Source: a virus
Length of the DNA stretch: 35,174 bases
Virus record (IMG/VR): IMGVR_UViG_3300017776_005857
Coordinates: 1-35,174 of that record
Reading direction: 5' to 3' (one strand)
Within the stretch, counting starts at the first letter, position 1. Each line of letters starts with the position of its first letter. The notes beneath the pieces are model-generated. The model saw only the letters and a list, made by a program, of their open reading frames with translations. It made no database searches and was not told the DNA's origin. The translations under genes and the position numbers were made by a program. Positions 1 through 35,174 of this stretch are shown here, in pieces.

Positions 1-164
1 GTATTAGTATTGTTGCTAGTACTATTGGTGTTTGTAGTGATGGTAGTGTTGCTGTCTGTACCGCCATCGTCTTGACCAAAGACTAGCAATGGCAAAGAGA
101 AAAATGCTACCATAAAAACACTAGCAATTACAATGCGATACATAGACCTATCCAAAGAGTCCAT
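1..164 (-). CDS. Secreted Thr/Asn-rich protein, partial (C-terminus outside window)
   Basis: Minus-strand reading frame starting at ATG 164-162 and running off the left edge; 54 codons are visible. A GGAGG Shine-Dalgarno lies 4 nt before the ATG. The first ~32 residues look like a signal peptide: a short N-terminus with Arg residues, then a long hydrophobic stretch (IVIASVFMVAFFSLPLLVF) ending near Gly-Gln. After it comes a low-complexity tail of Thr, Asn and Ser (TTITTNTNSTSNNTN). An internal ATG at codon 8 is a possible alternative start. The mature protein is probably exported to the periplasm or held by its N-terminal helix. No family is recognisable because only the leader is present. 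It diverges from the gene at 339. Confidence 0.7.
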   Translation of the reverse strand, partial: MDSLDRSMYRIVIASVFMVAFFSLPLLVFGQDDGGTDSNTTITTNTNSTSNNTN

Positions 165-219
165 GATTCCTCCGAAATGTGAATATGTTACATTAATGAA
201 AAAATAATGTATTCAGCTA

Positions 220-248
220 TTGACACTCGGTAGGATACTCAGTATAAT
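220..248 (+). promoter_or_regulatory. Perfect sigma-70 promoter (TTGACA-17-TATAAT)
   Basis: TTGACA at 220-225 and TATAAT at 243-248 with exactly 17 bp between them. Transcription would start near 255, about 84 nt before the ATG at 339. It is the only clear sigma-70 site before the plus-strand half of the island, so it may feed genes 339 to 8783. Three other sites in the window have the same perfect boxes and spacing. Confidence 0.85.
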
Positions 249-300
249 TGCTATGTAGTACCGAAAGACGAAGAACAAAATCTCAAGTTCTTGATAAAGA

Positions 301-308
301 TATTTATA
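301..308 (-). promoter_or_regulatory. T4-type late promoter motif, minus strand
   Basis: The plus strand reads TATTTATA at 301-308, so the minus strand carries the exact T4 late -10 element TATAAATA. A start about 6 nt downstream would give a leader of ~130 nt to the secreted-protein gene at 164. It lies inside the leader of the plus-strand gene at 339. A chance match in AT-rich DNA is possible. Confidence 0.45.
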
Positions 309-338
309 CATGACGGGTTATTGACGCACGGAGAAAAG

Positions 339-656
339 ATGCTTAATTATACTAGTTCACTGAGATATTCGTCAACAGGCAAGAAGCGAAAGACCAAATC
401 TCTCAAGAAGGCAAGAAAGCCAAAGATTTCTACTCAGCCTTTACGCCCTTCTTACAACGATTATATATATTCTAGACTGGATGAATCTAAACAATATCCA
501 AGTGTTGATATAGGTTCTCCCTCGGTATGCAGTGCCCCTGAGAAGAAAGTTTATTCTGGGACTTTGGTGAAAGGCATTTCGACTATGCACAAGTCTAATG
601 CTGTTCCTATTATCAGCGAAGAAGAAGCCAAAGAACATGCGAGTATGAGGCGATGA
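339..656 (+). CDS. Conserved-looking small basic phage protein, function unknown
   Basis: 105-residue protein. I chose ATG 339 because GGAG lies 6 nt upstream; the frame is open from TTG 291 but that start has no ribosome site. The N-terminal third is very basic (a run containing KKRKTKSLKKARKPK at residues ~15-29), followed by a Pro/Tyr/Ser-rich middle and an acidic end (SEEEAKEH). No transmembrane segment or catalytic motif is visible. The basic patch suggests nucleic-acid binding, but that is only inference. The stop overlaps the next ATG (ATGA at 653-656), so the two are probably translationally coupled. Similar short proteins occur in marine T4-like phages as far as I recall. Confidence 0.75.
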   Translation: MLNYTSSLRYSSTGKKRKTKSLKKARKPKISTQPLRPSYNDYIYSRLDESKQYPSVDIGSPSVCSAPEKKVYSGTLVKGISTMHKSNAVPIISEEEAKEHASMRR

Positions 657-811
657 CTAAGAAAAGAAAAAATCCGGTTGCAAAGTTTGCCAGACGTTTC
701 AACAAAGCGGTTACTATGGAAGATCGGCTGAAGAGAAAGAAGAAAGGCTACCGCAAGCACAAAGGTAAAGAATATGAAGAGAGTGGCGATTGTCGGGATT
801 GGAATAATTGA
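653..811 (+). CDS. Very small basic protein (52 aa), probably core T4-like gene
   Basis: 52 codons from ATG 653, coupled to the preceding gene by an ATGA overlap. The N-terminal part, MTKKRKNPVAKFARRFNKA, and the later KKKGYRKHKGKE resemble small T4-like phage proteins of unknown role that carry an NPVAK...KHK pattern (recognised from memory, not searched). The last ~13 residues (EYEESGDCRDWNN) are read out of frame from the first codons of the ketosynthase gene, with a 38-nt overlap. This suggests the original stop was lost when the island joined here. No function can be assigned. Confidence 0.65.
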   Translation: MTKKRKNPVAKFARRFNKAVTMEDRLKRKKKGYRKHKGKEYEESGDCRDWNN

Positions 812-1934
812 TGCGTTAGGAGACAATCAACAAGATTGCTATCGCGGGATGTCCTCTTCTGAGTACGTCCCGCCTCCTTATTTCGATGCTATTTCTGAGT
901 TAGGTAAACAACAAAAGTTTTTCTCTGCAAAAGATGATAACCTTCGCAAGCCCGAGTCTATGCGAAGACCCCCTGTTGAGAAATACGCACGTTATGCAAT
1001 TCACTCTGTTGTTGATGCAATTGAGCACCTGAACATCGATACCGAAAGTGTTTCTGTTGTTACAAGCAACGGCACCGCAGGCGATCAGTTGAAGTTTAAA
1101 GTAATCGACGGCTGTTACAACGACAAAAAAGTAAAGCCGACTGATTTACTACAGTGCATCTATGATTATCTGTCAGGCGCGATTGCACAGTCTTATGGTT
1201 GGCGAGATGCAAATGTCAACGTCAATGCGGCGTGTGCTGGTAGCAGTTATGCAATCGATTACGCGATGCGACTGACTGATGAATCTGATTATGTGATTTG
1301 CACTGGTGCTGACTGCGGCACTGATATCAGTATTCCTGCATTTGCGAAACTGACTGCGCTCGGTGATCGTTCTAGTCCATTTGATGATTCACGCAATGGC
1401 TTTGTTATGGGCAGTGGCGCAGGAACGCTTGTCTTGCAAGCAGAAGATAAGTTGACGCATGAGCCTATTGCTTGGTTACACCCTGCTTCATTTCAGACTG
1501 ATATTTCAAGCCCTACTGCACCTGACACTGACGGACGAGGCGCAAAAGCATCGATGTTTCATGCACTCAAAAAGGCAGGCATTTGGACAGACCAGCTTGC
1601 GTTTATTTGTTCACACAGCACTTCAACGCCAATTGGTGACAAAGTAGAATATGACGCTATCTCTTGGTTGATAGAGAGTAAAAGAGTGCCTGTCTCCGCG
1701 TACAAAGCAAAAATTGGACACTTGCTGTCTGCTTCAACAATTGTTGAAATCATTTACGGGATCATGGCGTTACAACACAATACTGTGATTGGCAATGTCA
1801 ATTCACCCGACTGTACACTGGATGAAAAAGGTGTTATAATACAAGAGAATGAAGAAACCGATAAAAGGTATTTTCTGAAGAATAGTTTTGGCTTTGGTGG
1901 TAAGTGCGCGTCACACGTGATTGAAGTATGCTAG
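774..1934 (+). CDS. Beta-ketoacyl-ACP synthase (KAS II / FabF-like)
   Basis: 386-residue thiolase-fold condensing enzyme of the KAS I/II type. These enzymes load an acyl group on a cysteine and extend it by decarboxylative condensation with malonyl-ACP. All family landmarks are present: the nucleophile in NAACAGSSYA (Cys154), the PFD..RNGFVMGSGAG block (~202-217), the first His in SHSTST (His281), Lys311 and the second His in KIGHLLSAS (His316), and the C-terminal NSFGFGG loop (370-376). The Cys-His-His triad is intact, so it should be active. The length is slightly short for FabF (~410). AAAGG lies 8 nt before the ATG. No acyl carrier protein, acyltransferase or ketoreductase is visible nearby, so it would need host ACP or serve a different acyl acceptor. 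First gene of the island. Confidence 0.93.
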   Translation: MKRVAIVGIGIIDALGDNQQDCYRGMSSSEYVPPPYFDAISELGKQQKFFSAKDDNLRKPESMRRPPVEKYARYAIHSVVDAIEHLNIDTESVSVVTSNGTAGDQLKFKVIDGCYNDKKVKPTDLLQCIYDYLSGAIAQSYGWRDANVNVNAACAGSSYAIDYAMRLTDESDYVICTGADCGTDISIPAFAKLTALGDRSSPFDDSRNGFVMGSGAGTLVLQAEDKLTHEPIAWLHPASFQTDISSPTAPDTDGRGAKASMFHALKKAGIWTDQLAFICSHSTSTPIGDKVEYDAISWLIESKRVPVSAYKAKIGHLLSASTIVEIIYGIMALQHNTVIGNVNSPDCTLDEKGVIIQENEETDKRYFLKNSFGFGGKCASHVIEVC

Positions 1935-2527
1935 AAAAAGTTGATAGTAGTTATCCTATCGAAACAATGTTGAAGTTTTGTGAGCAGAGTATCGGTGACA
2001 TGCACCCTGCCGCAGAAAATATGGATCCTGTAGATTGGGAGAATAAGTCTCATACTCTGCTCTATAAAATCTACACTGAAAAGATGTATGACAATCCGAA
2101 AGCAGGGTATTACATCTTACAACAAAAAGGAGTACCTAAGTTTGGCTTAGGCTTTGTACCATCTGCTGTAGATGAAAATATTGCACTAGGGTCCACTCGT
2201 TTCTATGTGGTTCCGAATGTTAAGAACACGATGCTCTGGCGGGCGACCAAAGCTACGTTTATCCTCAGCAACATAATGGAAGAGGTAGGCTACAAAGGAT
2301 ATTTTTATACATTCAACGAGTATAACTATACGAACGGTTTTATGGATCTGGTTCGTGACGGAGCTGACCGAGCGATTAAAGATGGCGTTCGTAGACATAT
2401 GAAAAAATTACCGTATTCTATTATGTATAACTATACGGAACAATATGTGATATATCATCTATACAATGATGATTATGAACAAACATTTTTAAACAAAGTG
2501 GAACAAATAAAAGTAAAAAACATATGA
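1928..2527 (+). CDS. Unknown protein, possibly GNAT-like acyltransferase
   Basis: 199 residues; the start overlaps the ketosynthase stop by 7 nt. The central part (FYVVPNVKNTMLWRATKATF followed by a helix ending EEVGYKGYFYTFNEYN, ~95-135) has the feel of the strand-helix core of GNAT N-acyltransferases, but the acetyl-CoA pyrophosphate loop (Q/RxxGxG/A) is not recognisable. I therefore treat the assignment as a guess. The C-terminus is rich in Tyr and Asn. No signal or membrane segment. An acyltransferase beside a ketosynthase would make sense, transferring an acyl group onto a sugar or amine, but the sequence does not prove it. Confidence 0.4.
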   Translation: MLEKVDSSYPIETMLKFCEQSIGDMHPAAENMDPVDWENKSHTLLYKIYTEKMYDNPKAGYYILQQKGVPKFGLGFVPSAVDENIALGSTRFYVVPNVKNTMLWRATKATFILSNIMEEVGYKGYFYTFNEYNYTNGFMDLVRDGADRAIKDGVRRHMKKLPYSIMYNYTEQYVIYHLYNDDYEQTFLNKVEQIKVKNI

Positions 2528-3237
2528 CCATGGAGCAAATCAAAGCAGAATATTTTAAGAGACCTGACTTTGAGTTTGAGTATTCAAACTTGAATGATAT
2601 TGCTTTGGTTCCTGACATGTCTTCATTTACAGAAGAAGACTTACAGCGATATGAAGAAGAGTACAGTCTAAAGTTGTGGGCGTTTGATATGAACACTACG
2701 ACACTAGAGACTCGCTCGCGGGTACCTAATTATCGTCCTTTTAGTAGACATCGACGCGCATTAGAAAAACTCGGTTATGTACCTAAAGAGTTACTAGACA
2801 TCGCAGAGAGGCGAATCAAAGAGTGCGTAAACTCATTTGTTCTTTGGCATGGCTGTGGCACCTCTCTTCCTGATCGACACAAAATGTTTGAGCATTTTCA
2901 TCCCCCGAATATGATTACAGGCAAACCTATTCGCACATTGAGTTTTGTTGTTCCTGTTAAACATGTTCAACCGCCAACAGAATGGATTAACTTTTCATAT
3001 CAAGACACTTTGAAGAATTACGAACACCCGCCAATGCCAGTCGATGCTAAAAGATTTGGAGATCATTGGCTAAGTCTTTGTTTGAGTTACAAAGATTTAG
3101 AGCCCGATACACTTATAAGATATCCAGCAGAAGATCACATGTTGATGTTTGAGTTTGACTCAACGCACAACGTACACTGGACAGAGGGTATCGATTTAAA
3201 TCACAATTTAGTTTTTATATTCGATGACATTAGGTGA
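2524..3237 (+). CDS. Unknown island protein, possible cupin/2OG-type fold
   Basis: 237 residues, coupled to the previous gene by an ATGA overlap. A second ATG lies two codons inside. The N-terminal ~100 residues are charged and helical-looking. The C-terminal half looks beta-rich with clustered histidines (FEHFHPPN ~122-129, KHVQPP ~146-151, STHNVHWTEG ~213-222) and ends HNLVFIFDDIR. This layout recalls double-stranded beta-helix oxygenases or cupins, in which two His and an acid bind iron, but no clean HxD...H motif can be defined. I do not recognise the family. Its place between the GNAT-like and methyltransferase-like genes suggests a step in the same pathway. Confidence 0.45.
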   Translation: MTMEQIKAEYFKRPDFEFEYSNLNDIALVPDMSSFTEEDLQRYEEEYSLKLWAFDMNTTTLETRSRVPNYRPFSRHRRALEKLGYVPKELLDIAERRIKECVNSFVLWHGCGTSLPDRHKMFEHFHPPNMITGKPIRTLSFVVPVKHVQPPTEWINFSYQDTLKNYEHPPMPVDAKRFGDHWLSLCLSYKDLEPDTLIRYPAEDHMLMFEFDSTHNVHWTEGIDLNHNLVFIFDDIR

Positions 3238-3240
3238 TGT

Positions 3241-3918
3241 ATGATTAAAACAGATTTTATGATATCAAACCGACTGTACGCACAGTGGTTCAAGCACTTG
3301 AGAGAAAACCCAGAAGAATTGTATGGTTTTTCTGAGTGCTTTTGGGAATCACAGCTTGAAAGCAAGTCTTGGTTGCTTGGCGAAGTTGATCCATCATCAG
3401 GAGAACACAATTGGTGGTATGATAACGTCTATGTGTTTGGTGGTTGGTACGGTGTGTTTACACAAATTTTGCTTGAGCATATCAATTGCGGAATAGCATA
3501 TAACATTGATATAGATCACAAGTGCGCGATTGTTGGGCGCAGTATAAACGTGCATGGAGATAAATTTGTTCCTGTAACTTGTCCGATGGAAGATTATTAT
3601 GAGTCTATGCCAATGACAGGTAAATTTCATTACGACACTGCTAAGAATCTTATTATCAATACTAGCACCGAACATGTGTCGCAAGAAGTTTATGAGAAAT
3701 GGGCGGCAGATATTCCCGATAAATCAAAGGTCATATTGCAAGGAAATAATTTGAGCAGTATCGGCTCTCATATTAGAACGTTTGATACACTGGAAGAATG
3801 GTGTGAAATGAATGGTGTAGATGATTCATTTGGTTTCATTCAAGAGCGCCAGGTGGATAATGTAAAGCGTTATATGGCTATCAGAGAGCCTCTTGTAGAA
3901 ATTATTGAAGAAGAGTGA
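3241..3918 (+). CDS. Class I SAM-dependent methyltransferase-like protein
   Basis: 225 residues. A Rossmann-type motif I is suggested by VYVFGGWYGVFTQILLE (residues 63-79), followed by an acidic strand end NIDIDH (88-93) in the position that binds the SAM ribose, then a VPVTCPMEDYY segment and a strand LIINTSTEH (~137-145) equivalent to motif IV. The order and spacing fit a class I methyltransferase, although the glycine motif is atypical (FGGWYG). The substrate is unknown. It starts 3 nt after the previous stop, and an AGGTGAT ribosome site overlaps that stop. A second ATG at codon 7 is possible. Confidence 0.6.
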   Translation: MIKTDFMISNRLYAQWFKHLRENPEELYGFSECFWESQLESKSWLLGEVDPSSGEHNWWYDNVYVFGGWYGVFTQILLEHINCGIAYNIDIDHKCAIVGRSINVHGDKFVPVTCPMEDYYESMPMTGKFHYDTAKNLIINTSTEHVSQEVYEKWAADIPDKSKVILQGNNLSSIGSHIRTFDTLEEWCEMNGVDDSFGFIQERQVDNVKRYMAIREPLVEIIEEE

Positions 3919-3922
3919 TATT

Positions 3923-5452
3923 ATGATAGGAAAGAATAAAAGTAAAAGAGATAAACTTGCTGACAAGTTACAAACTCTTGGGTATCAAAATGGTAAAGCT
4001 AAAAGCGACACCAAAGAAACATATAAAGATACCATGCAACGTGTAGAAGATAATCTAGAAACCATGGGAGGACCAGGCTTTTGCTTGGCTAAGTGGTTAC
4101 AGGTTACTATACACTTAGCAAACGGTACTAATCATAGTTGTCACCATCCTCGCGTTCATGATATCGACCCAGAAGAAATAAAAACGAATCCGAGTGCCCT
4201 GCACAACACCGCTTATAAAAAACAATTACGCAAAGAGATGCTAGAAGGTGAGCGCCCAGTTGAATGTGATTACTGTTGGCGTGTTGAAGATGCTAATAAA
4301 GATGCTACTGTTGAAGAGAAAAATTTCAGCGACAGGATTGTAAAGAGTGCTTCACCTTGGGCTATGAGTAGAATTGAAGAAGTTAAGAAAGCGGGATGGA
4401 AAGAAGACATAACTCCTTCATACGTAGAAGTAGATTTTGAAAACACGTGTAATTTTAAATGTGCTTACTGTTCTCCTTCTTATTCTTCACAGTGGCAAAA
4501 AGAAATACGCGACCACGGTCCTTATGTTCTCCCTTACATTAGGTTTAATGATCCAGCACATATTGATGAACATAGTAAGTTGCCAATCAAGCCAGAAGGG
4601 AATCCTTATATTGAAGCGTTCTGGAAATGGTTCCCCGAGGCATCTAAAGAGATGACTGATTTTCGTGTTACTGGAGGAGAACCTTTTCTATCAAAAAATA
4701 CTTTTAAAGTACTCGACTATCTAGAAGAGAATCCTAACAAAGAACTTAATTTTGCAATCAATAGTAACTTTGGTGTCGATGCAGATGTAATTGATAATTT
4801 CATTGAACGTATCAACAAGTTACAACATGATCGTTGTATCAGATCGTGTACAGTATATACTAGTAATGAAGCACACGGTAAACAAGCAGAATATATTCGA
4901 TATGGTATGGAATATGAGTTGTGGGAAAGAAACCTGAGAGAAATGGTAGAACAGACCCGAGCGAAAGTTGTTATCATGTCAACCATAAACAATTTGAGTT
5001 TTTCTTCTTATCAGACTTTTTTAGAAGTTGTGTTGGACATTAAATTAAAAAATACCACACGTGCCCGCCAATTGCCGCTTGCTCTTGATTTTCCTTATCT
5101 ACGGCACCCAGAGTTTCTTTCTGGATGGGTCGCTACACCAGACATGCTTGTGCCTATGAAAAATGCATTGAAGTGGGCACAGGAAAAACATGAAACAGGA
5201 AACGGGATGGGATTCTATGTGTTTGAGACCGAGCGCATGAATAGAGCGATAAAACTCTTTGATTCAAAGATAGCAGAAGCAGACACAGATGAAGGTAAAA
5301 GTAAAAGAGACACTTTGCGAGCATCTTTTTATCAGTTTGTGAATGAGTATGATCGCCGTAGAAAAACAAATTTCTTGCAAACGTTTCCCGAATACTCTGA
5401 GTTTTATGATCTATGCAAACAGTCTAGCAATAATTTTATAGCAGTCGGTTGA
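3923..5452 (+). CDS. Radical SAM protein with N-terminal twitch-like cysteine region
   Basis: 509 residues from ATG 3923; the frame is open further upstream to TTG 3905 but ATG 3923 is the better start. The core motif is CNFKCAYC (Cx3Cx2C), which binds the 4Fe-4S cluster that cleaves SAM to a 5'-deoxyadenosyl radical. It is followed by the GGEPF motif (FRVTGGEPFLS), which contacts the SAM amino group. Upstream of the core is a cysteine-containing region (NHSCHHPR ... VECDYCWRVED) like the auxiliary-cluster twitch region in phage and marine twitch-type radical SAM proteins. The reaction cannot be told from sequence; relatives act on sugars, peptides or cofactors. It sits mid-operon between the methyltransferase-like protein and the SGNH hydrolase. 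Confidence 0.9.
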   Translation: MIGKNKSKRDKLADKLQTLGYQNGKAKSDTKETYKDTMQRVEDNLETMGGPGFCLAKWLQVTIHLANGTNHSCHHPRVHDIDPEEIKTNPSALHNTAYKKQLRKEMLEGERPVECDYCWRVEDANKDATVEEKNFSDRIVKSASPWAMSRIEEVKKAGWKEDITPSYVEVDFENTCNFKCAYCSPSYSSQWQKEIRDHGPYVLPYIRFNDPAHIDEHSKLPIKPEGNPYIEAFWKWFPEASKEMTDFRVTGGEPFLSKNTFKVLDYLEENPNKELNFAINSNFGVDADVIDNFIERINKLQHDRCIRSCTVYTSNEAHGKQAEYIRYGMEYELWERNLREMVEQTRAKVVIMSTINNLSFSSYQTFLEVVLDIKLKNTTRARQLPLALDFPYLRHPEFLSGWVATPDMLVPMKNALKWAQEKHETGNGMGFYVFETERMNRAIKLFDSKIAEADTDEGKSKRDTLRASFYQFVNEYDRRRKTNFLQTFPEYSEFYDLCKQSSNNFIAVG

Positions 5453-5453
5453 T

Positions 5454-6197
5454 ATGCGTAGAAGAAGACTAGCACAATTTGGGTGTTCTTGGAGTGATTA
5501 CACTGAGAGTGATGTTGAATCAATACACGCAACATATGGCGAATTATTAGCTAAAAATTATGATGCAGAGTACATACATGAAGCTAGGGGCTGTGGAAGT
5601 AATGCGAGATATTTTAGAATATTACCTCGTATGATTCATGATGGTATTTTGAGTAAAGAAGACCTCATCATAATTCAAATAATCGCTTGGGAAAGAACAG
5701 AAGTTTGGTCTGGTAGAGAGTATCCTATTATTAACTTTAGGTCAGAATATAACATGACAGACCCGTGGTTTACTAATAACAAAAGAAACGGTACTATTCT
5801 GCGTATGAAGTCCCAAGCGTGGGAATGGTTAACATACCCTGAAGAAAAAGAATATGCAAAACAATGGTTACTTTTTCAAGACCCGAGCTTTGAGGTCGCG
5901 GTATGGAATAGCCACATGCTTTCGTTGCAAGGGTTTCTAGACTCAAAGGGTTTTAAAAATGTTTTTTGGGTTTATCCTTTTTCAGGACCAAGTGTTCCAG
6001 AACACAAAAGAAAAAAAGTGACTGAGTGTCCGCGAGATATGATTATGCCTCGGAAATTTATCCCTGTGCGTGGTTGGGTAACTGATGAACTGACACTGAA
6101 GAGACCTGAGGGAGAGCCTCACGATTATTGTCATTTAAGTCAAACAGGACATGATTATGTTGCACAAAAAATAATAGATGAAATAGGTTCTATATGA
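5454..6197 (+). CDS. SGNH/GDSL-type hydrolase
   Basis: 247 residues beginning one base after the radical SAM stop. Block I is FGCSWSDY with the likely nucleophile Ser12. The oxyanion block is ARGCGSNARYF (Asn50). The catalytic Asp-His pair is in HDYCHLSQTGH near the C-terminus (Asp224, His227). This order and spacing are those of SGNH esterases, which typically add or remove O-acyl groups on glycans. No signal peptide, so it should act in the cytoplasm. A second SGNH domain is present in the fusion protein at 8752-10785, so the island has two. ATGA overlap with the next gene. Confidence 0.82.
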   Translation: MRRRRLAQFGCSWSDYTESDVESIHATYGELLAKNYDAEYIHEARGCGSNARYFRILPRMIHDGILSKEDLIIIQIIAWERTEVWSGREYPIINFRSEYNMTDPWFTNNKRNGTILRMKSQAWEWLTYPEEKEYAKQWLLFQDPSFEVAVWNSHMLSLQGFLDSKGFKNVFWVYPFSGPSVPEHKRKKVTECPRDMIMPRKFIPVRGWVTDELTLKRPEGEPHDYCHLSQTGHDYVAQKIIDEIGSI

Positions 6198-7342
6198 ATA
6201 TTTGTTTTGTGGGATTAGGAAAATTGGGAATGCCTTGTGCTGAGGCTATCGCACAAAAAGGTGTACCTGTTGCAGGGTTTGATATCGAACCAAGAACGTC
6301 TAGTTATGTAGTCATTCATGACTCACTAGAAGGTGCTTTGCTTGATGCAAATATTGTATTTGTTGCGGTCCCTACACCGCATGATCCTCATTATGATGGT
6401 CGCGCACCGAGCGCCCACTTAGAGCCAAAAGACTTTGATTACACTACTGCAAAGTCTGTGATTAAACAGTGTGATGATCTAATGAACAAAGATCAGTTGT
6501 TGGTTCTAATTAGTACGGTTCTTCCTGGTACTGTCAGACGAGACATTGTTCCGCTTATCAATAACACAAGATTTGTTTACAATCCTTATCTTATTGCAAT
6601 GGGTACTGTCTCTTGGGACATGGTGAATCCTGAGATGCTAATGATCGGCACAGAAGACGGTGAAGAAACTGGTGACGCAAAAGAATTGATTGAATTCTAC
6701 GCGCCATTGATGGAGAACAATCCACGTATTGTTGTAGGTACATGGGATGAATGTGAATGTATCAAAGTATTCTACAATACATTTATCAGTGCAAAGATTG
6801 GTCTTGTTAATATGATTCAAGACGTTGCAGAGAAACAAGGCAATATCAATGTTGATGTTGTAACTGCGGCATTACGTGACAGTACACAGAGAATCATGGG
6901 ACCTGCATACATGCGAGCGGGTATGGGTGATGGCGGCGCATGTCACCCAAGAGACAACATTGCTTTGCGATACATGGCAGAAGAGTTGGGACTAGGCTAT
7001 GATTTGTTTGAGGCTATCATGGAAGCAAGGGAAATGCAAGCGGCCAATATGGCAGAAGCAGTTTTACAGTACGGCAATCGTATACTATTTACTTCTGATT
7101 CTTACAAAGCAGGTGTAGACATTAAAGCTGGTAGCTATAGCTTACTTGTACAGCAGTTTGTGAAAGAGATGGGCGGTGAGGTTGTAGATGATAACCCAGA
7201 CGTAATTTTTAAAGTGCATGAATCAGATGATATTGAATTAGATTTTGCGTTTGCTCTCACTGATATCAGCACTGTAATTTTTGATCCATGGCGATCACAT
7301 GTTTCTAAAAATCCGGTAAGACACTATGGCAACACACGATAA
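6194..7342 (+). CDS. UDP-glucose/GDP-mannose 6-dehydrogenase family enzyme
   Basis: 382 residues. The N-terminal NAD-binding motif is VGLGKLGMP (residues 6-14). The family signature for sugar-6-alcohol oxidation is present: STVLPGT (~107-113), KVFYNTFISAKIGLVN with the active-site Lys191 and Asn195, and the catalytic cysteine in GGACHPRDN (Cys240). These enzymes oxidise a UDP- or GDP-hexose twice to the uronic acid. The C-terminal sugar-binding domain is somewhat short but ends normally. It overlaps the hydrolase by 4 nt and the carbamoyltransferase by 17 nt. With the epimerase at 15968 it could supply a uronic acid precursor. The exact sugar is not readable from sequence. Confidence 0.88.
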   Translation: MNICFVGLGKLGMPCAEAIAQKGVPVAGFDIEPRTSSYVVIHDSLEGALLDANIVFVAVPTPHDPHYDGRAPSAHLEPKDFDYTTAKSVIKQCDDLMNKDQLLVLISTVLPGTVRRDIVPLINNTRFVYNPYLIAMGTVSWDMVNPEMLMIGTEDGEETGDAKELIEFYAPLMENNPRIVVGTWDECECIKVFYNTFISAKIGLVNMIQDVAEKQGNINVDVVTAALRDSTQRIMGPAYMRAGMGDGGACHPRDNIALRYMAEELGLGYDLFEAIMEAREMQAANMAEAVLQYGNRILFTSDSYKAGVDIKAGSYSLLVQQFVKEMGGEVVDDNPDVIFKVHESDDIELDFAFALTDISTVIFDPWRSHVSKNPVRHYGNTR

Positions 7343-8783
7343 AATTCATTGGGGTGTTTCTGCTGGGTTTCATGATGCGTCTATAAGCGTAGTGCAAGGC
7401 GATCAAATTCTTTTTGCTGGACACAGCGAGCGTTACAGCAGAATAAAAAATGATAAGAACATTAATTTTAATTTAGTACAGGATGCTATGAAGTATGGTC
7501 GTCCTGATATCGTGCATTGGTATGAAAATCCATATAAGAAAGCACTGCGGCGTCTAATCGCTCGGCAAGATAATATTTGGACATCACCTAGAAGTTATCT
7601 GAAAGGACTGTCTAACGTACCAATTAAAATAGGAGATCATCATGAAAGTCATGCGTCTGCTGGGTTCTACACTAGTGGCTTTGATGAAGCCGCTGTATTG
7701 GTTGTTGATGCTATTGGCGAGTTTACCACTATTAGTATTAGTCATTATTTATCGCAAGGAGATAGAAGAAGTCGCCGCCCGCTGTATCGAACAACATACC
7801 CACGGTCACTAGGATTATTTTATTCTGCTATTACTGATCGTGTTGGTCTTAAAGCAAACGAAGACGAATATATTTTGATGGGCATGGCGGCTTACGGTGA
7901 CCCTCTAAGATTTTACGATGACGTAAAGAAACTGTATAACTCAACAGAAAACTTTCATAGAGGCTGTAAGTGGTTTCTTCCTGACTTAGAAGAAAAAGAT
8001 TATTTTGATTTAGCCGCATCTGCACAAAAGTTTTTTGAAGCACAGTTAGAAAAGTTATTGTCAGAAGCAGTTTATCTAACTAAGTCTAGAAATTTAGTTT
8101 ACATGGGAGGTTGCGCTTTGAATTGTGTTGCAAATGGCATAATCTCAAAGTATTTTGATAATCATTGGATCATGCCTAATCCAGGAGACGCTGGCTCATC
8201 TCTCGGCGCTATCACGGCTCATACTAGACAAATGTTAGATTGGAAGGGACCGTATCTAGGTTATGATATTGCAAGATCATACCCCACAGAAGACATTGTA
8301 CGTAAATTACAAGATGTCAGTATTGTAGGTGTTGCAAATGGTCGTGCTGAGTTTGGTCCTCGCGCTTTGGGTAATCGAAGTTTATTTGGCAACGCACTAG
8401 ACCCTGACATTAAAGATAAGATGAATAAAATTAAGAGACGGCAAGAGTTTCGTCCCTTTGCTCCTGTCATAATGAAAGAACATGCCGCAGATTATTTTGA
8501 TGTAGAAAAAGATTTTGAATCTGCGTACATGCAACATGTAGTTCGTTGTACACAACCAGAAAAGTTTCCGGGTATCGTACATAAAGATGGTACAAGCAGA
8601 GTGCAAACTGTGACAAGAGATCAACACAGAGGTCTTTACGACACACTAGCACTGCTTTACAAAGACACTGGCTGTCCTATGATGTTGAATACTAGTTTGA
8701 ATATTAAAGGACAGCCTATGGTAAATGACATACGTGACGCCACAGAATTTTCTACATATTACGGAATATCTGTTCTTGTATAA
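7326..8783 (+). CDS. NodU/TobZ/CmcH-family O-carbamoyltransferase
   Basis: 485 residues. The N-terminal Kae1-like domain shows GVSAGFHDASIS (10-21), HHESHASAGF (105-114) and VVDAIGE (126-132), followed by GMAAYGDP and MGGCALNCVANG. The C-terminal YrdC-like domain carries GRAEFGPRALGNRS (339-352), the DGTSRVQTV segment (~421-429) and NTSLNIKGQPMV (455-466). This family uses carbamoyl phosphate and ATP to carbamoylate hydroxyls of sugars, aminoglycosides (TobZ) or Nod factors (NodU). It is shorter than the usual ~550 but has both domains. It is the last gene of the plus half; its end overlaps the minus-strand fusion gene by 32 nt. Members also occur in phages with modified DNA, so the acceptor could be a sugar or a base. 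Confidence 0.93.
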   Translation: MATHDKIHWGVSAGFHDASISVVQGDQILFAGHSERYSRIKNDKNINFNLVQDAMKYGRPDIVHWYENPYKKALRRLIARQDNIWTSPRSYLKGLSNVPIKIGDHHESHASAGFYTSGFDEAAVLVVDAIGEFTTISISHYLSQGDRRSRRPLYRTTYPRSLGLFYSAITDRVGLKANEDEYILMGMAAYGDPLRFYDDVKKLYNSTENFHRGCKWFLPDLEEKDYFDLAASAQKFFEAQLEKLLSEAVYLTKSRNLVYMGGCALNCVANGIISKYFDNHWIMPNPGDAGSSLGAITAHTRQMLDWKGPYLGYDIARSYPTEDIVRKLQDVSIVGVANGRAEFGPRALGNRSLFGNALDPDIKDKMNKIKRRQEFRPFAPVIMKEHAADYFDVEKDFESAYMQHVVRCTQPEKFPGIVHKDGTSRVQTVTRDQHRGLYDTLALLYKDTGCPMMLNTSLNIKGQPMVNDIRDATEFSTYYGISVLV

Positions 8784-10785
8784 CGTTTGCTAGTTCTTTG
8801 TGCCCAGCCTCGTTGGGATGTCCACAATCTAAAAAATATTTAGATGAGCGCAATAGTTCTCTTTCCGCAACCGCATACTCCCAGTCTTTTCCAAACATTT
8901 CATCATAATGTTCTTTCATTGGATTCTCATCATTAGCCATGTCGTATTCAAACATGGGTAATTTATATCTGAATGGTGTTCTATTAATTTTTGCTAAAAT
9001 ATCAATAAACGAGCCGTAAAAGTTATCAATTTCTACATTGTTTGGTTTTTCACCAAAAACAGAAAAATGAAAAACTTTTGTTTGAGAAAAGGCGGCTAAC
9101 TCATTTATCTGAATCATTTGCTCTTCCCATAAATCAAACATATGTTCTGTACTATTATTATTAAAAAAGTGCAATTGGTCTGCGTCTGCTTGTTTTTTCT
9201 GTGCGAAAGATGCAGGATACGTATGTAATCCAATATCTCCGTAATTTTTCATTCTTCTGGCAATACTAGACCAAGCTACAACAATAAATCTAGGTTGCTC
9301 ACCTGACTTTAAGTACTCGACTACTTTTCGGTGTATTGATGCATTGTCAGAACCAGACTTTGCAAGATTTTTAGGTATCATTGTTGTATGAAGAAAATCA
9401 GCCCAGGGTTGTTTGACCCCATATCCCTCAGTCCAACTATCTCCAAATATAGCAACGTGATTTTTACCGTCTCCTTGTCGCAATGCCCTTGCTTTTAATA
9501 GTTCTGTTAATTGCGTTCTTTGCTTTGATATAGATTCTATTTCATTCTCTGATATCTCTGGGTGTTCAAATACAACGTTTCCAATGTTAGCTAAATGATA
9601 ATAATTGTGCGAAAGTATGGAATGCATTTCTTGCAACAAAGAAGTACACTCTTTCATAGGAAGCTCTAGAATTTGATCTACAATCTTCATGACAGCCTCA
9701 AATCTTTTACCTTGATCTTCTATTTCATCATAGCTTTCATCCCAAAATTTATCAAATGTTTTGAAGCCAAACTCCTTTAACATTCGTAAAGTTCCTGCAG
9801 GCGCTAAAAGTATAAACGGTCTTTTTGTAAGCAGTGCTTTTTTTGTTTTTTCTGACCAAAAACAAGTGTCTTTGTGCCATAAAGTTTCTGTTACTAGGCT
9901 CAAAAAGGAGTCTGCGTGTTTTTGTGTTGTTTTATCTTGCTGTTCTGTGCCTATACTAATATATTCTTTTTGATCCCAAGTTAAATCTTTTGCATAAAAT
10001 TTATCTCTTTTTTGTGTTAGATATCTTTTGTAAACATTACTAAATTTATGCCACAAAAAATCTTGCTTATCTCGGCACCATTCTCTGTCGTACTCTCCTC
10101 TTTTTATAGCGTCCCAGCCCCACTTAGAGTAGTTAGTCAAGAAGACATCATTTCTGTTGACTAAATGTGTACATGCAATTTGACGGTGTATTTCAGGTCT
10201 TTTATTTACGCACATCACTTTGTATTTAATGTCTTCATATGGAATTTCGTTGAAAAATGTGTTGAGTTCGTCTGATTCTCCCCTTTTCATTGCATGAAGT
10301 TCTTCAATTTGTAATTGCGACCAGGATTGTGTGAATTGATCGTGATATTTTACTTTACTGAGATCAACGTCTGATCCAATATAGTATCTCTGACCACCGT
10401 ACTCTGGATCTAGTATTAAGTAATCTTCAACGTCAACTTTTTCTAGTATTTCCTGAAAAATAGTAGATTCGTTTGAAATCCATTCATCGCCTCCTTGTTT
10501 CAATCCAATCAAGCGAGTGTGACAATCATCGTTTATCATTATAATTTTTTTTATTTTGATCTTGTTTATTTCATTTATCAGGATATCAATTCCTGTTCTC
10601 CACTTGTATCCTTGGTTCAAAAGATATAAAACTTCTGAATTGTCCTGCCAAAAAGGCAAATACTTAGTTTCATAACAGTCTACTACTTTATCATCTGACA
10701 AAAAATCTCCGCCCCAGAATTGTCTTCTCTCGCTTCCTCGTAACCACCAGATGCCGTTGTATGCGTAATTGTTGTTGTCTACCAT
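8752..10785 (-). CDS. Fusion protein: glycosyltransferase-like domain + SGNH hydrolase
   Basis: 677 residues. The first ~400 end with the block SEKTKKALLTKRPFILLAPA (311-330), followed by GTLRMLKEFGFKTFDKFWDESYD. This is the nucleotide-sugar-binding pattern of a phage/marine glycosyltransferase family related to fucosyltransferase-like GT-B enzymes. The C-terminal ~230 residues are a complete SGNH domain: IFGDSWTEGYG with Ser450, GSDNAS with Asn481, VVAWSS, and the Asp-His pair in LDCGHPNEAGH (Asp653, His656). The likely role is transfer of a sugar followed by addition or removal of an acyl group. Start codon ATG overlaps the amidinotransferase stop by 7 nt. It is the last gene of the minus half. 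Confidence 0.82.
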   Translation of the reverse strand: MVDNNNYAYNGIWWLRGSERRQFWGGDFLSDDKVVDCYETKYLPFWQDNSEVLYLLNQGYKWRTGIDILINEINKIKIKKIIMINDDCHTRLIGLKQGGDEWISNESTIFQEILEKVDVEDYLILDPEYGGQRYYIGSDVDLSKVKYHDQFTQSWSQLQIEELHAMKRGESDELNTFFNEIPYEDIKYKVMCVNKRPEIHRQIACTHLVNRNDVFLTNYSKWGWDAIKRGEYDREWCRDKQDFLWHKFSNVYKRYLTQKRDKFYAKDLTWDQKEYISIGTEQQDKTTQKHADSFLSLVTETLWHKDTCFWSEKTKKALLTKRPFILLAPAGTLRMLKEFGFKTFDKFWDESYDEIEDQGKRFEAVMKIVDQILELPMKECTSLLQEMHSILSHNYYHLANIGNVVFEHPEISENEIESISKQRTQLTELLKARALRQGDGKNHVAIFGDSWTEGYGVKQPWADFLHTTMIPKNLAKSGSDNASIHRKVVEYLKSGEQPRFIVVAWSSIARRMKNYGDIGLHTYPASFAQKKQADADQLHFFNNNSTEHMFDLWEEQMIQINELAAFSQTKVFHFSVFGEKPNNVEIDNFYGSFIDILAKINRTPFRYKLPMFEYDMANDENPMKEHYDEMFGKDWEYAVAERELLRSSKYFLDCGHPNEAGHKELANVIQEQIFRNM

Positions 10786-11732
10786 CTTTGTAAATCCAAT
10801 GTTACGCAGTGATGACCACCGCCAAGTGTACGTGAATGTGTCATTTCTACACCGTATGTAGAGATATGATTTTTTTCAATTTTGTCTCTTATAAGTCTTT
10901 GATTGGTATCACAAATAACATTGCTTTCGTTAATTGATAATACGTTCATTGCAATGTAATCGCTTGCATACGGATATTGATAGAAATCTTTGCTTTCGAT
11001 ATCTTCTTTTGTTATCCAAATTTTGTCCCAGCTTTTTAGTACGTCTGGGCAAGTGTCGTTGTTGAGTCGATCTCCATTCAACATGACTAGACCTTCTCTA
11101 AGCGGTACAATTGTGCTATCTATATGTACCCCTTGATATACATTCTCAATGATATGTACTTTGTAATCATCGCCTAAAATTCTTTGTAGCCACCGAGCGC
11201 CTTCTATATTACCGCTGTCACTGACAAGATAAAGCAAGTCTTTCCCTAATCGGCAAATATTTGCGGCATCAAAAAATGCAGTTTCGTCATCACACGTGAT
11301 AACCTCGCCTAAGTAATCTTGCAAGGCTAAAATTTCTGGCATACGGCATGGAAACATCATAGGACAATTAATAACTTTGTCACCTATGATTAGAATACGA
11401 TCTCGGGGACAGTAATTATACATGCCGTCAAAGGAAGAAAAATCTAAGTTTTTTGGTCTTACAACCTGTACTTCAAAGTCTCTAAGAACAGAACACATTA
11501 CCGCTAAGTTTGTGTTTGCTTCATGAATGATTTCATTAGGTACGGCTCCACGCGGAACAGGCGACTCTTGCCACCGCGTAGTTTCTTCTAAGGAGCGAAA
11601 ACCTTTACAACGTACAGGCCAGTGTGCATTTGTTGCTGTGCCTACGACGATTTTATGTAGCGGCTCCCATTCATTATTGCTGTATACTGATCTCACGTAA
11701 ATCCGGATATTCTTTAGATTGACACATACCAT
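10779..11732 (-). CDS. Amidinotransferase (glycine amidinotransferase / StrB1 family)
   Basis: Up to 317 residues. The protein follows mammalian GATM closely in its catalytic parts: EANTNLAVM, RDRILIIGD, FDAANICRLGKDL (Asp155), VHIDSTIVPL (His203, Asp205), AMNVLSI, and LGGGHHCVTLD with the nucleophile Cys309. These enzymes move the amidino group of arginine to an amine, giving a guanidino compound; bacterial relatives act in streptomycin synthesis. The triad Asp-His-Cys is intact and its spacing matches the family. The start is uncertain: ATG 11732 gives a 59-nt overlap with the upstream gene, while GTG 11696 would begin the protein just before SVYSNNEWEPL, where homologous sequence begins. 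The acceptor amine is unknown; an aminosugar made by the neighbouring aminotransferase is an attractive guess. Confidence 0.9.
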   Translation of the reverse strand: MVCVNLKNIRIYVRSVYSNNEWEPLHKIVVGTATNAHWPVRCKGFRSLEETTRWQESPVPRGAVPNEIIHEANTNLAVMCSVLRDFEVQVVRPKNLDFSSFDGMYNYCPRDRILIIGDKVINCPMMFPCRMPEILALQDYLGEVITCDDETAFFDAANICRLGKDLLYLVSDSGNIEGARWLQRILGDDYKVHIIENVYQGVHIDSTIVPLREGLVMLNGDRLNNDTCPDVLKSWDKIWITKEDIESKDFYQYPYASDYIAMNVLSINESNVICDTNQRLIRDKIEKNHISTYGVEMTHSRTLGGGHHCVTLDLQRW

Positions 11733-12249
11733 TAAAGTTTTTTAACAATTCAAGACCCTTTTCAGCCTCTTCAATTGTGGGTTTGTAATGGTACCCAACT
11801 TCAAATACTTTTTGTTTTTGCCACGGGGAAATAGTTAAGTCTCGTCCATCATATGACATTCTTTTTAATTTGTTATAATCATATTTATCGTTACAAAGAA
11901 TTGCGCCGCCTCTCCCTATTGAAAGGGGTTTATCAAATCCAAAACTTAGACATTGCAAATCCCCATTATACATGTCTCGTTCTAATCTTCTCGCGCTATC
12001 CCAGATTCTAGTTAGTCCAAAACGATACTCACCTAACCACTGTTCATCGTTGTAACTATAATCTATATTCAGCTTGTGCATGAGCATAGGAATACTGAGA
12101 TAGGTGTAGGGTGTGAAAGTTGTTTTTGTTGTCTTGTCTAGTCGGAAGCAAAGTTCTAATGCATGTGTACAGCAGTCTGTTGCTACTGCATACTTAGCAC
12201 CTGCAAATCCAGCAAGTTGCTCTTCAAACTCAAATATTTTGTCAAACAT
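11674..12249 (-). CDS. Short DegT/DnrJ/EryC1/StrS-type PLP aminotransferase
   Basis: 191 residues, about half the family's usual 370-400. Visible landmarks: GAKYAVATDCCTHALELCFR (18-37), the phosphate-binding start of the large domain; TFTPYTYLSIPM; WDSARRLE with Asp84 (PLP nitrogen contact); and LSFGFDKPLSIGRGGAI with the Schiff-base Lys107. Family members put an amino group on a keto-sugar. The C-terminal small domain is reduced to ~60 residues. As the reading frame is clean this looks like a compact form rather than a broken gene, but loss of activity is possible. It overlaps the oxygenase gene by 8 nt and the amidinotransferase by up to 59 nt. Confidence 0.82.
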   Translation of the reverse strand: MFDKIFEFEEQLAGFAGAKYAVATDCCTHALELCFRLDKTTKTTFTPYTYLSIPMLMHKLNIDYSYNDEQWLGEYRFGLTRIWDSARRLERDMYNGDLQCLSFGFDKPLSIGRGGAILCNDKYDYNKLKRMSYDGRDLTISPWQKQKVFEVGYHYKPTIEEAEKGLELLKNFNGMCQSKEYPDLREISIQQ

Positions 12250-12721
12250 GACCAGTAATTTGTAATGTGTATCTTGGCTCTACACCGATATTGCTTGCGG
12301 CATGGGGAACCGTGTAGTCCCACTCTGCGTAATCACCAGCGTCCCAATCAGTGTAACCTATTGAATTCATTTCAAAATAATGACCAGGTTTCCAATCTTC
12401 CAAGAAAACTAATATTCTACGAGCATCTTTTTTGTCTATATTGAAAACTTTACAGTATGTTTCAAAATGATCGGTATGCTCGGGCATAATATTTAGAGTG
12501 TCCATTCTATAAAAAGCAAAACTCATATTGTTCAAGTTAAAGGGGAGTGTATTGACCCAAGTTGGCATTGGGTTTTTGCTATCATATAGTTTCCCTACAA
12601 ATGAGTCGTGTGTATAGCCAGCATCTCGCCATTTTTTTATATCTGTTGCGAGCGCAGGCTTTGTTTCATAGGGAAAATTTTTGTATGTTTCCCCCCAAAT
12701 TTTTTTAATGTTTTTTAGCAT
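12242..12721 (-). CDS. 2OG-Fe(II) oxygenase-like protein
   Basis: 159 residues, first gene of the minus half. The C-terminal part fits a small 2-oxoglutarate/Fe(II) dioxygenase: first iron motif PEHTDHF (His82-x-Asp84), strands RRILVFLEDWKPGHYFEM, then the distal His in VPHAASNIG (His140) and EPRYTLQITG with Arg150, the expected 2OG-binding residue ten positions on. Such enzymes hydroxylate or desaturate proteins, sugars or small molecules; the substrate here is unknown. There is no clear ribosome site, and the start lies 32 bp from the divergent gene at 12754. No convincing minus-strand promoter was found in this gap. Confidence 0.68.
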   Translation of the reverse strand: MLKNIKKIWGETYKNFPYETKPALATDIKKWRDAGYTHDSFVGKLYDSKNPMPTWVNTLPFNLNNMSFAFYRMDTLNIMPEHTDHFETYCKVFNIDKKDARRILVFLEDWKPGHYFEMNSIGYTDWDAGDYAEWDYTVPHAASNIGVEPRYTLQITGHV

Positions 12722-12729
12722 GTCTTATA

Positions 12730-12737
12730 TATAAATA
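12730..12737 (+). promoter_or_regulatory. T4-type late promoter motif
   Basis: Exact TATAAATA in the 32-bp divergent gap between the oxygenase gene (minus) and the 40-residue gene (plus). With T4 spacing, transcription would begin at about 12743, the first base of the AAGGAGGA ribosome site, leaving an 11-nt leader. It would transcribe 12754 and onward, including PhoH. Confidence 0.6.
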
Positions 12738-12753
12738 TAATTAAGGAGGAGCC

Positions 12754-12876
12754 ATGAAGTTGCTCAGAAAGATAAAACAAAAAATTAAAGACCGCATTGA
12801 AGAGTTTCGATACAAGCGTAAACTCAAGAAACGAATGGAGGAAATTCGTAAAAGAGATCCTTTTATTTACGACTAA
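12754..12876 (+). CDS. Very small basic protein (40 aa), likely core T4-like gene
   Basis: 40 codons with the strongest ribosome site in this part of the window (AAGGAGGA at 12743-12750, 3 nt before the ATG). The product is highly basic and helical-looking (MKLLRKIKQKIKDR at the start, KRKLKKRMEE in the middle) and ends RKRDPFIYD. Proteins of this size ending in a DPFIY motif occur in marine T4-like phages by my recollection. No function is known to me; the charge suggests nucleic-acid or RNA-polymerase contact. It marks the right boundary of the island. Confidence 0.75.
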   Translation: MKLLRKIKQKIKDRIEEFRYKRKLKKRMEEIRKRDPFIYD

Positions 12877-12881
12877 GAGTT

Positions 12882-13169
12882 ATGGGTGTAGTAGTACAAT
12901 TTAAAGAAAAGAAAGTCAAACTCGGTTACAGAGTTTCATTTTATACAGAAGATGAGATTAATATCACTCTTGCCTGTCTCAATCTTTGCGGCAGTTCTCC
13001 TTATCGATACAATCGTGCAGTCATGAAGCAATTAGACCCCTTAGAAATCCAAGATTGTCTGATCCGCGCAAAAAATCTTAAAATTTTAGGTTCCAAAACA
13101 CTTGAAATCATAAATAATGTATTATATAATATTGAAGAGTTCCCCTTAGAACAAGCAGTGAGAAGTTAA
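12882..13169 (+). CDS. Hypothetical protein (95 aa)
   Basis: 95 residues starting 5 nt after the preceding stop. The beginning is VVVQFKEKKVKLGYRVSF, the middle contains NLCGSSPYRYNRAVMKQLDP, and the end is helical. No membrane segment or known motif. The stop shares one base with the next start (TAATG), so the two are probably co-translated. I do not recognise the family; the position in a run of small core genes suggests an ordinary phage gene rather than island cargo. Confidence 0.65.
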   Translation: MGVVVQFKEKKVKLGYRVSFYTEDEINITLACLNLCGSSPYRYNRAVMKQLDPLEIQDCLIRAKNLKILGSKTLEIINNVLYNIEEFPLEQAVRS

Positions 13170-13474
13170 TGCCTATATACACATATGAAAACACCGAGAC
13201 TGGTGAAGTTTTTGACATTCTAATGAAACTGTCTGAGAAAGATGAGTTTCAGCAAAACAACCCTCATTTAAAAAGTAAGATCACAGGCGCCCCTGGTATT
13301 GTGGGTGGCACTGGTGATCGCACTCGTCCAAGTAACGGCTTCAAAGAAGTCCTCTCTAAAATTGCAGAAGCAAATCCATCATCTGCCCTTGCAAGTGACT
13401 TTGGCAAAAAAGATTCTATGTCTGTTAAAAAGAGAGACGCGATTCAACGTTATAACGCAAACAAAGGAGACTGA
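13169..13474 (+). CDS. FmdB-like small protein without its zinc-ribbon cysteines
   Basis: 101 residues beginning MPIYTYENTETGEVFDILM, which matches the opening strand pattern of FmdB-type zinc-ribbon regulators (MPxYxYxCxxCGxxFE). The cysteines are replaced (Glu, Thr), so no zinc site is left. The rest (NPHLKSKITGAPGIVGG, then NGFKEVLSKIAEANPSS) matches the layout of small proteins that T4-like marine phages encode near PhoH, as I recall. Role unknown; a transcription or DNA-binding accessory function is possible. Confidence 0.65.
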   Translation: MPIYTYENTETGEVFDILMKLSEKDEFQQNNPHLKSKITGAPGIVGGTGDRTRPSNGFKEVLSKIAEANPSSALASDFGKKDSMSVKKRDAIQRYNANKGD

Positions 13475-13520
13475 CTTATATCATTGAGTAGACCCTACTA
13501 ATCACAATACAGGTTCAAAA

Positions 13521-14264
13521 ATGACTAGAAAAAGAGCTTTACAGGTAGTAAGTAACTCTGAGCCAGAAGTTGACAAGAAACTCAAAATAAAAATCGATGA
13601 CTTGGCTACATTCGATGCAATAACTGAAACCCAAGGACAATTTTTCTCACAATACAAAACAAAAGGAGCATTTCTCTTACACGGTTCAGCTGGAACCGGT
13701 AAAACATTCATCGCGCTGTACAAGGCGTTAGAAGAAGTACTAGACCGAGGAACACAATATCAAAAAGTAATTGTTGTTCGTTCAGCCGTCCCCTCCCGCG
13801 AAATCGGTCACCTCCCTGGTGATGAAAAAGATAAGACAGAAGTTTATTCTATTCCTTATCAAACGATGTGTGAAGAACTTTTACCTCGCAAACAACAACC
13901 ATATCAACGTCTTACCGAACAAAAACACCTTTACTTTATGTGTACCTCATTTGTTCGAGGTATTACGTTAGATGATTCTATTATCATTGTAGACGAATGC
14001 CAAAACATGAACGATATGGAACTGAATTCAATTATGACACGTGTAGGAGAGAACACAAAAATTATTTTCTGTGGAGATTTCCGACAGACTGATTTGTATC
14101 GAAGAAACGATATGTCAGGACTGAAAAAGTTTATGATGATTGCAGAAAATATGCCTTCTTTCTCGTTGCATGAATTTACAACAGAAGACATTGTACGTTC
14201 TGGATTGTGCCGTGAATATGTTGAAGCTAGGATGCGATACGAAGACGAATTTGGTGTTGCATAA
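13521..14264 (+). CDS. phoH: PhoH-like P-loop ATPase
   Basis: 247 residues. Walker A is GSAGTGKT (55-62) and Walker B is IIIVDECQN (154-162); GDFRQTDL follows as the sensor-like motif (a GD.xQ pattern typical of PhoH). This is a helicase-superfamily ATPase common in marine phages; the physiological role is unsettled, with RNA-related functions and phosphate stress both proposed. A modest AGG precedes the ATG. It sits between the small core genes and the nuclease. Confidence 0.93.
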   Translation: MTRKRALQVVSNSEPEVDKKLKIKIDDLATFDAITETQGQFFSQYKTKGAFLLHGSAGTGKTFIALYKALEEVLDRGTQYQKVIVVRSAVPSREIGHLPGDEKDKTEVYSIPYQTMCEELLPRKQQPYQRLTEQKHLYFMCTSFVRGITLDDSIIIVDECQNMNDMELNSIMTRVGENTKIIFCGDFRQTDLYRRNDMSGLKKFMMIAENMPSFSLHEFTTEDIVRSGLCREYVEARMRYEDEFGVA

Positions 14265-14290
14265 ATAAAGTTTTAAAGTTATAATATGTT

Positions 14291-14953
14291 ATGTTTAATC
14301 ATAAACAAATTGAGTTTGAAGAAGCTGTAGCTAGGAGTACCCCGTCAGGTAGAATGTACGAAACGCCTGACGGGGCTTCCTATCCTTCTGTTACCACGAT
14401 CATGTCTTACAAAAGCAAAGACAGTATTCTTGCTTGGAGAAAACGTGTGGGTGAAGAAGAAGCAAATAAAATAAGCAACAAAGCCGCAACACGCGGAACA
14501 AAAATACATGATCTATGTGAAAAACATTTGTTGAATGAAGAATACTCTTTAGACAATCTAGGTCTTGTAGATCAATTTAACTTTAAAAACTTTATTCCTG
14601 TTCTAGAGAGAATAAATAACATCTATGCATTAGAGAAAGCATTGTATAGTCATCATTTGCGATTGGCTGGCAGGGTTGATTGTATTGCAGAATTTGATGG
14701 GCGCAGAAGTGTCATAGATTTTAAAACTTCATCTAAGCCTAAGAAAAAAGAATGGATTGATAGCTATTTCATGCAAGCAACTGCCTATGCAATTATGTAT
14801 GAAGAGGTTACAAAAATACCAGTACCCAACATTGCTATTCTAGTTTGCGTAGATAATGAAGAGCCACAAATCTTTACTGAAAAACGAGACAATTACGCCC
14901 AACAATTATTAGAACTGCGATTGGAATATGAACAGTATAAACGTAGCCTATAG
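14291..14953 (+). CDS. PD-(D/E)XK nuclease (exonuclease-like)
   Basis: 220 residues with the RecB/Cas4-type nuclease core: a helix with GTKIHDLCE (His73), AGRVDCIAEF (Asp130), VIDFKTS (Asp143 and Lys145, the metal-binding D...DxK set), then SYFMQATAYA with Gln162 and Tyr166. The N-terminal block GRMYETPDGASYPSVTTIM is typical of small phage exonucleases of this family. It probably processes DNA ends during recombination or replication. There is no ribosome site before ATG 14291, which is odd; the next in-frame ATG (14354) would cut into the conserved block. Confidence 0.82.
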   Translation: MFNHKQIEFEEAVARSTPSGRMYETPDGASYPSVTTIMSYKSKDSILAWRKRVGEEEANKISNKAATRGTKIHDLCEKHLLNEEYSLDNLGLVDQFNFKNFIPVLERINNIYALEKALYSHHLRLAGRVDCIAEFDGRRSVIDFKTSSKPKKKEWIDSYFMQATAYAIMYEEVTKIPVPNIAILVCVDNEEPQIFTEKRDNYAQQLLELRLEYEQYKRSL

Positions 14954-15737
14954 ACGCTTTCCTGGATACGGTGATATTATTTCACCAATTCTCTACACTC
15001 ATTTTATTAGCAGATACTTTAATGTTCCTGCACATTTAAAATTCTTTTATCAGAAGAAACTTTCTGGTGATCCGGCATTTTTTGAAGAACGTGAGATGTA
15101 CGAACACCCAGATAGTGAAGATGTGAGAATGAGAACCGATTATGTTTTTAACAATACTGACAAATCAAATCTCACATGTGATGTATCTTATAGTCATGAA
15201 GGTTTATCAGAGCCGTATCATAAAAAGCACAGTATGCTAGAAGATGTAAAATGGCATAACTACGGATTAGCGAGAGAAGATTTGCGATGGGTTGGGGGTG
15301 AAGAGTATGTTGTTTTTGTAACGACAAAAAATAACCAAGTACCATTTGACAAATATCCCAACAATAGTAAAATGTGGAAAGATCCTCTCTCTAACGATGA
15401 ATGGGACAAACTAGAAAGTTTTCATCATAAAATCAAATACATAGATTACACAACACCAATAGAAGAAGCCGTAGAAATTCTACGTAAGTGTAGACTTGTT
15501 ATCTCATATCATGGTTCTGCGGCATGGCTCGCTCGTTGGCTTGGCTGTCCACAAGTAATTTTCAGCGGAAACCCTAAATTAACTGAGTGGTCTTTTCCTA
15601 ATGCTATTATACGGAGCAAGTTTGATGAACAATTGTGTGTAACAAGCTATGCACTGCATTGTCAGAAAGTCGGTATAGAAAGAACACAACAGTGCATAGG
15701 GCAGATGGAAAGACAGATCAAACACGGCGCGGCTTGA
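14928..15737 (+). CDS. Glycosyltransferase-like protein (GT-B fold)
   Basis: 269 residues starting inside the nuclease gene (26-nt overlap) with GGAA just upstream of the ATG. The N-terminus GYGDIISPILYTHFISRYF has the GxGDii pattern of heptosyltransferase-type GT-B enzymes. The C-terminal part, TTPIEEAVEILRKCRLVISY followed by HGSAAWLARWLGCPQVIFSG, is the nucleotide-sugar-binding region of that fold: a residue pair watching for a conserved glycine or histidine, then a helix, then a strand. It should transfer a sugar from an NDP donor. Together with the epimerase two genes on it forms a second sugar-related locus outside the island. Confidence 0.7.
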   Translation: MNSINVAYRRFPGYGDIISPILYTHFISRYFNVPAHLKFFYQKKLSGDPAFFEEREMYEHPDSEDVRMRTDYVFNNTDKSNLTCDVSYSHEGLSEPYHKKHSMLEDVKWHNYGLAREDLRWVGGEEYVVFVTTKNNQVPFDKYPNNSKMWKDPLSNDEWDKLESFHHKIKYIDYTTPIEEAVEILRKCRLVISYHGSAAWLARWLGCPQVIFSGNPKLTEWSFPNAIIRSKFDEQLCVTSYALHCQKVGIERTQQCIGQMERQIKHGAA

Positions 15738-15762
15738 CATATTCTGTCAAGTATTATATAAT
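15734..15762 (+). promoter_or_regulatory. Perfect sigma-70 promoter (TTGACA-17-TATAAT)
   Basis: TTGACA 15734-15739 (overlapping the stop of the glycosyltransferase gene) and TATAAT 15757-15762, 17 bp apart. The start would be near 15769, ~23 nt before the ATG at 15792. It should drive the small gene 15792, the epimerase and genes 33 and 59. Confidence 0.88.
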
Positions 15763-15791
15763 TGTAAATTAAATGTAACAGGAGAGCAGAA

Positions 15792-15971
15792 ATGCTTGAA
15801 GTAACACGAATCAAAAAGACCGGAGAAATTGTATATCCTGTCGGTAAACAGGACGCAATGCACACGCTGGTTCTTTTTCCCCACGAAACTAAAACTCATC
15901 GCGGAGACTTAGGTGTAGTACAAGCGGTGCGTAATGAAAATCTTAAAAAGGATAGAGAGACGTTGATGTGA
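15792..15971 (+). CDS. Hypothetical small protein (59 aa)
   Basis: 59 codons behind a good ribosome site (AGGAGAG, 5 nt before the ATG) and right behind a perfect promoter, so expression is likely strong and early. The sequence is beta-rich and mixed in charge (MLEVTRIKKTGEIVYPVG, then HTLVLFPHETKTHRGDLGVV). No family recognised. The stop overlaps the epimerase GTG start. Confidence 0.72.
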   Translation: MLEVTRIKKTGEIVYPVGKQDAMHTLVLFPHETKTHRGDLGVVQAVRNENLKKDRETLM

Positions 15972-16840
15972 ACAAACGTCCTCATATCATAGTTACTGGG
16001 GGGTGTGGATTTATTGGATCTGCACTCACTTTTTCTCTTGCAGTAATGAATGATTATCGCGTTACTGTGATTGATGATATGAGACAGGGTACAGTTAAGT
16101 TTGAAGGGTGCGACAACATCAATTACTTACATGCAGATGTTGCTAGTGTTAGTTTTGAGCATTTGCGATATCTAGATAGACCACTAGCAATCTTTCATCT
16201 TGCTAACACTCCTAGAGTGCGTCAGTCATACAAGTACCCGACAGAAACAATCGGCAACAACATAAACACTACTCTCTCTGTTCTTGATTGGGCAAGAAAA
16301 TTTAAAACACGATTGTTATTTGCTACTTCTTCAAGTACTCAATATGATGACTCAGTAAACCCATACACATGGAGTAAGGCAGTCTGTCAATCAATGATTA
16401 CGCTGTATGATAGTCTGTATGGTGTCAATCATACAATGATGTATTTTTATAACGTGTATGGTCCTGGGGAAGCAGATTACGGTGAATACAGCACAGTAAT
16501 TCGTTCATTCAAGAAAAAATATTTAGCCGGCGATCCTTTAGTTATATACGGTAGCGGTAAAAAAACTAGAGACTTTACTCATATTGACGATGTTGTTGTC
16601 GGTATGTTAGACTTACTGTTTGATGGTGATTATCCAGCAGAAGCGCATTTTGGATCAAATGATCCTAAATCAATTTTATCCATTGCTGAAAAATTCAATC
16701 ATCCTATCGTGCATGAATTTGATAAGCCCGGCGAGGCACAAAACACACATTGTAAGCACCCATATAGGGACACGGTTTGCAATGTATACGATTACATAGA
16801 AATGTGGTTAGAGGATCAAAAAGATGAAGTTAGTTGTTAA
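15968..16840 (+). CDS. NAD-dependent sugar epimerase/dehydratase (extended SDR, GalE-like)
   Basis: 290 residues from GTG 15968. NAD-binding motif VTGGCGFIGS (9-18), the acidic VIDDM strand end (34-38), FHLAN (76-80), and the catalytic YxxxK as PYTWSK (Tyr133, Lys137) preceded by SSSTQY, with the upstream serine of the triad. NVYGPG and the C-terminal RDFTHIDDVV are standard for UDP-glucose 4-epimerase/UDP-glucuronate-type enzymes. The sugar nucleotide is unknown. It is short by ~30 residues but has every catalytic part. The 3' end overlaps gene 33 by 17 nt, so a sugar enzyme sits directly in the replication/late-transcription operon. Confidence 0.88.
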   Translation: MNKRPHIIVTGGCGFIGSALTFSLAVMNDYRVTVIDDMRQGTVKFEGCDNINYLHADVASVSFEHLRYLDRPLAIFHLANTPRVRQSYKYPTETIGNNINTTLSVLDWARKFKTRLLFATSSSTQYDDSVNPYTWSKAVCQSMITLYDSLYGVNHTMMYFYNVYGPGEADYGEYSTVIRSFKKKYLAGDPLVIYGSGKKTRDFTHIDDVVVGMLDLLFDGDYPAEAHFGSNDPKSILSIAEKFNHPIVHEFDKPGEAQNTHCKHPYRDTVCNVYDYIEMWLEDQKDEVSC

Positions 16841-17108
16841 TAATACTTCAGGAAAAGAAAAACTCAATGATGTTTATCTGCTTACAAAGGAGTTTACTAC
16901 CCCTAGTGAGTTTTCGCAATTTATTGAAAAGACTGCATATTCTTTGAATCTGAGTTGCATGGATGTTCTGATTGATTACTGTCAGAAAAGAGAGATTGAT
17001 CTAGAAGGCGTATCTCGCTTGCTCTCAGCATCGTTAAAAGAAAAGATTCGTGTTGAAGCACAAGACCTTAATTTGTTGAAAGGAAAAGAACACAAACTTC
17101 CTATCTAA
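16824..17108 (+). CDS. 33: Late promoter transcription accessory protein gp33
   Basis: 94 residues. The C-terminal part shows the gp33 pattern: FIEKTAYSLNLSCMDVLIDY, then LKEKIRVEAQDLNLL. T4 gp33 binds the RNA polymerase flap and bridges it to the sliding clamp for late transcription, replacing part of sigma-70 together with gp55. The position directly before gene 59 and gene 32 is the T4 order (33-59-32), which supports the call. GAGG lies 7-10 nt before the ATG. TATAAATA motifs in this window are the expected targets. Confidence 0.82.
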   Translation: MKLVVNNTSGKEKLNDVYLLTKEFTTPSEFSQFIEKTAYSLNLSCMDVLIDYCQKREIDLEGVSRLLSASLKEKIRVEAQDLNLLKGKEHKLPI

Positions 17109-17109
17109 A

Positions 17110-17697
17110 ATGGAACCATTTCTTGTCTACAAGATGTATCTCGCGCTCAAATTGCACTTCACCACCGAGAGTTATGATATAACAAAACATCGGGGCGCAG
17201 TTAGGGGCAAGAAAGAGACGTTTTTGCAACGAAAAGATTTGACTGCTATACGAAAATTAGCACGTGATTTCTCGCAAAAAGAAATAAGAGACTTTCTTGT
17301 TGCCAACTTTGTTAGTGGAAATAGATGGGGCGGTGTGTTCGACGCACAAGCAATGGATATATATAATGAGTGGTTAGTGCAAAAGAAACGTGTTATGTAT
17401 ACTTTTGCGACAGACCTAGATTACATTCTCATGGAGATGGAGAAGCGGGGCGTCACAAACGCTATAAATAGTGATGAGCATCCTTTAATAATGAAACTTT
17501 TGTTAGGCAGTAAAATTTCACTTGAGACAGTTGTAATATTAGACCGTCTTTATAGCTTTACTGACAAAATTAAAGATGACTTTGTTTTAAAGGATACTTG
17601 TTTGCTAGTGAAGAAGTACAAGCCATTTCTGTCAGTAGACAGTATTAAGGTGGCTAAATTACAAGATAAACTTGACATGGTAACAGGAAATGTCTAA
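17110..17697 (+). CDS. 59: Helicase loader gp59
   Basis: 195 residues, length as in T4 gp59 (217). It starts with the MEPFLVYKMYLALKLHF helix and contains QKEIRDFLVANFVSG, then DIYNEWLVQKKRVMYTFATD, matching the gp59 helices that contact branched DNA and gp41. It loads the replicative helicase on forked DNA coated with gp32. It lies between 33 and 32 as in T4. There is no clear ribosome site; it starts one base after the gene 33 stop and is probably coupled. Confidence 0.9.
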   Translation: MEPFLVYKMYLALKLHFTTESYDITKHRGAVRGKKETFLQRKDLTAIRKLARDFSQKEIRDFLVANFVSGNRWGGVFDAQAMDIYNEWLVQKKRVMYTFATDLDYILMEMEKRGVTNAINSDEHPLIMKLLLGSKISLETVVILDRLYSFTDKIKDDFVLKDTCLLVKKYKPFLSVDSIKVAKLQDKLDMVTGNV

Positions 17698-17869
17698 GAC
17701 GTTAAAGAAACATATTACAAAAGATACAAAAATAAAGCGTATAAAAGATAAGTCATATATTGACAAACACCCTAAGAATCTATATAATGTACTTAACGAT
17801 GAAGATTTATATGATGAGTTAGTTGACGCTTCATCTGTTATAGCGAAAATACAACGCAATACACACTAA
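17690..17869 (+). CDS. Hypothetical small basic protein (59 aa)
   Basis: 59 codons starting 8 nt before the gene 59 stop, with AGGA before the ATG. Basic first half (KKHITKDTKIKRIKDKSYID), acidic second half (LNDEDLYDELVDAS). A perfect sigma-70 promoter for gene 32 lies inside its coding sequence. No family recognised. Confidence 0.6.
   Translation: MSKTLKKHITKDTKIKRIKDKSYIDKHPKNLYNVLNDEDLYDELVDASSVIAKIQRNTH
17760..17788 (+). promoter_or_regulatory. Perfect sigma-70 promoter before gene 32
   Basis: TTGACA 17760-17765, TATAAT 17783-17788, 17-bp spacer; it lies within the small gene 17690-17869. The expected start is near 17795, giving a leader of ~99 nt to gene 32. The downstream flank (TATAATGTACTT) is identical to that of the promoter at 20241-20269. 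Confidence 0.85.
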
Positions 17870-17893
17870 TACAACGTATACAAGGAGAAACAC

Positions 17894-18793
17894 ATGGCGT
17901 TCAATAATCTTTCTGAACTTCGTAAGGCTCGCGGCTCTTTTGAGAACTTGATGAGTGAAGTTGAAAAAATGAATAAGCCCGAGTCAAGTCAAAGAAATGG
18001 CGACGACCGAATTTGGAAACCCACTGTAGATCAAGCCGGCAATGGCTATGCAGTGATTCGTTTCCTTCCTGCACCTAAGGGCGAGGACATGCCCTGGGTA
18101 AGAATCTGGGATCATGGCTTTCAAGGACCAACAGGGAAGTGGTACATCGAAAAGTCTCTTACTACTCTTAGTCAACAAGATCCAATTTCAGAGATGAACA
18201 GTGAACTCTGGAATAATGGCACTGAGGCTGGTAAAGAGCAAGCCCGCAAGCAAAAGCGGCGTCTCTCTTACTACTCAAACATTCTTGTTGTTAAGGATCC
18301 TAGTAACCCGTCTAATGAGGGTAAAGTTTTCCTTTACAAGTTTGGAAAGAAAATTTTTGACAAAATTTCAGATCAAATGCAACCTCAATTTGAAGACGAA
18401 ACACCAGTAAATCCTTTCGATTTCTGGGAAGGTTGTAACTTCAAACTGAAGATTCGCAACGTCGAAGGCTATCGTAACTATGACAAGTCTGAGTTTGAAT
18501 CTGCGTCTCCTCTTGCTGACTCTGATGAAGAGATTGAAGCAACGTGGAATCAACAACATTCACTCTCTGAGTTGATCGATCCTTCAAACTTTAAATCATA
18601 TGATGAACTCAAGTCTAAACTTGAAATGGTCTTGAAAGGTGGTGCGTCTTTATCTACTGCCGCCAAGATCGCTGAAGTAGATACAGCAGACAATGAGTAC
18701 CTTGACAAAATCACTTCTGCGGCATCAGTAGAATCTAATCTTAGCGATGACGATGATACTATGTCATACTTTTCTAAGTTAGCAGAAGATTAA
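17894..18793 (+). CDS. 32: Single-stranded DNA-binding protein gp32
   Basis: 299 residues, as T4 gp32 (301). The N-terminus MAFNNLSELRKARGSFENL contains the LAST-type cooperativity region. The core has RFLPAPKGEDMPWVRIWDH and the conserved NILVVKDPSNPSNEGKVFLY (the T4 sequence NILVVKDP...ENEGKVF), and the C-terminal tail is acidic (SDDDDTMSYFSKLAED), which recruits replication partners. The cysteines that bind zinc in T4 gp32 are missing: the only cysteine in the protein is in WEGCNF. It has a strong AAGGAGA site 5 nt before the ATG and its own perfect promoter. Confidence 0.96.
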   Translation: MAFNNLSELRKARGSFENLMSEVEKMNKPESSQRNGDDRIWKPTVDQAGNGYAVIRFLPAPKGEDMPWVRIWDHGFQGPTGKWYIEKSLTTLSQQDPISEMNSELWNNGTEAGKEQARKQKRRLSYYSNILVVKDPSNPSNEGKVFLYKFGKKIFDKISDQMQPQFEDETPVNPFDFWEGCNFKLKIRNVEGYRNYDKSEFESASPLADSDEEIEATWNQQHSLSELIDPSNFKSYDELKSKLEMVLKGGASLSTAAKIAEVDTADNEYLDKITSAASVESNLSDDDDTMSYFSKLAED

Positions 18794-18835
18794 TCGTTAT
18801 ATATAGTTTAGTGTGAATACACTATGGAGACTATT

Positions 18836-19747
18836 ATGAAATTTTTTAGTAAAGTAATCATGGCGAGTCTGTGTGTCTTTTCTATGACTGCCTGTGCTGG
18901 TAATCAGGCGGCTCAGGACTACTATGTTGCTATGCAAGCGGCGGCAAATGCCAACGCTTCTGTATCAGCGGCTAAGTACGAGGCACTCGCTCGACTCGCT
19001 CAATCAGGCGATCCTGGCGCATCTACAGCCGCAGTAATGGCTATTGCGTTGACAAAGGATGATGCAGTCACTCCTCAGTACATTGAAAACTCTGCTCTGA
19101 AGTGGGCACAAGTTTTGGCATCACCTGTTGCAACATTGGGTGGATTGTGGATTCAATCAGATGTGGCTAAAAACGCATCAAACAATGCAAAAGAAATCCA
19201 GATGGCTAGTTTTGATGCTAATACTGCAATTCAGTTAGGTCAACAGGGTATGGTTGGTGATTTGGTCGGTGATCTGAGTACTGGTTGGAGCACTAGTGCC
19301 GCCGCTGGTGGTGCCGCTACTGCTGATATTGCAATTGCAGGATTTACTGCATTGAATACAGCTGGTGGTCAAACTGCTGATGTCGCTATCGCTGGTATGA
19401 CTACCATTGGCGATGTTGCTACTGCTGGGTTCACTCAGATTGGTGCTACTGCTGAAGACGGTATCAATGCAACGAGTGCAGTCGGTCTTGCTGGTATGAC
19501 TAGTCTTGTGACTCTAGGTACTACTGGCATTGCCGCGACTGAGAACACTGGTATTAGTCTTGGTACTACGGGAATGACTAGCCTCGTCACTCAGAATGAT
19601 TCTTGGTTGGATTATTCTACGACACGGGACGCTAACATCTCTGGTATTCTTGCAGACTTCAATGCTACGATTCAACAGTTGGGCGCTGATCTTGCAACAC
19701 CGATCACGTGTACTGATGATGGGTCAGGAAACTTTACCTGTCAGTGA
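18836..19747 (+). CDS. Phage-encoded lipoprotein with Ala/Gly/Thr repeats
   Basis: 303 residues from ATG 18836, chosen because GGAG lies 6 nt upstream; ATG 18824 has no such site. MKFFSKVIMASLCVFSMTAC is a lipoprotein signal with the lipobox cysteine at 20, so the mature protein should be acylated and anchored in a host membrane. The body is Ala-rich and helical to ~150. Residues ~160-252 consist of degenerate 14-18-residue repeats with an IAGxTxxG core (ADIAIAGFTALN, ADVAIAGMTTIG, AVGLAGMTSLVTLG). Two cysteines at the C-terminus (292, 302) could pair. It follows gene 32 directly and ends in a strong terminator. Function unknown; surface exclusion or lysis-related roles are possible. Confidence 0.8.
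   Translation: MKFFSKVIMASLCVFSMTACAGNQAAQDYYVAMQAAANANASVSAAKYEALARLAQSGDPGASTAAVMAIALTKDDAVTPQYIENSALKWAQVLASPVATLGGLWIQSDVAKNASNNAKEIQMASFDANTAIQLGQQGMVGDLVGDLSTGWSTSAAAGGAATADIAIAGFTALNTAGGQTADVAIAGMTTIGDVATAGFTQIGATAEDGINATSAVGLAGMTSLVTLGTTGIAATENTGISLGTTGMTSLVTQNDSWLDYSTTRDANISGILADFNATIQQLGADLATPITCTDDGSGNFTCQ
19313..19591 (+). repeat. Degenerate tandem repeats inside the lipoprotein gene
   Basis: Coding repeats of ~14-18 codons with the protein core (V/I)AGxTxxG; the segment encoding GMTSLVT appears twice almost unchanged (codons ~220-226 and ~246-252). The repeats are diverged at DNA level, so this is an old repeat rather than a recent expansion. Confidence 0.55.
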
Positions 19748-19765
19748 TTATAGCTTGGGAAGCAC

Positions 19766-19789
19766 AGGGCACTTCGGTGCCCTTTTTTT
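19766..19789 (+). terminator. Rho-independent terminator with TTCG tetraloop
   Basis: AGGGCAC (19766-19772), loop TTCG, GTGCCCT (19777-19783), followed by a T run (7 Ts at 19783-19789, the first of which closes the stem). It sits 18 bp behind the lipoprotein stop and terminates plus-strand transcription. The minus-strand endolysin gene ends just beside it; the minus-strand side lacks a T tract. Confidence 0.92.
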
Positions 19790-20231
19790 ATACTTTTTCT
19801 AGACGCTTCATTAGACGCTCTGCACGTTTCGTAACTTGATCGTACCAAAGCGAGTCTCTTCCTTCTACACCAGCACGTTCCCAATCACAGTCTTCTAGTG
19901 CGGCACGAAAGTTTTTGAATTTAGATAGGCGGGTTCGACCCATGTTGAACATCATGTTCACAAGCACTTCTTGCACTTCATCAGGCCAATTGTGAAAAGT
20001 GTCTCCGTAGAGTGCAACACATTCGTCTATTGCCAAGTCAAGATCGCGCTCAAAACACTCACGGACACGCTCTTCACTAACAGGGGTTCCGACTTCTTCT
20101 CCATGCTCTGGATCTGACTCAAGGACGAGGTGTCCGACTCCAAAGGTTGCATACCCAAGATGGTCAAGATAAATCTCATTTACGACTCCCTCATCGATTT
20201 TAAGCTGTTCAAATACTGCGTCCCTGTTCAT
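19788..20231 (-). CDS. Endolysin, T4-lysozyme type (GH24 muramidase)
   Basis: 147 residues. The N-terminus carries the GH24 catalytic set: LKIDEGVVNEIYLDHLGYAT with Glu14, Asp23 and Thr29 at T4 lysozyme spacing (Glu11/Asp20/Thr26), then FGVGHLV. It cleaves peptidoglycan between MurNAc and GlcNAc. No signal peptide or membrane helix is present, so a holin is needed for release. The length is close to T4 e (164). It is oriented against the genes on both sides. The GGGGT before the ATG is the likely ribosome site. The tail spike gp5 in this phage lacks its own lysozyme domain, so this could also serve entry, but a free lysin is the simpler reading. Confidence 0.92.
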   Translation of the reverse strand: MNRDAVFEQLKIDEGVVNEIYLDHLGYATFGVGHLVLESDPEHGEEVGTPVSEERVRECFERDLDLAIDECVALYGDTFHNWPDEVQEVLVNMMFNMGRTRLSKFKNFRAALEDCDWERAGVEGRDSLWYDQVTKRAERLMKRLEKV

Positions 20232-20240
20232 TTTTACCCC

Positions 20241-20269
20241 TTGACAGTTAATAAATAGTGTTGTATAAT
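20241..20269 (+). promoter_or_regulatory. Perfect sigma-70 promoter before small membrane protein
   Basis: TTGACA 20241-20246, TATAAT 20264-20269, spacer 17 bp. The start would be near 20276, 20 nt before the ATG at 20296. The TATAATGTACTT segment is shared with the gene 32 promoter. Confidence 0.87.
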
Positions 20270-20295
20270 GTACTTATATACAAAAGGATACTGAT

Positions 20296-20475
20296 ATGGA
20301 TTATTCTGTAATTATTGGCTATGTTGTAGGCACGTTCTTCGGTCTTTACTTCGGATATCACCGTGGAATGGTACAGGGTATCGTCAAAACAATGGACCAT
20401 CTAATCCAAGGAAACTTTCTCAAAGCCTTCGTTAATGAAGACGGTGAAATCGAATTAGAGGCTTTGGAAGATTAG
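20296..20475 (+). CDS. Small single-pass membrane protein (59 aa)
   Basis: 59 codons behind AAAGGAT and a perfect promoter. Residues 4-20 form one Gly-rich hydrophobic helix (SVIIGYVVGTFFGLYFG), followed by HRGMVQGIVKTMDH and an acidic tail (NEDGEIELEALED). One helix with a short exposed tail, next to the endolysin but divergent, makes a lysis helper conceivable; I would not call it a holin. The 3' end overlaps the tape-measure gene (opposite strand) by 4 nt. Confidence 0.72.
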   Translation: MDYSVIIGYVVGTFFGLYFGYHRGMVQGIVKTMDHLIQGNFLKAFVNEDGEIELEALED

Positions 20476-22397
20476 CCTCCATATCTAGAATCTTGATATC
20501 TCTGTATCGTACTACTAGCAGGCCTTACACTTAACGGTGCAGTCACGATCGGCGGTGGCGATGATCCTCCCCCGCTATTATTCGTAATGTTATTTATTAT
20601 AGGTTGCATTGATTGCTCAGACGCGGCGGATTCTGTTGCTTGTGCTACTGCAGGGCCTGTTTGTTTTTCTGCTTGATATATAGTTTGACCTTGAGTGGGA
20701 ATTTCTCTGCCTCGTTTTTCGCCAACTACGTCAGTTGATCCTTCTTGTTTTTCAATTGAGGCTTGGCCTTCACTTGACGCTGACATAGAAGACCCGCCTC
20801 CTACAGCTTCAAAATCTTTTATTTGTGCTAGTCGAGACTTTACCATATTCATGTCTTCATCACCAAGATCATCATCTGCAATGATTGCTTGAAGTTGTGC
20901 AGGGTCTGTTGTCTGTGCTAGAATCTCAGGATTGATCTCACTGTCTCCTAGCATGTCTTTATCATATAGTCCGCTGTCTTCTGCGGCCTCTAATGCGGCT
21001 TCTCCTGATGTTGTTGTGAGCGCATCTCCAATACCTTCTCCTGCCGCTCCTCCTGCAAAGTACCCTAATGCACCACCCACGATACCACCGATAGCAGTAC
21101 CTACAACAGGCACCACAGAACCGATTGCGGCGCCTGCCGCCGCTCCTGCTAAAGCACCTGCCGCACCGCCGCCAGCTTTTGTGACTGCTTCTGTTTTACC
21201 AGCAGTTTCATCTTGTTCGGTGTATGCTTGACCCGTCTCTGGATTTATTTCCCCAGATTCTACTAACTGATCTGCTTGTTGAAATCCTTGATAGCCTTCA
21301 TATATTGAAGCACCAACGGCTAATGGTGCCGCCGCTCTGCCCATAAGACCCAGGGCTCCTTTGCCAGCACCTTTAAACATTCCTCCCATACGTTTCATCA
21401 TAGAAGGTTTGCCACCAGGAGACTTGCCACCAGGAGCGCCGCCTTTGTTCTTGCCAAAGCCAAATTTTGATAACATTGCATCGAACAGTCCAGGACCGCT
21501 ATCTTCGCTATCCCCGCTCTTACCATCACGGATGTCTTCGAGGACTTTGAGCATGTCTTGTAATACTTCTGTTTGCTTTTCTGCTTGTGTTTCTTTGTCT
21601 ATACCAGAGAAAAGACTTTTTCCTTTACCCGCAGACGCTTCTTTTTTACCAACTACAGTACCGCCACCAGACGCTTCTTTTTTACCGCCTGTATCACTAG
21701 CCGCACCTCCAAAAAATCCGAGACCTTCTTCTCCTGATGCGAGCCCAATTGCTTGCTGTTGTTTTTCTCTTTCTACCTCGGCTTTAGCTTGCGACTCTTT
21801 AGAACCCACGCCAAACATTCTTTCTAAACTGAACGCTTGTTTGACTTGTTCTCCTAGACCAACGCCCTTATCGACGTTGAAAAGTTCTCTTGTTTTTCCC
21901 TTTATCCCTCCGAATCTTTCTTCGGATTTAACTTCATCTGCCAATCCAGCTGTCACTTGACTTGCTAGTTCTTGTGCTTGTTCATCGTTGCCAGCGGACT
22001 GTTTAATTCTTTCAATTTGTTTATAAATTTCTATGGACTTTTCTGAAAATTCTTTGGCGTTGTACTTGTGAGAATCTTTGAAAAGATCAATAAGTTTTTT
22101 TAGTTCTTCTCCAAACTCAGGATTACTATCAGATAGCTCTTGCAGTTGTTTTAAGATTGGTTGCATGTTCTGCATCATAATAGAAGCCGCTTTGGACGAA
22201 ACCTGAGCGCCAGTAGAACCTGCACCAGTAGCCGCAGACGATCCAGTTCTAATAGCGTCTGCAATTTTAGACACAGGTGCTTTGTCGTTGAAACGACCTG
22301 TCTCACGATCTCTAACATTAGAACCAGTTAGTTCTGGATCCATCAGATCGCGTCCCCCGACTGAATAGCCGCCTACTCTTAATTCATCGTTTGGCAT
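20472..22397 (-). CDS. Tail tape-measure-like / baseplate hub protein (gp29 role)
   Basis: 641 residues, similar in size to T4 gp29 (590). It is rich in Gly, Ala, Ser and Glu, with long helical stretches (residues ~70-150 and 270-290), Gly/Lys-rich linkers and a strongly hydrophobic Gly/Ala segment (~409-455) of the kind found in tape measures. It ends with a Pro-rich tail. No catalytic motif. Position is the main evidence: it directly follows genes 26 and 51, matching the general tube-chaperone-tape measure order of tailed phages. Identification is by context and composition, not by residue-level family match. Confidence 0.68.
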   Translation of the reverse strand: MPNDELRVGGYSVGGRDLMDPELTGSNVRDRETGRFNDKAPVSKIADAIRTGSSAATGAGSTGAQVSSKAASIMMQNMQPILKQLQELSDSNPEFGEELKKLIDLFKDSHKYNAKEFSEKSIEIYKQIERIKQSAGNDEQAQELASQVTAGLADEVKSEERFGGIKGKTRELFNVDKGVGLGEQVKQAFSLERMFGVGSKESQAKAEVEREKQQQAIGLASGEEGLGFFGGAASDTGGKKEASGGGTVVGKKEASAGKGKSLFSGIDKETQAEKQTEVLQDMLKVLEDIRDGKSGDSEDSGPGLFDAMLSKFGFGKNKGGAPGGKSPGGKPSMMKRMGGMFKGAGKGALGLMGRAAAPLAVGASIYEGYQGFQQADQLVESGEINPETGQAYTEQDETAGKTEAVTKAGGGAAGALAGAAAGAAIGSVVPVVGTAIGGIVGGALGYFAGGAAGEGIGDALTTTSGEAALEAAEDSGLYDKDMLGDSEINPEILAQTTDPAQLQAIIADDDLGDEDMNMVKSRLAQIKDFEAVGGGSSMSASSEGQASIEKQEGSTDVVGEKRGREIPTQGQTIYQAEKQTGPAVAQATESAASEQSMQPIINNITNNSGGGSSPPPIVTAPLSVRPASSTIQRYQDSRYGG

Positions 22398-22402
22398 TTA
22401 AA

Positions 22403-22594
22403 TTAACCTTTTCTTAGTTTTTTCTTTTCTTCTTTGTTCTTTAAATGTGTTACTAACATACCTACGTAAACTTCTCTTTCCCAGGGCATCATATTTTCTA
22501 ATTCAGTTAGTGAGTACCCGTGTTCTTGCATCAATATAAAATTTGTTTGATAATAATTTTCAAGTGTATCCTGAGAAAGAGTTAGGCGAAAAAA
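22403..22594 (-). CDS. 51: gp51-like tail/baseplate hub assembly protein, made by -1 frameshift from gene 26
   Basis: The reading frame 22606-22403 encodes ...RLTLSQDTLENYYQTNF, then ILMQEHGYSLTELENMMPWE, then REVYVGMLVTHLKNKEEKKK, the typical gp51 sequence of marine T4-likes. It has no ATG or GTG before ATG 22531 (and only TTG 22534), which lies inside the conserved block and has no ribosome site. The frame is -1 relative to gene 26 and joins it at the T TTT TTC heptamer (22594-22588). A frameshift would give a 288-residue gp26-gp51 fusion: 227 residues of gp26, then 61 of this frame. The coordinates given are the shifted segment. It ends 5 nt before the tape-measure start. Confidence 0.75.
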   Translation of the reverse strand, partial: FFRLTLSQDTLENYYQTNFILMQEHGYSLTELENMMPWEREVYVGMLVTHLKNKEEKKKLRKG

Positions 22595-23268
22595 TTTTCG
22601 TACCCATTAATTGAGACAACATTTTCTTTGTCACAACCCTTACATGTGTACTCCACGACATGTTCAATGTATGGAGTATCAAGGTAAAAATTTTCTAATT
22701 TTTTCAATGCTTCAATTGGCAAAGAATTAATAAAATTTTCTACTTCTTCCTCTGGTTCGTTTTCAAAAGTGTATTTGCTTTCATCTTGATATATTGCGTC
22801 TATTGTACATTTAATTAAATGTGTGTCACTAACATCCTTCTTTGAAAATTCTTTACTAGAGGGAAATTTAGCAAGCAAAATTGTATTATCGTCTAGTTTA
22901 ATTTCTTTATTTTTTAATTTCTCTATATTTTTAATATCAACAGAAAGCAAATCTAATTGATACCCAGTAAACTGTTCGCAATGACCACACTTCAAACGAA
23001 AATCTTGAATGTTTCCTACCGAGTTTGCTTTTACTTGTAGAAACACCCACTGCAATTCAAACATTGGTGAATTGAACGCATCGTATTCACCAAAAGAGCA
23101 ATTAATCAACACTTGTTGACATGAGCTTATCATTTCTTCTATCGATCCGTTTGTTGCAAGCGTAAGAATCTTATCTTCCTTTACAAGAAACGGTCTAAAC
23201 TTAATTTTTTTCTTTGTGGTAGGCATTTCTACCTCAAAGGTCGGTACATCAATTGTAGGTAAAGCCAT
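22582..23268 (-). CDS. 26: Baseplate hub / T4_baseplate family protein gp26
   Basis: 228 residues. The N-terminal pattern ALPTIDVPTFEVEMP followed by KKIKFRPFLVKEDKILTLA is the T4-type gp26 opening. Two CxxC pairs (Cys94/Cys97 and Cys209/Cys212) probably form a zinc ribbon. In T4 gp26 is needed for hub assembly. Here it lies between a tube-like gene and the gp51/tape-measure genes and its 3' end carries the slippery site, which suggests a tail-chaperone role like lambda gpG. AGGGTG precedes the ATG by 8 nt. Confidence 0.85.
   Translation of the reverse strand: MALPTIDVPTFEVEMPTTKKKIKFRPFLVKEDKILTLATNGSIEEMISSCQQVLINCSFGEYDAFNSPMFELQWVFLQVKANSVGNIQDFRLKCGHCEQFTGYQLDLLSVDIKNIEKLKNKEIKLDDNTILLAKFPSSKEFSKKDVSDTHLIKCTIDAIYQDESKYTFENEPEEEVENFINSLPIEALKKLENFYLDTPYIEHVVEYTCKGCDKENVVSINGYENFFA
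22588..22594 (-). promoter_or_regulatory. Slippery heptamer T TTT TTC for -1 frameshift
   Basis: In the gene 26 frame the codons are AAT TTT TTC GCC TAA; the last base of AAT plus the two following codons form T_TTT_TTC, a standard -1 slippery site. After slipping, the ribosome enters the gp51 frame and avoids the gene 26 stop two codons later. No clear downstream stem-loop or pseudoknot was recognised by eye. Confidence 0.72.
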
Positions 23269-23296
23269 AATATTTCACCCTAGTAAAAATTTTGTT

Positions 23297-23875
23297 TTAA
23301 GGAATTTCAACACCGGCACCAGAACCTGGAACAGATGTTATAACACCTGAAGACCATCGGTTGAATGAGAATGTTACTGTAGTACGCACAACGCCCGGAG
23401 AGTTGTTTGCTAACGGTTGTATATTAATAATTTTAGGAGTGGCGCCATACAAATACCAATTAGCGGTTACTTTGTCTTCCATATCAAGTGTGTGTATAGC
23501 AATTTGTCCTTCAGTATCATTTGGAAATTTTACTTCTTTTGTAATTGGATTTACATTCCACGACAGCCATTGTTCGATTCTAGAACGAATATCCCATTCT
23601 TGTCTTTCAATGAAAGTAAATACGGCTTCTGTTCCCATGTAATCCATATTGGTGTTTCTATAAAACGTCCAGTTATTAATTCTGTGCGGCTTCATAGAGT
23701 TAGCGATTCCAGGAATATTACATTCTTCGCACATGATAGAAACTACTCTATCTGCTTCGGTGTTGTTAATACCTGGCGGAAAGTTAATTTCTATTTCAAA
23801 TCTTTCGGTTCTTGCAACATTGGCGTCAAAAACCGACGCTCTAAAATCAGAAATTTTGTGTATGGCGTCAGTCAT
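23297..23875 (-). CDS. Tail-tube-like structural protein (gp19/gp54-type fold)
   Basis: 192 residues. The pattern of strands (FEIEINFPPGI near 26, RINNWTFYRNTNMDYMG ~64-80, VRTTVTFSFNRW ~163-174) resembles the tube-domain proteins gp19 and gp54 of T4: a long N-terminal arm, an EADRVVSIMCEECNIPG region and a C-terminal beta hairpin. It could be the tube itself, a tube initiator or a hub adaptor; its place before gene 26 favours tube or initiator. Start ATG overlaps the previous stop (TAAATG). Confidence 0.62.
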   Translation of the reverse strand: MTDAIHKISDFRASVFDANVARTERFEIEINFPPGINNTEADRVVSIMCEECNIPGIANSMKPHRINNWTFYRNTNMDYMGTEAVFTFIERQEWDIRSRIEQWLSWNVNPITKEVKFPNDTEGQIAIHTLDMEDKVTANWYLYGATPKIINIQPLANNSPGVVRTTVTFSFNRWSSGVITSVPGSGAGVEIP

Positions 23876-24445
23876 TTATATTTTGTCCCTTGATTGTCTC
23901 CAAACAGTTTGATTAGAAACGTTGTTAAAATTACTCACTGGTAAAAATACTGCCGCTTTCCAGTGTTCTGGGTTCACCTTAATAAATCTAGACTTCACCT
24001 GTGAGTACAAATATCTTTTTACTGCTGGCCTTACTTCAGGAAATTTTGACTTACTTGCCAAAGAATCCCATTCTATGTTAAAGATGCTGTCTTTATCTAT
24101 TTCAGTATCCGTGTAATCTAACAGTTTTGACATAAGTTTTAATCTTAGCATCGGTGACAGATAATGAAAGTTTATAGCATTAAATCCGTTATTGTTATAT
24201 GAAAAAGGCATACATAATGGAAACAAATCATAGTATGGTAATTCTGCTTCCATTTTTGCATTGTACGTGTACAAGTACAAATTACCTAATTCTATTTCTC
24301 CAGTTGTTTCTCCTAAGTCTGATTTCATAACACTGCCAGGTGTTTTAATGCTTGATGCCATTTTTCGAACCGCGCTCATATACCAGTTTAAAGACCGGTC
24401 ACGCTCACCTGCCGCATTATTGATGTCAGAAAAGGGAGTAGCCAT
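23876..24445 (-). CDS. Structural protein of T4-like phages, unassigned (next to gp4)
   Basis: 189 residues. A recognisable middle block, NLYLYTYNAKMEAELPYYDL followed by FPLCMPFSYN and INFHYLSPMLRLKLM, and a C-terminal VKRYLYSQVKSRFIKVNPEH segment match a conserved protein of marine T4-like phages in my memory, but I cannot assign a T4 number. It is likely a neck, tail or baseplate component. No membrane helix. A late-promoter motif lies in the 13-bp gap to gene 4. Confidence 0.6.
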   Translation of the reverse strand: MATPFSDINNAAGERDRSLNWYMSAVRKMASSIKTPGSVMKSDLGETTGEIELGNLYLYTYNAKMEAELPYYDLFPLCMPFSYNNNGFNAINFHYLSPMLRLKLMSKLLDYTDTEIDKDSIFNIEWDSLASKSKFPEVRPAVKRYLYSQVKSRFIKVNPEHWKAAVFLPVSNFNNVSNQTVWRQSRDKI

Positions 24446-24450
24446 AGATG

Positions 24451-24458
24451 TATTTATA
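24451..24458 (-). promoter_or_regulatory. T4-type late promoter motif, minus strand
   Basis: Minus strand TATAAATA in the 13-bp gap between gene 4 and the structural gene 24445. With T4 spacing the start coincides with the first base of ATG 24445, so the transcript would be leaderless for that gene. Confidence 0.5.
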
Positions 24459-24908
24459 TCAAATACCTAATTCTTTTTCTGTTATAATTTTAAAATCCCA
24501 GCCGCGATCAATGCAATACTCTTTGGCACTCTCCCATTTGGCGAGATTTGTACCCCATTGCTTGACTTCATTGATAAATCTTTGGGTTTTTCTTTTAGGT
24601 ATCTTAGGCTCTTGTGTGAATCTATGCGGTTTGACTTCTATTAGATATTTTTTAATGTTGTTATTTTGTTCTCGTACTTTTATATAGAAATCTGGGAAGT
24701 ATCTATGCACTCTTCCGTCCACAGGGGATCGATAAGGTATAGCAATTTCTTCAGAACTCCATTCTATGATCGACTTATTAGAGTCACACCATTTCATGAA
24801 TTTCAATTCATAGCTGGATCTATAAATAATTTCGTTGCTATTTCCCCTATATTTGCGTTTATTTTGAGGAATATATCTTCCGCTATAGATATCTTTTGAA
24901 TATGTCAT
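24459..24908 (-). CDS. 4: Head completion protein gp4
   Basis: 149 residues, as T4 gp4 (150). The match to T4 is direct: KRKYRGNSNEIIYRSSYELK, then IEWSSEEIAIPYRSPVDGRV, then HRYFPDFYIKV, LIEVKP, and AKWESAKEYCIDRGWDFKII. The fold belongs to the endonuclease-like (TnsA/PD-(D/E)XK) class with SEE, PDF and EVK residues. It acts at the head-neck connection after packaging. First gene of the minus-strand structural block. Confidence 0.94.
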   Translation of the reverse strand: MTYSKDIYSGRYIPQNKRKYRGNSNEIIYRSSYELKFMKWCDSNKSIIEWSSEEIAIPYRSPVDGRVHRYFPDFYIKVREQNNNIKKYLIEVKPHRFTQEPKIPKRKTQRFINEVKQWGTNLAKWESAKEYCIDRGWDFKIITEKELGI

Positions 24909-24915
24909 ATAAATA
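24908..24915 (+). promoter_or_regulatory. T4-type late promoter for baseplate operon
   Basis: Exact TATAAATA overlapping the first base of the divergent gene 4. The start would be near 24921, 28 nt before ATG 24949. It is the best candidate for transcribing genes 48, 53, 27-like, 5 and following. Confidence 0.72.
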
Positions 24916-24939
24916 CAGAATAACTTTAATAACTTAGGT

Positions 24940-24947
24940 ATTTATCA
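24940..24947 (-). promoter_or_regulatory. Late-promoter variant GATAAATA, minus strand
   Basis: Plus-strand TATTTATC reads GATAAATA on the minus strand, one mismatch from the T4 late element. The start would be near 24934, giving a 26-nt leader to gene 4. Together with 24908-24915 it would form a symmetrical divergent pair in a 40-bp gap. Confidence 0.42.
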
Positions 24948-24948
24948 A

Positions 24949-26028
24949 ATGCCAGCAGACATAGGAACACCTGACTCATACCCTAATCTATTAAAATATC
25001 CGCAAAATGTTGGTAGTGCTGAACAGCCACATAGCGTGATTTTTTATATTAATGCAAGGGAAGGGTCGCCGGTAGCACCAGGATCCGATAGCGCCGAGCG
25101 AGCCACTACGGCTTGGAGAAACTCCCAGACAGATTTGAGTGACCAATACACGTTAGAAAATAGAATATCATCTGAGAAAAACGGTGAGTTGGTTACCTTT
25201 GGTACCCAAGTAGCCGGTGCCGCTGTTGGGGGAAAGTTAGTCAGCGATCTTATACCTGGTAAAAACATTTTTGGTAAAGCCATTAGTTGGGGAGCTGGTA
25301 TTATTATTGGCGCAGAAGCCGGTGAAGCAGTTGGAGAAAAGATTGGTAAAAAGTATAACACTGTTCGCTTAACAACAGCTATACAATTACATATCCCACA
25401 AGCACTGGTCTCTGCTTATAGCGCAGATTGGAATGAAGAATCTTTGGGAACTCTTACTGGCATGATTGCTAATGGCGCTTTTAGTTTGGGTGATATGAGT
25501 GCCCAACAAGCGGTTCAAGCAGGTTCTTTCGGAGCAAGACAAGCACTTATCGCCGCCGCGTCTGTACCCAAGGCGTTAGGTTTGAATGAAGATTTCGGAG
25601 CAGGTGTGAACGCAAGTGAAAAACGAGTTGCTAATCCATTCAGAGAGCAGTTGTTTAAATCAATGGGCTTTAGGCAGTTTAGATTTAATTATGAGTTTGC
25701 ACCGAGAAACTTTAGTGAATACTCACAAGTAAAACAAATTATCTCATTGCTGAAAAAAAATATGCACCCCTCTATCACTGACGGCGGTTTCTTTTTATCG
25801 TATCCTGGTGAATTTAATATTGAGTATCGCTACGGCACTAGAAAAAATGAAAACGTAGCACAAGTTTCTTCTTGTGCGTTGACTGATATGAAAGTGACTT
25901 ATGGTGCTGACGGCGCATTTAATACATTTGAGGGAACTAATGGCGCACCAACTGAAATTCAAATGGAACTATCCTTCACTGAGCTTGAAGTACTTACTGC
26001 GAATCGTGTCGAGGAAGGAGGGTTATAA
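24949..26028 (+). CDS. 48: Baseplate tail-tube cap gp48
   Basis: 359 residues, as T4 gp48 (364). NPFREQLFKSMGFRQFRFNY followed by EFAPRNFSEYSQVKQII and the C-terminal PGEFNIEYRYGTRKNENVAQ are gp48 features. A Gly/Ala-rich hydrophobic insert at ~85-130 (AGAAVGGKLVSD, WGAGIIIGAEAGEAVGE) precedes the tube domain. It caps the baseplate to begin tube growth. The start shares one base with no upstream gene; AGG lies 12 nt before the ATG. Confidence 0.88.
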   Translation: MPADIGTPDSYPNLLKYPQNVGSAEQPHSVIFYINAREGSPVAPGSDSAERATTAWRNSQTDLSDQYTLENRISSEKNGELVTFGTQVAGAAVGGKLVSDLIPGKNIFGKAISWGAGIIIGAEAGEAVGEKIGKKYNTVRLTTAIQLHIPQALVSAYSADWNEESLGTLTGMIANGAFSLGDMSAQQAVQAGSFGARQALIAAASVPKALGLNEDFGAGVNASEKRVANPFREQLFKSMGFRQFRFNYEFAPRNFSEYSQVKQIISLLKKNMHPSITDGGFFLSYPGEFNIEYRYGTRKNENVAQVSSCALTDMKVTYGADGAFNTFEGTNGAPTEIQMELSFTELEVLTANRVEEGGL

Positions 26029-26531
26029 TGTATTTTAGAAATATGCCAAACATCGTTTATCCTTTTGGAGAAACCGACAGAGTAGTTGTCAAAGATATTT
26101 TCCGTCGAGTAGCCTCTCGCAATAATTTGATTGAGCGAGTAAATTTAGAAAAGTATGTTGTCGTTGATGGTGACACGCCTGAGAATATTGCTTATAGATA
26201 TTATGGCTCTACCACGTATTTTTGGGTTGTGTTGTTGTGCAATGAAATTATTGATCCGCGAGAAGATTGGCCTAAATCACAACAAGCATTATTAGATTAC
26301 GTGAAAAGAAAATATGGCGAAACAGAAACTCAAACAATACATCATTACAACAACACAGACGGCTTGCATGTTAATTACGATCCGGTAGAGTATGCTAACG
26401 GAAACCAAGTTGCAATAACAAATTTTCAATATGAAAACGAAATAAATGACGATAAAAGAAATATTGTTTTATTAATTCCTAGCCGTCTGCTACAATTTGT
26501 AGAGACATACAAGACCTTGATAAGTAAATAA
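26028..26531 (+). CDS. 53: Baseplate wedge gp53
   Basis: 167 residues. The opening YFRNMPNIVYPFGE and the LysM-like segment VVDGDTPENIAYRYYGSTTY followed by FWVVLLCNEIIDPREDWP are typical of gp53, which joins adjacent wedges in the baseplate. Length is a little below T4 gp53 (196). Its ATG overlaps the gp48 stop by one base (TAATG). Confidence 0.9.
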   Translation: MYFRNMPNIVYPFGETDRVVVKDIFRRVASRNNLIERVNLEKYVVVDGDTPENIAYRYYGSTTYFWVVLLCNEIIDPREDWPKSQQALLDYVKRKYGETETQTIHHYNNTDGLHVNYDPVEYANGNQVAITNFQYENEINDDKRNIVLLIPSRLLQFVETYKTLISK

Positions 26532-26534
26532 ATT

Positions 26535-27977
26535 ATGCCAACAGAAGTTTCTTATAAAGCTGGTGATCTTAGAGTAGACCTGTTAGAAATATATTCTTTG
26601 ACAGGAGTTGCCTATGATCTGACAAATTTCTTAGTAGAGTTAAATCTTTTTGAAGACGTACACTCTCCAGTTTTATTTGGCTCTTTGGTAATTGCAGACG
26701 CAGTTAATCTTATTAGCAGACTTCCTATTATTGGAACTGAAGTTTTTACGGTAAAACTTAGAAGTGCTATTTTTGAAGATAATCCAGATAGCGTTATCAG
26801 TAAATCATTTCAAATATATTCAGTTGCAGATAGATTCTTAAACGCTGATAGAGAACAAGTATATACATTACATTTTTGTTCTCAAGAAGCATACAAAGAC
26901 AATGTATCCACAATATCTAAAGCATTTTCTGGTATAACCTCTGACATTGTAAGTACTATTTACGGACAATATCTTGCGGCGCCTCGTTTGGCAGGCACAC
27001 AAAATGAGAACGAACCAGCGACTGATTTGGTTATCGGAGACACCCCTCATACGTCAAACATCAAGTATGTTTCTAACTATTGGACGCCACTGCAAAACAT
27101 TTCTTATATTTCAAAACGATCTATTGGTCAAAATTTGCTAGGCGCCGACTATCTTTTCTTTGAAACAAATAAAAGATTTTACTATACTTCACTTGAACAC
27201 TTAGTAGAGCAACAGCAAAATATATTATATGATGAATTCTTTTATATGCCTGCAGGAGACGGTATACAAATTCCTCGCAGAAACGATAGTATTACGTACA
27301 CAACACCTGCTTTACCAGATGAATTTATACGCATTGAAGACATAACACTGCCAAAAACTATTGATGCATTGAATTCGTATCAAACTGGAACATATGGTGC
27401 GTCTTTGCGCTCTTTTGATTTCAGCACAAAAAAGCACGATGATTTCTTGTACGATGGTTTTGATTCTTATAACAAGTTTTACCATACTGACCCAGGCAAC
27501 CCGATGCCTCCAAATCTTTATCCTAACCCGAGCGCACAACGTATTTGGAAACCTTTTAATTCATTGCTACACAGCAACGGACAGGGATATGGTCTGTACA
27601 CTAATCCAGATACAACCACTGTATCTAATTTAAGAACCAACCATGAGTTTGATGATAAAGTTGTATCTAGAGAACTTTCAAGAATGACATATTTTAATTC
27701 TTTTAACCAATACAAGTTTCAGATAACAATTCCAGGAAGAACTGATTTAGACGTTGGAAGAATGATTAAAATTGTTTTTCCTTCTCCACAAGTAAAAGAT
27801 GGTAAGGGACAAGATCAAAACAGCACTATTGATAGATTGCTTTCTGGTAGATTTTTAGTATCAGCAATCCATCATAAGATTGATGTTGGTCAGCATAAAA
27901 TGATTTGTGAAGTAACGAAAAATGGCTTGAACTTGAACCTCAAGCCTGAAGATTTCGATCAAGGTGAACCTCAGTGA
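26535..27977 (+). CDS. Baseplate hub protein, gp27-like
   Basis: 480 residues. The beginning, DLRVDLLEIYSLTGVAYDLT followed by NFLVELNLFEDVHSPVLFGS, and the C-terminal PGRTDLDVGRMIKIVFPSP are of the kind found in gp27/gpD-like hub proteins, which form a trimeric ring clamping the spike gp5. It is longer than T4 gp27 (391). Direct coupling to gene 5 (GTGA overlap) supports the hub role. Residue-level identity to T4 gp27 cannot be seen. Confidence 0.68.
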   Translation: MPTEVSYKAGDLRVDLLEIYSLTGVAYDLTNFLVELNLFEDVHSPVLFGSLVIADAVNLISRLPIIGTEVFTVKLRSAIFEDNPDSVISKSFQIYSVADRFLNADREQVYTLHFCSQEAYKDNVSTISKAFSGITSDIVSTIYGQYLAAPRLAGTQNENEPATDLVIGDTPHTSNIKYVSNYWTPLQNISYISKRSIGQNLLGADYLFFETNKRFYYTSLEHLVEQQQNILYDEFFYMPAGDGIQIPRRNDSITYTTPALPDEFIRIEDITLPKTIDALNSYQTGTYGASLRSFDFSTKKHDDFLYDGFDSYNKFYHTDPGNPMPPNLYPNPSAQRIWKPFNSLLHSNGQGYGLYTNPDTTTVSNLRTNHEFDDKVVSRELSRMTYFNSFNQYKFQITIPGRTDLDVGRMIKIVFPSPQVKDGKGQDQNSTIDRLLSGRFLVSAIHHKIDVGQHKMICEVTKNGLNLNLKPEDFDQGEPQ

Positions 27978-29407
27978 ATAACGTTATTAAAGGAAATTTA
28001 CATATACCTAATTTCTTTTGGTGGATTGGTGTGGTTGAGTCTCGCGCTGATACAGAAGAATTGGGAAGATACAAAGTAAGAATTGCTGGGTACCATGATC
28101 CAGATACGGTCAAGTTGCCGACGATGGATTTGCCTTGGGCAATTGCATTACAGCCAGTGACAAGTGCTGGTGCTTTTGGAATTGGTCAGACACCTGGATT
28201 GATAGAAGGTTCGACTGTTATTGGATTTTTTGCAGACGGTGACGATGCACAGCAACCAATAATTTTTGGTTCTTTTGCAGCCTTTTCTGGTGACACACCT
28301 GTAGACGAAATCGCTGGCGGCGCTGGTACTATTGGATTTAGAGACCTTACCGGAAGATTTCCTCCAAGAGACGATTCTGATGTTAAGTATCTGACAGGAC
28401 AAAATCCGGAGTCTGATATAAGTCGCCTAGCTAGAGGCGTTCAGGCAGAAAATCATGTTTCTTTGAAAAGAAAACGCGATACTAGAGTTAAAAGGATTCC
28501 TAGAGCAATTCTACATGAAACAATTAATAAAGATATCAGTGGTTCTCCTTATCCGTCTGATCGTCCATCACCCACTTTTTATGAATTACGCGATGGATTT
28601 CCTAAAGATGATGGAGAATCTTATTGGAATGAGCCATTCCCACGTCACGGCGAAACTAGAAAAAGCCAAGTACAGTACTCTTCAAATAGAAAAGGTGCAA
28701 TAGGATCTCGCTATCCTTTCAATAAAGTAGAAGAGTCTGAGTCTGGGCATATTTTTGAAGTTGATGACACTCCTGGAAACGAAAGAATACATACATTTCA
28801 TACTTCAGGCACATGTGAAGAAATTCAAGCAAATGGCGACAAGATTGTAAAGGTTGTCGGTGATAACTACGAGATTGTTGTTGGTGACGATAAAGTTTTT
28901 ATTCGAGGAAATTCAGATGTAACCGTCGAAGGCACTGTTCGCCTTTATATTTTAGGAGATTGCATACAAGAGATAGAAGGGTCATCCTTTACTACAATTA
29001 AGGGAGACCGTGTCGTTGCAGTAGAGGGAAACGATATTTTAGAAGTTAAAGGCGACCAGGCAATTTTGGTTGAGAAAAATCAAAACATTCGCGTGGATAA
29101 AACTTCTTCTGAAGTTATCGGTAAAGATAAAGTAATGACAGTGGGGGCAGATTTAATTAATACAATCTCAAACAATTGTAACTGGACTATTGCTAACGAG
29201 CAAACAATAATGGTCAGTAAAGACAGAACAATGATTGTTCAAGAAGATTTAGTAGAAATGGTTTCTGGAAAACACAAACTAGGTGTTTCTGGTGAGTCGA
29301 TTCATGTTATTGGAAGCACACATAAATTAGAATCTTCTGGTAATATGGACATAAAATCCAATGCTACTGTTAAAGTTGAAGGCTCTACGATTGATCTCAA
29401 CCCATAA
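27974..29407 (+). CDS. 5: Central spike protein gp5 (OB-fold plus beta-helix, no lysozyme domain)
   Basis: 477 residues from GTG 27974 (AAGGTGA upstream). The N-terminal OB-fold (~15-110) includes GRYKVRIAGYH, DLPWAIALQPVTSAGAFGIG, GLIEGSTVIGFFADGDDAQQ and PIIFGSF. The C-terminal ~200 residues are the repeated short beta strands of a triple-stranded helix (DKIVKVVGDNYEIVVGDDKV, DRVVAVEGNDILEVKGDQAI). It is shorter than T4 gp5 (575); the middle lysozyme domain is absent, replaced by a polar linker (~115-250). It forms the membrane-piercing spike. Confidence 0.92.
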   Translation: MNNVIKGNLHIPNFFWWIGVVESRADTEELGRYKVRIAGYHDPDTVKLPTMDLPWAIALQPVTSAGAFGIGQTPGLIEGSTVIGFFADGDDAQQPIIFGSFAAFSGDTPVDEIAGGAGTIGFRDLTGRFPPRDDSDVKYLTGQNPESDISRLARGVQAENHVSLKRKRDTRVKRIPRAILHETINKDISGSPYPSDRPSPTFYELRDGFPKDDGESYWNEPFPRHGETRKSQVQYSSNRKGAIGSRYPFNKVEESESGHIFEVDDTPGNERIHTFHTSGTCEEIQANGDKIVKVVGDNYEIVVGDDKVFIRGNSDVTVEGTVRLYILGDCIQEIEGSSFTTIKGDRVVAVEGNDILEVKGDQAILVEKNQNIRVDKTSSEVIGKDKVMTVGADLINTISNNCNWTIANEQTIMVSKDRTMIVQEDLVEMVSGKHKLGVSGESIHVIGSTHKLESSGNMDIKSNATVKVEGSTIDLNP

Positions 29408-29419
29408 GGAATAAAAAAA

Positions 29420-29719
29420 ATGCCTGAAGCCGCAAGAAAAACAGAGGACGGAAGTAGACACGACGGAACATGGAGTCCTACTCCTCACCCTATTACACAG
29501 GGCTCCAGTAATGTTAAAATTAATGGAAAAAATGCGGCACGTTATGGTGACAGAGTTACTACACACACTAAGTCAGGCACCACCCATTCAAATAAGACCA
29601 TTTCTTCTGGTTCAAGTAGTGTAAAGATTAATGGAAAAAAGGCGGCTAGAAAGGGAGATTCTATTACTTGTGGTGCAACCATTTTTACCGGCTCGGCTAA
29701 TGTCAATATTGGAGGCTGA
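29420..29719 (+). CDS. PAAR-domain spike tip (T4 gp5.4 type)
   Basis: 99 residues. Two copies of a GSSxVKINGKxAARxGD motif (SSNVKINGKNAARYGDRVTT and SSSVKINGKKAARKGDSITC) are typical for PAAR proteins, with His residues (PHP; TTH; THS) and a Cys near the end for metal binding at the cone tip. It caps the gp5 beta-helix and is directly downstream of gene 5 (AAGGA 9 nt before the ATG). Confidence 0.93.
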   Translation: MPEAARKTEDGSRHDGTWSPTPHPITQGSSNVKINGKNAARYGDRVTTHTKSGTTHSNKTISSGSSSVKINGKKAARKGDSITCGATIFTGSANVNIGG

Positions 29720-29721
29720 TT

Positions 29722-30615
29722 GTGTCATTTTTTAAAAGCTCAAGTATAAAACTAAGTTGTGGTATGCCAGAAGGTGTACAACGAATACTTGATGCCAATG
29801 AATCTATAAAAGATGCTTTTATTGCAGTGAAAGGACAAGAGTTTACGCTTGAAGCGTTTATTCCAGCCGCGGGTGGCGGTCCTGGTGTGATAGGAGTCAT
29901 ACAACAACAGATCGGTAACGTACTAGATGATGTTGATACTATTCTAGGAGAAATCGGCACAGCGCCAACTAAACCAGTTAAAGACATTCTAGTGGATAAG
30001 GTTAATTTCATAAAGAAAGACCCACGTTCCCTTATTCCTTCTTTTTGGAAGCCATATGTAGGTGTACAGGCTCAATTAATGGCGTCTCAATATGGTGATT
30101 ATTACATAGACAATGGTTTGGCAGACTCTAAGAATGAGGTTCAACAAATATTCTATGAGATAATGCGAGATTTAAATAATGACACTTTAGACCCCAATAT
30201 ATTGTGTGGAGGGATCTATAACAATCTTTTTAATATAACTTTAGACCCAGAATCTGGTGTAATAGAAGAACAACCCCATCCTTTAGAGCCAGAGACAACG
30301 AAAAAAATGGAAGAATTTTCTCCTAGAGGTTCTACTGAGTCATCCAGCACATATAGCACACCATATAAGAATGACAATCAATCGTTGAATGGTGCATCTG
30401 AAATTGTGAAAGCACTAAATTATAGTGCGAAAAAGTTTAAGTCTAATAAAACAGGTAGTAATATAGATTATGCGTCTGCTCTAAGAAGCTCGGCGCGAGG
30501 AACAATTGCTGGGTATTTAACTTCTATTAATTCACCGCTGACCGTGACTGAATATATTGCACAAAACACACCGGCTAAAATTAGACAAGACCTTGAACCG
30601 TTCTTAAAGGATTAA
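29722..30615 (+). CDS. Unknown virion/baseplate protein
   Basis: 297 residues from GTG 29722, backed by GGAGG 6 nt upstream. The middle contains a hydrophobic Gly-rich segment (EAFIPAAGGGPGVIGVIQQQ) and KDPRSLIPSFWKPYVGVQAQ; the C-terminal third is polar and Ser-rich. No family recognised. Position between the PAAR tip and gp25 in a run of baseplate genes makes it a probable structural or assembly protein. Confidence 0.65.
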   Translation: MSFFKSSSIKLSCGMPEGVQRILDANESIKDAFIAVKGQEFTLEAFIPAAGGGPGVIGVIQQQIGNVLDDVDTILGEIGTAPTKPVKDILVDKVNFIKKDPRSLIPSFWKPYVGVQAQLMASQYGDYYIDNGLADSKNEVQQIFYEIMRDLNNDTLDPNILCGGIYNNLFNITLDPESGVIEEQPHPLEPETTKKMEEFSPRGSTESSSTYSTPYKNDNQSLNGASEIVKALNYSAKKFKSNKTGSNIDYASALRSSARGTIAGYLTSINSPLTVTEYIAQNTPAKIRQDLEPFLKD

Positions 30616-30619
30616 ATTA

Positions 30620-31993
30620 ATGGCACTTCCATCGATTTCTGAGTTGACCAAGTACCAATTTGTTCCCAATGATACAGAACTAAAAAGTTATTCTGGTCCC
30701 GACGATGACGGGGCTTCCTTGCCTAAAGGAATGGTTCTCCCCCCGCAAAATATTGTTAAAGTTGTTAAGTATGGCGCAACACAAAATGACTTAGATGACG
30801 ATGGTAATTATGTAAAAGATTATCCTAATCAAACGTGGGGAACTAATAGAGTAACAAATTTTGGCTGGGATAATAATGCAGGTTACAGTGAATGTTTGTC
30901 TGCTCCTATAACAATACAAAATACTGAGTTTAATGAAATTGTTACTTTTAAAGGACATTACTTTAATTACGGAACTCCTTTGATTTGGATAAGCAAAACG
31001 CCAGGTGGTGCTCCAGTAAATGATTACTCTTATGCAAAAAATATTATAGACACTTCTACTAAAATGGAAATCGTTGCTAGGAATGAAAGAGCGGATAGTG
31101 GAGATTTTTCAGCATGGAGAAGGGGTATAAGATGGAAAGGAACAGACGATCCTCACGGAATTAAAGTTAGTTGGAGACACCGAAATTTAGACGATGCTGA
31201 AGATAACGGCACGCCTAATAATAAAAGTTTACCTCTAATTGTAGGAAAAAATTACTATGTCAATTATTGGTGGCACAGAGATAATTTAGGAAACTCTGGT
31301 GTTGAATACACCAAAGGATTTGGACCTGTATGGAAAGAAGGTACCCCGCCGCCCAATGTTATTCCAGGAGTTCCTTTTTGGACTTCTAAAAAAACGCTCA
31401 ATCCCAAGATAACAGTTATTACTGATGAAATGCCTACAAAAGAAAAAGAAATTCTTTCGTTTGAAGTAAAAACAAATCTACCAAATCAAATTGTCGTGCC
31501 TTTTAAACTTACTCCTGGGTCTACGAGAGGAGTAATACGATGGTATGTTCCTAAAGTCTATACCACATATGAAGACGGACAACAAGACAGTTTTAAATTG
31601 AGTCAGCTTACAACAAATAGAAACAATACATTTATAGATGAAACTGTTTCAGGTACAACAGGACTTTTTGCGAGAGAGTCAAAATATTCAGCAGATTATT
31701 TTTTAGGCGTTTCGGATGTTTTAGGTGAAGTAAGCACAAACAATCGTTGGAATTCACCGTTTGACGAATTTTATTATGACACAACTACTAATCGACCATA
31801 TATGAAAATGGAATATATTATATCAAATGATCCGAACGCACCGAACTTCTACAAAACGTCTCCTGTTTTTTCAGGAAATGAAGAAAAATTATATCTAATT
31901 TTTAACTGGCCAGGAAAAGAATCTTATCGATATGGATCACCAGGAGATTTGTACTTTGAAATAGAAAGAGAAGAACTTTACACTTCTTTGTAA
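30620..31993 (+). CDS. Unknown virion protein, beta-rich (457 aa)
   Basis: 457 residues behind AAGGAT. The composition is that of an extracellular beta-structured protein: many aromatic residues, Asn, Gly and Pro (YNYGTPLIWISKTPGG style segments), few helices, one cysteine. It has no recognised domain. Location directly before gene 25 suggests a baseplate or short-fibre-like component. It could be species-specific and involved in host contact. Confidence 0.65.
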   Translation: MALPSISELTKYQFVPNDTELKSYSGPDDDGASLPKGMVLPPQNIVKVVKYGATQNDLDDDGNYVKDYPNQTWGTNRVTNFGWDNNAGYSECLSAPITIQNTEFNEIVTFKGHYFNYGTPLIWISKTPGGAPVNDYSYAKNIIDTSTKMEIVARNERADSGDFSAWRRGIRWKGTDDPHGIKVSWRHRNLDDAEDNGTPNNKSLPLIVGKNYYVNYWWHRDNLGNSGVEYTKGFGPVWKEGTPPPNVIPGVPFWTSKKTLNPKITVITDEMPTKEKEILSFEVKTNLPNQIVVPFKLTPGSTRGVIRWYVPKVYTTYEDGQQDSFKLSQLTTNRNNTFIDETVSGTTGLFARESKYSADYFLGVSDVLGEVSTNNRWNSPFDEFYYDTTTNRPYMKMEYIISNDPNAPNFYKTSPVFSGNEEKLYLIFNWPGKESYRYGSPGDLYFEIEREELYTSL

Positions 31994-32007
31994 ACATCAA
32001 AAGGACG

Positions 32008-32015
32008 TATAAATA
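32008..32015 (+). promoter_or_regulatory. T4-type late promoter motif before gene 25
   Basis: Exact TATAAATA in the 26-bp gap before gene 25. With T4 spacing transcription would begin at about 32021, on the ATG itself, so it would serve genes 6 and 7 rather than 25, or produce a leaderless 25 message. The ribosome site AAAGGA lies 15 nt before the ATG, upstream of the motif. Confidence 0.55.
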
Positions 32016-32019
32016 ACAG

Positions 32020-32427
32020 ATGCTTAACATAAAACCAGAATACGCACGATATTATAAAGATATAGATTTGTCTTTTACGTCAAATGCTATGACTAAAGAC
32101 GTGGATAAATTTTTTGATGTTAAGGCAGTTAAACAATCCTTAAAGATTTTGTTGTTGACTTCCTATTATGAGCGGTTATATCATCCAGAAATCGGGTCGC
32201 CACTGGCGGGCCTGTTGTTTGAGCCAGTAGACGCGCTGACTGCCGCGGCAATGGAAAAGACAATCGAACAAATCATAGTTAATTATGAACCAAGAGTTGC
32301 ATTAGAATCAGTGGTAGTTACGCCCAATGAAGATCAAAACTCATATCGTTTACAAATTAATTTTTTTGTTGTAGGTATTGATGCACCAGCACAAACATTT
32401 GTCTCAACACTTTATAGAGCAAGGTAA
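32020..32427 (+). CDS. 25: Baseplate wedge gp25 (GPW/gp25 family)
   Basis: 135 residues, as T4 gp25 (132). KQSLKILLLTSYYERLYHPE followed by IGSPLAGLLFEPV and the NYEPRV motif (the core EPR signature of this family) are all present. Gp25 forms the conserved ring of the contractile baseplate and has homologues in type VI secretion. Next gene starts 7 nt downstream. Confidence 0.95.
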   Translation: MLNIKPEYARYYKDIDLSFTSNAMTKDVDKFFDVKAVKQSLKILLLTSYYERLYHPEIGSPLAGLLFEPVDALTAAAMEKTIEQIIVNYEPRVALESVVVTPNEDQNSYRLQINFFVVGIDAPAQTFVSTLYRAR

Positions 32428-32433
32428 TTAAAA

Positions 32434-34326
32434 ATGCCACAATTACAAGTTACAGAATTAGAATTTGAGCAAATTAAAACAAATCTAAAAAACTTTATGC
32501 GAAATCAATCTGAGTTTTCAGATTATGATTTCGACGGTGCTGGACTAAATGTTCTTTTAGATGTTCTTGCATACAATACTCACTATAACGGCGTTCTAGC
32601 ACATATGCTTGCTAATGAATCTTTTATTGATTCTGCAATTAAACGATCTTCTGTTGTGTCGATTGCTAAAGCCCTTGGATATACTCCTTCAAGCAATTTT
32701 GGTGCTGTGGCGTATGGTAATTTGACGGTTACTCCTTCACCTACATACACATCTAATTATTTAACAATAGATAAATCAGTGTTGTTTTCTGCGCTCAGTG
32801 TAACTGGATCGTTGTCTTTTTGTGTTGATGGTTCTTACAGTGCTACTAAAAACTCTGACGGGAATTTTGTTTTTGAAAATATTAAATTAAAACAAGGTTC
32901 AAGAGTTTTTAATAGTTTTGTAGCAGACTCACAAACGTTAGCTGGACCATTTACTGTACCGAATGAAAATGTCGATTTGTCTACGTTATTGATTCGTGTT
33001 CAGAATTCTAGAAACGATTTAGAAGTAACTACTTTTTTCCCATACAAAAACATTATTGATGTTAATTCTTCTAGTAAAGTGTATTTTGTAGATGAAGAAT
33101 TTGATGGACTTTTTAACATTCGTTTCGGAGATGGTATCATAGGTCAAGCGTTAGAAGCAGGCAATCTTGTAAATGTCGAGTATCTAGTTTCATCTGGAGC
33201 GTCTGGAAACAGTCTCAGAACTTTTTCGTCTACTTCTAACATCACGGGAAGTGCAGAGTCAGTGGGTTTTGAAACCACCTCTCCTTCTTCTGGGGGTAGA
33301 GCGAAAGAGTCAATTGACAGCATTAGATTCAATGCGCCTCTTCACAATGCTACAAAAGGCAGAGTAGTAACCGCAATTGATTATGAGACATTGATTAAAC
33401 AAACATATGCAAATGTTCAGTCAGTTTCAGTTTGGGGAGGAGAGTTTAATAATCCCCCAATATATGGGAAAGTTTTTATCTCTGCTCAACCAGTTGCAGG
33501 CGCAATTATTACAGACACACAAAAAGAAGAAATTATTAACAATGTAATTCTTCCCAGAAGCTCTATTTCAGTTATACCAGAATTTGTTGATCCAGATATT
33601 ACATATGTGTTTATTGATGGGAAGGTAACTTACAATCCACAAAAAACATTCCTTACAGCATTTGATATTCAAGAAGCCGCGACTACGGCGATTGAAACAT
33701 ACTTTAATACTGAGTTAAATACTTTAGGAAAAGATTTCTATTTCTCAAAAGCACATGATTACATTAAAGATTCTTCTCCTTCTATTCTTTCGGTGAGTAT
33801 TGATAACGGCTTGCAGAAAAGAATATCGCCTATTTTTAATTTCATGTCCTCTTACGATATTCGTTTTAATGCAAAATTGCACCCGCGAGATATTAAGAGT
33901 ACATATTTTGATATTGAAATTTCTGAGAGTACAATTCAAAAAGTTCGTCTAGCAGACGTACCAGATACTAGCGTTAAGCCGCCTTCTTATAGCGGTACTG
34001 GAACAATGTACATTCAAAATACTGCTGGCACTAATCTAGCATCGGTAGGTACAGTAAACTATGATACTGGTCAAATGACTCTTCAAATGAAAGTGATGTC
34101 ACTATATGGCGCCGATCAAACACTGAAAATTAATGTATACCTACATGATGACGCAAAAGATGTAAGCACTGAAATATTAACAAGTACAACCATCGCTCAA
34201 ACATCAGGTGCTGTGTTTGCCAAGCCTTCTAGTAACACGGTTTTAACACTGGATGATTCGGTTAATGATGTTATCACGGGTGCAAGCTCCGGTGTAAGTA
34301 TAGAAGTAGTTTCTAAAGTAGAATAA
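32434..34326 (+). CDS. 6: Baseplate wedge gp6 (gpJ-like)
   Basis: 630 residues, as T4 gp6 (660). It begins with ELEFEQIKTNLKNFMRNQSE followed by FSDYDFDGAGLNVLLDVLAY and NTHYNGVLAHMLANESFIDS, the standard gp6 start. The middle has FNIRFGDGIIGQ and NATKGRVVTAIDYETLIKQT, the gpJ-type core. It forms the wedge ring with gp25 and gp7. Confidence 0.94.
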   Translation: MPQLQVTELEFEQIKTNLKNFMRNQSEFSDYDFDGAGLNVLLDVLAYNTHYNGVLAHMLANESFIDSAIKRSSVVSIAKALGYTPSSNFGAVAYGNLTVTPSPTYTSNYLTIDKSVLFSALSVTGSLSFCVDGSYSATKNSDGNFVFENIKLKQGSRVFNSFVADSQTLAGPFTVPNENVDLSTLLIRVQNSRNDLEVTTFFPYKNIIDVNSSSKVYFVDEEFDGLFNIRFGDGIIGQALEAGNLVNVEYLVSSGASGNSLRTFSSTSNITGSAESVGFETTSPSSGGRAKESIDSIRFNAPLHNATKGRVVTAIDYETLIKQTYANVQSVSVWGGEFNNPPIYGKVFISAQPVAGAIITDTQKEEIINNVILPRSSISVIPEFVDPDITYVFIDGKVTYNPQKTFLTAFDIQEAATTAIETYFNTELNTLGKDFYFSKAHDYIKDSSPSILSVSIDNGLQKRISPIFNFMSSYDIRFNAKLHPRDIKSTYFDIEISESTIQKVRLADVPDTSVKPPSYSGTGTMYIQNTAGTNLASVGTVNYDTGQMTLQMKVMSLYGADQTLKINVYLHDDAKDVSTEILTSTTIAQTSGAVFAKPSSNTVLTLDDSVNDVITGASSGVSIEVVSKVE

Positions 34327-34335
34327 GGATAATAC

Positions 34336-35174
34336 GTGTCACACTTTATACCTCAGGCAGCAAGATATGTTGAAAGCATAACAATCATTAATGCTGGCTC
34401 AGGGTTTACTTCCGTTCCAACTATTACTATTAGTGGTGGCGGCGGTACTGGTGCAACAGCAACTTGCGAAATACTTAATGGTGAAATTTTTAAAGTAAAC
34501 GTCACTGCTCCAGGAGACGGTTATACTTCTGCGCCTACGATCACAGTAAGTGGAGGTGGCGGCGCAGACGCAGTACTGACCCCTGTTCTAGGTTATGCAC
34601 TGCAATCTTCAGAGTATCAAGATGTTGAATTGTCTTATAGAATTGCAGAACAGTTTCCACAATTTTTTGCTGAAGATTATCCTAAATTTATTAAATTCGT
34701 AGAAAAATACTATGAATACATGGATCAACAGCATGATAAAATTCTCAATCCCGATATTGAATTTTACAAGGGCCACTATATTGATGAGTGGGCTAAACAA
34801 TTAGGATTGAAATTTCCCAAACATGCCCTCGCAGATAAACAACTATTATACAGTCACATTAATGATATTTACGAAGCAAAGGGTTCTATAAAGAGCATTA
34901 AAGCATTTTTTAAATTTGTTTATAATGCTGACGTAGAAGTAGAGTATCCTTCTCAGTTTATTTTTAAATCGTCTGACGGTCTTTGGGTAGAAGAACAAGC
35001 AGTTAAAGTTCAAGCAAATACCTTTACAAATTCTGTAACAGGAGAAGAAGAAGAGTACTCTCTTTTTGATTTGTCCGGTAAGGCGGCAAAATTAAAATAT
35101 TTTGAATCTGTGGGATCTATTACACTGGAAAGATATGTTGATCTGGCTGTACAATCAACTACAAAAATTGCATA
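34336..35174 (+). CDS. Baseplate wedge gp7-like protein, partial (C-terminus outside window)
   Basis: Starts at GTG 34336 with AAGGAT 8 nt upstream and stays open to the window end (279 codons). After two Gly-rich repeats (residues 12-85) comes a block EQFPQFFAEDYPKFIKFVEK followed by YYEYMDQQ, and KGSIKSIKAFFKFVYNADVE, which are features of the wedge protein that follows gp6 in marine T4-likes. The position after gene 6 fits gp7. Whether it is one large protein or a shorter one cannot be told. The N-terminal repeats are an added feature. Confidence 0.72.
   Translation, partial: MSHFIPQAARYVESITIINAGSGFTSVPTITISGGGGTGATATCEILNGEIFKVNVTAPGDGYTSAPTITVSGGGGADAVLTPVLGYALQSSEYQDVELSYRIAEQFPQFFAEDYPKFIKFVEKYYEYMDQQHDKILNPDIEFYKGHYIDEWAKQLGLKFPKHALADKQLLYSHINDIYEAKGSIKSIKAFFKFVYNADVEVEYPSQFIFKSSDGLWVEEQAVKVQANTFTNSVTGEEEEYSLFDLSGKAAKLKYFESVGSITLERYVDLAVQSTTKIA
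34369..34590 (+). repeat. Two tandem Gly-rich fibre-like protein repeats in the gp7-like gene
   Basis: Two ~35-residue units share the pattern xVxxxGxGYTSxPTITxSGGGGxxA (residues 12-46 and 51-85; GSGFTSVPTITISGGGGTGA and GDGYTSAPTITVSGGGGADA). This beta repeat is common in phage fibre-like proteins. At DNA level the copies differ. Confidence 0.75.

Follow-up and report, generated by a model that had tools for sequence, protein, structure and literature searches.

An island of about 12 kb in a T4-like marine phage is probably an exchangeable locus for the tailoring of surface polysaccharides, with a guanidinylation cassette as its distinctive part. The DNA analysed, hereafter the window, is a 35,174-nucleotide fragment of a T4-like marine myovirus (IMG/VR record IMGVR_UViG_3300017776_005857). 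The best reading of its gene content is that a surface polysaccharide, probably that of the host, would have an amino sugar guanidinylated and carbamoylated. The island is a composite and not a single conserved 12-kb pathway. It combines a carbamoyltransferase that is frequent at this position and an NDP-sugar dehydrogenase with a variable left end, and it includes a conserved minus-strand cassette. The cassette encodes a small oxygenase of the 2OG type, a DegT/StrS aminotransferase of 191 aa (mini-DegT), a StrB1-like amidinotransferase and a GT-B-like/SGNH protein.

Genomic site and plus-strand genes

The genes are arranged in two tightly packed convergent blocks, on the plus strand at 774-8783 and on the minus strand at 12721-8752 (ORFs of the window), and occupy a variable slot adjoining phoH. 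A small conserved phage protein (291-656, plus strand; phrog_27048) forms the left island boundary in 17 relatives. On the right, the island is anchored by a plus-strand segment (12882-14264) with a small conserved gene (12882-13169), a regulator (13169-13474) and PhoH (13521-14264). Across 80 loci with relatives of the carbamoyltransferase (CarbT loci), the order carbamoyltransferase, small gene at 12882 and PhoH is kept while the left side varies, a feature of hypervariable slots. Upstream of the plus-strand operon, a sigma-70-type promoter was predicted from the consensus TTGACA-17-TATAAT (220-248, plus strand), which occurs in four exact copies in the window versus 0.01 expected in shuffles. 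Another copy lies ahead of gp32, and another at 15734 provides a nucleotide-sugar epimerase/dehydratase (15968-16840, plus strand) with its own upstream consensus promoter. Early expression may be inferred from these consensus matches; T4 late-type ATAAATA motifs were not enriched in the window. The epimerase and the dehydrogenase (UGD) described below represent NDP-sugar biosynthesis at the locus. Also outside the island, a protein that appears glycosyltransferase-like by eye (14928-15737, plus strand) had no Pfam or PHROG match and has relatives in 5 of the 80 CarbT loci. Baseplate and tail genes are present elsewhere in the window.

The plus-strand block starts with a FabF-like ketosynthase (774-1934; Pfam PF00109/PF02801), in which the catalytic Cys (ACAG), His (SHST) and Lys/His (KIGH) are all present. 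A scan of viral contigs with this protein as a single sequence, using no alignment profile, found nothing, and its matches in 'phages' had 24-34% identity and came mostly from unannotated, bacterial-looking records. Two orphan proteins without a family match follow, one GNAT-like (1928-2527) and one cupin/2OG-like (2524-3237) by eye only. Among the fetched loci, no confident relative was found for the former and no relative for the latter, the sole PDB match of which, a designed repeat protein, was taken as spurious. The next protein is tentatively methyltransferase-like (3241-3918); it had no match in Pfam, PHROG or PDB, but relatives occur in 19 of the 80 CarbT loci. The Twitch-domain radical SAM protein (3905-5452) scored 300 bits against NF033640 (cut-off 170), carries its CxxxCxxC motif as CNFKCAYC and has relatives in 63 of the 80 CarbT loci. 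It is followed by an SGNH-like protein (5454-6197; weak DUF6071 match) and by an NDP-sugar (UDP-glucose type) 6-dehydrogenase (6194-7342; Pfam and phrog_9148), which has the Cys in GGACHPRD and relatives of which lie less than 3 kb from amidinotransferase genes.

The block ends with a TobZ/NodU-type carbamoyltransferase (7326-8783; PF02543 and PF16861), for which PDB comparison returned structures of the TobZ, GdmN and NovN type. By these matches it belongs to the TobZ-type family, and carbamoyltransferase activity is predicted. Its position in relatives is fixed beside the phoH operon; 60 of 80 relatives have a gap of 70 bp or less between the two, compared with 4.1 kb here.

Proteins of the minus-strand cassette

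The cassette begins with a small 2OG-Fe(II)-type oxygenase (12242-12721, minus strand), which is aspartyl/asparaginyl hydroxylase-like by motif and family. Its HxD...H...R motif is invariant in 16 relatives, and Asp_Arg_Hydrox was matched by 8 of 16 members. The neighbouring gene encodes the mini-DegT (11674-12249, minus strand), which at 191 aa has about half the usual size of such enzymes (normally approximately 360-390 aa). The residues of its PLP site, Thr28, Asp84, Ser102 and Lys107, are invariant in 32 sequences, their PLP roles being assigned by analogy. The best Pfam stretch covers positions 163-245 of the 360-position profile, and the two-domain subunit of at least approximately 360 aa that is standard for the DegT/DnrJ/EryC1/StrS family was not found in this protein. 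The predicted structure (pLDDT 94.9) is nearest to GDP-perosamine synthase, AHBA synthase and WbpE, and the top PDB profile matches were perosamine synthases, sugar aminotransferases and AHBA synthase. Since 83 of 84 copies fall within 191-206 aa, we regard the protein as a miniature enzyme and not as a broken gene; decay was rejected also in view of purifying selection and the invariant residues. Compared with GDP-perosamine synthase and the DegT-DnrJ-EryC1-StrS family (approximately 370 aa), the PLP-site residues and core fold are shared and bacterial copies also stand beside a GDP-mannose 4,6-dehydratase gene (Gmd), whereas the C-terminal domain is absent and the large domain is partly missing.

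The StrB1-like amidinotransferase (10779-11732, minus strand) had no Pfam match on its own, and translation may actually begin a dozen codons further downstream because its first residues differ from those of relatives. With a family profile, StrB1 (1bwd) scored 343.7 bits versus approximately 208 for human GATM, and StrB1 is the closest solved structure. Asp155, His203 and Cys309 are invariant in 18 sequences. The protein fits the StrB1-type amidinotransferase family, and the corresponding activity is predicted. A scan of viral contigs with the single sequence found nothing, which reflects a limit of the method because an alignment profile retrieved at least 583 relatives. The last gene (8752-10785, minus strand) encodes a two-domain protein, the halves of which are separate genes in relatives. 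Its N-terminal half (approximately residues 1-430) appears GT-B-like from a weak fold match (no Foldseek match below 1e-3, TM approximately 0.3), and its C-terminal half is SGNH/GDSL-like by motif. Evidence for glycosyltransferases consists of this fold match and of glycosyltransferases annotated in the cluster of one relative (L082). Both SGNH candidates of the island carry GDS/GCS and DxxH motifs, with weak profile scores (PF00657, 8e-5, just below the cut-off; DUF6071, 0.0013).

An initial annotation of this DNA had named most of these families, and its ketosynthase, radical SAM enzyme, UDP-sugar dehydrogenase, TobZ/NodU carbamoyltransferase, StrB1 amidinotransferase and 2OG-type oxygenase were all confirmed. 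For its StrS-type aminotransferase, family and PLP site hold, but not full length. The motifs of its two SGNH domains were recovered without strong profile scores, and its methyltransferase-like protein is shared with other phages but lacks a family match. No classical glycosyltransferase was recognised within the island, where it had placed one; the GT-B-like half of the 8752-10785 protein is a weak candidate.

Linkage and exchange in phages and bacteria

The oxygenase, mini-DegT and amidinotransferase genes recur in many large phages and are found together in 51 of 80 mini-DegT loci (19 of 38 without near-duplicates), and the oxygenase is present in 52 of 58 non-redundant amidinotransferase loci. 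In most amidinotransferase phages sampled, oxygenase and amidinotransferase are adjacent, usually with a UDP-sugar dehydrogenase, which occurs in 64 of 80 amidinotransferase loci at a median distance of 502 bp (62 measured). The three-gene set has at least three gene orders, three of them frequent, and most trios span approximately 2-3 kb. Since many amidinotransferase loci have no mini-DegT, the amine receiving the amidino group is hard to assign. Replacement of the mini-DegT by a full-length DegT was rejected: among three loci checked, two have UGD at that place and the third has neither. The linkage proposed initially therefore holds in several orders for oxygenase and amidinotransferase with mini-DegT or dehydrogenase, but fails for the whole 12 kb: the ketosynthase and its two orphan neighbours are absent from all of approximately 260 fetched loci, and the amine and guanidine genes are missing from 79 of the 80 CarbT loci.

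Comparison of relatives shows that the cassette is exchanged at a fixed genomic site. One relative (L098) carries it at the same site in opposite orientation, with oxygenase, mini-DegT, amidinotransferase, a GT-B-like gene and a 221-aa ORF matching the SGNH half of the 8752-10785 protein; in another (L066), the set is located across the dehydrogenase, on its other side. The three cassette genes are under purifying selection, with median dN/dS values of 0.10, 0.07 and 0.08 from hundreds of pairs that are not independent. The cultured Synechococcus phage S-SCSM2R (PQ898602) encodes a mini-DegT, a small 2OG oxygenase and an amidinotransferase with 42%, 29% and 36% identity, respectively, and the trio stands with glycosyltransferases and a radical SAM gene. 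It differs in that the trio is interleaved with the glycosyltransferases and that no TobZ-type gene is annotated in that stretch.

In bacteria, the mini-DegT adjoins Gmd and an epimerase. A Pelagibacteraceae (SAR11) genome, which has rpsD on contig C4, contains UGD, oxygenase and mini-DegT near an ABC-2-type exporter, a GT9-like protein and FkbM. A 335-kb contig of a Marinimicrobia MAG was excluded from the bacterial evidence, since two genes for the gp23 capsid protein occur on large contigs of that assembly.

Proposed pathway and alternative readings

In the proposed pathway, the NDP-sugar dehydrogenase and epimerases would provide activated sugars, and the mini-DegT, judging from its fold and bacterial context, might aminate a keto-sugar, perhaps a perosamine-like 4-keto-6-deoxy NDP-hexose. 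The StrB1-like enzyme would transfer an amidino group from arginine to an amine, yielding a guanidino sugar, and the 2OG-type oxygenase may act on the same unit before or after this step, by hydroxylation or by oxidation to a ketone. GT-B-like proteins, SGNH enzymes and the carbamoyltransferase would build the glycan, acylate or deacylate it and add carbamoyl groups. The ketosynthase sits less easily with this scheme, as a lipid or acyl role suits it at least equally well. The O-antigen or capsule of the host would be the likeliest target, and its remodelling during infection would keep out competing phages or prevent renewed binding to receptors. Among the products considered initially, a surface glycan is supported at the level of gene content, because NDP-sugar and GT-B-like genes accompany the cassette and bacterial relatives adjoin Gmd or share the SAR11 cluster with the ABC-2-type exporter and the GT9-like protein. 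For marine T4-like phages, published accounts report that P-SSM2 has LPS clusters close to phoH (PMC3037559), that pelagimyophages have host-recognition islands bearing LPS genes (PMC7029224) and that jumbo phages have O-antigen and carbamoyltransferase clusters (PMC7824862). These share with the island the phoH side, hypervariable content, NDP-sugar enzymes, glycosyltransferase-like proteins, carbamoyltransferases and radical SAM cassettes, whereas the passages considered here do not describe amine and guanidine chemistry that combines a mini-aminotransferase, a StrB1-like enzyme and a paired 2OG-type oxygenase. For a guanidino O-antigen pathway, nothing relevant was found in the open literature, to which this statement is confined.

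If the virion (tail fibre, capsid or phage glycoprotein) instead of the host envelope carried the glycan or modified sugar, the same genes would be needed; the window also contains baseplate and tail genes, and many GT-B-like paralogues accompany the cassette in relatives. We nevertheless consider it rather unlikely, given the host-type consensus promoter resembling that of gp32, the lack of enrichment of late-type motifs and the SAR11 counterpart, which is a cluster of the host surface type; the available literature on such loci also favours the host O-chain (PMC7029224, PMC7824862). A role as functionless stuffer DNA for headful packaging was raised for cyanophage LPS clusters, the functionality of which is not known according to Sullivan et al. 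2010 (PMC3037559). For the present locus, which is highly variable, it is hardly credible in view of median dN/dS values of 0.07-0.10, invariant catalytic residues and the conserved mini-DegT length.

Aminoglycoside clusters combine enzymes of the StrS, StrB1 and TobZ families, and the initially noted aminoglycoside resemblance is retained as chemistry but not as membership. With streptomycin-type chemistry (StsC/StrB1) plus TobZ-type O-carbamoylation, the locus shares enzyme families and the plausible order amine, guanidine, carbamate. No cyclitol synthesis, kinase or full-length StsC/BtrS-type aminotransferase was identified in the window, the Pfam matches of its scanned proteins contained no cyclitol- or scaffold-forming enzyme (the window being a fragment), and the surrounding genes encode UGD, an epimerase and GT-B-like proteins. 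It is therefore improbable that the locus makes a diffusible secondary metabolite, whether aminoglycoside-like or derived from amino acids, for use against competitors, although a ketosynthase is present and a secondary metabolite has been raised for related cyanophage clusters (PMC7824862). No phosphotransferase was found in the window either, conservation of the other genes does not extend to the ketosynthase and its neighbours, and the bacterial relatives belong to surface-sugar clusters. Base modification could plausibly also involve radical SAM, 2OG and amidinotransferase-type enzymes. DNA hypermodification, in which the carbamoyltransferase would act on 5-hydroxymethylcytosine (5hmC) and the other enzymes would build larger modifications, has a proven precedent in a TobZ-family phage enzyme (PMC8670742). 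However, thymidylate-synthase homologues accompany that enzyme, and where contigs were unmodified the carbamoyltransferases had glycosyltransferase flanks (PMC8670742). In relatives of the present gene, no thymidylate-synthase-type partner was found, and the neighbours are NDP-sugar genes instead. A thymidylate-synthase-type dCMP hydroxymethylase (PF00303) was matched in none of 17 related records, seven of them of 116-165 kb, which makes DNA hypermodification very unlikely; a control search was positive in 9 of 14 genomes, and the genome behind the window is incomplete. The bacterial relatives of the cassette in sugar clusters also speak against it.

Tailoring of a surface polysaccharide thus remains the preferred reading. 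Large marine-phage glycan clusters have been known since P-SSM2, their function being left open. The present locus yields a concrete chemical hypothesis, an amino sugar bearing both guanidine and carbamate, for genes on which purifying selection is strong. Receptor recognition could be changed effectively if a guanidino sugar, with its positive charge, were placed on a surface that is normally anionic. We tentatively propose, with somewhat less than even confidence, that phages have a widespread dedicated guanidino-sugar pathway, the product of which would be a guanidine-bearing surface glycan (here with carbamate) made through a PLP aminotransferase of approximately 190 residues without the canonical C-terminal domain. 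Two results hold independently of this proposal. One is a DegT-type aminotransferase of half the normal size that is conserved in phages and marine bacteria; the other is that there is cause to doubt the annotation of viral amidinotransferases as glycine amidinotransferase of creatine synthesis. A viral amidinotransferase has been annotated as K00613 (PMC8226683), and viral GATM has been discussed together with GAMT (PMC11360552). If the proposal is true, viral amidinotransferases filed under the creatine pathway would belong to a guanidino-sugar pathway.

A composite island beside phoH

By its PhoH, gp59, gp32 and T4-type baseplate genes, the source of the 35,174-base IMG/VR virus record is a T4-like marine myovirus, with pelagimyophage HTVC008M, P-SSM2 and methylophilales phages as closest isolates for gp32 (~56-57% identity). 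Directly after gp32, an alanine/glycine-rich protein (18824-19747) has a lipoprotein-like signal (SMTACAG) and no PHROG match.

Two convergent, tightly packed gene blocks occupy 774-12721. Of the initial annotation, the ketosynthase, twitch radical SAM enzyme, NDP-sugar dehydrogenase (UGD; 6194-7342, plus strand), TobZ/NodU carbamoyltransferase (7326-8783, plus), amidinotransferase (10779-11732, minus) and 2OG-type oxygenase (12242-12721, minus) are genuine, with key residues present. The proposed StrS aminotransferase (11674-12249, minus) is a DegT-type protein with the key residues, but of half the normal size (mini-DegT). Two SGNH domains are represented by motifs and weak profiles only, the glycosyltransferase is at best a GT-B-like domain (in 8752-10785, minus), and the methyltransferase-like protein lacked Pfam and PDB support.

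All island genes were compared by tblastn with 80 loci carrying a related carbamoyltransferase; from this comparison, the island is a composite. Its right edge is constant in these loci (carbamoyltransferase, a small conserved gene at 12882-13169, PhoH), while the left side varies, with recurrent radical SAM (63/80), SGNH2-like (29/80), UGD (20/80) and methyltransferase-like (19/80) genes. The ketosynthase and two orphans (1928-2527, 2524-3237) had no relative in any other of ~260 fetched loci (E 1e-8), and no gene for an acyl carrier protein was seen next to these three (774-3237). The carbamoyltransferase and the small gene are separated by ≤70 bp in 60 of the 80 loci versus 4.1 kb in the window, where the interval is a minus-strand cassette of oxygenase, mini-DegT, amidinotransferase and GT-B-like/SGNH protein. 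Comparison locus L098 has a counterpart in this position that runs in the opposite direction: oxygenase, mini-DegT and amidinotransferase genes are accompanied by a GT-B-like gene and by a 221-aa ORF that matches the SGNH half. In L066, mini-DegT, amidinotransferase, oxygenase and GT-B-like gene lie between an SGNH gene and UGD. The cassette therefore moves, inverts and reorders as one set.

Linkage and conservation of the cassette enzymes

Linkage was counted in the best 80 loci per search, many of them close relatives, with flanks of ≤10 kb. A mini-DegT profile search of viral contigs yielded 139 relatives, of which the best 80 comprised 51 loci with mini-DegT, amidinotransferase and oxygenase (the trio; 19 of 38 non-redundant loci), 7 with mini-DegT and oxygenase and 22 with mini-DegT alone. 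For the amidinotransferase (best 80 of at least 583 relatives in viral contigs; 58 non-redundant), the oxygenase was present in 52 of the 58 loci, 47 of which also had a GT-B-like gene; UGD occurred in 64 of the 80 (median distance 502 bp in 62 measured), and UGD, oxygenase and amidinotransferase were consecutive in two phage loci (L204, L212). Thus, linkage, set initially as the test of the pathway reading, is borne out by many loci for the trio but not for the whole 12 kb, the left-end genes being absent from the other fetched loci and the trio occurring in just 1/80 loci of the carbamoyltransferase contrast set.

Two neighboring amidinotransferase genes occur in L110, L131, L162 and L163, the first two also having two mini-DegT genes. 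A second phage group (L091, L107, L084) has mini-DegT without amidinotransferase, preceded in L091 and L107 by a gene for a GalE-like epimerase and in L084 by one for a GT-like protein; a GTP cyclohydrolase I-like gene follows (functions assigned by eye). A 7.9-kb contig of a marine single-cell virus (L083, MH319727) encodes a larger amidinotransferase (439 aa), two SGNH-like proteins, a carbamoyltransferase and a radical SAM-like protein, and so repeats this theme around another amidinotransferase.

Of the 84 mini-DegT copies, all but one fall within 191-206 aa (191 aa in the window); the exception (170 aa, L154) has fragmented neighboring genes. All 32 sequences compared share Thr28, Asp84, Ser102 and Lys107, which correspond to the family's PLP-site residues. 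The AlphaFold model (pLDDT 94.9, pTM 0.91) is nearest, among solved structures, to GDP-perosamine synthase (E 5.8e-10; TM 0.74 by query, 0.40 by target), with AHBA synthase and WbpE as further near folds. The amidinotransferase profile scored 343.7 bits with StrB1, 214 with HsvA and ~208 with GATM, and the HxD...H...R motif of the oxygenase is invariant. Median dN/dS values of 0.10, 0.07 and 0.08 for cassette genes, although from non-independent pairs, speak against stuffer DNA.

Bacterial contexts and proposed function

In GTDB genomes, mini-DegT was found at 17 loci, in marine MAGs and single-cell genomes. In two of them (L170, L174), a methyltransferase-like gene precedes it; the genes that follow encode a homologue of GDP-mannose 4,6-dehydratase (339-349 bits) and an epimerase-like protein, the latter recognised by Pfam in L174 and by tblastn in L170. 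In a Pelagibacteraceae locus (L164), UGD, oxygenase and mini-DegT follow one another directly. Genes nearby encode an ABC transporter pair, with a weak ABC-2 match for the membrane subunit, as well as a GT9-like protein, a methyltransferase of the FkbM type and a hexapeptide transferase. This locus is probably chromosomal, because its contig is titled NODE_4 and rpsD of the same genome is on contig C4. Another contig of that genome (L261) carries a separate 380-aa amidinotransferase relative (184 bits). In the PBPT01 Marinimicrobia MAG (L165, L180), large contigs carry two genes for the gp23 capsid protein and the 335-kb L165 contig has phage-like gene content; this is probably mis-binned T4-like phage.

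Mainly because of the contexts in L170, L174 and L164, surface-glycan tailoring with guanidinylation is favored, with somewhat better than even confidence. The gene families are established; on the reactions they imply, activated sugars would be supplied, a keto-sugar aminated and an amidino group passed from arginine, the oxygenase would hydroxylate or oxidise at some point in the path, GT-B-like proteins would assemble the glycan, SGNH proteins may edit acyl groups and the TobZ-type enzyme would carbamoylate. Some loci have UGD, oxygenase and amidinotransferase without mini-DegT, so mini-DegT is not necessarily the source of the acceptor amine; this leaves a gap in the model. The likeness to aminoglycoside synthesis noted initially extends to the chemistry but not to membership of aminoglycoside clusters. 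Action of the carbamoyltransferase on DNA has a real precedent in the 5hmC carbamoyltransferase (PMC8670742), but the partner enzyme of that system was not found in 17 relatives, which argues against it.

Four plus-strand sites, at 220-248, 15734-15762, 17760-17788 and 20241-20269, match the sigma-70 promoter consensus exactly, each with a 17-base spacer (0.01 expected). The TTGACA-17-TATAAT at 220 lies ahead of the plus operon; one of the others precedes gp32 and another the epimerase. This suggests early transcription of the plus operon by host polymerase and, therefore, a host-directed effect.

As far as the cited accounts describe them, three known cases are the same in kind as the island: LPS clusters near phoH (PMC3037559), the host recognition cluster of pelagimyophages (PMC7029224), and the O-antigen and carbamoyltransferase clusters of jumbo cyanophages (PMC7824862). 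Relative to phage glycan clusters as known from these accounts, the proposed guanidinylation cassette and its mini-aminotransferase are new.
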